A stretch of 64,000 nucleotides of DNA, from the NCBI GenBank assembly GCA_037447655.1, contig JBBHKE010001577.1:173545-237544 (forward strand). The letters are read 5' to 3'. The notes under the pieces were generated by a model. That model was not told where the DNA came from, did no database searches, and saw only the letters and a list, made by a program, of their open reading frames with translations. Made by a program: the position numbers and the translations under genes. Source of the stretch: Zygnema cylindricum. Taxonomy: Eukaryota; Streptophyta; Zygnematophyceae; Zygnematales; Zygnemataceae. This document shows positions 1 through 64,000 of the stretch, piece by piece (positions within the stretch are counted from its first letter, which is position 1; each line of letters starts with the position of its first letter).

Positions 1-548
1 TGACCTTGCGAGAAGCTCTCATTAACGAACTTTTCTATCCCTTGATGCTACCACATTTTCGTGAACATTACACAACTTTAAATTCATTAAAGATCCAAAT
101 CTCAAACATTTATATTTTTCCATTTTTCCCCTGTCACTGTCGGACGGAGATTGAGAAGTGAGTTCAGGGGTGTGAACAGCGTCAGTGACTTCTGAACTCC
201 TCCTCAACCTAGGTACCTACCGATTCGACAGGTTTCTCCTGTCCTTCTGGTTAGAACTATCTCAATAGATTTTACTAACTGCCTGGGTCCTAAGCTAGGA
301 CCATGGAAAGAAGGCTGCATGATCGGCAATCGAAATTGGTTATACTGATCTCGGTCACGATCTCATGCAATCCAAACTATTTATAAATATAAAAATTTAG
401 CCATCCATGGATCCAACTCCTCCTCAAGTCTTCAGTGACTGCGACAAGTGTGGGGACTTGAGTGAAGAGTTAGAGGCAGGCTGTCACTGTCCCCTTTTTA
501 CCTTTTTATATTTACAAACTCTAAACCTAGAAATTACTTAAATTTCAA
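1..548. other. Unassigned sequence left of the first Ty3-A copy
   Basis: No gene is recognised. A stretch containing CTGTCACTGT occurs near 135 and again near 481, next to similar T-rich sequence, which suggests an old repeat. Similarity to the second Ty3-A copy begins abruptly near 549 (compare 10659), so the first copy is cut at its 5' side and this stretch is what it was joined to. Confidence 0.4.
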
Positions 549-558
549 CACATTACAA

Positions 559-753
559 GTGCTTTTACACCATCGTAGTTCCCTATCTTTTCAAGCAATT
601 ACTCTCGAAGAGCGTTCCAGTCTTACCCCACACATCAGTTTTCTTGATAACAAGTTAGGTGTGTTCACAATTAATGGAGTGGCCCCAACTTTACCTCTCA
701 TGGACACAAGGGCAAAACCTATTATCCTAGATAACATTTTGCCACGAAAATAG
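559..753 (+). pseudogene. Ty3-A copy 1 protease fragment
   Basis: The frame encodes the region around a retroviral-type aspartic protease active site, seen as L-P-L-M-D-T-R-A-K-P-I-I-L. The canonical site is D-T/S-G-A, so the glycine is replaced by arginine. The same change is present in copy 2 (near 10810). The downstream part (lysine-rich, before about 860) is out of frame. The domain would process the gag-pol polyprotein. The identification rests on this short motif and on its position upstream of the methyltransferase and RT. Confidence 0.65.
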
Positions 754-1311
754 GTATTACGACACATACACTACAACCCACTACCACTTGTTTGTTGCCT
801 TCCGCAGGAACCACAGAACCAGTCCTAGGTATGAAAAATGAACCACTATGTTTTCAATTTCAGTGCCAATCAGAATTTGATTTCGCAAAATATACGCTCA
901 CGCCTTGGTCACCAAGTGTAAGGATTATGAGTGCTTCGTCGACCAAGACATCATTTTACGAGTAGGGTGAGGGTTGATATGTACCATCAAACGTTTACGT
1001 ACAGACCAAACAATTTTCCCAACTGCAAAGTTTGCTTACCTCTTATCTCAGCTCGGCAACCCATTCCTACTACGGCTCATTCACCGTTTGTCTTGCCAGC
1101 CTATGTTTCAATTGGCATACGTGCTGATATTTTTGAATCTTTAACAGCGGAAGAAATCTAACCAGAACCCTCAAGGATTCTGGAATTATTTGGCACCCTA
1201 GGTTTTATTCAAGACTCTTTAGATTTTGATAGATTGTAGAAGTTTAGTGTACCAATTGAATTATTCAGTATTTCAAATCCACCTGCGATTGAGAGAGATC
1301 CCACCGGGTTT

Positions 1312-2335
1312 ATGCCGATTAAATGCAAACAATTCAGTTTACAACCTAACCCAAACGGTCTTGTTATCTTAGAACTGTTTGCACGAATAGGTACCACACT
1401 TCTCTCATGGCTTAGGAACGCTATTCTAATCAAGCAGTATTATTCCGTAGATATTGACCCTTTGGCTAGATGCGCTCAGTTACACCATTGTCAAATCTTA
1501 CATAAACAATACCCTCACCTCCCACCGCAGTCTGGGTTTTATAGTATGCATTCAGCTTTACCACAGGATATCCGTCTAATAGGTAATCACCACCTGGCAA
1601 AGTTAGAACCACTCCATCTCTTTTTTGCTGGATGGGAATATCACGGTATGTCTCGAGCTTGGAAGGGTTTAGGTGTAACAGATCCACGCACTAAACTGTT
1701 ATTTGAGGTAGTGCGTCTTATCCATTTCTTTTAATCGCTGAACCCTCCCTTTGGATACGTTTTAGAAAACGTTGCGGCTCATAATGACCCCCGACCTACG
1801 GTTCTCGTAGATTACAAACGTATTGAATCATTAGTTGGACCCCCACTAATAATTTTGATGTCGCACGTCATGGGTTGCAGGCCCACTAGGTTCGTTCCAA
1901 GTGGACTAATCTAGTGGACATAGGCCGGCTCCGGGAAGCTAACCTTGCTGTTCGACCACCTAAACTTTTCATTTAAAAAGCACTTCTTCCATTTTATAAG
2001 GTCCAAACATGTGTCTAAACAGTCTATCCCCTTGCATTTTGTCTTAACACCCCTAGCTAGCCATTACGTGCACTTCCTCAACTAGTCGCATATCTAAAAT
2101 CCCATTTATATTCACATAACTGACCTGGTATGCTTCAGAACACTCATACAGGCAGTTTAGAAGAACCTACTGCTGTGGAGAGAGAACTTCTGCTCTATTT
2201 CATCCCAGGCACTACTGCTGCCCCACCACTAACTGAGCGGCAATGCTGAACCTTACTTATTCTGGTTATGGATCCTCAATCCCTATCATTTGTCTTCGGC
2301 ATAGGGTTTGGAGCTGGTGAATACGCACAGATTCA
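1312..2335 (+). pseudogene. Ty3-A copy 1 DNMT3-like cytosine-5 DNA methyltransferase
   Basis: A C5-methyltransferase fold can be followed across several frames. Motif I (S-adenosylmethionine binding) reads L-E-L-F-A-R-I-G-T near 1369, with one glycine lost. The motif IV region near 1627 reads A-G-W-E-Y-H-G-M-S, where the catalytic cysteine position is tyrosine. A K-G-L-G...L-F-E-V-V-R stretch follows, as in DNMT3/DRM enzymes. Motif VI L-E-N-V is intact at 1762-1773. Further on, Y-K-V-Q-T-C-V and a C-terminal V-M-D-P-Q-S block correspond to the target-recognition region and motif X area of DNMT3. Stops and shifts make this copy inactive. It lies between protease and RT, so it was part of pol and not a neighbouring gene. 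Confidence 0.8.
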
Positions 2336-2810
2336 TCCGTCTCAATCAACTTGGGGGGGGAATACACTATTCAAACACACTGCTTCTAAATCCTCACCTT
2401 CTCTTCGGGGTACAACTTTTCAGCTCTCTCTTTTTCCTCCTTCCGCCAAGTCTAACACAAATCATACTGTTTACGATTTCTTGGAAACTAGTCACATGAG
2501 TTGGTCCATCCTAGCATACACAACGGCTAGATCTCCGATACCAGTACGCGCAGTCCCACACTGGACAACTGCATTTCCATCTAGAAGTTGGCATCATGTA
2601 GTAAATTGTTTGGATCAGCTCCCAGTTGAGTATGATTTGGGATAGTCTTTAGTCCCGAATGAGCAGCTAGCGTTCGCACAGGCCATGGAAGCCATTACCA
2701 TTAAAACACCTGAAAAACCAACGTGGAAATTTGGGATGTGACTAACAAAACCAGAACACGAACTGTTAAATGGAGGTATAAACAAACACAAAAACGCGTT
2801 TGCTTACTCC

Positions 2811-3600
2811 ATGAAAGATTTTGGTCGACACACCACTTACAAAATGTCCATTGAACTGGAAGATGAGAGACCCATATTCAAACCCAAGAATTGTCTATCA
2901 CAAACCGAATGGGAAGCAGTGGATAAGCGATGCGCAGAGTTAGAAGAGGCAGGACTGATTTATAGGTCTGACTCCACCTTTGCGGAGCCTACCGTCATGC
3001 CTCGTAAAAAAGACGCAGAGGGGAATATTTTACAGAACGTCGTACGTGTGGGGATCAAAAACTAAATTCCCATACAATCCAAGACTGGCATCCAATACCT
3101 TTGGCGGAGGCCATTTTTGATCACGTTGGAGGGGCTAAATATTCAACATTCTACATCTACGACAAGGGTTTAACTAAATTGAAATAGAGAAGAAACACTG
3201 ACATAAGACTACATTTTGGGGAAGTTATGGGCGTTAGGAATGGTCAGTTATGGCCTTTGGCTTGAAAAATGCACTGACCGTATTCCAAAAGGTTATAGAC
3301 TCAGTCTAAAGGTGGTGTAAGTTTGCCTGTTGTTACATTGACGATTTAATCATTGCTTCAGCCTCTATAAAGGAACACGCACCGCATATAGAGTGGGTAT
3401 TAAAAGAGTTGAAAAAGGTGGGTATCAAATGTCATCCTGCCAAATGCATCTTTGGGGTTGAAGGGGTACCATATCTCCGGCATTTTATCTCATCCGAGGG
3501 AGTTACTCCGCTAAAAGCCAAGGTAGAGGCGATTAATGAACTATCCACCACAACATATTTAACGAGCCTACGTGCATTCTTAGGTTTTGGCTGATTATTA
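2811..3600 (+). pseudogene. Ty3-A copy 1 reverse transcriptase
   Basis: The frame at 2811-3065 carries the N-terminal RT region (L-S-Q-T-E-W-E-A-V-D, then L-I-Y-R-S-D-S-T-F-A-E-P). After frameshifts the catalytic Y-I-D-D is found at 3334-3345, and the thumb-side block G-V-E-G-V-P-Y-L-R-H-F-I-S-S-E-G at 3409-3594. This is the Ty3/gypsy RT pattern that copies element RNA into DNA. An in-frame TAA at 3307-3309, nine codons before Y-I-D-D, is shared with copy 2. Confidence 0.85.
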
Positions 3601-4230
3601 TCAGAGGTTTGTTTCTTCGTTTAGCACGATCACATCCCCACTAAATGAACACATAAAAAAATCAGCGTCGTTTACTTGGAGACCCTCGCAGATTGAGGCA
3701 TTCCAGGGATTAGAAAAGGCACTATCCACCGCTCATATTCTCCGTCCACCAAATCACAAGTTACCATTTTGCCTACAGACAGACTTTGGTAAGCTTGGTA
3801 TTGCCGCCATCCTAGCTCACCGTGAGCTTACAGGTGAGAAATACGTGGTGGCTTATGCTAGACAAGCAACAATCAAGCAGAGTCAAACTACAGTCATTAT
3901 GAGGGGGAGTGCTTGGATGCCGTTTGGAGAATTGTGCATTTCCGCCATTACCTTTATGGTAAGACTTTTACTCTTCTTACTGACCATCAACCATTGCATT
4001 GGCTCATGACCAATGACAAACTATACGGCAAGTTAGCCCGTTGGTCTCTTATTTTGGAGGACTACGATATGAAGATCATCCATCGACTTGGGCTCCCCTG
4101 TTTGAATGCCGACGGTCTTTCTCAAAACCCTTTACAAAATTCTGCCGATAATGGAGTGCCACATGATTCTGATGACGAACCACTTGCATCCCTGTGTGTT
4201 GGAGCACACCTGGTCTACATTTTTTCGGGT
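3587..4230 (+). pseudogene. Ty3-A copy 1 RNase H
   Basis: Two overlapping frames give the RT-connection and RNase H region. First comes Y-Y-Q-R-F-V-S-S-F-S-T-I, then L-P-F-C-L-Q-T-D-F-G-K-L-G-I-A-A-I, then H-F-R-H-Y-L-Y-G-K-T-F-T-L-L-T-D-H-Q-P-L. The aspartates in the Q-T-D-F and L-T-D-H blocks are the expected catalytic positions of the gypsy RNase H, which removes template RNA. A frameshift near 3910-3990 separates the two parts. Confidence 0.8.
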
Positions 4231-4367
4231 CCTATAGTTCACAAAATTGAACACAATCCATGGCCGGACAACGCTTTGATCCTATTTTTATCCTCCCAGT
4301 CCTTTCGAAAGGCACCACACAAGGAGAGGAGGAGCGTGTTCGTAAAAGAGCTCAAAATTACTTATAG

Positions 4368-5470
4368 ATGGGAGGTTCTCTTATCTTCTTCCTTGCTGAT
4401 GGAAGTCATCGGCATGTTCCTCGGCCGACAGAACGCCTATCACTTATCGATCAGATTCAAACTGATCTGGCATATTATGGTACTAGACGGACTTTGAGTT
4501 TGGTACAGGCACGTTATTGGTGGTCGGGCATGCAGGCGAACGTAGCGGCCGTGTTACAAGAATGTAGCACATGTGACTAGTTGCGAACCTTGTTCTCTAA
4601 CCGTCAGACTACACTTCAAACTTTGCCTATCTGAAGTCTTTTTTACAGGTAGCGTGTGATCTGGCAGGTCCTTTTCCCATCTTGCAAAGGTGAAAGCAAT
4701 ACCTCATGATCATGATCAAGAATTTCAGCAAATGGGTGGAAGTGGTGGCCCTCGCGCATAAAACTGCCAAACTCACCACCACCGCTTCAAGGAGCATGTG
4801 CTCCTCCGATATGGAGCTCCAGCACAAGTCCTTACGCACCAAGAGACCCAGTTCCGTGGCAAATTTCAAGAAATGTTGGTTGAGGCGTTGATCGATCACC
4901 GTCGAACAAGTCGAGATCACTCACATGTTGACGGTTTGGCCGAGAGGGCGGTGGAAACGTTTAAGCGAGCTCTGCGTAAACATTGCTTGGAGAAACAATT
5001 ATTGTGTGGGATGAATCATAAGGTTATATTGTCATGGGTTATCACATGTCTGTACAGGCCATCTTAGCGAATATCAGCCATTATCATGTGTTATTTGGTC
5101 GACAACCACTGCTCGATAGGAATATACAAAAAGATACTAGTTTTCCTTTGCCGCTTATATCTGATTCTCTTTTTTTGGAAGAACTAACCAACCGGGCTTT
5201 GCTTTTTGCTAGGGAAATTCTAATGTCCTTTGAAAACTTGCAGATTGCTCAACATTGCGACTCCTTACGATTTGCAACAACTCAGTGTGGCAATTAGCGT
5301 CCACAATAAAAACCCTATCGGGTGGGGGACTACGTATATTTGCGTTGGCAAGCATTTGATCCCTCGACACGTATGTCTCGTCTCACATATTGAGGATCAC
5401 TAAAATCGACGCCAATGGATTATTAAGCCTACAATTGGCCGACACGCGGACTTTGCGAGAACATTAAAAA
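4368..5470 (+). pseudogene. Ty3-A copy 1 integrase
   Basis: The N-terminal H2C2 region includes L-S-L-V-Q-A-R-Y-W-W-S-G-M-Q and ends in C-S-T-C-D near 4575. The catalytic core follows in shifted frames: C-D-L-A-G-P-F-P near 4660, and D-G-L-A-E-R-A-V near 4933 with the last acidic residue. The core is cut by stops (for example TAG after C-S-T-C-D). A C-terminal stretch near 5300-5460 resembles the GPY/F-type tail seen before the PHD finger in copy 2. Its role was insertion of the cDNA into the genome. Confidence 0.8.
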
Positions 5471-5524
5471 AATTGTGCTCCATGCTACCTACCTCATCTT
5501 TCCCACAGTATAGATCCGTGGCGG

Positions 5525-5730
5525 ATGCCAATTACCGAGGTCACCAAGTGTCAGTTGTGTCGGTGGTCTGACGCAAAAACGATGATGCGTCCCTACGGCT
5601 ATTGCAATTTAGGATTTCACATCGAGTGTTTGGTCCCACTTTTGCATGCTATTCCGGCTGGACAATGGTATTTCCATGGATGCGCCGACCTACCGGCTGT
5701 CCTCCCAAGCTCCCTTGCAAGCTAACGAGC
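5525..5730 (+). pseudogene. Ty3-A copy 1 C-terminal PHD finger
   Basis: The frame reads C-Q-L-C near 5554, then Y-C-N-L-G-F-H-I-E-C and G-Q-W-Y-F-H-G-C. This fits a C4HC3 PHD zinc finger in which one ligand cysteine has mutated (C-D-Y-C in copy 2 is Y-G-Y-C here). PHD fingers usually bind histone tails, so in an integrase C-terminus the domain could steer integration to particular chromatin. The spacing and the closing W-x2-H-G-C support the family call. The target mark cannot be told from sequence. Confidence 0.75.
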
Positions 5731-5955
5731 TGGGGGGGGGGGAATTCCATCCTTTTTCCCTTTTTACCTACTAATCTTGTCTTTGTACTTTTATTTGTTT
5801 ATTTGTTTTTTGAGCTAATTCATTAATATTTATGTCACTATATATTCTTTGCCCTCTAGTTTTAGCATACATATGTGCAGTCCATACATTTTTAGCAACG
5901 CTAATTGGGTATGATGCATGTCATTGAACAGTTGTATGCTGATGCAGGACAGCAA
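5731..5955 (+). repeat. Ty3-A 3' untranslated segment
   Basis: A G-run (about 5731-5740), a likely polypurine tract, is followed by a T-rich stretch and then TTAGCATACATATGTGCAG. The block recurs downstream of copy 2, partly at 15824-15957 and more fully at 16363-16565. It therefore belongs to the element (3' UTR or start of the LTR). Confidence 0.6.
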
Positions 5956-5957
5956 TC

Positions 5958-6296
5958 ATGCCGCAAGACCTCGGCGAGTATGTTTTTGATTCTTATACTA
6001 ATTTGGGTATAAGGGAATACTACATGTTAGTGGCGGAGTGTTCAATTGAAGGTACGGACGGAACAGAGGTCATACCTGTTGTTATGAGACAACTGCTGGC
6101 ACTAAAGATGAAGAAGACCTGTTGTTATGAGACAAATGCTGGCACTGAAGATGAAGAAGATGCAGCAGTAGTCATCGTAGAACAAATCAAGAGAGGAAGC
6201 TTCCACAAATACCGATGGCTGAACAGCAACTTTGACAGACTATATCTTTCAGAAAAATGCTACAATGGTCCTGAATATTTAACACAATGTAGATAA
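5958..6296 (+). CDS. Hypothetical short reading frame
   Basis: A 112-codon frame starts with ATG and is acidic in the middle. It contains a tandem duplication: a CCTGTTGTTATGAGACAA block followed by CTGGCACT...GATGAAGAAGA occurs twice (about 6077-6115 and 6118-6160). I recognise no family. It follows the Ty3-A 3' segment and may be chance coding or a scrap of another element. Confidence 0.2.
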   Translation: MPQDLGEYVFDSYTNLGIREYYMLVAECSIEGTDGTEVIPVVMRQLLALKMKKTCCYETNAGTEDEEDAAVVIVEQIKRGSFHKYRWLNSNFDRLYLSEKCYNGPEYLTQCR

Positions 6297-7013
6297 CAGA
6301 AAAAAGAGCGCACACACAAAATTTCAATTTATTCAGCTCACACATTTGTGAGATATGAAGAAATGAAATTACATAAAACTGAGTGTACAGTTTTCATATC
6401 TTTTGTTCCTAAAAATCAAACTCACTTAGTCCTACTTCTATACAACGAAACTACACTAAGATGTACGGAGGCATTGCAGCCGTACATATAACATTCTATC
6501 ACAATAAATAATTCACTACAAACAAAGTTCTATTCTACCAAATATTTACACCGAAGTTAAGACGACGTAAAGTGATAATGATCTAGTCAGGCCTCGTCAC
6601 TATTTGTTGGCGGTGGCTCTCAGCGGTCCGATTAGAGGATTTGGCATTGTAGAACTGACTTCACAATGTCCCGTGGTCCTGCCGAATTTCCGTACGTCCA
6701 CGGAGGACATACTCACGCATTCTCTCAAGTGACGACGCGTGTCCCAAGTGTGAATAAACCTCCCAACTTCACCTTCACACTAATTTTGGTAAGTACTGAT
6801 CCGAACTCAACCAAAAATAGCTTAAGTCCTGAACAACTCTCTCTTCCTCACAGCTGAGGCATAGAGAGGACTAAAGCTTTCTAAAAACAACAGTTGGCAT
6901 GAAATCAGATTGCGGTACGGCATCAGATTTTGCGAATTTGAACGGCTCTAAACCTGACATATTATGGATTCAAACGGTAACAAACCTGACACATGTCCAA
7001 GTCATGAACCCTC

Positions 7014-7160
7014 GGAGGGTCATGCATTATTTTTGCAGCAAAGGGGGGGTTTTCATCCTCGAGGAAAAGATGTAAGGCTTCCCGAAGCGGCCACGTAGCG
7101 GCCACCTCTAAAACTGGCAGCACTTGTACATAGAAAGTTGCTTGCTCAAAGAAATACAGA
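7014..7160 (+). repeat. Direct repeat, left partner (possible LTR piece of Ty3-A copy 2)
   Basis: Shares CATGCATTATTTTTG, GATGTAAGGCTTC, CACGTAGCGGCCACCTCTA and TTGTACATAGAAAG with 16215-16362, on the other side of copy 2. Direct repeats flanking an LTR element are expected for LTRs, but the repeat is short and its edges are unclear. Confidence 0.5.
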
Positions 7161-8456
7161 AATTAGTGTAGCTGTACAATAGGCGACAACATAGGATAAA
7201 GGCAAGATGGTTGTGTAAGATTAGTTCCAAATTACTACACAAGAATCCAACATTGGAGAGTTTTTGTTTTCTGGCTAAACTATTTTTTTGGGATTTGTCG
7301 AACCTTTTTGTTTTTTTTCAGTTAGCATTTCTCGCCCGTATATTTAGTACCAGTTAGTTGTTGAGTTAGGGTTTCTCGCTCTGGATCCTTAGTCACTGGC
7401 TAGTTGTTGTCTCTGAGCTTTCCTTATCTTTTTTTGTACTAAGACCTTACCTAATCTACCAGCGCAAGCCAGACCGCAAGGTTTCCCTCTAGACTGTCTT
7501 CTACGTGCTGTGGTGGTTGAATTAAGTATGTGGACTTAGTGTTTCATGCTGTCAGAGGGCTGACTTTGCAGTCTAGCTCTAGTCCTGCCTGGCTTTGTGG
7601 GAATACCGACTATCTCGGCTCCTTCGTCCAGTTAAAGAAGGGTTCTTCGTTGTTGGTTGGACTCCTGTAGGGAATATTAAAGGACTTCAGAGCATGGTGG
7701 CTACTGTCGCAAATATTCCCCTGCAGTAATTTGACTCATTTCTAATTTTCCTTATTCATTGTGTCAATTGTTTTCTTTCTGTCTAGTTATTGTAATTTGT
7801 CTTTCTTTTTTAGTCGGCATTAATTGGTGGTGTTGCTTTCTTTTCCAGCCTAGTTGTTTTCTTTGAATTGCTTTAATCCGTTTTTTATTTCTCAATTTTT
7901 AGGGTTTCGTTGATTGGTGGGCTTTGAGTTGGATATTTCTAATTTTATATATAAATCCGGTATAGTTTTCTCTTTTTGTCTAACTATCAGATTAACTCAC
8001 TCAGAAAAACTTAGCAAACCTAAAAACTTATAAAAAAAAAATCATATTGAAAACCAAGAAAAAAATATATATTTATATTTTATTAAAATTAATATAAATT
8101 AGGTTGCACGAGTTATCACATAAAATTATAATTGCTTTAATAGTTGGGTAGAGCGTGGCTTAAAGCTGTTACGCATACCCTAACAGGCTACTAACTACTT
8201 TGACATTGAGTTGTGGTGTGATTACGATTACTTGGAACTGGAGCATCGTTGGGAGATATTTATAGTATCCTACTAGATGCTATCGCTTTAGGTGAGTAAC
8301 CGATCCTTCTGGGTGGAGGCGCGATATAGGTTATCAAGTGTACTCGTTCAGGGGGTTAGAGATCTTACAGAAGGTTGCTTTTCTTTCCCTTTGCATAGGA
8401 CATCATCTTTGCTAGGTCCTAAATATGACCTTGATCGGTCTTGATTAGCGGTTTCT

Positions 8457-8572
8457 TGATTTATTACATCTGGCCGTGTTGGCCCTGGTTAGTTTCCTGC
8501 TTTATTACATCTGGCCGTGTTGGCCCTGAATAGTTTCCTGCTAATTAAATCTGGCTGCAAATGGCCTTGCAT
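8457..8572 (+). repeat. Short tandem repeat, unit about 50 bp
   Basis: ATTACATCTGGCCGTGTTGG followed by CCCTG...TAGTTTCCTGC occurs twice in tandem. A third, diverged partial unit follows (AAATCTGGCTGCAAATGGCC). It lies in the leader upstream of the Ty3-A gag. Confidence 0.7.
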
Positions 8573-8709
8573 AGGTGACATGAGTTTTCTTGGTGTGGCT
8601 TGATGTGAGTGCAATTCTAAAAGATAGATTACGAGTAGACTAAATTCGGTGATACAGGATAAACCAAACGGTTTAGCGTTTCTGGTTTGCAGTTATTGGC
8701 ATTCTGTGT

Positions 8710-9454
8710 GTGTGTTCTACATTTAGCTGCATTCGGATAGGTCAATCTTCTGGTTACATGCCAACGGACTGGAATGATTTACAGTTCCCGACTGGTACCA
8801 CCAAAAGCTCAGGTACTTACCATGGACCGCCAAGAGAGTCAATTACGGTTAGCTCCCCTCCGATATTTTTTCCAAACTCAGCAGTTCGGTCACAATATTT
8901 AGGATCACCCAGTCCGTCCAAATCTGTTTTTTCTTCTCTCCATACGTCTACGTCATCTGTGTCTTCATCTTCCACCCACAGTTCACAGTTCAGGTGAAGA
9001 TTCGAACACCGACTCACTTGACATACAAAGTCTAGGGCTACCGCCGTCAATTTTTTCTGTGAACACTACCATACACACTAATTCCGATCCTTCTAGCGTG
9101 GGCATGGTTTCATCCATCGACACCGGAGGAGGCAAACATCATTTTTATTTTTCTGGTCTCAAGGACACCATGTCTTTGTCACACTTTCGTATGCTTTTCA
9201 ATACCGAGATGCGGGACCTCGCATTCCGGTACCAAGACCGTTATGACCTTCGGGTTGCTTTTTCTTTACTAGGGAGATACCTCGGAGGATCTGCCCTATC
9301 CCTTTATACACGGAAATATGAGGACATTTGTGCTATGACTAAAATAGCACCCGCCTACTTCAGAGCTTTGGCCATAAGTGGCAGCCCCGAAATGAATCCT
9401 TTCCAACCCGCTGTGCCGGCAGTTTATGACTCCGCAGGCACCGGTTTCACCTGA
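8710..9454 (+). pseudogene. Ty3-A copy 2 gag N-terminal region
   Basis: Two frames cover this part. 8710-8997 is rich in serine and proline. 9059-9454 contains F-S-G-L-K-D-T-M-S-L-S-H-F and A-F-S-L-L-G-R-Y-L-G-G-S-A-L, the helical style of Ty3/gypsy capsid proteins in which a hydrophobic 'G-x-A' segment follows a Y-x-D-R-Y block. The frame then stops and resumes at 9561. Gag would form the particle that packages element RNA. The call rests mostly on position and the downstream knuckles. Confidence 0.55.
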
Positions 9455-9560
9455 AATACCTCAGATCCCTCATCAATTTGTTGTGGCGGCTAGGGTTAGT
9501 ATTCCCGCTAGACCTAAAATGCTGGTCCCTTTAAGAGATCCATTCTAATTAATTTTCGAT

Positions 9561-9887
9561 TTGTTACATGACGAGTATCGAATGCAGAATCCGGACCAAG
9601 TCAAAGAATTAATGAATTTTGAACGCAATCCGGGTGAAACTGCCCCGGCATTGCGGTCACGTATGGAAACTTTGCGTGAGGCCTTATCGGGTCTAATGTC
9701 AGAGGCTGAGGCGGTACAAAAATTTGTAGGTCAATTTCCCACACAATCTCGACGGTTCATTCAAAATCGTCTGACCGAAGCATATGGCTTTAAATTCACT
9801 TTCGAGCAGGCTGCAGAGTACGCTGTAAAGTATGAAATGCAGACCAGCTTGTGGGACGCTCACGAGTGGCCAAAACCTTCACCTTAA
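9561..9887 (+). pseudogene. Ty3-A copy 2 gag (capsid C-terminal part)
   Basis: The frame encodes a helical segment with L-L-H-D-E-Y-R near the start, then G-E-T-A-P-A-L-R-S-R-M-E-T-L and F-V-G-Q-F-P-T-Q-S-R-R-F-I. This pattern (a conserved aromatic/hydrophobic helix followed by 'V..F...P') is usual in retrotransposon gag proteins just before zinc knuckles. The frame is separated from the preceding gag piece by stops and a frameshift. Confidence 0.6.
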
Positions 9888-9989
9888 GATTACCATAATC
9901 CAAATCCTAACCAAAATCCTAACCCGAGCAACCATGGCCCAACCCAAGACCTCCAACGGCCCCTGCCATGGGATCTTTCTCGACGACGC

Positions 9990-10125
9990 TTGGAGTGCGT
10001 ATATGTTTCCGGTGCGGTCACAATGTTCACGACGCACGCAGCTTTCTAGAAAAGTCAGCCACGTGTACTCATTACAATGAAACAATTCATTACATACAGC
10101 GGTGTCATATTAAAAATCTGGATTT
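9990..10125 (+). pseudogene. Ty3-A copy 2 gag zinc knuckles
   Basis: Near 9993 the frame reads C-F-R-C-G-H-N-V-H-D-A-R, a CCHC knuckle whose last cysteine is arginine. Near 10063 it reads C-T-H-Y-N-E-T-I-H-Y-I-Q-R-C, a second knuckle with one cysteine changed to tyrosine. Paired knuckles bind element RNA for packaging. Both are damaged. Confidence 0.6.
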
Positions 10126-10527
10126 CAGTTATCAAAATCAAATTAAAACGGCGGTTTACCTGCTCGTTCGGCTAAATTGGTCACTCCACCGAAAGGGGAA
10201 GAGAAGGACACTCCCGCCAAAATCAGTAGGTGGGACCGAGGTAGAGCAGAGATGCAGACAACCATGGCGGCCATGATTGAAGAGGAGTATTTTGGGCTTA
10301 TGGCGCAGGTCAAACCGCAATTAATTGGAATGGCCCGAACCGTAGTCCATATGCCCTCTTTTGCTGGGCGATCTCTCCGATAATCAACCGTCCAACAGCG
10401 GGCAACTCTTTTCAAAGGGACTCCCGATCATAATCGTGAGTCTAAATCCATTAACACTCGCATACCATTATCTTTTGCTGAAGAACCTAAAACTCTTATC
10501 CCGCAAACAGCCTCTAGCATCACCGCT

Positions 10528-10870
10528 GTGGCCTTAACCATTCTAGAGGGGAGCATACAAGATACCAATAAGGTCAAAGAACGGTTAGCAATACTGTCCA
10601 TTATGCTCCCCGAATCGAATAGCGAGGCTAAATCCTCAGATCTAACTCAATCTGCACATGCATTACAAGCGCTTCAACACCATCGTAGTACCCTATCTCT
10701 TCAAGAAATTACTCTCGAAGAGCGTTCTAGTCTTACTCCACACATCAATTTTCTTGATAACAAATTGGGTATGTTCACAGTTAATGGGGTGGCCTGAACT
10801 TCACCTCCTATGGACACAAGGGCAAAACCCATTATCCTCGGATCAGATTTTGCCAAGAAAAAAGGTCTTA
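10528..10870 (+). pseudogene. Ty3-A copy 2 aspartic protease
   Basis: The 10528-10797 frame leads up to the active-site region (D-N-K-L-G-M-F-T-V-N-G-V-A), where a TGA interrupts it. Just after, the sequence reads M-D-T-R-A-K-P-I-I-L-G, then D-F-A-K-K-K-G-L-T. The D-T-R-A replaces the usual D-T-G-A, exactly as in copy 1. The protease would cut the gag-pol polyprotein. Confidence 0.7.
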
Positions 10871-11070
10871 CGGCACATACACTACAACCCACTACCACTC
10901 GTTTGTTGACTTCCGCATGAACCACAGAACCAGTCTTAGGTATGAAAAACGAACCATTATGTTTTCAATTTCAGTGCCAATCAAAATCCGATTTCGCAGA
11001 AATAAACGCCGCCAATACCAATTGAGGACATGAGGCTAGGTCGGCCAAGACATCATTTTCCTGTAGGAAT

Positions 11071-12370
11071 ATGCAAGATCAAACATTTTCGTATAGACCA
11101 AACAATTTTCCGAACCACAAAGTTTGCTTACCTCTTATCTCAGCTCGGCAACCCATTCCTACTACGGCTCATTCGGCGTTTGTCGTGCCAACCTATACTG
11201 CAGTTGGCAAAGGTGTTGATATTTTCAAATCTTTAACCGCGAAAGAAATCTTACCAGAACCCTCATGGATGCCGGATTTATTTGGCACCCAAGGTTTTAT
11301 TATTGACTCTTCAGATTTTGTTAGATTGTATAAGTTTACTGTACAGATTCCTTTATTCATTATTCCGGATCCACCCGCGATTGTAAGAGATCCCTCAGGG
11401 TTTCTGCCGATTAAATGGAAGCCAGTCAGTTTACAACCTAACCCGAATGGTCTTGTTATCTTAGACCTGTTTGCAGGAATAGGTACCACACTTCTCTCAT
11501 GCCTTAGGAACGGTATTCTAATTAAGCAGTAATATTCCATAGATATTAACCCTTTGGCTAGACGCGCTCAGTTGCACCACTGCCAAATCTTACATGAACA
11601 ATACCCTCACCTCCTACCGCAGTCTGCGTTTTATGGTATGCATTCAACTTTACCACAGGATATCCGTCTGATAGGTAATCACCGCCTGGCGGAGTTAGAA
11701 CCAATCGATCTCTTTTTTGCGGGATAGGAAATGTCACGATATGTCTCGAGCTGGGAAGGGTTTAGGTCTAGCATATTCGCGCACTATACTGTTCTTTGAG
11801 GTAGTGCGTCGTATCCATTTCTTTCAGTCGTTGAACCGTCCATTTGGATACGTTTTAAAAATCGTCGCGGCTCATACTGACCCCCGACCTACGGTTTTTC
11901 GCAGAATACAAACGTATCGAATCATTAATTGGACCCCCATTAATAATCGATGCCGCACATCATAGGTCGCTGGCCCACCGGGTTTGTTCCAAGTGGACTA
12001 ATTTGGTGGACATAGGCTGGCACCGGGAAGCTAACCTCGCTGTCCGACCACCTAAACTTTTCATTCAAGAAGCACTTCTTCCATTTCATAAGGTCCAGAC
12101 ATGTGTCCAGACAGACTATCCTCCTGCATTTTGTCTTAACACCATTGAACAGCCATTATGTGCACTTCCTACACTAGTCGCATATCCAAACTCCCATGCA
12201 TATTCACATAACGGACCTAGTTTCCTTCAAAACACTCATACAGGCAGTCTAGAAAAACCTACTGTTGCGGAGAGAGAACACCTGCTCCATTTCATCCAAG
12301 GCACTACCACTGCCCCAGGACTCACTGAGCGGTAGCGCTGCAACTTGGGTTATGGATCCTCAATCCATGT
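11071..12370 (+). pseudogene. Ty3-A copy 2 DNMT3-like cytosine-5 DNA methyltransferase
   Basis: The N-terminal extension (11071-11440) leads into motif I, L-D-L-F-A-G-I-G-T near 11461, which is intact and binds S-adenosylmethionine. The acidic Y-S-I-D-I-N block follows. The catalytic loop keeps its cysteine (K-C-H-D-M-S at 11729-11746) but is shifted by one inserted A and preceded by a TAG. A-G-K-G-L-G and I-L-F-F-E-V-V-R follow, as in DNMT3. The motif VI E-N-V is mutated here (L-K-I-V) but intact in copy 1. W-T-N-L near 12000 matches motif VIII, K-V-Q-T-C-V near 12090 the region before the target-recognition domain, and V-M-D-P-Q-S-M near 12354 the C-terminal block. The reaction would be methylation of C5 of cytosine in DNA. 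This copy is inactive. Confidence 0.85.
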
Positions 12371-12801
12371 CAGTTGTCTTGGGCATAGGGTTTGCAGTCG
12401 GTCGATACGCACAGAACCATCCGTCTCAATCAGCTTGGGGGGGAAATACACCATTCAAACATACTGCTTCTAAATGCTTACCTTCTCTTCAGGGTACAAC
12501 TTTTCAGCTCTCTCTGTTTACTCCTTCCGCCAAGTCTGACACAAATCATACAATTTACGATTTCTTGGAACCTAGTCACATGAGTTGGTCCATCCCAGCA
12601 TACACAGCGGCTAGATCTCTGATACCAGTACGAGCAGTCCCACACTGGACAACTGCATTTCTATGTAGAAGTTGGCATCATGTACTAAATTGTTCGCGTC
12701 AGCTTCCACTTGAGTATGAGTTGGGACAGTCTTTAGTCGCGAATGAGCAGCTAGCGCTCGCACAGGCCATGGAAGCGATTACCATCAACGCACATGAATA
12801 A
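12354..12801 (+). pseudogene. Ty3-A copy 2 methyltransferase-RT linker
   Basis: The frame starts at the methyltransferase C-terminus and continues through a stretch without a recognised domain, for example S-H-M-S-W-S-I-P-A-Y-T-A-A-R and L-A-Q-A-M-E-A-I-T-I. It ends about 90 bp before the RT frame. The matching copy 1 stretch is 2268-2645. The middle is unusually well preserved between the two copies, so it was probably translated. It could be a connector or a diverged domain. Confidence 0.5.
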
Positions 12802-12894
12802 CCAATGTGGAAATTTGGGACGTGACTAACAAAACCAGAACAGGAACTTTTAAATGGAGTTATAAACCAACACTAAAATGCGTTCGCTTACTCC

Positions 12895-13700
12895 ATGAAA
12901 GATTTGGGTCATCACACCATTTACAGAATGTCCAATAGCCTGGAAGATGATAGACCCATATTCAAACCCAAGCATCGTCTATCACAAACCGAATGGGAAG
13001 CAGTGGACAAACAATGCGCAGTGTTAGAAGAGGCAAGACTGATTTATAGGTCGGACTCCACCTTTGCAGCGCTTACCGTCATGCCTCGTAAAAGAGACAC
13101 GGAGGGGAATTTCACAAAATGTCGTATATGCAGGGACTATCGCGAACTGAATTTGCGTTCAATCCAGGACCGACATCCAATGCCTTTGGCAAAGTTCATT
13201 TTTGATCACGTTCGTGGGGCTAAATATTTCAGCATTCTGGATCTACGACAAGGGTTTAACCAAATTGAAATAGAGAAAAAACACCGACATAACACTGCAT
13301 TTTTGGGGAAGTGATGGGCGCTGGGAATGGCCAGTTATGGCTTTTGGCTTGATAAATGCACCGACTGTATTCCAAAAGGTTATGGACTAAGTCTAAGGGG
13401 GTTGTAAGTTTGCCCGATGTTACATTGACGATTTAATCATTGCTTCAGCCTCTATAGAGGAACACGCACCACATATAGAGTGGGTATTAAAAGAGTTGAA
13501 AAAGGTGGGTCTCAAATGTCATCCATCCAAATGCATCTTTGGGGCTGAAGGGTACCATATCTTGGGCATTTTATCTCATCCGAGGGAATTACTCCGATAG
13601 AAGCCAATGTAGAAGTGATCAATAAACTACCGGCCCGAACAGATTTAACGAGCCTGAGTGCATTCTTAGGTTTGGCTAATTATTATCAAGGGTTTGTTCT
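12895..13700 (+). pseudogene. Ty3-A copy 2 reverse transcriptase
   Basis: 12895-13314 is a long open piece with R-D-Y-R-E-L-N-L-R-S-I-Q-D-R-H-P-M-P and F-S-I-L-D-L-R-Q-G-F-N-Q-I, the fingers and catalytic motif A of a Ty3/gypsy RT. After frameshifts Y-I-D-D is at 13421-13432. The later block G-H-F-I-S-S-E-G-I-T-P and A-F-L-G-L-A-N-Y-Y lies at about 13560-13690. Two TAA codons (13388-13390 and 13394-13396) stand just before Y-I-D-D; the second is shared with copy 1. Confidence 0.88.
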
Positions 13701-14240
13701 TGGGTTTAGCACGCTCGCATCCCCACTAAATAAACACTTAAAAAAATTAGCGTCGCTTACTTGGGGACCCCTGTAGATTGAGGCATTCCAGGGATTAAAA
13801 AAGGCACTGTCCACCGCTCCCATTCTCCGTCCACCAAATCGTAAGTTACCATTTTGCCTACAGACAGACTTTGGTAAGCTTGGTAATGCTGCCATCCTAG
13901 CTCACCGTGAGCTAACAGGTGAGGAATACATGGTGGCTTATGCTAGACAAGCAACAATCAAGCAGAGTCAAACTACAGTAGTTATGAGGGGGAGTGTCTG
14001 GATGCTGTTTGGGGAATTGTGCATTTTCGCCATTACCTTTATGGCAAGACTTTCACTCTTTTTCCTTACCATCAACCATTGCATTGGCTCATGACCAATG
14101 ACAACCTATCCAACAAGGTAGCCCGTTGGGCTCTTATTTTGCGAGAATACGATATGGAGATCATCTATCGACATGTGCTCATTAGTTTGAATGCCGACGG
14201 TCTTTCCCGAACCCCTTACAAAATTCTGCCAATAATGGAG
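13700..14240 (+). pseudogene. Ty3-A copy 2 RNase H
   Basis: Reads P-F-C-L-Q-T-D-F-G-K-L-G-N-A-A-I-L-A near 13850, then H-F-R-H-Y-L-Y-G-K-T-F-T-L-F-P-Y-H-Q from 14019, where the usual T-D-H aspartate has become tyrosine. The last part, L-I-S-L-N-A-D-G-L-S-R, ends the domain near 14210. Frameshifts lie between the two parts. Confidence 0.78.
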
Positions 14241-14439
14241 TGCGATAAGATTTTGATGATGAACCACTTGCATCATTGTCTGCTGGAGCACACCTAGTCT
14301 ACAGTTTTTTGGGTCCCACAAATCACAAAATTGAATACGATCCATGGCGGGACAGCGCTTTGGTCCTATTTTTATCCACCCATTTCTTTTCGAACAGGCA
14401 CCACACTAGGAGAGGAGGAGCGTGTTCGTAAAAGAGCTC

Positions 14440-15100
14440 AAAATTACTTATAGATGGGAGGTTCCATTATCCGTCTCCTTGCATATGAAAGTCATCGGCA
14501 AGTTCCTCGGCTGAGAGAACGCATATCACTTATCGATCAGATTCATACTAATCTGCGACATTATGGTACTAAACGGACTTTGAGTTTGGTACAGGCATGT
14601 AATTGGTGGTAGGGCATGCTGGCAGACGTAGTGGCCGTGTTACAAGGATGTAGCATATGTGATTGGTTTCGGACCTCTTTCTCTAACCGTCAAACTACAC
14701 TTCGACCTTTGCATATCCGAGGTCTCTCCTATAGGTGGTCGTGTGATCTGGTAGGTCATTTTCTTGTCTCGCAAAGGGGCAACCAAAACCTCATGCTCAT
14801 GATCGAGAATTTTAGCAAATGGGTGGAAGTGGTCGCCCTTCGCATAAAACTGCCACACTCACCACCACCGCTTTCAAGGAGCAGGTGCTCCTCCGATTTG
14901 GAGCTCTAGCAGAAGTCCTTACGGACCAAGGGACCAAGTTCCGTAGCAAATTTCAAGAAATGTTGGAGGAGGCGTTGATCGATCACCATTGAACAAGTCG
15001 AGATCACCCCAGGCAGACGGTTTGGCCGAGAGGACGGTGCAAACATTTAAGCGGGCTCTGCATAAACATTGTTCTGGGAAATAGATTACTGTGTGGGATG
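14440..15100 (+). pseudogene. Ty3-A copy 2 integrase
   Basis: The zinc-binding N-terminus includes L-S-L-V-Q-A-C-N-W-W and ends with C-S-I-C-D near 14650. The core begins with S-C-D-L-V-G-H-F-L-V-S-Q-R-G near 14740 (first catalytic aspartate). The second aspartate lies near 14920 in another frame and the last acidic residue in A-D-G-L-A-E-R-T-V near 15018. The W-S-C-D-L and E-N-F-S-K-W-V-E-V-V blocks are typical of Ty3/gypsy integrases. Confidence 0.82.
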
Positions 15101-15314
15101 AATACTTGGGTTATATAGTCATAGGTTATCGCATGGCTGTACAGGCTAGCTTAGCAAATTTCAACCTTCTAATGTGTTGTTTGGTGGACAACCACTACTC
15201 GGTAGAAATATACAAAAAGTTGCTAATTTTCCTTTGCCGTTTATGTCTGATTCTCTTTTTTTGGAACAACTAACCAACCGGCTTTGCTTTTTGCTAGGGA
15301 AATTATAATGGCCT

Positions 15315-15800
15315 TTGAAAACTTGCAGATTGCTCAACATTGCGACTCCTTACAGTTTGCTAAAACTCACCGTGGCAGTTAGCAACCACAACAAAAACCT
15401 TATCGGGTGGGGGACTACGTATATTTGCGTCGCCAAACATTTGACACCCTTGACACGGATGTCTCGTCTTCATATTGAGGATCACCAAAATCGACTCCAA
15501 TGGATTATTAAGCCTAGAAGGGGCCGACACGCGGACTTTGCGAGAACATTCAAAAAATTGTGCTCCCTGCTACCTACCTGATCTCTTTCACAGTATGGAT
15601 CCGTGGCGGATTCCGATTACTGAGGCCACCGAGTGTCAGTTGTGTCGGCGGTCTGACGGAGAAACGACGATGCTTCTCTGCGACTATTGCAATCTAGAAT
15701 TTCACATGGAGTGCTTGGTCCCACCTTTGCACCCTATTCCGGCTGGACAGTAGTTCTGCCATGGATGTCGTGCCCTACAAGCTGTCCTTCCCAGCTCCCC
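15315..15800 (+). pseudogene. Ty3-A copy 2 integrase tail plus PHD finger
   Basis: The tail reads R-I-T-K-I-D-S-N-G-L-L-S-L-E-G-A-D near 15475, then H-S-K-N-C-A-P-C-Y-L-P-D-L. This short beta-rich segment precedes the finger. The PHD finger follows: C-Q-L-C-R-R-S-D-G-E (from 15634), L-L-C-D-Y-C-N-L-E-F-H-M-E-C, then P-A-G-Q and, after a TAG in the tryptophan position, F/S-C-H-G-C near 15760. This is a complete C4HC3 ligand series apart from the nonsense change. From memory, algal and plant gypsy elements of this kind carry a PHD finger here in place of a chromodomain. Confidence 0.85.
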
Positions 15801-15823
15801 TGTAGGCTAAGGAGCTTGTGGGG

Positions 15824-16565
15824 GGGGGATTCCATCCTTTTTCCCTCTCTACCTACCAAACTTGTCGTTGTACTTTTATTTGATTGTTTCTTTTCTTGAG
15901 CCGATTCATTAATAATTCTGATGTTATATATTCTTTGCCCTTTGGTTTTGGCATAAATTGTAAATTATTCTAAATGCGTGTGGAATATTGACGCGTCTTT
16001 CGCGTTGAATGTTCATACGCATTTGTCGTGTTGAGATGTGAAATTATATATGATTCATATGGTGGGGTAAGGGAATACGAAGTCAGGTGGTGTTGATTGA
16101 AGATCTGGTGAGTTTATGGCATTAATGATTAGATTAAACCAGCCCCAATTAACGACTCCGAGCGGCTCTTTATATCTTTATGATTCAAACGCGACCACGT
16201 ATCCCAGCCGGAACCTCGAGGTTCATGCATTATTTTTGTAGCGTAGGGAGGGTTTTTATCCTCGAGGTGTAGATGTAAGGCTTCTCGAGGGGGGCACGTA
16301 GCGGCCACCTCTACAAACTGGCAGCGTTTGTACATAGAAAGCTGCTTGCTCAAAGACATATAATTCCATCATTTTTCCCTCTCTACCTGCCAAACTTGTC
16401 GTTGTACTTTTATTTGTTTGTTTGTTTTCTTGAGCCGATTCATTAATATTTCTGATGTTATATATTATTTGCCCTCTGGTTTTGGCATAAATATGTGCGA
16501 TTCCATACATTCTTGGCATCGCTAATTGGGTGTGATGCACGTCATTTCACGGTTGTATGTTCATG
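15824..16565 (+). repeat. Ty3-A copy 2 3' region with two versions of the 3' segment
   Basis: A G-run (15822-15829) precedes the T-rich 3' segment at 15830-15957. After about 400 bp the same segment recurs at 16363-16565 in fuller form (GTTTTGGCATAAATATGTGC onwards), matching copy 1 (5731-5955). Between them lies the direct-repeat piece 16215-16362. Either an LTR-bearing duplication or a second element end is embedded here. Confidence 0.55.
16215..16362 (+). repeat. Direct repeat, right partner of 7014-7160
   Basis: Shares GATGTAAGGCTTC, CACGTAGCGGCCACCTCTA and TTGTACATAGAAAGCTGCTTG-like sequence with 7014-7160. It is a candidate 3' LTR fragment of Ty3-A copy 2. Confidence 0.5.
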
Positions 16566-17335
16566 CACGACAGAGCTTTGATTAGAAACCAATGAGAAGT
16601 TTGCTCACTCGAATATCGACTGCCGTGACCGGTGAGGGTGCTCTAACCTGTGTTGGTAGAACCACAATGTGAACTGGTAAGGGGTTGGAGGAAAACTGAG
16701 TGATCACACTGCCAACGGCCGCTGGTTAGATGTGGGGCATGCTCAGGTCCTAAGAACTAAGGCGGGGTGGGCAGTGTAGCCACCGCTGAAGCTCACTCCA
16801 ATTACCTAGAGGCCAAACAAACTTGTCTTCTCCTAACAATGTTTCATGTGTAGAGCGAGGGCTTGAAGCCATGAAGGGTGAGGATGTGAGGATTAGAGAA
16901 CAAAAGATCTTGATGCAGTGGGAAATGGGAAATTTGCTAATGGTGGAGAAACAAAGTGAAGCACTTTACTTCTTCAAGAGCAAAAGAGTCCAAAAATGAC
17001 TTAAAACTTTTCAAACCCTAAATTGTTACCTTTGAGAGCTTTTCAATTTTGTTGTTGCAAAATTTATGGTTGAACCTTACCTTTAAGAGCTTTCAATCTC
17101 GCTGTTGCAAAATTTGTGGGGAAATTCTTACCTTTTGCATTAATGTTTCGGAAATGGAAAAACTGAATTTGCACTAACTTACTTTCAATGTCTTATTGAT
17201 TTCTCAGATTTTGATATTTTTCAAAGGATTTGTTAAGGAGAAGAAGTCTTGGAATTGGAGCAATCAGAGGACTTCAAACCCGCAGCAAATTTATTTGGGA
17301 AATTATATTTTATATTTCTTTGACTCGATTTCATT
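16566..17335. other. Junction between Ty3-A copy 2 and Ty3-B
   Basis: No gene is recognised. An imperfect duplication (GAGAGCTTTTCAATTTTGTT at about 17033 and AAGAGCTTTCAATCTCGCTG at about 17086, each followed by GTTGCAAAATTT) lies just before gag of Ty3-B. The 5' LTR of Ty3-B, expected to resemble 32098-33054, is not found here, so Ty3-B is 5'-truncated. Confidence 0.45.
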
Positions 17336-17338
17336 TTT

Positions 17339-18590
17339 GTGATAATGGCAAATTTGGCATGGAAACGTGTAATGGAAAATGCCTTGAATGTTTTGAAGAA
17401 AAGTGGTATGAAATTGGTCAAAAGATTTAATAATCATGCTGCTGCTGTGGATGAAACAATTTCTGAGTCGAAAAGTGAATTCAACGATGTTAAGGAAATT
17501 GGAAATGTTTCTAATCAAAAATTGGATGAGCTAATTCATTTGATTCACACCAGAAATGATGTTAATGACCAAAAGGGTGAGAGTAGTAAGAGAAATGCAA
17601 TTTTAGGGAAGATAATCACGATTGACCTAAGAAGATAAGGTATCTGAAATTGTCTATCAGTGAAGCACCATCATTTGATGGTAAGAAGATTGATGAGTTA
17701 GATGCTTGGATTTTTCATATGGAATATTATTTGGAATCTATAAACTGTGATCGTGATAATTACACTTCTTTTGTTGTTAGCTGTCTGAAAGGTGATGCTC
17801 AAATTTGGTATTACACTTAGAGGAGGTCTAATTTTATTCCTGATAATGCTTATTGGGAAACTTTTAAAACCGCGATCAAATCGCGTTTCTTGTCTGTCAC
17901 TTATAAATCCAGAATGGAAGAAAAGTGGTTGAACTATAAGCAAACTGGATCTGTGAAAATTTATATTGTGGAATTTGACTCATCTAGTATTCATGTCATA
18001 GGTTTGACTTATGAAATGGCTAAGTTGCGTTTCTTGAACTATCTGAATCCTATATTGAAATCAGAACTGAAACATCAAAAATTTATTAATTTGAAAAATG
18101 TACAAGATAAGTCATTGGAATTAGAGGATTAGTTTGTGTATAATCGTGAAATTGAATCACACATAGGATTTTTTAATGAAGTATCGGAGTGGGGTGAGGA
18201 GGAATTTGTGCAAAAGGGTTTGAATGCGGGACTGGTGAAGAAGTAGGGGAAATCAGAGAGGTGGACAAAGTATTAATGCGGGAAACAAATTTAACAATAG
18301 AGGGGGCTACATTAAGAGTCATAAACTAGGCATTAATGCTCAAAAAACCCAATTTTACCATTCCCACATTCAATACTTGTCAAAAACGAGGTCATAGGGC
18401 ATCTGAATATGCCCAACTGAAGAAAATTAACAGTTATAATTGTGGAGAGGAGAGACATTTCAGCAAAGAATACACAAAACCGAAGAAGAAAATCACTTGT
18501 TCTAAATGCGGAGGTCTAGATCATTACGCGAAAGACTGTACAGATAAGAGATCTTTTAAAACAGTTGATGTCAATGAAGGTCTTTAGGAA
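17339..18590 (+). pseudogene. Ty3-B gag with zinc knuckles
   Basis: The first frame (17339-17638) is helical and basic. The capsid part continues in 17641-18132 with S-E-A-P-S-F-D-G-K-K-I-D-E-L-D-A-W, G-D-A-Q-I-W-Y and W-E-T-F-K-T-A-I-K-S-R-F, a typical plant gypsy gag signature, with a TAG at about 17818. Knuckles are at 18336-18587. The first two are damaged; the third, C-S-K-C-G-G-L-D-H-Y-A-K-D-C (18498-18539), is intact CCHC. Gag packages RNA in the particle. Confidence 0.85.
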
Positions 18591-18664
18591 GATATTGCAT
18601 TATACCTAGTTGAATAAGAAGCCCAGGAGGTGGGAAACAGAAAAGACTAGCTGAAAGTCCTCAA

Positions 18665-19680
18665 TTGAGTCGACCAGATCCAGAGGTTAAAGAGTTAACT
18701 CTCAAAGGCAAGCTAATGAATGGAAAGGCTAGGATAGCAAAATTTATTGTGATGCTAACTACACTCCATAGTTTGAACAATCCTTTTGATAACACTCGTA
18801 ACAACAAACCTATGTTAGGACAGTTAAGTAACTATGACACCAGACACAGTTTAATCAGATTTGAGTCTTTAGTGGAAGGAAAAGCATTGAGAGTTATGGT
18901 AGATTTAGGTGCTACATATAATTTTATTTCACATAAGTTTGTTGAGGAAAATAATTTCCTACAGTCATAAGAGAAAAACCTTTACATGTTCAAGTGGCAA
19001 ATGGTAATAAGTCCACATTAGATTTACAAACTGACACAATAGAAGTTGATATCCAAGGTCATAAAATGAAAGTTGTGTGAGAAATAATGAAGTTAGGTAG
19101 TGAGGAGCTAATACTGGGAAAGCCTTGGTTAACTGAACACAACCCTCAAATTAATTGGGAAACCAACACCTTGAAAGTGAAGTCTGAAACTGATTGGAAG
19201 GTTTTACAAGCATTACCTTCGAAAAAGTTGCATAAGAATCATATAAATAACATAACCAAGTTGGGAGTGGAAGGTTTGATTTTATGCTTAAAATTTAAAA
19301 AGCATTTAAAAGATAAAAAAACTCATGTTTTCTTGTTATTAGTAACTGAGGCAGTTAGTGATGAAGGGGGGGGAGAAAACACTAACATTCATGTTATTCC
19401 TAAGTCAAACACCACTAAACCTCTTGAAAAACAAAAATCTGATTTTGTAACTAACATTAATACATCAGATGCTAATGTTAAAGATTTGATTTTTGAATTT
19501 AGATATGTTTTCCCAAGTGATTTACCCTCAAGGAGGCCACCTTCCCGAGATGTGGAACATGTTATTGACCTTAAACTTGGATGTAATCCTCTTGTCACAC
19601 GAATTTATAAGCAGAGCTTCTTTGAGCTAGAGGAGTTAAAGAAACACATCAATGAGCTTTTGGAGCGAGGAAAAATTTAG
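18665..19680 (+). pseudogene. Ty3-B protease and protease-RT linker
   Basis: The protease active site reads R-V-M-V-D-L-G-A-T-Y-N-F-I-S near 18890 (D-L-G-A, one residue off D-S/T-G-A). The G-K-P-W-L block, typical of the later protease strand, is at about 19118. After a linker the frame reaches Y-V-F-P-S-D-L-P-S-R-R-P-P-S-R-D-V-E-H and L-K-K-H-I-N-E-L-L-E-R-G-K-I, the RT entry, followed by TAG. Stops near 18970 and 19078 break the frame. Confidence 0.82.
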
Positions 19681-20072
19681 CCCAGCAAGTCACCGCACAC
19701 TGTGTTGTTCTACAACCACCGGTGCAGGTGGAGGACCAGCAGTAGTAGTAGAAGTAGACCTGATACACTCTCAGAAGCTATCAAGAATCCTACCAAACAA
19801 TTGTTCTTAAGTGCTCACCAATTCTTATACAAGCATCCAAACCTCACAAAACTCTATCAAAATATAGAGTAGCATAAACACTGATAACTCCCAAAGTTAT
19901 AGCACAATTGACCTGACAACACTCAAGATATAATACTCAGAAGTTTCCCAAAAATTGTCTGCAGTTTTACTACTTGGAAGTCTAGATACATAATATGTTA
20001 TGAGTCCTAAGTCTTATACTTGTGTTGAACTGGCAACACCAATGTACTTGAGAGGTACGTCAAACCACCAAG

Positions 20073-20183
20073 CTACCACTAATCTGTCAAGCTACCATTG
20101 AGCTATCACTAAGCTACCACTGAGCTATCACTAAGCTACCACTGAGTTACCCACTAAGTTATCACTGAGTTCCCACTAAGTTG
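20073..20183. repeat. Minisatellite A in the copia 3' LTR
   Basis: A degenerate unit of about 22 bp, GAGCTATCACTAAGCTACCA, repeated about five times. The matching array in the 5' LTR is at about 28943-29055. Confidence 0.8.
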
Positions 20184-20324
20184 ACTAGAATCGTATCTAT
20201 CGCAGTTGCTCTATCCTGTACAGAATCACATTAAAAATATCAGACGTTGCGTTGTCCGTACGGACCATATCAAATATAATCGTGGTTGCCTTGTCCTGTC
20301 TGTGTTGCAGCTTCGCTGCTGCGT

Positions 20325-20560
20325 TGCTCTGCTGCTGCGCTGCTCTGCTGTACATCAGCTGCTCTGGTGTATAGCAGCTGCTCTGCTGTATAGCAGCTGC
20401 TCTGCTGTATAGCAGCTGCTCTGTTGTATAGCAGCTGCTCTGCTGTATAGCAGTTGCTCTGCTGTATAGCAGGTGCTCTGCTGTATAGCAGCTGCGTTGC
20501 TCTGTTGTATAGCAGCTGCGCTGCTCTGTCTGTATAGCAGCTGCGTTGTTTTTTCTGTAA
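20325..20560. repeat. Minisatellite B in the copia 3' LTR
   Basis: A unit of about 19 bp, GCAGCTGCTCTGCTGTATA, repeated about ten times. Each unit holds the palindrome CAGCTG. The same array in the 5' LTR (about 29185-29375) has fewer units, which explains most of the LTR length difference. Confidence 0.85.
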
Positions 20561-20699
20561 AGCAGCTGCGCTGCTCTGAGACTGAAAGCTTTCCGAAAAG
20601 ACAACACTCCCCTAAAGCTTTAGATTCAGTATCCCGGCGCAGCTGCGGTGATAAACTAGCGCAGCATCGCAGCATAGCAATATAGCAATTAGCAAGTCA

Positions 20700-21600
20700 C
20701 CCAGTCCCACTACCTCACAATGGTGGATTTATCGCAGAGTGGCAATATAGCAGTGTAGCAATTCAACTTTTCATTTAATCCCACTGCGTCCCTACAATAC
20801 TTCAGCTTAGGAGCAGGAAGGGCTTTAGTGAGCATATCAGCAATCATTTTTGCATCTGGCAAATAACATAATTTAAGCACTCTAGAGAACACTTTTTCTC
20901 TTACAAAGTGTAATCGTACATCCATGTGCTTGCTTTTGAAGTGATGACTCGGGTTAGAAGCAATGGCAATGGCAACCTGGTTACCACACTAGATCACCTG
21001 TGGACCAACTTGTATGTATTTTAGTTCTTGTAATATCGATTTTACCCATAAGAGTTCTTTGAGGGCCGAGCTTGCTGCCATATATTCTGACTCCATTGTC
21101 GACTGTGTTGTAACCTTTTGAAGTTTGTTGCTCCAGCAGCAAGTACCGTTCCCAATTTGTAGAACGAATCCGTGGTGGATTTTCGGTTAGGCATGTCGCC
21201 ATAGCTTGCATCACTCCATGTTTGCAGCTTGACTTCTCCTCCGCCTAGAGTGAGTTTGAGATCTTTAGTTCCTACCAAATATTTTAAGACTCTCCTTGCT
21301 GAATCAAGATCAGATTTTCTCGGATTTTCTAGACTCCTGCTCAGTACCCCGACTGCTGCAGCAATGTCAAGACGGGTACAGTTCATGAAATATATTAAGC
21401 TTCCCACTATCTGTCTATAAGGTATTATTGTCATAAGATCATTCTCCCCTGACTCTAAATATTCGCTAACAATGACACCTGGTTCTGTCTCTTCTCCCTT
21501 TAACTTCTGCCGAAACTCCATTGGAGTTAAACATCCTTTTGCCCCCCGCATTCCGTACTCATCCAACATGTTTCCAATAGCCTCTTTTTGAGTCAATTTT
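20700..21600 (-). pseudogene. Copia RNase H
   Basis: The minus frames 21042-21596 and 20710-20925 hold the RNase H domain. They contain Y-R-Q-I-V-G-S-L-I-Y-F-M-N, L-Q-T-W-S-D-A-S-Y-G-D (catalytic aspartate), and at the end A-D-M-L-T-K-A-L-P-A-P-K, the typical close of a copia polyprotein. Frameshifts lie near 21110 and 20960. Its role is removal of RNA from the RNA/DNA hybrid during reverse transcription. Confidence 0.88.
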
Positions 21601-22043
21601 ATTATTTTCTTATTTCTGTCCCTCTCTACCTAAATACCCAAAATATATTTTGCCTCACCGAGGTCTTTCATCTCGAACCGTGAGTTTAGAGCAGTTTTGA
21701 TTTTGTTAATTTCAGCCATTGATTTGCTAATTAATAGCAAATCATCTACATATACTGTTATATACACTATCCCATTTTCACCCTTTAGAACGTAGACAGA
21801 GTGATCAGAACTTATCCTTTGAAATCGTAGACTAGTCAAGAATTCATCAAGCTTTATATTCCACTGTCTGGGGGCCTGTTTTAGGCCGTACAAAGATTTT
21901 AGCAACTTGCATACTAAGTGCTCTTTTCCTGGTTCCACATACTTTTCAGGCTGCTGCATTTAAATGGTCTCTTCTAGTTCTCCATGCAAAAAGGCCGTTT
22001 TTACATCCATCTGATGGATTTCCATATCTTCTATAGCAGCTAG
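21600..22043 (-). pseudogene. Copia reverse transcriptase, C-terminal half
   Basis: The minus frame 21630-21959 reads L-V-C-K-L-L-K-S-L-Y-G-L-K-Q-A-P-R-Q-W, a hallmark of copia RT, then the catalytic Y-V-D-D at 21741-21752. The frame is closed upstream by a TAA at about 21960. The N-terminal half is displaced to 25713-26006 by the nested LTR element. Confidence 0.92.
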
Positions 22044-23407
22044 TGTTGTTTTTGAAGATTTAGTTTCGTGCGTATGTGAAATTTGATGCGCACGCGACGT
22101 TTCGTGCGTAAATATTTACGTTATATACTGTGGAGGTTCGAAAGGATTTGTGGATTGGGGGAGTAAATGTACGAAGAAAATTAAATGTACGTGAAGGACT
22201 AATTGAGTGGCGCGGAATGCGCAATGTAAATGGACGGCGGATCGCGAAGCGATCCGATTTGAAATTTTCGAAGTGTGAAAATGTACGCATGGCGTACGAA
22301 ACAAAATGCGACAAGCGCATTTATTACAAGGGACGCGCTTGCGGTACGAAAATGATTTCGATTGTACGAGGTTTCAACAAGTGGATTTTTATGACCACGC
22401 GGCGCGACATCAAAGGTGCCGATTAAGAGCGACGGACGGCGGATATAGGCCGCCGAGATTTTTATGTAGTGGTGACGCGAAATCGCGTCAATCACACGAT
22501 ATTTATTTTTGGACGTTCCGGATTGTTTGACAAGTGATTCGTGGTACACGCGGAAGGCGGATAGCGTCCGCCGATATTTCCAAGGGATCATATTGTTTGA
22601 TGACGTGTTAATTAGGTGGACCATACATATACGATGTCGGTTCACTATGTGGATTTATCTACGAGTGACTAAGCAAGTTGTCACTTATGACGCGGATATG
22701 TGGATGCGTCGGTGTAAATATTTGGAGTAACATTGTTTTGTCTTTTGCGTTATTATAAATTAGTGTTGATTATGATGTTTATATTTAAGTGATCAATTAG
22801 GGTTTTGATAGTTTAATTTGTGTGTGTACAATATCATACTTGTAGACAAGTGTACGCTTACGATTGCTTGACTCTCAGGTGTACGCTTACGATTAGTTTT
22901 GTTTAATGACAGTTATGTAATTTACGTTGGTTATGTTGACACTTAGTGATTTGTTAACAGCTCACAAGTGTATATATATAGGCTTGAGCTTCATTAGAAT
23001 AATAATCAATGCTGGTTAGTAAAGTGGGGACCAAAGATGTAGACTTTTAGGGTTGTCGATTAGGTCATGCACTTTGAATGATATAATGATTATTTAATTA
23101 TACTTTGATTATACTTTTGTTTATGTAAAATGCATTTGTCTTTATTATTTATTTATGTTGTTTCATATATGTTTGATATGCATTGTTTATGCATTTGTCC
23201 TAGGGTTTGTTTATGTCGATTATTCCATCAAACCTTAGATGATGTTATAGGGTTTATTTATGTTGATTATTCCATGAAACCCTAAATGTTGTTGTATGTT
23301 CAATGGAGGATGCATTTCAAATGATTGTTCGTCGACCTATTTTTGCTTAGCTTTTTGCATGATAGTTTGGGTCGCTTCTGCGGTCTATTTTAGACCAAAG
23401 AACAACA
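22044..23407 (+). repeat. Left LTR of the non-autonomous element (1364 bp)
   Basis: Starts TGTTGTTTTTGAAGATTTAG and ends GACCAAAGAACAACA. The last 560 bp or so is nearly identical to the right LTR (about three differences). The first 800 bp is much more diverged, with indels. Confidence 0.92.
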
Positions 23408-23421
23408 GGTTATGGGCCCAC
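23408..23421 (+). other. Primer-binding site, half-tRNA initiator-Met type
   Basis: GGTTATGGGCCCAC directly follows the left LTR. It is complementary to the anticodon arm of initiator tRNA-Met, as in Drosophila copia, where a cleaved half-tRNA primes synthesis. Confidence 0.85.
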
Positions 23422-24340
23422 ACCCCATCTATCATATGTTAGGTTAAGTCGAGATAGGTTTGTGTCACACGCATTGTAGCAGGTTAATTTTGTTCTTGCT
23501 GGTTGTATTGCAGTAATGGTGTCTGTGTACCCATGAGATCGGCCTTATCATAGTGTTGGTATGTGCCGAGTTTAATCTTGCATCGCCCCAAGGGTTAACT
23601 TAGTGACAGTGCCGAAATGTCTACCCTCAATGAACATGATTAATTATGAGAAATAATATTTTATTTTTGGAAAATGTATATTTGTTTTTGGTGGAGAGAT
23701 TCGAGAAGTTAAGTTTTGACATTTGGTGGAGATTCGACATTTGGGGGAGAGAGATCCGGAAGGTGGAGTTGTGACATGTGATGGAGAGATCCAAATTTGT
23801 GGATCGATGATTGTTGAAAATTGGATTTGTAATGTAGATTTTGAGTTGTTGGAAATTTTTGGGAAATGTGACATTATTAGAATTTTTGGGAAAATACTAT
23901 TTGTTATATGAATTTTTATGGGAAATTTTGGGATTTGATAGTTTATGAAAAGAAAAAATTATTATTGAAATCTAGATTTGTTATAATGAGGTAGGAATTA
24001 TTTGAGCGGGGATATATTATTAGTGTGATAATTTGGCTTTAATTTTTAGTTGATTTGTGATAGAATTTTGGGAATGTAGATCCGGATTTAGATATTGGAA
24101 GGAATTATTTTGTTGTAATCGGAAAATGAAAAATATATATATTATGTATTATGAAATTTGGATGGTATATGGAGACAGCGGAAGCGTTGGTGGAACAAGT
24201 GGGAAACTTTTATCGGAGGCATTTTGGTAGATTCAGATGGAGGAGACAGCAGGAGGTGACAGTGGTGACAGGTGATGACATAGTTTTATGGAGTGTGACA
24301 GCTGATGACGTGGCATAATGGATGCACAAAACTAAATTTT
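23422..24340 (+). other. Internal non-coding region of the non-autonomous element
   Basis: There is no frame of note and no gag or pol remnant. The sequence is A/T- and G-rich with repeated GGAGAGATCC/GGAGATTCG-like phrases near 23690-23790. It presumably carries packaging signals only. Confidence 0.7.
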
Positions 24341-24348
24341 CAGGGGAG
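24340..24348 (+). other. Polypurine tract
   Basis: CAGGGGAG immediately precedes the right LTR. The same AGGGGAG precedes the 3' LTR of the surrounding copia element. Confidence 0.8.
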
Positions 24349-25707
24349 TGTTGTTTTTGAAGATTTAGTTTCGTGCGTATGTGAAATTTGATGCGCACGC
24401 GACGTTTCGTGCGTATATATTTACGTTATATACTGTGGAGGTTCGAAAGGATTTGTGGATTGGGGGAGTAAGTGTACGATCAAAATTAAAGTTACGTGTG
24501 AGTGGCGCGAACAAACATTTGAAAATGTACGGCGGATCGCGAAGCGATCCGATATGAAATATGAATTTAAGGTGACGAAAAAGTACAAATTAAGTGACGC
24601 GAAGAAGCGTACGAAAAATACGGAATACGAAATGGAAATGGACGGCGGATCGCTTCGCGATTCGATTTGAAATATTCGAAGGATTTGAAAAGTACGCCGG
24701 CCATATGAAACATAATGCGACAGACCGCATTTATTAAATGTGACGCCGCCGGTACGCAGCGTCGTATTTGACACGCGACATTTATGACGAAGTACGTGAT
24801 TTCGGTACGGACAAGATTTGTATGGTACGGATTGTTTGACAAGTGGTTCGTGGTACACGTGGAAGGCGGATGGCGTCCGCCGATTTTTTAAGGGACCACA
24901 TTGTTTTTATGACACATTATCTAGTGGACCGTACATATGCGATGTCGGTTCACTACGTGGACTTATCGACAAGTGACTAAGCAAGTTGTCACTTATGACG
25001 CGGATTTTTGGATGCGTCGGTGTAAATATTTGAAGCATCAATGTTTTGTCTTATTTGAATTAATGATTTAGTGTTGATTAAAATAGTTATATTTTACGTG
25101 ATTAATGAGGATATCGACACTTTAATTTATGTGTCGTATTTGCAGACAAGTGTACGCTTACGATTGCTTGACTTTCAGGTGTACGCTTACGATTAGTTTT
25201 GTTTAATGACAGTTATGTAATTTACGTTGGTTGTGTTGACACTTAGTGATTTGTTAACAGCTCACAAGTGTATATATATAGGCTTGAGCTTCATTAGAAT
25301 AATAATCAATGCTGGTTAGTAAAGTGGGGACCGAAGATGTAGACTTTTAGGGTTGTCGATTAGGTCATGCACTTTGAATGATATAATGATTATTTAATTA
25401 TACTTTGATTATACTTTTGTTTATGTAAAATGCATTTGTCTTTATTATTTATTTATGTTGTTTCATATATGTTTGATATGCATTGTTTATGCATTTGTCC
25501 TAGGGTTTGTTTATGTCGATTATTCCATCAAACCTTAGATGATGTTATAGGGTTTATTTATGTTGATTATTCCATGAAACCCTAAATGTTGTTGTATGTT
25601 CAATGGAGGATGCATTTCAAATGATTGTTCGTCGACCTATTTTTGCTTAGCTTTTTGCATGATAGTTTGGGTCGCTTCTGCGGTCTATTTTAGACCAAAG
25701 AACAACA
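24349..25707 (+). repeat. Right LTR of the non-autonomous element (1359 bp)
   Basis: Same ends as the left LTR and followed by the GCTAG target duplication. Near-identity with the left LTR starts at about 25145. Confidence 0.92.
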
Positions 25708-25712
25708 GCTAG

Positions 25713-26560
25713 GGACAGCAAAATCCTAACTGTTGGAAATCTTACAACCAGAGAAAATGTTTCTTCAAAATCGATTCCTTCCTTTTGATTATACCCCTTC
25801 GCCACAAGTATGGCCATATAGCGTTCAATGGTGTTATCGGGATTTAATTTCACCTTGAATACCCATTTGCTGCCGATCGCTTTTCGGTCCGGAGGTAGGT
25901 CCACAAGCTCCCATGTTTGAGCCTCCATGACCGACTTCATTTCGTCGTTTACCGCCTCAATCCAATGATGCCGCTCTAGTGATGAGAAGGCCTCTTGGAT
26001 GGTCAAGGGCTCCCGTGAGATTGCCGAGTAGGCAAAGTGAGAGCTTGCTTGCAGGCGACTGCTTCATCTTCTTCCCCCCGGAAATTCTGAGGCTGAGATC
26101 GTCGGATGCCGCGCATTGCGCTCATTGCGCTGATTGCGCTGGTTGCGATCCGTGTCTTGCTGATTGCGCTGGTTGCGATCCGTGTGTTCCTGATTGCGCT
26201 GTTGGTCCGTCTGGACCCGAAGGTGGGGAGGAACTTGGAGAGAGTCTGACTCCGGAGTCATTACCGAAGTTTGTGGAATCTGCGGGACAATTTCATGCAT
26301 GCAATCTAAGATGACATACTCCTGTACTTTTTGTTGCTTTTGCTGCTCTGTCATTTGAAATAAATCTATCGAGTCTAGTTCATCTTTAACAATGATGTTT
26401 CTAGCTACAACTATTTTCTGCCTTTCAAACACAAAGACTCTATAACCTTTTGAGTGATCATCATATCCTAACACAATACCCGGTAATCCCTTCGGTTCCA
26501 TTTTCCATCTATCTGGTGACGTATCCAATATAAAGCATTGACTACCAAAGACCTTGAATG
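25713..26560 (-). pseudogene. Copia RT N-terminal half and integrase-RT linker
   Basis: The RT start reads [20 protein letters not shown] and [17 protein letters not shown] (about 25740-25930). Upstream, minus 26064-26528 is the linker, with F-V-F-E-R-Q-K-I-V-V-A-R-N and a repetitive hydrophilic stretch of R-N-Q-R-N-Q and D-T-D-R-N-Q units (about 26100-26210). The GCTAG duplication marks where the nested element split the RT frame. Confidence 0.9.
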
Positions 26561-27288
26561 GCTAACATCTGGTTTGCTACCTGTCCAGATTTCGTTAGGA
26601 GTTGTTTCTACTGATCTTGATCCTATCCTATTTTTAATATAAACTTCACAATTTAGAGCCTCAACCCAAAATTTTAGAATCACAGTTTTATCTGCGAGCA
26701 TAGACCTAGCGCTTTCCGTGAGAGTTCTATTCAGTCTTTCCGACACCCCATTTTATTCCGGTGAATATGGAACAGTCAATAGATGACTAATGCCTTCCTC
26801 GAGTAAAAAGGTTTCAAATTCTTTCGATATATATTCACCACCATTGTCCGATCTGAGCAGCAAAATAGATTAATTATGAAGTTTTTCAGCCCATGCTTTA
26901 TAGTGTTCGAAGTGACCAAACACTTCACTCTTCTCCTTCATGAAGTAAACTTTTGTAAACCTGGAGAAATCATTTGTGAAGGTGACCAAGTATTTCATCC
27001 CTCCGGCAGATGGAACCTTCGCCGGACCAAAGACATCCGAATGAATTTGTTGTAAAAGTTTCGTTGACCGATGCTCAGACTCCTTAGGAAATGACAACCT
27101 GTGGATTTTGCCTTAAGCGCAACCATCGCAAGTTTTGACCGGCCCATCTGTGATTGATACACCCTCTTTTTTTCTTGCAATGACCATTTTCCTCAAACTA
27201 TCATAATTAACATGGCCTAATCTTTTATGCCACAACTCATCTGAGTGCAAAACACCAGAGTACAAAACATCATTCTCTTTTGTATTGG
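26468..27288 (-). pseudogene. Copia integrase
   Basis: The zinc-binding start includes H-L-G/H-V-N-Y-D-S-L-R-K-M near 27200 and C-D-G-C near 27115. The catalytic core reads Q-I-H-S-D-V-F-G-P (first aspartate, near 27035), L-R-S-D-N-G-G-E-Y (second, near 26855) and P-Y-S-P-E followed by a stop then N-G-V-S-E-R-L-N-R-T (third acidic residue, near 26750). This D-D-E series inserts the cDNA. At least three stops interrupt it. Confidence 0.9.
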
Positions 27289-28632
27289 TTAATCCATGCG
27301 ATACATCTTGCTACTATCTCTAGTACCTGTAACCGCAACCTTGCCATTTTTGCTAACAACTTGCCGACCATTTTTCAAATTAACCTTAAAGCCTTTGCTC
27401 TCTACCAACGATGTAGAAAACAGATTTTTCTTAAAGTCAGGCACAAATAAGACATTCTGAAGAGTCCTTTCAACTGCTTTTCCTTCTACATCAACTAGTA
27501 AGGACACATCACCCACAGCACGAGTTTGGACACTCATTCCACAAGTATAATAAATATTTTTCTCCGGCGTTGCTTTCAGATTTTTGAAGATGGCCTTGTT
27601 CCAGCACATGTGGGCTGACGCTCCTGTATCCATTATCCATCCGGGGTCCTTTGCGCCCTCCATTGCAGCCGCAATAGCGAAGAGATCCGTATCGTCCTCC
27701 GTAGAAACCGTCAAAGTCTCGTCTTGGAGAGACGAAGAAGCCGAAAATAATGCATTTCCACGAGATGTAGTCCCCGTGAAACCTTTGTAAAACCGGCTTT
27801 GTTGCCATCCCGGCCGGTATAAACCTGTATCGTTAGCTTTTTTAAGCTTAGGACAAAATTTGTATCCATGACCTCTCTCACTACAATAAAAGCATGCATT
27901 GTTGGATTGTCTATTTCCACCTTGATTAAACTGTCTGAACTGATTAAACTGATTCCTTTGCTGATGAAACTGTCCTTTTCTCTCAAAGTCTGAATTAAAA
28001 GCCTCTACTTGCTCAACATTGAGAATATTAGATGTAGCTTCCTCCTCTAGTAAAATATTGATGGCTAACTGTAAAGTCCAGCTAGCTTTATCTTTTTGTT
28101 TGAGCATGTCAGATGCTCCTTTCATACTACGAGGGAGACCCCTCATGAGCAATGCCGCCTGCTGAAAAAGAGGAAACACCCCACCTGCACAAGCATGTGC
28201 ATCTACAAAGATACGAAATTTGTTAGAATATTTAGCCATTGTACCGCCAGTGTACTTATAGTCCCAAATTTTCTCAGCCAATAGAAGTTCTTCCTAAACA
28301 TTGGCCTTTTCATAATCACTTTTAAGAGATTTCCAGATATCAATTGCTTTTTTCATCTTTATCCGAGACATACCTAAGTCCTCAGATATACAAAATTTCA
28401 GAATAGAATGGGCTTGCGTATTTTTCTTAGACCATGACGGATCAGATTCATCCAGCGAACCATCCAAGATATCCCAAAGATTGACACTTTCAAAATGTGT
28501 TTCCACCATATCCGCCCAGTAAACATACTTATCCCCGGAAAAGATAGGAATTCTTGATGAGAGGCCCATAACCTGTTGTTCTACAACCACCGGTGCAGGT
28601 GGAGGGGCAGCAGTAGTAGTAGAAGTAGACAT
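27289..28632 (-). pseudogene. Copia gag and protease
   Basis: The frame is continuous from ATG at 28632 to 27289 except for one TAG at about 28294. The N-terminus M-S-T-S-T-T-T-A-A-P-P-P-A-P lies inside the 5' LTR, and the frame then crosses the primer-binding site (E-Q-Q-V-M-G-L). The capsid region follows, with I-L-L-E-E-E-A-T near 28040. The CCHC knuckle C-F-Y-C-S-E-R-G-H-G-Y-K-F-C is near 27880 and the protease site W-I-M-D-T-G-A-S-A-H-M near 27620. It is among the best preserved parts of the element. Confidence 0.93.
28561..28573 (-). other. Copia primer-binding site, half-tRNA type, inside gag
   Basis: On the minus strand GGTTATGGGCCTC directly follows the 5' LTR end (AACAACA). It matches the initiator tRNA-Met anticodon arm and is read as gag codons. 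Confidence 0.85.
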
Positions 28633-29396
28633 GATACACTCTCAGAAAGCTATCAAGAATCCTACCAAACAACTGTTCTTAAGTGCTCACCAATTTTATA
28701 CAAGCATCCAAACCTCACAAAACTCTATCAGAATATAGAGTAGCTTAAACACTAATAACTCCCAAAGTTATAGCACAATTGACCCGACAACACTCAAGAT
28801 ATAATACTCAGAAGTTTCCCAAAAATTGTCTGCAGTTTTACTACTTGGAAGTCTGGATACATAATATGTTCTGAGTCCTAAGTCTTATACTTGTGTTGAA
28901 CTGGCAACACCAGTGTACTTGAGAGGTACGTCAAACCACCAAGCTACCACTAATCTGTCAAGCTACCATTGAGCTATCACTAAGCTACCACTGAGCTATC
29001 ACTAAGCTACCACTGAGTTACCCACTAAGTTACCACTGAGTTCCCACTAAGTTGACTAGAATCGTATCTATCGCAGTTGCTCTATCCTGTACAGAATCAC
29101 ATTAAGAATATCAGACGTTGCGTTATCCGTACGGACCATATCAAATATAATCGTGGTTGCCTTGTCCTGTCTGTGTTGCAGCTTCGCTGCTGCGCTACTG
29201 CTGCTGCGCTGCTCTGCTGCTGCGCTGCTCTGCTGTATAGCAGCTACTGTGCTGTATAGCAGTTGCCCTGCTGTATAGCAGCTGCGTTGCTCTGTTGTAT
29301 AGCAGCTGCGCTGCTCTGTTTGTATAGCAGCTGCGCTGCTTTGACTGTAAAGCAGCTGCGCTGCTCAGAGGCTGAAAGCTTTCCAAAAAGACAACA
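28574..29396 (-). repeat. Copia 5' LTR (823 bp)
   Basis: On the minus strand it runs from TGTTGTCTTTTTGG at 29396 to GTAGAACAACA at 28574. It contains the gag ATG (28630-28632) and about 19 codons. It is shorter than the 3' LTR mainly through fewer units in the minisatellite at about 29185-29375. Confidence 0.92.
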
Positions 29397-30555
29397 CCGT
29401 GCACCTGTTCTCTTCGTCAAAAAGAAGGACGGAACGTTGAGGATGTGTGTCAACTATCGTAGTCTAAACAAGATTACGGTGAAGGATAAGTATCCGTTAC
29501 ATGTAATTTATGATTTGATAGATCGTTTGAAAGGCGCTAAATTATTTTCTTTGATTGATCTGCGTAGTGGCTTTAATCAGGTGCCAGTTAGAATTGAAGA
29601 TATTGATAAAAGTGCTTTGAAAACTAGAGCCGGTCATTTTGAATGGATAGTGATGCCATTTGGTTTGACGAATGCACCACCTACTAATCAAAAATTAATG
29701 AACCAAATATTTTCTGATTATATAGATGAGTTTGTTCAGGTGTTTATAGATGATATTTTAATTTACAGAGAACCTAAAGAACAACATGTAATTCATCTAA
29801 GGAAAGTGTTGGAAAGGTTAAGGGAAAGAAAGTTATTTGGAAAATTGTCGAAATCCAGCTTTCTTCAAAGTGAACAATTATTTTTGGGACATAAAGTTAG
29901 TGGGGAAGGTGTTAAAACATATCCATCCAAAATTACCGCAATACAAAATTGGAAGCAACCCACTAATGTCATAGAAAGTAGATCATTTTTGGGATTTGCC
30001 ACTTATTACAGGAAATTTATCAATAACTTTAGTATGATCGCCGCACCATTGACGGATTTACTTCGGGAGAAGGAGACGTTTGTGTGGGGAGCCGATCAAG
30101 AGAGAGCTTTCGATGAACTAAAAGGGAAGATGACCTCTGCCCTTACACTAATGTATCTTGATATTTGTGGGAAATTTGAAATTATGATCACCACTGATGC
30201 ATCTCATAAAGGTTTAGGGACAGTCATAGGTCAAAAAGTTGGTAAACATTTTCATCCTATTGATTTTGAGTCCAGGAATTTTAATGATGCTGAAAAGAAC
30301 TATCCAGCATAGGAAAAATAATTACTTGCAATTGTTCATACATTGGTGAAATGGCGTTTTTATTTGCATAATAAATAATTTACAGTTCACTGTGATAATA
30401 AGGCACTCTCCTATTTACATATATTAAGTGATGCACAGATTATGACTGGCGGACAAGTTAGGTGGATGCAGAAATTAGCATATTTCAAATTTAATGTTAA
30501 ACATATTCCTGGAAAGACAAATGTTGTCGCGGATCCTTTAAGTAGATGTTTTTAA
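29397..30555 (+). pseudogene. Ty3-B reverse transcriptase and RNase H
   Basis: The frame is open to 30312. It shows L-R-M-C-V-N-Y-R-S-L-N-K-I-T, L-F-S-L-I-D-L-R-S-G-F-N-Q-V, M-P-F-G-L-T-N-A-P (one P for A downstream) and the catalytic F-I-D-D-I-L-I-Y (from 29743). RNase H begins with T-T-D-A-S-H-K-G-L-G near 30195 and ends with G-K-T-N-V-V-A-D-P-L-S-R near 30540, after TAG at about 30310 and TAA at about 30375. The order and motifs are textbook Ty3/gypsy. Confidence 0.93.
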
Positions 30556-30729
30556 ATAAGTGTGATGGTTCGGGATGAATTGTTTTTAAATGCTGTTAGA
30601 AATGGTTATGATAAAGATCCTTATTTTGCTGTGATTTGCAATAATATTTCGGGAGGGAATTCTAACCCATTGAAAGAGAGGCATGTCAAAAACTTTAGAA
30701 TAGAAGATGGTTTACTGTAATTGCGAACA

Positions 30730-31878
30730 GAGGATAGGTTATGCATTCCTGAAATGGGAGACTTAAGAAAACAACTTTTATAACAAGCCCATGAGCATTT
30801 AGGATATCTAAGTCGAGATAAAACTCTTAGTCGGTTGCAAAGTAGATTGTTTTGGCCAGGGATGGCAAAGGAGGTGTCGAAACACATGGAAAGTTGTGAC
30901 CCTTGCCAACAGAGTAAATCTAGTAACCACAAACTTAAAGGTATCTTAAAACCTTTATTTATCCCCGAAAGACCATGGGAATCTGTCAGTATGGATTTTA
31001 TTGTCAGATTACCAGCTACATCTAGAAGAAATGACAATATCATGGTCGTAGTCGATAGGTTCAGTAAAATGGCAATCTTTATCCCTTGCAAAACTACTCA
31101 TTCAGTTGTAGATATTGCAAAGTTATATTTTGAGAACGTGGTCAGCTATCATGGAGTCCCTCTGTCTATTGTCAGTGATAGGGATTCTAAATTTACGTCT
31201 GCATTTTGGAAAGAACTGCAGCAAAATTTAGGCACTGAATTAAAAATAAGTACCTCTTATCATCCTTTCACAGATGGACACACAGAAAAGATGAACCGTA
31301 CACTGGAAGAAATGCTTATGACTGTTTGCAGTGGAGTTTAGAACACATGGGAATCTAAACTGCCATTAATGGAATTTGCATACAACTCATGTAAACATGC
31401 TTAGTACAAGATTCTCACCGTTTGAAGTTGCATACAGATACCAATGGAGAGTAGTATTAGACTTAATAACATGGGTCACTCAAGAGAATAGGGGTTGTGG
31501 AACGGAATTTTGGGAATACATTCAAACGGTTTGGAAAACAGTCTAGGATGCATTACTGGAGGCACAAAGGGGCAAGAATTAAATGCTAACCGCAAAAAGG
31601 GTGATTGGGTGTTACGCACAGGTGACAAGGTTTGGCTTTCTACAAAGCATTATAGGTGCAAGATCGAGGGACAATCGGATACTACAGGGAAATTTGCTCC
31701 TAAGTACATTGGACCATTTACTGTAATCCATGTGATATCGTCAGTTATTCCCAAATTAGACTTTCTGCCTTCAACAAAAAATTCATCCAGTAATACACAT
31801 CAGTTAATTGAAACCAGGGAATCTTTGACCAACAGAAGGAGAATTGGAATTGAATCCCTTAATAATTATAAAACCTGA
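30730..31878 (+). pseudogene. Ty3-B integrase
   Basis: The H2C2 zinc region (H-E-H-L-G-Y-L...C-D-P-C-Q-Q-S-K) spans about 30790-30915. The catalytic core follows: S-M-D-F-I-V near 30990, V-S-D-R-D-S-K-F near 31171 and D-G-H-T-E-K-M-N-R-T near 31275, the D-D-E triad. A TAG at about 31339 and frame changes near 31400-31490 break it. 31495-31878 holds the GPY/F-type segment K-Y-I-G-P-F-T-V-I-H-V-I. It inserts the cDNA. Confidence 0.92.
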
Positions 31879-32049
31879 AGTCCACAGAGGGTAATAAATT
31901 AGGTTGGTCAACGGTTCAAAATCGGCAATACTATATTTTGGCAAGTACACAATCTAGGAAGGCCAGAAGATGAGTTGACTTTAGAAGATAAAAATTCTGA
32001 GTTTTTACAAAGGTATTGGAGGGATAATAACATAGAAGTCATGTCTTGA
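31879..32049 (+). pseudogene. Ty3-B chromodomain remnant
   Basis: In the same frame as the integrase tail, after two stops, it reads R-F-K-I-G-N-T-I-F-W-Q-V-H, then G-R-P-E-D-E-L-T-L-E-D and F-L-Q-R-Y-W, ending at TGA 32047-32049. This matches the chromodomain pattern (strand, W/G-x-P-x-E-E-x-T-W-E, helix) at the integrase C-terminus of chromoviruses, with the W of T-W-E lost. It would bind histone marks to guide insertion. Confidence 0.65.
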
Positions 32050-32097
32050 GAATGAAAGGTGTTTTAACTGTGGTAGTTAAAAATAAAGAGGGGATGA

Positions 32098-33054
32098 TGT
32101 AACAGTAATAGCGGGTCAAACTTGTTCGTAAAGGGGTATTTAGGTATTATGATTATAGAGTACTAAATTTGATAGACGTCCGCGAAAGAATCACGCGATT
32201 TGGAGTTATATATCAAAAGTTATAGCGATGGGTGTATTTAGGCGACAGCGTAGGGGTATAAGTAATAAGCGGTTATCATTGAAACGGGTTAAGGGTCAAA
32301 TTAATACCGAAATTTCGCGTGCACGTTTCATAAAGTTCTAATGAAATGTTTAGTATGCACGGTGGTTCGTTTCGTACAATTTTTAGTACGAAACGTCACT
32401 TTCACTTAAGGAAATTTCGTAGAAAGTTTCGCGTGCGAAATTTGTGACGCACGATCGTGCGAAGTCGCGTTTCGTTTGGCGCGCACTTTTGCACGTAAAT
32501 GTTACGTAGTGAAACGTAGCGTTTGATTGGTTAGAAATGCTACGTAGTTAGTAAGAGATTTCGCACGTTTTTGCATTGGTCAGTTTGAGTCATTGCTGAT
32601 CAATGATTGGCCCAAGTAAAACCTGTTCAGCGGAGCGTTGACTCTGGCCTGGCTAGTCCAAGGCGATGATGGATAAATAGTGAAGTCTAAGAGGAGAGTA
32701 AACATCTTTTCATTAGGGAAATGTTTGTGGAAATCTGACTGATCTTGGTCCTGAGCGATTAAAACCAAATTGGAGCATTGGCATTTTGGCATTGAAATCT
32801 CTTACAAACTAAGTAGTGTTTTAGTAGTTAAGAGATAGAATTATTAATAGTGGAGAGTAGAGGAAAACACTTTAATAAGAAGGGTTGAGCCACAAGGGCA
32901 AGAGACCAAGCTAATGATATGTGGACAGAAGCTTCTTCTAATTTAAAGTTTATCTTTATATGAGTGATGGATGTGTATTTTCCAATGTGTGGAATGTGTG
33001 GTTGAAATTGATTGAAGTAATGGGATTTTCTGAGAGGTTATAAATCCTATTACA
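32098..33054 (+). repeat. Ty3-B 3' LTR (957 bp)
   Basis: Begins TGTAACAGTAATAG after the purine tract and ends AATCCTATTACA. It contains the palindrome GCACGATCGTGC. The reverse-strand solo LTR (46883-52041) has the same ends (TGTAAAAGGATTT ... CTGTTACA). Confidence 0.88.
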
Positions 33055-33061
33055 AAAATCC

Positions 33062-33129
33062 CGTAACACAACTTACGATGAAGGTGCTGACAAAAGACCT
33101 ATAACAGAAACGCCTACTTTTAAACTATG
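33062..33129 (+). mobile_element. MITE1 3'-end fragment
   Basis: TAACACAACTTACGATGAAG... to CGCCTACTTTTAAACTATG matches the right end of MITE1. Ty3-B adjoins it, so it probably inserted into an older MITE1 copy. Confidence 0.75.
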
Positions 33130-33139
33130 GTTTATAGAA

Positions 33140-34142
33140 ATCGACACCTATTCGTACTAGGCCGTACCGCTTATTTTGTTTTTATACGCGAACAACATTA
33201 CAGAGAATTTGCCAATATTCTTTAAAGATCTGGGAGGTAACAATGATCGTTGGATTGGTTTTCGCGAAGCATTCGCTTCGAAAGTTTTTGTAAATGGTGA
33301 TGTACCTTGAGGAGGTACATCGCTATTTACATAAAAATTTGAGCCGCGACACGTTAGATAATGAACACACGTGTCAAGACGGCAGCCAACGGAAATCGAA
33401 AAATTTCGCACATGATACATCCATTCAAAAATCCTAACCGAAATCACAAATGTAATCTCGTAACGAACTTTCGTCACGGTATTTTTGTTAGAGCCCATTC
33501 GACACACTATTTGTGGTAGCGCTCATTCGTCACGCGAAAAAACAGGAAGTAAAAAACCCTAAAAAAATTGAGCTTGTTTTTGACGAGGCGTCTGCAAATA
33601 GTACAAATATTATGTGGTATGATGACCTCGTCCACACGTACATGGTATGCAAATGAAGATTTCAAGTTGAAGTTGGTCGGTGAGAAAAATATTTGACAAT
33701 TTTCAATATACGATCTTATCTTACGAGGTACCATTCAATTTTGAGCACGTGGATTACAGACTGCGCGATAGAACATCGTTCAAAATGTAGCATTCTGTAA
33801 TGTTCGCCGTACGATTATAGGATTTCTTGATGGAACGCCACCCTTAGCCGCAAAATTGAAACGAAACCTCTCAAAACCGGAGTACTATCAGTGTTGTACG
33901 GAAATATTAAAACGCACGAAACGAAATAAACTTTGAACACTATAATAAAACGAACCGCGTAAAAATATCAATTGAAGTTTAAATGAAAAAAAATGCGCGT
34001 CGTCACGCGCGACGAAATTGAGCCACACTATCTACGAATCAACATTAAGGTTTGTTTTATTAATCTAATCTGCTATGTACTTGCATGGATATTTGAACTT
34101 GTTGTAAAGTGACTCATGAACCATAATATGACCGCAGGGAGT
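33140..34142. repeat. AT-rich non-coding stretch with a hairpin
   Basis: No gene was seen. About 33284-33335 folds back on itself: TTTTTGTAAATGGTGATGTACCT is mirrored by AGGTACATCGCTATTTACATAAAAA, with a 5-base loop. The rest is unassigned. Confidence 0.5.
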
Positions 34143-34152
34143 ATGCCAACTA

Positions 34153-34352
34153 CACCTTGAATCGTTATTAGCGTATATAAATTATTAGTGTAAAGAAAAA
34201 ATTAGCGTCATTCATTCTAATTTAGTGCCACGAGACGTGGCAGATTGTGGTCCACTTCCTTAAATAGCGTAATTTATTATAAATTCTGGTATCAATGTCA
34301 AAATGTTGGGGTGCCGATATAGCGTACATAAGGCTGATAACGATTCACGGTG
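34153..34352 (+). mobile_element. MITE2 copy inserted in the first TA of a hAT-like element (200 bp)
   Basis: Ends are CACCTTGAATCGTTATTAG and CTGATAACGATTCACGGTG, flanked by TA on both sides (34151-34152, 34353-34354). It is shorter than other MITE2 copies and lies just inside the left 8-bp target duplication of the hAT-like element. Confidence 0.85.
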
Positions 34353-34832
34353 TAGTGTTGGGTATCGAGGACCTTTTGCCGGTATTCGATATATATCGAG
34401 TTTCAGGTACCCGATAATTGATATATCGCGTCAATATATCGAAAATGAAAATATCGTGATGTATCGCGAATATATTGCCAATATATCGTATTGACGATAT
34501 ATCGAGGCATTAAAAAAATATATGATGAAAATTTTCACAGGTCTCCAAAATCACGTGGCTTCGGGACAAGGTGACCGTAAAATCTTTGCTGAAAGGAAAT
34601 ACGGTTTTTCAGCAGAGTGAAGGAGATCTTTGAGGTACATTGACGCGGTACACTTGCGAAATACACGTACATAATACGCAAGTACAGATTTCTATACGAA
34701 AATGGTCGGTTTTCAAATCTTTGACGATTTTAGAGATTTGATCGTCAACCTACAAGGAACCACTCAAATCAAAACACGTATGTAAAAACTTGTTTATAGT
34801 CGATACGCGATGTAACCGAGGCCTCTGTAAAT

Positions 34833-35605
34833 TAGTGTTGGGTATCGGGAAATTTCATAACGCGATAATTTCGATATTCGATATATTGAATATCGATCAA
34901 GCAGAACTCTCGATATATCGTACCGAGATCAACATAAATTATCGCGATATATAGTAATTTAAAAATTTAATATTTTATATAAAATGCTATTTTAGCGATA
35001 AAGACAAATTGTCTGATACGCGACGTACGACGTGATTTTCGTTCCGTGACTTAAAAGTAGACGCTGCAAAATGTAACCGACAAAAAAGTACTAATACTGT
35101 ACTTCATATAGTTACTTATTTGGGGTATGGTTGCATCAGGAGGTCGCTGTAATCGTACGGACAGCAAAATTTCTGTATTACAGAGGCCTCGGTTACAGCA
35201 CGTATCGTCTGTAAACAAGTTTTTACATACGTGATTTAATTTGAGTGGTTCCTTGTATTTTGACGATCAAATCTATAAAATCGTCAAAGATTTGAAACCG
35301 ACCATTTTCGTATGGAAATCCATACTTACGTTTTACGTACGTGTACTTCACAAGTGTACCGCGTCAATGTACCTCAGAGATCTCCTTCACTCTGCTGACT
35401 TTCAGGAAAAAACCGTACTTCTTTTCGGCAAAGATTTTACGGTCACCTTCTTCGAAGGCACGTGACTTTGGAGACCTGTGATTTTATTTTTTTTCTTTTT
35501 TTTTAATGCTTCGATATATTGTCGATACGATATATTGGCGATATATCGCAATATTATGATTTTCGATATATCGAAGCGATATATCGATTATCGGGTACCT
35601 GAAAT

Positions 35606-35684
<79 letters not shown>

Positions 35685-35754
35685 ATATATATATATATCT
35701 ATATATATATATATCTATATATATATATATCTATATATATATATATATATATAT
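34833..35754 (+). mobile_element. Inner hAT-like copy ending in a TA microsatellite
   Basis: Starts TAGTGTTGGGTATCGGGAAA and runs forward to the sequence GGGTACCTGAAATTCGATATAT, where the expected right end is replaced by a (TA)n tract. The right terminal repeat is therefore missing. Confidence 0.65.
35608..35754. repeat. (TA)n microsatellite with CTATATA interruptions
   Basis: About 147 bp of TA repeats with four TATCTA interruptions. It expanded from the GATATATATCG phrase at the end of the hAT-like element. Confidence 0.95.
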
Positions 35755-36246
35755 GGACGATGTGCGTGATTGCTTCGCGAATCTAAAAAAGTGAAAAATC
35801 CAACGGTCGAAATTTACGCCTATAATATTGGAGCCATCCAGTAGACATGTTTCGTCATGTTTCGTCTGATAAAAAAAAAATATAGTACGAATATGTACGA
35901 ATTCGTACGGCATCCAGTAAACAACCCCACTTTTCCTCTAATGGAAGTTCACCCTTAGTACTTTTTTGTCGGTTACAATTTGCGGCGTCTACCTTTAAGT
36001 CACGCAACGAAAATCACGTCGTACGTGGCGTATCAGACAATTTGTCTTTTTCGCTAAAATAACATATTACATAGAAATATAAAATATAAAATTAAAAAAA
36101 AGAATATATATCGCGATATATATCGCGATAATTTATGTTGGTCTCGGTACGATATATCGAGGATTCTGCTCGATCGACATTCGTTATATCGATTATCGAA
36201 ATTATCGCAATATGAATTTACCCGATACCCAACACTAATGCCAACA

Positions 36247-38120
36247 ATGAACACGCTTCTCTAACAAAAGTGCTAGTGTAAGCTATCTGATGACATGGAA
36301 GGATTTCGAAGGCAATTTGAAAGTGAAAAATATCATATAAGGTCAAACACCAAGTAACCAAGAACACGAGAAACATGAAACAACAAACAAAAAGCAGAAG
36401 CCATGATCGTGAATAAAAGATAACAAAACCCAGAAACATATTCGCAAAATCCGACCACACTACGTTTTGACCACAAGCCCTAAGACACAACAGAAGTGCC
36501 TCTGTGTACAGTTGAATTGTCATATGGAGTGGCTTCAACTCTCGGGTATACAAAACCAACTCGGCCACATTCCACGAGTTCTCTGTAGGTATCGAGAGGA
36601 AGGAACTGTGTGTTGATGAAAATGGCTGTAATGCATACTGCATATTACAAGTTCTAGTACACCGTGAATCAATTGAACAACTTTGTGGATTCATATTAGT
36701 GATATTAATTTAGTTACAGTACCAAATAACATGCTGACTCTGGACCATTTGAAGATTTAAAGTTGGAAGGGAAAATACGTTTCATGTTATTGATCCTTTT
36801 CTAGGTTCGAGGGGTAAAATCCAGGCAGAATTGATACAAGGTCATTGACACAAACAACAGCAATACACGGTGTACTGCTTCTGATACTCTTCAAAGGCAA
36901 GGAAACACAGTTAACCGTCAACAACTGATAGAATGCTCAATCTCCACAACGAAACAAGTATAAGCAGACGATCAAACGCATTATACATATTCTTGTTGCT
37001 ATTGGGCATGCAGTTACAAGAGCGAGATGCACCCAGATGTTGAGAAGAAATGCAAATATGGAAACTACTGTGTTTTCAAGGCAAATATTTGTTCATGGAC
37101 ATGCACACTTTTGGGCTTGCAGAAACATCATCAATTCGCATTTAAAAACGCCGGTATGAACATCATTATTTTCACTTTTCAAGCTCTCTCACTGTTACTT
37201 CATACCAGGTACCCCATCCCAAACACTAACTTGCACTCTCTGAGATTGCAACTTATTTGATAACCACTGACATGCCCCCCCATATATACATTAATATTTC
37301 CCTATGAACAACCCTGACTTCTTTTACACTGGTGCCAGTACCATCATGGGAAGACGACTATACAAATCAGTCATGAGGAACTGATACCTAACTGTAACCT
37401 TACAAATTATCATTCAACAGTACAACCGTCCTACTCATTTGCGAGTGCACTTTTTCTTAGAAGTTAACTTCAAAACCTTCACTTGAGCAAGAACATTGAG
37501 GTCGAGGCGTCCAAAGTGGCATACAGACAGTCAAACAGATGAACCAGTAATACCGTTTCATGAGAGACTTGGCTCGAACTTGCAGGACACACATGGAGAT
37601 TTCATCGCGTTTATATCATCGTTGAAAATGTCATCCTCACGCAACAGCACACCTACAAGGGACAAAAAGCAATTCATTCATTAAGACAGGTTAAAATTAA
37701 GCAAGTTACCATAACTTTCCAGCTGCAAGGACCTTTTCATCTGCACGATTCCTAAAAATTATCACTTATCCAAAAACATTTACAAGTCAAAGCCTCCAAC
37801 AAACATCAGTCAGAAGACTTACAATCCTCCTTTCAAAGCCATCCCCACAGTGTCCATCATTCAGCCTTCAGGGTACAAGGAAGTAAGTCAACCATTTATA
37901 TTCAGGAAAAAAACTTTGAAATACGTAGACCAATGTACAGATGCAATAACACAGTAGTACCCTTCCGACTTAAGGTTCCCAACGCACCTCAATTTCACAA
38001 AAACTTCAATATGTGCACAGACTTATACATCGGAAAACAAGCGGCTCTCCAATGCAGCAGAAAGAACTGGATCCCAAAACTGAAAGTGGTTTCAAACAGC
38101 AAGTAGAACCTTCCCGGAGA
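36247..38120. other. Sequence downstream of the host gene
   Basis: No repeat family or convincing gene was recognised. It lies 3' of the minus-strand gene at 38121-41245 and may contain its 3' untranslated region. Reading frames here are short and do not look coding. Confidence 0.4.
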
Positions 38121-41100
38121 TTACCTTCTTTCCCCTTCATACATTCCCAGCGATCGCACTCCACATTCCTGTTGTCTCGCATCTTTGAGCAGGCAGTCAC
38201 CACTTCGCAAAATCAACTGGTCCTTCGAAAAACTGTCAGTTGCAGAACCAGGTACCTCGTGCAGATTTATATGATCTAAAGGGGCAGACATTGCTTCAAC
38301 GGACTGGAATTTAAAAACTTGTATTCCTTGTCCATGATCTTGACTGCTCTTTGTGATACTCCTTCCTGCATTCCGACCACTTTTCTTTGACACAACAGTC
38401 CATTCTTCCTCCTCTTCTCCTCCCTCCCCTGCATTATCCTCAGAAAAGCTGCCTCCTTCCTTTAAAAAACTTGTACTATTCACTAATCCTTCAGAACTCC
38501 CCAAACCGCTATTCACAGAAGTATTTGTACAATCTGCAGCTCCAACGGACTTCAAATCGCCCCCTGGAAGACCTCCGTTCTCTCTTTTTTCCGACTCCAC
38601 TCCAGCCTCTCCATTTCTTATCAAAACACTGACAGGCTGTTGTTTTGAAGAAGCCGCGCTGTTAGTCGTTCCCCCTCCCCCTTTACCATTAGAATTCCTT
38701 GAACAATTTGCCCCACCCTTATTACTGCGGCGTCCTTTTGATGAATCACCACCTTTTCTCTTGCCATGATGTCCTGACAATGACTGATGCCTGCTTTTGC
38801 GGTTGCTGCGTTGGAGAGAAGCAAGTGATCCTACTGTGTGGGAGGTACTGCTGGGAGGAGGATCCCACACTTCTGGAGCCCATCTCACATGCAAATCAGA
38901 GGGACGTGGTTTCCCTCCTCGCAAGGCAGAAGGACGACCCTGAAGCCGAACAGAAAACATAAAACCAATATGGTTAGACTAGAGCTCGGCCAATAACTAA
39001 CAGTAAGAAAAACTAAAAGCAGAATAAACTGATGTCGTAATATTGCTGGCCTACAAACCCAGAATGACAACTTTTATCGAGAAGTTCTCCTACACAGCAA
39101 AATCTTGTGAAAATACTAAACCATGGTCAAAGGTATCTCCTGGTGGCATACCGCAGGGCAAGACGAGGAACGAGAAAGGAAGGGATGCGGGCTCCCTGGC
39201 GATGTGGAGCAAGAGGAACCACTCTCTGATGCATATAACAGATGATTTCCTCTGTTTCGAGTCTTCAACTCCAATTCCTTATCTTTCTGCACCCTTATAG
39301 GCAAGCTTGCAGACCGGACAAGTGGCAATTGGAAATCATCAGAGTCCTCTGAGTCTGTGTCGCTGACGGACGGTAATAGTGGAAGAGATACACATTTGGA
39401 AGTCAGCATCGATGCTGAGGAAATAAGCGAGGAAGCCATTGTTGACTTTGTCGGTTTGCTTCCACCTCTTTCCCCATCTTGAATTTTTTGTTGAGCAATC
39501 TCATTCTTGTCTCTTTGACCAGCAGCTGAATCTGCAGAACTTTTGAACGAAGGCCGGCGAGCCCACTGGATCTCTTCACTTTTACTAATTTCTTTGACAG
39601 CTTTCACATCTACTTTAGCAGCATTTGATGCAACGAAACAATGATCAGTAAGTGAAAAACAAGATAGTACAGGACGATTATTTCCAGCCGCAATTTGTAC
39701 AGGTTTTGCATTGTTTTGTTTCCTGCAAAGCAAACAAAAACAGCAGTCAAGGTTAATGACCAGTAAAACAGAAAATAACTTCGGAGAAGCAACAATAGAA
39801 AATATAAAAAGCTGCCTGATAAAGAGCGAACAGAAGACTTCCAAGAGCAAATCTTCCATATGAACAGTTTGCCGTGCTTCTAAACATACTGTTCACCACC
39901 TCGATCCATTTTCTATATAGAAGTACCTCTCCTAAAACTAAAGTACTATCACTGTGTAACACATAGATATGAGATTGTAAACATTCTTTCACTGGAGTAG
40001 CCAAGGAAGGAAGATAACTTAGAGTAAGTTGAGTCTTGAAAGCAAAAGAGTGTCAAGAAAGTCAATAGAGTCACAAAGTGCAAAGAAAATCATTGGATTA
40101 ACAAATGTCAGTGCATTACATGCGCTTAAGTACGTTAATCGACTTTAGTCTGCAGAATGCTCTTAGACGAGCACCTGCATCACACAGCACAATGAGTGTG
40201 CGATGCAAATATAAGCATTATCAAAAGGTGATGTGATTTTAAAAATTCTCCTGGTCACTGGTTTCCAACTTACACAATTTGCAGAAGCTAGACCATGTAA
40301 CTTCTAAGTGTGATCCACAAAATCATTACTACAATATTCAAACTGAACTGACAGGATTCACTGTAGAGGATGAAGTACAAAAGCAAAACTCTGCATTAAA
40401 CACAGTCACAACCCAATATATGCCAAATAGTCCACGGCTAATGATACTGACACTATGTCAGCATCTCAATTTCGTGCGGTCTGTGAAGATGTCGTGCAAA
40501 GGGCATCTTCGAATCAAAACCGATAAAAATTAGCAAAAAAACCATTCACGCATGACCGTCCCTGCTGAAAGGACTTGCCAAAAATGAAAGTGTGCACTAA
40601 AAAGTATTCTCACGGGGCTTGGAAAATTGCACACGGTAGCTGGATAAAACAAAAAGAATGAGAGGCAGATGAATATTGCTAGTATTCCATGTCCACTCGG
40701 ACTAATACCTGTCGAAGTACAAAACTGTGCACATGACGCATTGCACAGAAAGGCACAGACAAGAGAAGATTGCAAATTGATAGTCACTGGCTTGCTTCTA
40801 AATTGAAACATAAATTCAAGGAATTCCCCAGCCAATTACAGATTCAGTCGAAAAAAAAGGCATAAATTGCTACCGTGAGATAGCTTCGATACAATGATGG
40901 ACAAATTCTACTACATTTTACCTCAAAAGGCAACCTTTTCTGCTCGAGTTGTGTCCATATGCAAACTAACCTGACTCTGGTTTCTTTTGTGCGACAATTG
41001 CAGCAAGAGCTACAGTCCAATTCGCAGTCTTTGCAGGAGATCTGGACCTTTTGGTCATCACATTCTTTCGAGATTTCATCGAATTTCAATTCAGAAGGAC

Positions 41101-41245
41101 AATCCTCGGAAATAGCAGATTTCGCATGGTTTTCCTGATTGGAAGAAACTACACCAGAACTGGTGCTGATCTCTGCGCGTTTGTTGTCAGAAAGAACATA
41201 ATCTGCAACCTTAACAGGTCTGCAGGAGAAAGACTCAGCCACCAT
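38121..41245 (-). CDS. Three-exon host gene: plant-type conserved protein of unknown function
   Basis: Predicted exons on the minus strand are 40971-41245, 39122-39722 (or ending at 39152) and 38121-38939. The exon 1 donor is CAG|GTTAGT, the exon 2 acceptor TTTGCAG|G and the exon 3 acceptor GCTTCAG|GGT. The exon 2 donor is either ATG|GTTTAG or the better GCG|GTATGC; both keep frame. The product is about 554-564 residues. Residues about 55-85 are cysteine-rich (C-K-D-C-E-L-D-C-S-S-C-C-N-C). The middle is serine-rich, with S-D-S-E-D-S-D-D-F-Q-L-P-L-V-R-S-A-S-L-P. Exon 3 has L-H-V-R-W-A-P-E-V-W-D-P-P and S-H-T-V-G, a signature I remember from uncharacterised plant proteins (usually W-A-P-D-V-Y-D-P-P). 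A basic Ser/Gly/Lys tract and an acidic E-E-E-E-E-W-T-V-V-S-K-K stretch follow. No catalytic domain was seen. A further intron at the end (AAG|GTAATC near 38125) cannot be excluded. Confidence 0.7.
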
Positions 41246-41976
41246 GGAGATAGAAAGCTCGAAGGGAAGATTCAGTAGTCGCGATTCAACAGCCGTGCTT
41301 GGAATTTGGAAGATTCAGGATAAAGTGATCATGGCTACTCCTTTTCAAACCGGTATTGTCTCCTTCAATTCGGAAGTACAAATTCGTACATCCTCGTACG
41401 GAGATTTTGAAGGATAGTACCAGGAAGGACAGAAAGATCTCCGGCTAACAGTATATTTGTAAGCTGGCAAGACGTTGTACGGATACATCTGATAAGAAGT
41501 TTCACTGGTCGTGTGAACGCTTCAGTCTTCAGACAGTGTGAACGCCCTCATTGCCATTCTGAAAACGAGTGCAAAATGTGAACAAACCATCTAAGTGACA
41601 ATGTGGTGTGAATGGCCTAGTGTGAAATGGTCAGAGAAAAAAAATGGAAACATCGAAGAATGAGGTACGGTTTTTCTGCGGAAAAGGACATTCCAGAATG
41701 GACGAAAAGAAAACATAAACAACCAAATCCGGCAAAAAATTAGGCAAACGACAAAAAAAATCCCCCTGTTAAAAAACTTCTTCACTAAAGAGGTTCACCG
41801 CTCACTGAGAATAAAATATTCATAACAAAAAAAAAAACACGAAAAAATAATGCAAAGGAATAAGAAAAGTATTATTCAAAAATTAACAACGCTAATATAG
41901 TGCTGGTTCCTTCTCCCCTTCAGTCAAAAAATAGCGTTAATAAACAATTATCTTTCTTGAACCTAATCCTCTAAAC
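41246..41976. promoter_or_regulatory. Upstream region of the host gene
   Basis: The 730 bp between the gene's ATG and the MITE1 insertion should hold its 5' UTR and promoter (minus strand). No clear TATA box was picked out. A MITE1 copy bounds it at 41977. Confidence 0.35.
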
Positions 41977-42427
41977 CATAGTTCAAAAGTAGGTGAAAGT
42001 ACGCCCATACAATATGCCTATTGAACGCAAAACATACACTATGACCTTAAGACCCATATTGTATTGGTAGCAAAATGAAAAAAAAAAGTAACATGGTTGA
42101 GTTGCACATCGATCGATATAGAATTAAACGTCATGTCTAATTTTTTAAAAACATTCGGACAAAAAAAAATGTGAGTTTTGAGGTATTTTTTATTTAAACC
42201 GTCAGATTTGGACGATCAGACGGTCGCTGATAAAAGTAGCAATCTAAGAAGATCACATGAAAAGCCCAGAACACAACTTACGATATGACTATCGTCAGAT
42301 TTGGACGATCGGACGGTCGCTGGTCAAAGTAGCGATTTAAGAAGATCACATGAAAAGCCTATAACACAACTCACGATAAAGGCGCCGACCAAAGGCCTAC
42401 AATAGAAACGCCTACTTTGGAACTATG
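41977..42427 (+). mobile_element. MITE1 copy A
   Basis: CATAGTTCAAAAGTAGG at the start and CCTACTTTGGAACTATG at the end form terminal inverted repeats. The 8-bp duplication CTCTAAAC (41969-41976, 42428-42435) is perfect. It has the internal tandem duplication of the GATCAAAGTAGCGAT...AGAAGATCACATG block also seen in copy F. Confidence 0.93.
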
Positions 42428-42435
42428 CTCTAAAC

Positions 42436-43443
42436 AGTTGAAACCCAGGCAAGTGAGCTGCATTGAAATTTATAACACTAATATATTTCATAAGCTAGTT
42501 TTACAGACAGTTAGATCCTATCACTTTTTCGTTGTGCTAATGTAATACAATTCAACAAAATTTGGTTATTGATGTTTAAATTTGTTAATATAACGAAAAC
42601 GTGAAAGGGGGAAAAGTGACACCATTAGTTACCCATTAAAAGTAAACCCACCCCATGCGAGAAAAAAATTGGGGCTCTCGTCCGATTTATCACACGAAGC
42701 ATTTTCAGTTCTACAAACATAGTCGTTGTAAATGTTATAAAAACAAGTGAGTAAAGTAAAACACACCCAACAACAATGACCATCTGGTCTTAATTCTAAT
42801 GTGTTTGATAAAGATTTATAATTTTATGTTAGTTTTGTTTTTTTACTAACACATAAAGTTTTACATTGGTTATGTAATGTTGTGGTGTATCGTACATCTT
42901 TTTTTTTTTACCATTTTTTACATTAAATTATTCCTTATGATTCATCAATACTATACTCGAATTAATGACTCTCGACAACTCACGAATAAATACATCATTT
43001 AAAGATGATGATTGCATTCTGTAATCTACGATACTTTCACGTTTATCTTAATTCTTAAGTGGTATCTCGTTTGTTAATATGGTCGACAAATTTGTGTACT
43101 CGATAACTGTTTTACGGTACATATAATTGAATAAATATGTATTGTTGTGATAACGTCGGCTCTCGATGCTAAGTGTTACAAGTGAACCTATGTATCAATA
43201 CGCGGTGATAACTTATTTAGAGTAATATGCAGCCATTACATCCGTTGTTAATGTAACAGTAGTGTTAATCATTGGACTGGTTTTCAAATATATTTATAAA
43301 ACTTAAAATTGAACAATATTCGACGAAATTTAAAGTAAAATTTTAAGATGTTCTTATATCACAATATTGTCACTTTTAAATTTCGATATTGTAAACAATT
43401 TTGAGCTTGTATACATTCTAAAAATGTTGAATGTATGTATATA

Positions 43444-43518
<75 letters not shown>

Positions 43519-44886
43519 CATTTTTTGAATGTATACAAGGTCTGAATTGTTTACAATATCGATTTTAAAATTTATATTTTAAATGTGTTCTTTATACATT
43601 TTATAGTGGGATCACTTATTATTGTTGTTAATTTGGGCCACTTGAAGATTTTGATTTGCAATTTTGGATCGATTGAGGCAATTTTGGGATTTTAATGGTT
43701 TCGGGGTTTTTAAACGTGATTTCACGGAGAATGCCATTGTGAACGTTTTACCACATAATTTAAACCTTTTCTAAAGGTTAAACTCGTGTTTTTGTTTTTT
43801 GTTTTAGTTTCGAAGTAGGTGTTTATGTAGAATATCATTGTTTGGGAGGTTTAGTAACTTTTTGTTGCATGGGATGTTATTGTAGTTGAGTTAACTGAAC
43901 CGGAGTTACAACTAGGTTCGAGCTTTAGACGTATGAACTTCAATAAAGTTTGCCAACAACCCTCTTGACGGGGTACCGACTATTAAATACACATGCAATT
44001 TCATGCCGTTTGAAACCTGTACTGAAAGGTGACAAATGAGCTGCCATAATCATTGTTTTTTTCTTTTCTTTTCATTTGCATATGAATATGACGACGTGGC
44101 AAATGCATGTCTCTATTTTTATTTCCCGTTTCTCAATTTCTCTTTTTATTTGTCTCACTTTTATATTCTTCTACCTCAAAACATAACACGTCGGTTGCAA
44201 CATACACTTTTTTACAAGTTAAAATGAACGAAGCGGAAAAATAGGAATGGATTTGAAACCATTTCGTACGGGTACATGCCTCGAGGAATGACCCTGCACA
44301 GCTGGACACGCGAGATCATCTTTACCGTTCATCCTCATCATGAATTTACGTCGTACTTGGAGAAATCACCCTAGAGGGTTGTGCTGGCAACTGCTGATGT
44401 GGCTCAGCGTAGACACCACGTGATGCTCCTAGTACGGCAATCATCCGTAAATGCCTAAATGGACAGAAGTGTACCAATATCCTGATACGCTAAGTATCCG
44501 CGTCAGAGACGAGTCAGAATCGACGAGATCGATTGAAAACGACGACAGAATGGCAGCCAGCGTGTGAACAAAACTTGTGCAGCAGGGCAAGTGGGCTTGT
44601 TCTGACAAGCAATTTTTTTTTGCCAAATGCCAAAGGACCTCGCGGCGAATCCAGTCTATCCACGTTAAAGCTAAGTTCAAAAAGTACATAAATTCGGGTG
44701 TTAACAAACCTTACAACCTCTACATTTTGAACGATGTTCTGTACTTTATGGTCTATGCGACAGTTCTAATCAAAAGTTAGGGGATCACGTTCACATATAT
44801 ATGCTCGATTAATTTTCCAATACGTACGGACTTTAAATTTCTGTACTGATTGGATATTGGATGTGCGATTTGCTATGGTTTTTCTG
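42436..44886. other. AT-rich stretch without recognised genes
   Basis: Apart from the fold-back at 43383-43562 nothing is recognised. The frames are short and lack recognisable motifs. Confidence 0.45.
43383..43562. repeat. Fold-back with (TA)n loop
   Basis: Arms TCGATATTGTAAACAATTTT (43383 onwards, through CTTGTATACATTC to about 43432) and their inverse ending GTTTACAATATCGA (43562) enclose a TA tract of about 80 bp. Weaker similarity of the arms extends outwards on both sides. Confidence 0.85.
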
Positions 44887-44888
44887 TA

Positions 44889-45388
44889 CACCGCGAATCG
44901 TAATTAGAGTAGTTTACTCTAATTCGGTCGATCGAAATTTCGACTGTATGACATGAAATAGAGTAGATGATTCTAATTTTTTCAATATTATATTTAAGGT
45001 AAAGTTTAATTAGCATTTTTAATTCTAATGTAGGTTCGTTTTAAATAGTGTGGAATACGGACGACCTTCGACCGTGCAAAATTGTACTTTATTAAGTAAC
45101 AAGTACAAATAATGATTTAATACAGGGCGTTATCATGTAACTGCATTTTAACAAACCGCGTAGTGCAAACGTCATAGTGACGATAAACTGTACGTTTTGC
45201 CAAAATTTGTACGACTACCTTATTTACAGTAGAGGATATTAGCGTGCCAAATTAGAGTACTTAAATAAATTAGAGTAAACTTCATATCTGAAACAACTCT
45301 ATCACATAAATTAGCGGTAATAACTCTAATTGTTTTTTTTAGTTTTTGTACTCTAATTTTTTCATTACTTTAATTACGATTAGCGGTG
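44889..45388 (+). mobile_element. MITE2 copy
   Basis: Ends CACCGCGAATCGTAATTAG and TAATTACGATTAGCGGTG, flanked by TA (44887-44888, 45389-45390). 500 bp and non-coding, with repeated TAGAGTA and CTCTAAT phrases. Confidence 0.88.
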
Positions 45389-45632
45389 TAATGGTTGTCA
45401 TTGTAAGCTTACATCGTCCGTTCGTTCTGAATTCTTGACGGTCAAGTTAAAAAAAATCATTATGACCACTTCATTTCTGGTAAACTTTGTACCTTTTGTC
45501 TTCAATTTCGTGTTTAACGCTTTCGATTGAGCTAAAAGCCGAAAATAGTAAAATTAATAGGTGGGAGCCACAGTACCCTACTATCGCATTTTTTACATCT
45601 CCGTGACCATAAAACAAAAAAATGACCTTAGA

Positions 45633-45730
45633 GTTCTTATGTTTACGAAATTAAATGCCATTGAGTTCGTCCAGGATTTCGTATAAAACAGTTACACATG
45701 TGACGAGATGAACAGTCCATGTACAATACA
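45633..45730 (+). repeat. 98-bp direct repeat, left copy
   Basis: GTTCTTATGTTTACGAAATT... to ...CCATGTACAATACA; the partner is at 46211-46308. Confidence 0.85.
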
Positions 45731-45733
45731 GTA

Positions 45734-45900
45734 CACCGCCAATCGCTATTAGCGTAGAAGTTTCTTTAGCGTATATGAATAATTACCGTGGTTTACGCTA
45801 GTTAAGAATTTGAAGATTTTGAAAAAAAAAATACATTTTAATTGTTTAATAATTATAATTTGGGTCTTTGAAAAAAGTAAATCACGGTCGCAAACATGCT
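45734..45900 (+). mobile_element. MITE2 left-end fragment
   Basis: CACCGCCAATCGCTATTAGCG after a TA matches the MITE2 end. No matching right end was found; it runs into a MITE1 fragment. Confidence 0.6.
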
Positions 45901-45919
45901 TACACTAGTATAGGTATTT

Positions 45920-46210
45920 GTACATGTGATCGTCTTAGATCGCTAATTTGATCAACGACCGTCCGATCCTCAAAATCTGACGGTTTAAATAAAAAAAAAC
46001 CTAAAATCTCAAAGATTTTTTTTTTGTCCGAATGTTTTTCAAAATTTAGACGTGACGTTTAATTCTCTATCGATCGATGTGCAACTGAACCCTGTTACTA
46101 TTTTTTTTTCATTTTGCGACCAATACAATATGGGTCTTAAGGTCATATTGTATGTTTTACATACAATAAGCATATTGTATGGGCCTACTTTCACCTACTT
46201 TTGAACTATG
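45920..46210 (-). mobile_element. MITE1 copy B (truncated)
   Basis: The reverse orientation ends with CACCTACTTTTGAACTATG at 46210. The inner end lacks its terminal repeat, cut near 45920 next to the MITE2 fragment. Confidence 0.8.
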
Positions 46211-46308
46211 GTTCTTATGTTTACGAAATTAAATGCCATTGAGTTCGTCCACGGTTTTGTATTAAACAGTTACACGTGTGACGAGATGAACAGTCCATGT
46301 ACAATACA
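46211..46308 (+). repeat. 98-bp direct repeat, right copy
   Basis: Begins exactly where MITE1 copy B ends and differs from 45633-45730 at only a few bases. Confidence 0.85.
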
Positions 46309-46407
46309 ATAGTTTTTAACGGTGTACGCTTCACGCTTAGAAAGACAACTTTTAACACAGTCACCGACGATCAAGGAGCTTCGGCGCAGATTTCGCCGTG
46401 CCTTCTC

Positions 46408-46704
46408 CATAGTTCAAAAGTAGGTGAAAGTATGCCCATACAATATGCCTATTGTATGCAAAACATACAATATGACCTTAAGACCCATATTATATTTGGA
46501 CCAATTAAAACATTCGGACCGAAAATTGGACCAATTAAAACATTCGGACCATACAATTTTACTTATACCGTCAGATTCGGACGATCGAACAGCCGCTGAT
46601 CAAAGTAGCGATCTAAGAAGATCACATAAAAAAGCCCATAACACAAGTTACGATAAAGGCGGCGATCAAAGGCCTACCCTAAAAACGCCTACTTTTTAAC
46701 TATG
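46408..46704 (+). mobile_element. MITE1 copy C (297 bp)
   Basis: CATAGTTCAAAAGTAGG to CCTACTTTTTAACTATG. The flanking 8-mers GCCTTCTC and GCCTACTC differ at one base. This is the shortest complete copy here. Confidence 0.9.
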
Positions 46705-47245
46705 GCCTACTCATCCGTGAAGGATGGAAAAAATGTTTCACAATTTTAGGGTTTGTCCTTTTGGTGAGTACGGTGAGTATTTATTATTTTCACATCGTAG
46801 TTTGACAAAAATTGAGCAAATGGATTTACGAAATAAAAGCTCGAACTAAACGAGACTGTATTGTACTGTACTGTACAGTACTTGTAAAAGGATTTATAAC
46901 CTCTCATAAAATCCCATTACTACATCACATTTAAACCACACATTCCACACATTGGAAAATTACACATTCTCATTGGAAAGCACTTACATAAAGAAATAAA
47001 CTTTAAATTATAAGAAGCTTCGGTCCACATAACATTAACTTGGTCTTTTGCCCTCGTTGCTCAACCCTTCTTTTAAAGTGTTTTCCTCTACTCTCCACTC
47101 TTAATAATTCTATCTCTTAACTACTAAAACACTACTTAGTTTGTAAGAGATTTCAATGCCAAAATGCCAATTCTCCAATGTGGTTTTAATCGCTCAGGAC
47201 CCAGATCAGTCGGAATTTCCACAAACTTTTCCCAAATGAAAATAT

Positions 47246-47619
47246 TAGTGTTGGGTATCGGGCAAATTCATATCGCAATAATTGCGATATTCGATATATC
47301 GAATATCGATCGAGCAGATTCCTCGATATATCGTACCGGGACCAACATAAATTATCGCGATATATATCGCAAGAAAATGGGTCTCTGTACAGTTATAGTA
47401 CGGAAAATCGTACGGATATTTACCCCCCCCCCCCCCCCCCCCACTGAGCGCGTGGGGGGGGCGTTGAAATGAAATTTTTATCTTTTTTATGCAACGATAT
47501 ATCGGCGATATATCGCGATAATTTGGTTTTCGTTATATCGAAGCGATATATCGATTATCGGGTACCTGAAATTTGATATATATCGAATATCGGCAAAGGG
47601 TCCTCGATACCCAACACTA
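47246..47619 (+). mobile_element. hAT-like MITE (374 bp)
   Basis: TAGTGTTGGGTATCGGG to TCGATACCCAACACTA, with a perfect 8-bp duplication GAAAATAT (47238-47245, 47620-47627). It is rich in ATATCG palindromes and belongs to the same family as 34353-36238. Confidence 0.93.
47423..47460. repeat. C20 run facing a G8 run
   Basis: Twenty C residues (47423-47442), ten bases, then GTGGGGGGGG. It lies at the centre of the hAT MITE. Confidence 0.9.
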
Positions 47620-47964
47620 GAAAATATGTCTACTCTCCTCTTACACTTCATTATTTATCCATCATCGCCCTGGACTCGCCAGGCCAGAGTCAACGCTCCG
47701 TTGAACAGGCTTTTACCTGGGCCAATCATTGATCAGCAAGGACTCGGACAGCGTGCGAAATCTCCCACTAACTACGTAGCATTTACCAACCAATCAAACA
47801 CTACATTTTACTACGTAGCATTTACGTGCAAAAGTGCACGCAAATCGAAACGCGACTTCGCACGATCGTGCGTCGCGAATTTAACTTGCGAAACTACCTG
47901 CAAAACTTACAAATTTGAATTATGACATTTTGTACTAAAAATCGTACGAAACGAACCATAATAG

Positions 47965-48446
47965 CATAGTTGTTCACGACGTTTAGTGCGAACGATTTAA
48001 TCGCGACGAATTATACGTAGCAAACGCATTGAACCTTTTGAAAAAATCGTAAAAATCGTTAATGAATTTTCGTCCGTACTATTCCGTACATGTAAACAAA
48101 ATTAAATTTAACATATACCGCAGTTTGTACCATGTTCGTACATTTTCCGTATCTTTTCGTAATAGCCCGTACATTTTTTGGTACAATTCCGTACATTCTC
48201 GTAAAATTTATGTTCAATTTACCGGACAGAAAGTAGTACGAAGTGCAACGTATCTTTTCGTCAAATTTCGTACACTTACCGTACAAATCCGTACAGTTAT
48301 CGTAAAATACCGTACAGTTTCCGTGAATTAGCCGTTCAGTTTACCGGACAGAAAGTACATCGCGTTTTTTTCTGATTTATTTAAAAGTCACGAATTATAC
48401 GTTTTAATCGGAAAAAAGGAAAAAATCGCGCGATTTGAACAACTAT
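47965..48446 (+). mobile_element. MITE4 copy 1
   Basis: Starts CATAGTTGTTCACG and ends GAACAACTAT, where the LINE follows at once. It matches 62407-62888 closely. The interior has many CCGTACA words. Confidence 0.88.
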
Positions 48447-48481
48447 CTAAACCTCGCCATCAAGCCTCAAAACGGATAGCC

Positions 48482-51400
48482 TCAAAACGGATAGAATGTA
48501 CTGGGTGCCATAACCATTTCGCGACGGGTGCCGGTATTTCCCGGCATACAAAGAGTTGTCAACGATTTTTGGCCCAGGGAGGCCTATCCTCTAGTACCCT
48601 TCCTTCCACCGCACTCCCATCCGGACCTACAAGCGAAGATTGGGCATTTGTACGCGAATTAGACGTGCTTGGAGCGTATGATTTGGGATCACCCCGTCCA
48701 CGATTATACACGCGGATCCCCATGGCTGTGCGGATTATAGTACAGGACGCCCTCCACCTCCCTTTGACCTTTATTTGTTCCGATCCCACGGATGTTGGAC
48801 CTTGGAACCTCCTTTTCATGTTTTCTCTTTGGGTTCTAGTTTTACCCCGCCGTGGAGGTGGTAGCGGGGCCCGAGAAACTATGGCTCGTTGCCGACGATT
48901 CCTTTGAGGTGATTGGAAGGCCCTTCACGCCGAGCACGAGGATCGAGTTGCAAGTGCTTCCTTCACACCACGTGGTAGATCTACGACTTCAGATGTACCA
49001 TCCTCTTATCGTCGTGCGGTTCATTTGGGCCGAGTTGGTGAGCTCTCTCGAGCAGTTCGCGCCCTCCAACCGTTTAATCCTGCTCCTCGGTCTCCCGAGA
49101 CTATCGAGATTCTTCGAGCTCTCCATCCACCAGCTCCCACCCCTCAATCCCCCTCTATTCACACCTTTGAGCCATCAGAGTGTTTTATCCTAGATCGGGA
49201 CGCTTTCATTAAAGCCCTTACGACTTCTCCACACCTTTCAGCAGGGGGTCCATCGGGCACAGTTTATGAGTTATTTCGCGACGTTTTGCCTCCGGAATCA
49301 GGTGCCCGAGGTTTTGATGTGTTTTTTCGAGTTTCTTCTCTTATCGCCGGTGGTACTGTTCCCTCTCGTATATGTGATCTCCTCACGGCCTCCCGCCTTG
49401 TAGCTGTAACCAAACCCAATGGGGGAATCCGTCCTATTGCCGTGGGCGAGGTGTTGTACCGCTTGGTGGCCCGTGCCATTTGCATCCAACTCCAGCCCGC
49501 TTTCCATGATTATTTCTCTCCTCATCAGTTTGGAGTGGCAACCCGGGGAGGTTGTGAAGCTGTGATCCACGGGATTCGAGCGTTGTTAGATGCCCATCCG
49601 GATTATTTAGTCCTTCAAGTTGATGTTTCTAATGCTTTCAATACAGTGGATCGTAACGCCATTTTTTCCGAGCTTATGGCTGCACCTTCTCCAATTGTCC
49701 AGATATTTCCTTTTGTGAGGGCCTTTTATTCTTTGAGCAGCAGCCTCTCCTTTTCCATTGATGGTGATTTGGTCCCACTTTCTTCCACGACCGGCACTCG
49801 TCAGGGCGATCCTCTTGGAGGCCCTTTGTTTGCCCTTGCTCATTACCGGGCCCTTCGAGCTTCCGCGGCTGCTTTTCCATCTTGCCTCTTCCCTTCAGTT
49901 GCGGACGACACACACATTATCGGTCCTAGGGACCAAGTTATACCGGCCTATACCTTTTTCAAGAATCGTTTGGCCGAACTCAATCTTTCTGTCCAACCCA
50001 CTAAGTGTGTTGTGTGGTCCCCCAGTGCTTTTCCTCCTTCTTTCATTCCACCTCCTGGTTTTCAGACTCCTCCTCCATCCGAAGGCATTCGGGTGCTAGG
50101 TTGCCCTCTCGGTTCTGATCTATACATCAAGCAATTTCTTGATTCTGCTCTTCAGACAGATTTGTCCCATGTGGATGACCTTCCTAACCTTTCCGATCCC
50201 CAAGTGGCTTTTGCACTTTTAACCAGGTGTTTCCCCCATCGCCCCTCCTACCTTACTCGTACTTCCCCTCCCACTCCTACTTTTGTGTCGTCCCTTTCTG
50301 CATTTGACGATCGGCTCATGGACGTGCTTCATTCTTTGTTAGGTCGTGGGGCTTTTGATCGTGAGTCTGGGCCTGCAGCCCGTATCCAGGCCAGTCTTCC
50401 AGTCTCTGCAGGTGGTTTGGGTTTACTGTCGACGGCCCGTGTTGCCCTCGCTGCCTATTTGGGAAGTTGGTGCCTTGTTGCCTCCACTATTGTCTCTCGT
50501 TTTTTGGCTGGGGACACTCCTATTCTTGCTACTGTGGTACCCCGAGTTTCGGACGGTGTGCTCGCCTTCCAGCGGTCCCTTCTCGATGCATCTCGTTCTC
50601 TTCCTCCTGCTGCTATCGCGGATATGCCAGTTCTCTCCACTCTTGTTTCAACATCAGTTGCACGTGTTCAGGAATCCATTTCTGATAAGGTTGTCGCCAC
50701 TATTAAGTCTGAGTTTCTCGAGGCGCTTCCTTCTGATACTTCGCGTGCACGCTTTCTTTCCTGTGGCGGACCGGGTTCCGGAGCTTGGCTATTGGCTATC
50801 CCTATCTTATCTACTCTCCGATTCACCCCGGCTCAATTCACCACGGCCCTTAGGTTTCGGCTTGGCCTCCCTCACCCACCTTTGCTTGGCTCGCTTGTTT
50901 GCCCTTGTGACCACGTTCTTGATCCCGACGGCATTCATTTGCTTCGTTGCTCCCACGGAGGCGAGTTGATTCAGGCGCACGACACGATTCGAGACACCAT
51001 TGCTACTATCGCTTCCGAGGGAGGATATTCTGTCCGTCGGGAAGTTTCCCACATTATTCCTTCCCGTCGGATTGACATTGTATTACTTGATGGTGCGCGT
51101 CGTACATTCGGTGACGTTGTTTTGGCAAACCCTACTTCTGATACTGTTGTTAGTCGGGCAGCTCGACATGTGGGCGTGGCCGCACGCGACGCGGCTAGGA
51201 GGAAGGAGCGTGATTATGCCCATCGCGATGCTATGGATGGTTTCATTCCGATGGCGGTGGAGATATTTGGTTGTTTGGGTGTGGCTTTGGACGAGTTTCT
51301 CCGTGCTTGTGGTCGGCGTTCGTTTGAGCGGCGGGGACCTGGGAGCCCTTCAGTTTCAGTACTTACTTCTTTTTACCGTCAACGTTTATCAGTGGCCCTT

Positions 51401-51523
51401 CAGCGAGTGCAGGCTTCTATCCTCCTTGGATCGTCTATTGCGGCTATGGATCGTCGACGTGTCCCGGAACTCCCGCCTCGTGCTCCTCCGGGGTTCGGGG
51501 ACTTACGTGGTTGCTTTGCATAG
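48482..51523 (+). CDS. LINE polyprotein: zinc finger, reverse transcriptase, restriction-like endonuclease
   Basis: One frame runs from about 48482 to TAG 51521-51523 with a single in-frame TGA at 48905-48907. The intact part from ATG 49025 has 832 codons. A zinc finger C-x2-C-x12-H-x3-C lies at 48497-48559, upstream of any ATG. RT motifs are L-Q-V-D-V-S-N-A-F-N-T-V (A), G-T-R-Q-G-D-P-L-G-G-P-L (B), A-D-D-T-H-I-I-G (C) and I-R-V-L-G-C-P-L (E). The C-terminus has C-P-C-D-H-V-L-D-P-D-G-I-H-L-L-R-C, then R-R-I-D-I-V-L-L-D-G and F-G-D-V-V-L-A-N-P, the cysteine-histidine motif and PD-(D/E)XK nuclease of RLE elements (R2-like, Utopia-like groups). It would nick DNA and copy its RNA at the cut. The real start is unknown; R2-type elements often lack a standard start. 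The TGA may be a mutation. Confidence 0.88.
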
Positions 51524-51787
51524 ATTTTTAGTTATGTTAGGGTTTTGTTGTTAGGTGTTAGCTTTTTCTTTTGGTGTTTCGTTTGTTGTTTTTTGCTTTT
51601 TTGGGTGTTTTCCGACTACAGGTGTCATTTTGTGGTTTCGTTGCTTTTGCCTTGCTTATCGTTTTTGTTTTTTCCCCCAACATATAGTTTTTCAATTTTT
51701 GCCGTGCTACTTCTCTTTTGTTCCCCATGAACTTAGATGGTTTACCATCGCGCTTTTTAATAAAGTCAGCCCCCTTTTTTTTTTTTT
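51524..51787 (+). other. LINE 3' untranslated region
   Basis: T-rich, with AATAAA at about 51760 and a run of 13 T at the end. No poly(A) tail on the element strand. Confidence 0.7.
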
Positions 51788-52041
51788 AAAACCACTATTA
51801 GTACTTTATATAGACGTACGCCTTAAATTCCGCGACTACTTTGACCCTTAACCCGTTTCAATGTTACCCACCTATTATTTTGACCCCTAGCTGTTACATA
51901 AATACACCCATCGCTATATCTTTTGAAATAGGACTCTAAATCGCGTGATTCTTTCGCGGACGTCCACCAAATTTAGTACTCTATATTCATAACACCTAAA
52001 TACCCCTTTACAAACAAGTTGGATCTGCTGTTACTGTTACA

Positions 52042-52468
52042 TTACTGTAGTGTTCGAACATAGTTCGTCTATTACGTTATATGTTAGTGATTTAGTGACC
52101 ATGTAACAAAACACCTCCCATGGTTATTAGAGTTGAAACCTTTTCCGGACAATCAAAGTTTTTGTTTTCGTCACACGATTTTTCCAATTTTCATCCATGA
52201 CGTCAATATCGAAAGGTAATACCGTTAGCTTTTAATTCCTTGCCTTGGAAAAACAACCAACGGTCCATCCATAGTTATCCAATTCGTACGGATTTGGACT
52301 TTTTTGAGAAAACTACGTAGTATTCGCTTGTTTCGTAAATTTCGTACGTTTCACACTGTACGGAAAGTTGTATAAACATTAAAATAAAAAAAACGTTGCT
52401 TCATGTGCGCGCGCGTATTTTTATTTTTCATCCACTCCGTCTTCCTAAGGAAATCGCAGTCAGAGACT
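52042..52468. other. Stretch right of the solo LTR
   Basis: No gene or named repeat was seen. Confidence 0.35.
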
Positions 52469-53385
52469 TCGTAAGTTCCGCCGCTCGCTGTTAGTTCGCT
52501 GAACTTTTATAGACGCCATAAATTCCGCCGCTCGCCGCTACACTGCGAATTGTTATTAGTGTCAAAGTTTAAATAGTGTTGAAGAAAATTTACCGTAATT
52601 GATGCTAATTAAGAATTTTAAAATTTTTTAAAAAAATGTGTGTTATAATTTCGGCGTTTATGGTAATTTAGGAACAACAAAAATGGAATATTATCCGTAC
52701 GATTATATACATTAATATATGTATTCGTACAAAATATTATAAATTGTACGCCGTCGCGAATTTAAAATATCCGTACATGCTATACTAATTTACGTGTCAG
52801 ATTAATCCCGTTTTTTTTAGCGCACGTTCCTATGTGCGCGCGTATGATTTAATTCATTTTTTACAAATTTTCACTTGAAAAGGTATAGTTATGTACGGTC
52901 TGACATCGACCGTACACCACACTATTTATATTTTATTGTACTTACGGGCTTTACTTTATTTTTGACGGTACCTTAATCAACGTTAAGGAAAAAATAAAAT
53001 CATGTATCATATTTGAAAAAAAAAAACAGAATTTTAATAACCCAAATTAGTGACTTTGACACTAATAACGATTCGCGGTGTAGTTCGCTGCTTTTTAGAG
53101 ACGCCGTAAATTCCGCCGCTCTCCGCTAATTCGTTGAACTTTTTGGAGACGCCCTAAATTCCGCCGCTCGCCGCTATTTTGTTCGCCGCTAGTTCAGTGC
53201 AACGAACTAGCGGCGAGCGGCGGAATTTATGGCTTCTCCAACCGCGGCTTCCTTGAGCCGTTTTGCTTCATTTGCGCGCGCATATTTTTATCTGTCCTAG
53301 TGTCCTCCACTCCGTCTTCACTCCGAAGCTGCCGTTGTAGACGCCATAAATTCCGCCGCTAGCTGCTAGTTCGTTGAACTTTTCA
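52469..53385. repeat. GC-rich minisatellite with palindromic arm, split by MITE2
   Basis: A unit of about 48 bp built on AATTCCGCCGCTCGCCGCTA followed by GTTCGCTGAACTTTTTAGAG recurs at about 52475, 52521, 53107, 53155 and 53350. 53203-53245 carries it inverted (TAGCGGCGAGCGGCGGAATT), giving a strong hairpin with 53155-53200. MITE2 (52541-53080) sits inside one unit. Confidence 0.85.
52541..53080 (+). mobile_element. MITE2 copy (540 bp)
   Basis: CACTGCGAATTGTTATTAG to CTAATAACGATTCGCGGTG with TA on both sides. Non-coding. Confidence 0.93.
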
Positions 53386-53496
53386 TTTTTTTATGGTATT
53401 GAATATTAAAAAAAAATGAAATTTGAAAGTCAAAATAAGGTACGAATTTTAAAAATTCCGAAATCGTTTGATGCACACGTTACTTAGTAATCGTTA

Positions 53497-54036
53497 CACC
53501 GCGCATCGTTATTAGTGTCACGGTCACTAATTTGGGTTCTTAAAATTTTGATTTTTTTCCAAAAATAGTATACGTGATTTTAATTTTTCCTTGACGTTAA
53601 TTGAGGTTCCGTACAAATAGCGTACAGAACGAAAGTACATTAATATGTAAATAGTGTGGTGTACGGTTGATGTCAGACCGTACATAAATGTACCTTTTTA
53701 GTTGAAAATTTTACAAAAAATGACTAAAATCGGACGCGTTCGCATAGGAACGTGCGCTAAAAAAACGGGATTGGTTTGACATGTAAATAAGTCTGACATG
53801 TACGGATATTTAAATTTCACTACGGTGTACGATTTTTTATATTTTGTACGGATACATATAATAATGTATATAATCGTACAGAAAATTTTCCATTTTTGCT
53901 GTTCCAAATTAGCGTTAACACTGAAATTAGAATAAACCTTTTTTTTTTTTTAATTTTCAAATTCTTAATTAGCGTCAATGACGGTATATTTACTTACACA
54001 CTATTTAAACTTTGACACTAATAACGATGCGCGGTG
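53497..54036 (-). mobile_element. MITE2 copy (540 bp, reverse)
   Basis: CACCGCGCATCGTTATTAG to CTAATAACGATGCGCGGTG with TA flanks. The interior runs opposite to the 52541 copy. Confidence 0.93.
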
Positions 54037-54654
54037 TAGTTTAATCTGTGCGTGTTATGCTCATGGGACATCTATGGGTCCATCACAGAGAAACGCTTTT
54101 GACTACCCGAAAAACGTTTTGACTTTAGTAACGATGGGCGTGTCGGCATTTCCCGTTCGCGGCTTTAGGGTTGCAGATTTACATCCTCATCTTTGTTTCC
54201 GATAACGCATCACAAAACGCGTAGTTACAGTACTGAAGTATTTTGGTTCGGATATTAATTGGTGGGTTCGCCTATTTTTTTTTACTATTTTCGCCGCCGT
54301 GTACCCAATGTACGTCGTCGACCCGGTTTTTCTAGTGCTACGAAGTATGAACAGAACAGAAAACGATCGTAGGAATTTATGTTTCGTACGTGCAGCATCG
54401 ACCACGTACAGGCTATATTTCTGACAAGTCACATATGTGAACAGGCGGTTCCGTGTACTGAGCCTTGTACTACAACAAATTCTACGACACCGTACACATT
54501 TTAAATGGTACTGTACCTGTACCGGCAGTTTCCTGCCGATGTGGCATGCTGACTGCACGGCGGTCATTCAAATCGGACGACCAAGGAAACTAAAAAAAAA
54601 GCAGCCCAGAAGTTGCGACGTTCGACTCCGTAACCCTCTCAGAAGTGTCAAAAT

Positions 54655-56159
54655 CATATTTAAAAAGTAGGCGTTTGGTAGGCGCAGAAAACTTGGCACC
54701 AAACTCGCGCAGAGTAGGCATACTGTACGTGTGTGCATTGTGCACAACCCTGTACGAACGTACGAATCTGACATGATCATAGTACACCTCACGTCGCCGA
54801 ACGATTTTTTTTAGCGAACTGACACGGCTTACGGTATGTCCCCATGTGCATAAGTAAGGGTTTTTTTCTGTCGTTTTCTTGTAAAACTTAGCGCCGTACT
54901 GCCTAAGTTGCAACCGTACGAAGGAATCACAAATTTGTAGAGTACAATTTGCGTCATCCTCGAATTTAAGATGTATGAAAAATTGTCGTCTTGTGTTTTT
55001 CGACCCACTTCCACGACAAAAAACGTCATCTTCAACCTTACGTTTAAAACACATGCGCGATGTGTTTTAAAACTAGGTGTTTCGATAAACAAATAGGAAC
55101 ATATATTTGCACGTGCCTTAATTTTCGAAAATTTTCATACGATTTCCAAGGACAAATAAAAGTATAGAATTCGCTATGTTTTGTCTGTTTGCATGCAATG
55201 CGACAAAGAAAAGTACACAATTTGTTTGGTTTTGTCCGTTTTGGTGTAGTACGGTTCTTTTTTTTGCAAGGCTTTCGAAATTCCGATGCGATTTCACGTC
55301 GACCAGACAAGCGACGCGAAAGCAAATCACATCTTCTTCAACCGTGAAACTGCACAGGCTGGAAGGCGGAACGTCTACAATGTCACGGTAATATATGCGA
55401 CGTCACAAAGCAGTTCCAAAAAATAACGTGCGACCACAGATTGTAAACGTTGACAGCCGTCACAGGTATTGTCGACGTTTACAATCGTCACAAGCGTAAG
55501 TTACGATTTCGTCCTTACAGACATAGGGACACTTGAAAACCGGGTTCGGCGTATCCGCACTAAAAGACAAAGTAAGTTCGCTAAGTTACAAGTACATGGG
55601 GACATACCCTTAGGATGACATTGCGCAGGAAAAAAAACCGGGAAAAAGAAAAACCACGGAGAGTACGGAGAGTTCATAGTTTTTACGGATAGTGTTTTTG
55701 CAGCCACCAATGGATAGGTTTTAGTAATATTTTTGGCAGTGCGGAATATTTTTTTTTTATCGTCCCATACTGCCTGGTTGGTCAAATTGAGGCGTTATTT
55801 AGTGTGGCCTTCAAAATTGCAGAGGCTAATATGACAGGTTGTCCTTTCATAAGATTTGTTATGGGTTTTTCAAGTGATCTTCTTAGATCGCTACTTTTAT
55901 CAGCGACCGTCAGATCGTCCAAATCTGACAGTTTAAATAAAAAGTACCTCAAAACTCACAAAAAAACAATATTTTGTCCGAATGTTTTTCAAAATATAGA
56001 CATGACGTTTAATTCTCTATCGATCGATGTGCAACTCAACACTGTTACTATTTTTTTTCACTTTGCGGCCAATACAATATGGGTCTTAAGGTCATATTGT
56101 ATGTTTTGCGTACAATAGGCATATTGTATGGGCGTACTTTCACCTACTTTTGAACTATG
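54655..56159 (+). mobile_element. MITE1 long copy D (1505 bp)
   Basis: The left end CATATTTAAAAAGTAGG is a worn version of the MITE1 end; the right end is CCTACTTTTGAACTATG. The flanking 8-mers GTCAAAAT and GTCAAAAG differ at one base. It has about 1 kb of sequence absent from short copies, including CCATACTGCCTGGTTGGTCA shared with copy G. Minus-strand frames up to 154 codons (54590-55054) show no known domain. Confidence 0.88.
55439..55489. repeat. Inverted repeat inside MITE1 copy D
   Basis: GATTGTAAACGT and ACGTTTACAATC, 12-bp perfect arms about 26 bases apart. Confidence 0.85.
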
Positions 56160-56510
56160 GTCAAAAGCCACTACTCTTAAGTGTGGGAAGTATTTGGCAC
56201 ACTATTTATGGGGTATGTACCGATGTGCTAAAGTAAAGGTTTTTTTTATGTCGTTTTCGTTAATATTAAATGTTGCCGTGAGAAAATCTTGTGTTGTAAA
56301 AGGAAGAAACTGTAGATAAAGAGCTACAATTTATGCTGTCCTCAAACTTAGTACGTACTTCAGAATTGTCGTCTTCTGTTTTGCAACCCACTGCCACATC
56401 ATGTCAACGCATTTTTAATTTTGGTCTTCAACCACCTCGAGCGCCAGCTTAAAGAAAAGTGACACCTAACAAAGATTATGAGAACTCCGCACGTTTTGCA
56501 TGATTTAAAG

Positions 56511-56875
56511 CATAGTTCAAAAGTAGGTGAAAGTACGCCCATACAATATGCCTATTGTATACAAAACATACAATATGACCTTAAGAACCATATTGTATTG
56601 GTCGCAAAATGAAAAAAAAAATAGTAACAGGGTTGAGTTGCACATCGATTGATAGAGAATTAAACGTCATGTCTAAATTTTGAAAACATTCGGACAAAAA
56701 AGTATTTTTCCGTGAGTTTTGAGGTATTTTTTATTTAAACCATCACATTTGGACGATCGAACGGTCGTTGATCAAAGTAGCGATTTAAGAAGATCACATG
56801 AAAAGCCCATAACACAACTTACGATAAAGGCACCTACAGAAGGCCTACAGTAGAAACGCCTACTTTTTAACTATG
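56511..56875 (+). mobile_element. MITE1 copy E (365 bp)
   Basis: CATAGTTCAAAAGTAGG to CCTACTTTTTAACTATG with a perfect 8-bp duplication ATTTAAAG (56503-56510, 56876-56883). Confidence 0.94.
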
Positions 56876-56883
56876 ATTTAAAG

Positions 56884-59800
56884 CATTTAGCACGAAGAGA
56901 AGTACATAGAAATGTTTTTTCTGGCCATCATCCGCATGTCGAAAAAACTTTGCAGTGTCAATTGCAAAAAAAATCCACCGCCGTCACATCTCGTTTTCTC
57001 TCTCACCCATTCCCTCCCTCCACTGTCTCTTGTTGGAATGATTTTTTAACAACATTTGTCATGTGAAAAAAATATATTGGTGCGTATCGGGCAAACGATG
57101 CAGGCAAAAAGGTAAAAGACCGCCAGATTTACAAAAGCCGGGGAAAATATGTACGGTACAGTACAGTAACGTATAATATGCCGGTCCAGTACTAATGTAC
57201 TATCAAGGCTCTTGCATCGAATTTTATGCTTCGGATACGCCTGACAGTTTTTGTATCGTTTGGCTATACCGATATTTGAAACTTTTCAAAAGGTGCGCCG
57301 ATGCATGTCACCGCAAAGATCTGAGACAATAGCGCTAAATCCAGGAGGCCAATTTATATTACTATATTGTATGGGCTCAAGATGCGGGACGATTCGCAGC
57401 AGCACATATAAACTGCTGAAACTTTTGACTTACTTGCTACCTTTATGTTCACACCATCGCGAGTTTATGAACTGATGTTATTCCTTTTTTTGTATCGAGA
57501 TCATTCTCCCATTCTAAGTTTATAATAAGTCTTATTGTGAAACGAAGTTATGAATTGATAAACTGAAAATGTTGACAATGGTGATAAACTGATGGTTATG
57601 TCCTCATACTCCAATGGTGTGGATCTCACTCAGCTGCTCAGCCTAAGGTCAAATATACCTTGTATTCACATGCTATTCTGGATCAAAGTAAACAATTTTA
57701 CTGTCACACGAAAACTAGGAGTACGAGTTTGGCATTGTAATCCTTCTTTTGTTTGTCCCATTTTCCGTACCGTTTATGCATCCACTTCCTTTTGTTGTTG
57801 TCGTAGATTCTAGTANNNNNNNNNNTGTCTTCAAAGTTTCTAGTAACAACTGCCTGAACCCTAGCAATCATGTTTAACGGAAAAATTCACAAAGGCTTGT
57901 ATCTATGTTATAAGGGTCCTAACTCCCGTTTTAATTATCGTAATATAATATAAGTTGTATGAACGCTGATTTCCAACATATGGTTTCAACTTAGTCTTAT
58001 AGGCTATGTGTTTTTCCGTATGGTCAAGGGGTGCCTTTATACTGTATCGTTTTGGAAAGACATAATGAAAACGCGAGGGTAGTCGAGCCAAGTATTATTA
58101 TAGGGTATATCGAAGATGTTATGGTAGTCGTTTATGCTTCTTCTAAAATTCCTGTTTTTGTCGTAGTTTACAACTGCTATAGATGAATTTCTATTTATAT
58201 TTGTGATGGGAGCGCAAAAGTAATACAGAAAGGTTTTGCTATGTCATATTTCCGTGGGGAACTGGTATGCCTTTTTGTGTATCGGATATTCTGATTCAAC
58301 TTTGGTATACAACCTTTAGTCGCAAGTATGTTGAATATAATATAATGCTATTAATTTTGCCCTCAATCCTGGGAATATTGTATCTATGTTCGGAAACACT
58401 TAAAAAGGCAATTTGTACTAACGATCCCAAGTCCGTCAACAATGATCTTTGAAACTTCTGTATCGCAAATACCACTATTCTTCGATATGAAAAACTGACA
58501 ACTGACAATTTCAGTTCTATGCGCAACACTGTTTCTCATTTTTGTAAGGATGTACGTCATGAGATTGAAGGTAGGTTGATATATTAACCTCCTAAAGCTA
58601 ATATTAAGGCGAAAATACCATAAAAAAAAATGTTTTTCGTCATCTTTTGTTGTTAATATTATATATGTAAGTTTTTGAAGCGGTTCCATTACACCGTCTG
58701 TCCCAAAATGGAAAAACTCCATCATAAAAGCAAAATTGAATCATCAAAATGCACTAAAGACAATTTGTTTTTGAGATACATGCGAATATATGTCATAGTG
58801 TCCCCCAAATCTTCATTGGATGCTGTCCAAGAAACATGATTTTAAGTGAAGAGAACTTCTAGATTTCTTAAAGGAGGAGAAAAATAGAGTGTACCACAAT
58901 CAGTGTTAATCTTTTTTTCACCACTTAAAACATCTTTTTACAGTGCACACGTATCCTATTTTCGATTGGAGGCAGCCAATCGGAGGTAAGAATCTTAGCT
59001 TTCAATCGCAGCCGTCAGATTGACATGTGTGCACGAAGAAATTATGTTTTTAAGTGGCGAAAAGTACAAAAATGAGACGCTTAACTTGTTATTTCTAAAT
59101 TTACCCGATGTTTTGAATAAAGACATTCTCAAAAAATTAACAACCTTCATAATTTATTTTTTTATTATTCTGTTTGATACTTTTTTTGTCATTTGGTGAA
59201 TCCAACTGTTGTAATTTGTTCGTACAAGCTCATCCCTCTACAGAACAAAACGAAAAACTTTTGTTCTAATGGGAAGATGCCCTAGGAAGATTGCTGAATG
59301 CCGATACACCGATTCGACAAGATGGCAAAATTTGTATCGTACACCTGTACAGTACTTGACATTTTACCATACAGTACATGGAGAGCTGTCACGCACTGAA
59401 TTACAGTACGGGCTTTACTAAATTTGTCGGTATATTAAACGATGATGTACGCGATATTATCTGCCTTTAACTTATCATCCAATCGAAAAATGTCGGTGTA
59501 GAATCTTGCAACCTGATATTTTTAACTGTGGTACTTGCGTTCGAGTGGATGACACGTGTCACATTTTGCGGATCTGCCAGGACTCGCCAGGACTTCCAGG
59601 ACTTCCAAGAGCTCCAAGTTACGACAAAAAACATAAATTTGGTGCCACACTTCAAACAAAGTACGGTACATTAGCTGTTTTTATCAGATCCCACGTCATT
59701 AAAAGTTTGTCTTTTCTGATAAACTTTTTGTGGTTCGCCTTCGCTGACCATTCGCACACGCCAGAGAGCAGCAGAAAGGATAAAATAAACTGTACGGATC

Positions 59801-60291
59801 ATAGGATTCGAGCAAATATCTGGAGTGACAGGACACAGTTCAGAGTTATATATGGTTATATGCAATTGGGCATACGATATGGATATCGTATTTATTTTTA
59901 GTTAAATAATATATATCGAAACAGAACCACATAAAATATGGATTTTACACGTCAGCTTCGGAAGACAAGATTGGCGACACAAAATTCAACGGACCACGTT
60001 TGTCGTACTAAATTAAAACTGGAGTGACGAAGCAGTACAGTACAGTACGATACTGTACAATTAAGTCAATATTTAGTTATTTACCAATAAAATTGTAAAA
60101 TAATCAGAAAAAAAATACGCACATCAAATACCATAGGCGGTAAAATTCCTAATATAATTACAGGGAGAAAAATAAAGTAATTGAGAGTTCTGGCAGATAC
60201 AGAAAGTCGTGTGAACCTTTGTATACCCTATTACTCTGAATATTTTAGCGGAATAACCGTTGACTTTTTGCCATATGACGTCATAGTCATT
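56884..60291. other. Stretch without recognised genes
   Basis: Frames of 60-131 codons occur (for example 59506-59901) but none has a recognisable domain. An assembly gap lies at 57816-57825. Confidence 0.4.
57816..57825. other. Assembly gap
   Basis: Ten N bases. Confidence 0.99.
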
Positions 60292-60299
60292 CGTCAAAC

Positions 60300-60759
60300 C
60301 ATAGTTCAAAAGTAGGTGAAAGTACACCCATACAATATGCCTATTGTACGCAAAAAATACAATATACCCTTAAGACCCATATTGTATTGGCCGCAAAATG
60401 AAATAAAATAGTAACAGGGTTGAGTTGCACATGGATCGATAGAGAATTAAACGTCATGTCTAAATTTGAAAAAAAAAAAAACGGACAAAAACATCTTTTT
60501 CTGTGAGTTTTGAGCAACTTTTCATTTAAACCGTCAGATTTGGACGATCTGACAGTCGTTGATCAAAGTAGCGATCTAAGAAGATCACATGAAAAGCCCA
60601 TAACACAACTTACGATAAGACTATCGTCAGATTTGGATGATCGGACGGTCGCTGATCAAAGTAGCGATTTAAGAAGATCACATGAAAAGCCCATAACACA
60701 ACTTCCGATAAAGGCGCCGACAAAAAGCCTACAATAGAAACGCCTACTTTTGAACTATG
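60300..60759 (+). mobile_element. MITE1 copy F (460 bp)
   Basis: CATAGTTCAAAAGTAGG to CCTACTTTTGAACTATG with a perfect 8-bp duplication CGTCAAAC (60292-60299, 60760-60767). It contains the same internal tandem duplication as copy A. Confidence 0.94.
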
Positions 60760-60878
60760 CGTCAAACCATGACAAATGACGAATGCTGACACAAAATTGA
60801 GGTGTGAGAGGTGAGATGCCATATTGCATGCATAAAATACTCATAAAATGTGAGTTTTGTATCGTGCGAACTAAACTA

Positions 60879-61417
60879 CACCGCGCATCGTTATTGGTGT
60901 CAAGGTTTAAATAGTGTGGAAGTAAATTTACCGTAATTAATGCTAATTAAGAATTAGATTTTTTTTTAAAAAGGTGTATTCTAATTTCGGCGTTAATGCT
61001 AATTTGGTACAACAAAAATGGAAATATTTTTGTACGATTATATACATTATTATATGTATCCGTACAAAATATTAGAAATCGTACACCCTGGTGAAATTTA
61101 AAAATATCCGTACATGTCAGACTAATTTACGTGCCAGACCAATCCCGTTTTTAGAGCGCACGTTCCTATACGTGCACGTCTGATTTAATTCATTTTTTGT
61201 AAAGTTTTCACTTCAAAAGGTACATTTATGTACGGTCTGACATCGACCGTACACCACACTATTTAGATATTATTGTACTTTCGTTCTTTACGCTATTTTG
61301 TACGGTCCTTGAATTAACGTCAAGGAAAAATTAAAATCATGTATCCTATTTGGGGAAAAAAATCAGAATTTTAAGAACCCAAATTAGAGTTGTTGACACT
61401 AATAACGATTCGCGGTG
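60879..61417 (+). mobile_element. MITE2 copy (539 bp)
   Basis: CACCGCGCATCGTTATTGG to CTAATAACGATTCGCGGTG with TA flanks (60877-60878, 61418-61419). Closely matches 52541-53080. Confidence 0.93.
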
Positions 61418-61486
61418 TACAACACTGTATAGTACTGTAGTTTAGCTGTACCATATGGTAAAACCCTAAAAAGGCCTACTTCAAAT

Positions 61487-62965
61487 CATAGTTCAAAAGT
61501 AGGCTTTTTTTATGGTAGGCCTTTGGTAGGCGCACAAAACTTTGCACAAAACTCGCGCAACGTAGGCATACTGTATGTGTGTGCGTCGTGCACACTCCTG
61601 TACGAACGTCTGAATCTGACGTAAGATCAACGTACAGTGCACGCCGCCGGACGGAATTTTGTAGCGAACTGACATGGCGTAGGATGACATTCCGTGGGAA
61701 AAAAAACCAGGAAAAAAAAAACCAGGAAAATTCTCAAATAGCGTAGTTTATTCTATATTTTTCTTTACTCTAATTAGGGCTATTTTCCAAGTACCGTAAA
61801 AAACGAAAGTACGTTGTCTCTTAAATAGAGTGGTGTACGGTCAGTGTCAGTTCGTACATAAATGTACCTTTTAAGTTAAAAAGTACAATAAATTAGTTTT
61901 AGTAACAGCGGATGCATGAGAATGTGCGTTCTAAAAAGGGAAAAAAACCATGTCGTAAAAAATCCCGTTCACACATATTCGTCTGACAGCCGCGTTTCGA
62001 CCGTGTGAACCCCAACGGGGTTGGTCCCTATGTTTTGGTATTTTTTTTGGCATTGTGGTATTTTCTTTTTTTTATTGTGCCATACTGCCTGGTTGGTCAA
62101 TTTGAGGCTTTATTTAGTGTGGCCCTCAAAATTGCTGACGCTAATATGACAGATTGTCCTTTCGAAAGTTGTGTTATGGGCTTTTTATGTGATCTTCTTA
62201 AATCGCCTACTTTGATCATTGACCGTCCGATCATCCGAATCTGACGGTTTAAATAAAAAGTCCCTCAAAACTCACAGAAATATTTTTTTTTGTCCGATTT
62301 ATTTTATAAATTTAGACATGTCGTTTAATTCTCTATCGATCGATGTGCAACTCAACCCTGTTCCTATTTTATTTCATTTTGCGGCCAATACAATATGGGT
62401 CTTAAGCATAGTTGTTCACGGCGTTTCGTGCGAACGATTTAATCGCGACGAATTATACGTAACAAACGCATTGAACCTTTTGAAAAAATCGTTAAAATCG
62501 TTAATGAATTTTCTTCCGTACAATTCCGTACATGTAAAAGAAATTGAGTTTAACATATAACGCAGTTTGTACATTGTCCGTACAGTTCCCGTCTCATTTC
62601 GTCATATTCCGTACAATTTTGTTACAATTCCGTACGTTTCCCGTTAAATTTCTGTTCAGTTTACCGGACAGAAAGTACTACGAAGTGCAACGTATCTTTT
62701 AGTCAAATTTCGTACTTTTTTGGTACAAAACCGTACAATTACTGTGAATACCGTACAGTTTCTGTAAATTATCCGTTCAGTTTACCGGACAGAAAGTACA
62801 TCGCGTTTTTTTCCGATTTATTCAAAAGTCACGAATTATACGTTTTAATCGTAAAAATGGAAAAAATCGCGCGATTTGAACAACTATGGTCTTAAGGGCA
62901 TATTGTATGTTTTGCGTACAATAGGCATATTGTATGCGCGTACGGTCACCTACTTTTGAACTATG
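61487..62965 (+). mobile_element. MITE1 long copy G with nested MITE4
   Basis: CATAGTTCAAAAGTAGG to CCTACTTTTGAACTATG with a perfect 8-bp duplication CTTCAAAT (61479-61486, 62966-62973). It shares its left 200 bp and right half with copy D and holds a diverged MITE2-like stretch (about 61735-61985). Without MITE4 it is about 990 bp. Confidence 0.92.
62407..62888 (+). mobile_element. MITE4 copy 2 (482 bp)
   Basis: CATAGTTGTTC to GAACAACTATG with a perfect 8-bp duplication GTCTTAAG (62399-62406, 62889-62896). Inserted inside MITE1 copy G. Confidence 0.95.
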
Positions 62966-62973
62966 CTTCAAAT

Positions 62974-64000
62974 TTATAGCTGCAGAGAAGTACAGATTCC
63001 TGGCAGGGAATCCAAAAACAATATCTACAGTAGTTGACAATGATTCTGGCATATTCTACGTGTCAAATTATGTACGGCTACCAGAACTGTTTTCAGCGGC
63101 GCAGATTGAACCAGAATCTTCGATGCGAATCTCGCCCACCATACATATTTTTGTCCTTGAAAGTTTTCGAACCGCGCTTTTTTGGCCACGTCATAACTAT
63201 GATTCTGCTACGTGGCAATACGTGCTTTCGCGTGTCATAGATGTCACGTGCCAAAAAAAATTGTCAGTTGAAAAAGCAGCTTAAATTCATGACGTGAAAA
63301 ATAGAAAAAAACAAAAAAAAAGATTCTCACTCGCGTGCTAAGTGGCTGCATTCTCTCGGGCAGATTCGATGAAGCAAAAAAAAAAACTTTTTAAAAACGT
63401 ACATTCCACGTCTCCGCCACTTATCTGCGAATGGCCACACCTGGCACATTCACACGTGCCAAACAGGCATGTGACATGTGAACCACGTTGCAGAATACTG
63501 ATTCTAAATTTTACTTATTTTCCTCCTTTTGTTGTCGTCCACATTTAGTAATCAAAGACACAGAGTATTGGTTTCTTCCATCACATACCCTCTCTCTCCC
63601 TCTCACTCTCTATCCCTCTCTCCCTCTCTCTCTCTCTCCACACTTTTCTGCCTGCATCCGCACGTGTGGATGGAAGCTCTAATTGGCCGAGACGCAAGTT
63701 TAACTTCCAGCCCAATTGAAAGCCTCCCTCCTACTGTCCTCTCCTCCATCCTTACCCTCTCCGCCTCCTCCTCTCCCTCCACCCCCTTCCTATGCTCCCT
63801 CGTTCAGTTTTCTGTCGTGTCACGCGCCTTCCTCTCTGCCGTACGGACAATCCTGTCCGTACGATTTGATGACAGCAATCTTTTCGACGCCGATTGCCAT
63901 TTGGGTTCCGAAGCCGCGGCGAGAATTTCAAAAGTTTTAAATTTTCTCCCTCTCCTCACCGACATTTCTCTCTCTCTCGGAGGGTGTTCTGTCTCTCCCT
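62974..64000. other. Right end of the window, pyrimidine-rich
   Basis: 63588-63645 is a CT-rich microsatellite. CACGTG-like words occur near 63243 and 63661. A 10-bp inverted repeat CGTACGGACA/TGTCCGTACG lies at 63840-63863. The CT-rich character could be a promoter or 5' UTR of a gene beyond the window; a proline-rich frame at 63716-63940 is probably chance. Confidence 0.4.

What the first reader, a model, noticed from the sequence alone, without database searches (positions are those of the whole stretch)
11071..12370. A DNMT3-like DNA methyltransferase inside a Ty3/gypsy pol gene
Motif I (F-A-G-I-G), the catalytic-loop cysteine followed by K-G-L-G and F-F-E-V-V-R, the W-T-N block and the C-terminal DNMT3-like region are seen in order between protease and RT. 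The second copy at 1312-2335 has the same placement and keeps motif VI (E-N-V). Two copies with the same architecture show that the enzyme belongs to the element. From memory, published work reports methyltransferases captured by retrotransposons in dinoflagellates and charophytes; this would be another instance. A retrotransposon that methylates DNA could mark its own copies or alter host silencing.
Basis: partly seen in the sequence, partly recalled or inferred. Interest (0 to 1): 0.93.

Follow-up and report, generated by a model that had tools for sequence, protein, structure and literature searches.

The report
DNA-methylating retrotransposon with histone reader
Two decayed jumping genes in this window carry a captured DNA-methylation enzyme inside their replication gene, plus a domain of a kind that reads histone tails, and relatives with long open genes occur elsewhere in the same genome and in algae.

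Summary
Both window copies encode a DNMT3-type cytosine-5 methyltransferase between protease and reverse transcriptase of a Ty3/gypsy pol (copy 1 1318-2366, copy 2 11410-12453). Both are dead: stops and frameshifts, and copy 1 has lost the catalytic cysteine. The assembly (353 Mb, host unnamed) has 123 scored places over the C5-methylase cut-off; 32 of the 33 I opened belong to two such element families. L021 has one open 2395-aa frame: gag-PR-DNMT-RT-RNaseH-INT-PHD finger. All 13 family-1 loci opened at 10 kb keep gag-PR-DNMT-RT-RH-INT; 11 show the PHD. The domain is under purifying selection, scores best against DNMT3A among solved structures, and a Closterium relative folds like DNMT3A/3B. 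The nearest published kind is KnitGypsy-Dnmt3 of Klebsormidium nitens, so the basic idea is known. Beyond what I found in print: a PHD finger after the integrase; Glu-Cys in place of the usual Pro-Cys catalytic motif in the window's family and in 34 of 40 long relatives; a second architecture with DNMT between RNase H and integrase, including Haematococcus lacustris; and parallel DNMT and RT histories. Most likely mechanism (inferred): DNMT methylates the element's cDNA and PHD steers integration. Activity of the Glu-Cys form is untested.

The parts
551..5872 (+). Ty3/gypsy element copy 1 (decayed; pol part and 3' region)
   Evidence: 86.5% identical to 10661-15958; broken by stops and frameshifts
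1318..2366 (+). DNMT3-like domain, copy 1; motif IV reads WEYHGMS (catalytic Cys lost), motif VI ENV kept; 7 stops over two frames
   Evidence: tblastn with L021 DNMT 76% and 75%
5549..5671 (+). PHD finger remnant, copy 1
   Evidence: PF00628 E 0.012, below cut-off
8758..10599 (+). gag region of copy 2 (decayed; limits by eye)
   Evidence: by eye: ORF 9059-9454 matches the L021 N-terminal part
10600..11070 (+). protease region, copy 2 (limits by eye); DTG of L021 reads DTR here
   Evidence: translation against L021
11410..12453 (+). DNMT3-like domain, copy 2; in several frames, 3 stops
   Evidence: tblastn pieces 65-83% to L021 DNMT; frameshift alignment to DNMT3A; stops
12895..13314 (+). start of reverse transcriptase, copy 2
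   Evidence: ORF; DNA 12890-13900 finds 40 places in the genome
15634..15768 (+). PHD finger (C4HC3), copy 2, one stop
   Evidence: read from sequence; intact counterpart in L021 PF00628 1.5e-9

Best explanation
The thing is a DNMT3-type cytosine-5 methyltransferase that is a stable part of an autonomous Ty3/gypsy LTR retrotransposon (gag-PR-DNMT-RT-RH-INT-PHD). Shown: the domain, its place, multi-copy spread, purifying selection, shared history with RT. Inferred: the polyprotein is cut by the protease; DNMT, packed next to RT in the particle, methylates the element's double-stranded cDNA before or at integration, so that the new copy enters the genome already marked as host-like DNA; the PHD finger behind the integrase binds a histone H3 tail (several of the nearest solved PHDs read H3 unmethylated at K4, recalled) and steers integration to chromatin lacking active marks, as chromodomains do in chromoviruses. 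The window copies themselves are dead remnants.
Against: Published expression of the K. nitens Gypsy DNMT domain in yeast gave no methylation (authors call it inconclusive; PMC5890265 section 10). Family 1 has Glu-Cys, not Pro-Cys, at the catalytic motif (19 of 19 places found), with unknown effect. Intact family-1 frames have CG observed/expected 0.87-0.94: below the rest of the window taken together (1.06) but not below its DNMT-free elements (0.61-0.87) or host-gene region (0.57). CG/CHG decay can come from host enzymes alone. A tree does not firmly place the element DNMTs against DNMT3A and bacterial enzymes (63/99, very long DNMT3A branch).
Confidence: 0.5

Rival explanations
1. The DNMT no longer methylates: Glu-Cys versions kept the fold as a nucleic-acid binding or RT-partner module (packaging, processivity, cofactor sensing).
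For: Pro-Cys is replaced by Glu-Cys in all 19 family-1 places found, in 8 of 14 sequences with a readable motif among the 15 of 22 hits that I printed, and in 34 of 40 long relatives; the yeast test of the K. nitens domain was negative.
Against: The catalytic Cys is present in all 17 aligned element domains, Glu-Cys or Pro-Cys; Cys, the ENV Glu-Asn and the R-x-R of motif VIII are invariant in the 7-row alignment. A pure binding module need not keep them.
Confidence: 0.2
2. The enzyme methylates RNA (element transcript, primer tRNA or the RNA:DNA hybrid) rather than finished cDNA.
For: It lies next to RT in the polyprotein; RNA methylation was suggested for the dinoflagellate LINE enzymes (PMC5890265 discussion, passages).
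Against: Closest kin by sequence and fold is DNMT3A/3B; DNMT2 scores far lower.
Confidence: 0.15
3. It acts on the host: it methylates rival elements, viruses or host genes, as a defence or as a hijack of silencing.
For: A defence role is proposed for retrotransposon-borne methylases (PMC6338049, passages).
Against: Nothing here ties it to host targets; the position in pol favours action inside the particle.
Confidence: 0.1
4. Chance resemblance or a nested host gene.
For: Window pieces alone score below the Pfam cut-off.
Confidence: 0.01

Closest known systems
KnitGypsy-Dnmt3 of Klebsormidium nitens (de Mendoza et al. 2018, PMC5890265; parts 1-2 of 7, passages and section 10 read)
   Same: LTR Gypsy with a non-rearranged Dnmt3-type domain in the Pol frame, under purifying selection. 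K. nitens protein KFL_000540020 is a significant hit of our profile (38% identity) and by eye reads DNMT then the start of an RT; its gene model lacks motif IV.
   Different: Only about 38% identical. PHD finger is not mentioned in that main text ('PHD' 0 occurrences); its motif IV could not be read. KnitGypsy is described with DIRS-like repeats; the terminal direct repeats seen here look like ordinary LTRs but their ends were not resolved.
SymbioDIRS-Dnmt3 / SymbioLINE-Dnmt of dinoflagellates (same paper)
   Same: DNMT captured by a retrotransposon; SymbioDIRS enzymes methylate CG in yeast.
   Different: Other retrotransposon classes (DIRS, LINE), other polymerases and integrases.
Chromoviruses (Ty3/gypsy with a chromodomain after integrase; recalled)
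   Same: A chromatin-reading module behind the integrase.
   Different: PHD finger, not chromodomain; extra DNMT.
Animal DNMT3A/3B
   Same: Fold, motif order, C-terminal block; DNMT3A also pairs a methylase with a PHD-like ADD reader of H3 (recalled).
   Different: Separate line in a retroelement polyprotein, about 20% identical in the aligned fold; Glu-Cys in family 1.

Membership tests
C5 cytosine DNA methyltransferase (PF00145) | profile match over cut-off | tested here: met
   Relatives: 123 scored places over cut-off, L021 2e-11. Window pieces alone stay below cut-off.
C5 cytosine DNA methyltransferase (PF00145) | Pro-Cys catalytic motif IV | tested here: not met
   Family 1 (the window's): Glu-Cys in 19 of 19 places found; family 2 and its near kin: Pro-Cys in 18 of 18 (the pattern asked for Cys-Gln-Gly). 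The Cys is kept in 17 of 17 aligned domains. That Pro-Cys is the rule is recalled.
C5 cytosine DNA methyltransferase (PF00145) | Glu-Asn of motif VI and Arg of motif VIII | tested here: met
   E150 N151 and R190/R192 invariant in 7 sequences
DNMT3 type | best match among DNMT classes tested, and DNMT3 fold | tested here: met
   the tree does not resolve it
DRM (rearranged plant DNMT3) | motifs IX-X before motif I | tested here: not met
   Motif I first, IX-X last (alignment); DRM chains match with their C-terminal residues 225-351 only, against profile positions 11-140
Ty3/gypsy LTR retrotransposon | PR-RT-RH-INT order, rve integrase | tested here: met
Ty3/gypsy LTR retrotransposon | long terminal repeats flanking the coding region | tested here: inconclusive
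   Direct repeats 91-100% identical at the two ends of 7 of 13 family-1 10-kb loci, cut by the region ends; one more (L026) has an inverted pair. LTR ends and target duplications not resolved
Chromovirus | chromodomain after integrase | tested here: not met
   Pfam of the L021 frame lists PHD, no chromodomain at E 0.01
KnitGypsy-Dnmt3 kind | Dnmt3-type domain inside Gypsy Pol | tested here: met
KnitGypsy-Dnmt3 kind | DIRS-like repeat structure | not tested
   described in a figure legend of PMC5890265; repeats not resolved here

The most novel reading that the evidence does not exclude
These elements are part of an old clade of Ty3 retrotransposons in green algae and streptophytes that carries its own chromatin kit: a DNMT3-derived writer with a Glu-Cys catalytic motif that has been kept where C5 enzymes normally have Pro-Cys, and a PHD reader on the integrase. 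The writer sits at two alternative places in pol. The Glu-Cys motif would be a catalytic variety of C5 methyltransferase, perhaps tuned to cDNA or RNA:DNA hybrid.
Probability: 0.3. Interest if true: 0.8.

Novelty: new variant of a known kind. Interest (0 to 1): 0.62.

Why it matters
Transposons are normally silenced by DNA methylation. An element lineage that has carried a methylase through its own diversification, in congruence with its RT, probably gains from it. The two architectures, the PHD finger and natural Glu-Cys and Pro-Cys forms side by side in one genome give a direct way to ask what that gain is, and whether C5 chemistry works without the usual motif-IV proline.

Tried and rejected
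Search of a 377-aa window piece (protease plus first half of DNMT) in the protein collection found nothing at E 0.001; the profile and the long open frame of a relative did. PDB searches with single window pieces gave only matches I take as chance. The one viral-contig hit (L049) is a phage-type Dcm beside phage-like frames, not kin by my reading. A CG-depletion footprint of self-methylation was looked for and not found in family 1; family 2 is lower (0.62-0.67, three frames) but so are DNMT-free elements of the window. Host identity: the LFY profile gave no match, with a silent control, so no conclusion; requests with GRAS and DYW families did not complete. The nearest named kin (Closterium, Klebsormidium) and the CHG signal suggest a streptophyte (inference). 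So I cannot say whether the statement that land plants lack such transposons (PMC6338049) is contradicted. Native host DNMT3 genes could not be searched, so host origin of the captured domain is untested. One capture or two for the two architectures is open: DNMT and RT trees both split them 100/100, and a DNMT-free gypsy of the window falls on the A side of the RT tree, but on a long branch. pdb_via shows no DRM chain among its 50 rows; the absence says nothing.

Full report
Observation. The window has two decayed Ty3/gypsy copies in the same orientation, 86.5% identical over 5.3 kb. Between protease and RT each reads a C5-methyltransferase: copy 1 at 1318-2366, copy 2 at 11410-12453. Single pieces are weak against Pfam (PF00145 E 0.0095-0.13 for three pieces, below cut-off; other pieces nothing or other families). 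A frameshift-tolerant alignment to the human DNMT3A catalytic domain gives 85 (copy 2) and 56 (copy 1) against shuffled maxima of 48 and 46 (200 shuffles each), and these are ranks 1 and 2 of 126 tiles of the window. Both copies are dead: 7 stops over two frames in copy 1, 3 stops and several frames in copy 2, catalytic Cys read as Tyr in copy 1, protease DTG read as DTR in both.

Relatives in the same genome. The window lies in a 352.8-Mb assembly in 2689 contigs. PF00145 finds 782 candidates; 123 were scored and all 123 pass the cut-off, with open frames up to 2395 aa. I opened 33 distinct places of these (20 as 3.3-kb loci, 20 as 10-kb loci, 7 in common); 32 match family 1 or 2 below, L007 does not. 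The window's DNMT DNA finds 40 scored places at 78-100%, two of them the window's own copies. L021 carries one open frame with CCHC, DNMT (2e-11), RT, RNase H, integrase and PHD (1.5e-9); a DTG protease motif lies ahead of the DNMT. The two families have DNMTs about 42% identical. Family 1 (the window's) shows gag-PR-DNMT-RT-RH-INT in 13 of 13 10-kb loci and PHD in 11 of 13. Family 2 shows DNMT-RT-RH in 6 of 7, and integrase and PHD in 5 of 7 (gag and protease queries were from family 1 only). These loci were chosen because they have DNMT. In an RT-led search of 40 places (the window's two included), 27 have a DNMT match at the expected distance (my count); 13 do not, and because those lists are capped and the DNA could not be fetched they are undetermined.

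Glu-Cys. A pattern for motif IV (Gly-x-x-Cys-Gln-Gly) was run on 38 distinct loci; 37 gave a match, L007 none. It reads E-C in 19 of 19 family-1 places and P-C in 18 of 18 family-2 places (some of these only 51-65% like family 2 proper). L033 has Ser and L004 a stop in place of the Trp. The Glu codon is GAA in 10 and GAG in 9, so the residue is kept while the codon drifts. Of 22 hits I printed 15; 14 have a readable motif, 8 EC and 6 PC, some near-copies of each other. Of 40 long relatives 34 are EC, 5 PC, 1 DC. That Pro-Cys is near-universal in C5 enzymes is recalled.

Spread and history. One search names Closterium sp. NIES-53/54 and Klebsormidium nitens; most others are unnamed metagenome proteins, and the weak tail includes a named bacterial enzyme. 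One protein labelled as an Obscuribacterales MAG (P0009) sits on a 2.4-kb contig and may be mislabelled (inference). One search gives 40 long proteins (1326-3574 aa); 29 of 40 carry a precomputed PHD; two are Haematococcus lacustris, one of which (P0040) shows the full order. Order: 26 read RT-RH-DNMT-INT-PHD, 6 the same without a PHD motif, 3 DNMT-RT-RH-INT (one with PHD), 5 partial. DNMT and RT trees of 35 rows with both domains (7 against 28) both separate the two orders with 100/100 support. DNMT and RT distances correlate (r 0.78; 0.81 within order B; 0 of 2000 permutations each). So the domain appears to have been inherited with its element through the diversification of both groups.

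Selection and activity traces. dN/dS of DNMT: family 1 median 0.17, range 0.11-0.36, from 7 usable of 36 pairs of 9 copies; family 2 median 0.25, from 26 of 36 pairs of 9 copies. RT is 0.07 (7 of 36) and 0.21 (6 of 10). Pairs outside dS 0.05-2 were left out, and pairs are not independent. Terminal repeats are 100% alike over at least 361-533 nt in L021 and L028, so some insertions are recent. Between the window copies C-to-T differences are 14.3% at CG, 14.1% at CHG and 6.1% at CHH (Fisher 2e-12 and 1e-11); four other repeat pairs pooled, shorter and more alike, show no significant excess (20/418, 21/375, 47/1166). This fits methylated copies but not a particular enzyme, and is not corrected for codon effects. 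Intact family-1 frames have CG observed/expected 0.87-0.94, family 2 0.62-0.67, window copies 0.74-0.80, DNMT-free elements of the window 0.61-0.87, the host-gene region 0.57 and the rest of the window together 1.06: no clear footprint of self-methylation.

Mechanism. Best reading: DNMT methylates the cDNA in the particle, PHD steers the integrase. The first part follows the published proposal for SymbioDIRS; the second is by analogy with chromodomains. Both are inferred. The published yeast test of the K. nitens domain was negative but called inconclusive by its authors, because DNMT3B was inactive too.

Novelty. DNMT3 in a Gypsy pol is known from K. nitens (PMC5890265: parts 1-2, passages, section 10 read). 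A 2025 paper repeats that streptophyte LTR elements hold DNMT3 (it writes Copia; PMC12344493: passages). Passages of PMC8226279 and PMC9033089 had nothing on the point. Ten searches listed no paper that I recognised as describing the PHD combination, the Glu-Cys motif or the chlorophyte architecture (listings only, beyond the five papers opened); subscription journals, Repbase and Dfam were not available. Hence: new variant of a known kind.

Noticed in passing
window 49025-51523 +: An 832-aa open frame with a reverse transcriptase domain (PF00078 9.6e-18), looking like a non-LTR-type element.
   Followed up: no
window 20320-20528 and 28574-29365: Tandem 19-nt repeat (GCTGCTCTGCTGTATAGCA); the stretch 19703-20482 next to it is 93% identical to 28574-29365.
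   Followed up: no
window 41973-42428, 45923-46213, 55828-56161, 56506-56827, 60296-60760, 62143-62406: A short repeat family in both orientations, MITE-like.
   Followed up: no
window 29263-31341 +: A second, apparently DNMT-free gypsy element; its RT falls near the A group on a long branch.
   Followed up: partly
P0033-P0066: A Haematococcus and many metagenome Ty3 polyproteins carry the same DNMT type between RNase H and integrase, mostly followed by a PHD finger.
   Followed up: partly
L049: Viral contig with a phage-type Dcm and several phage-like frames; not related to the retrotransposon enzyme by my reading.
   Followed up: yes
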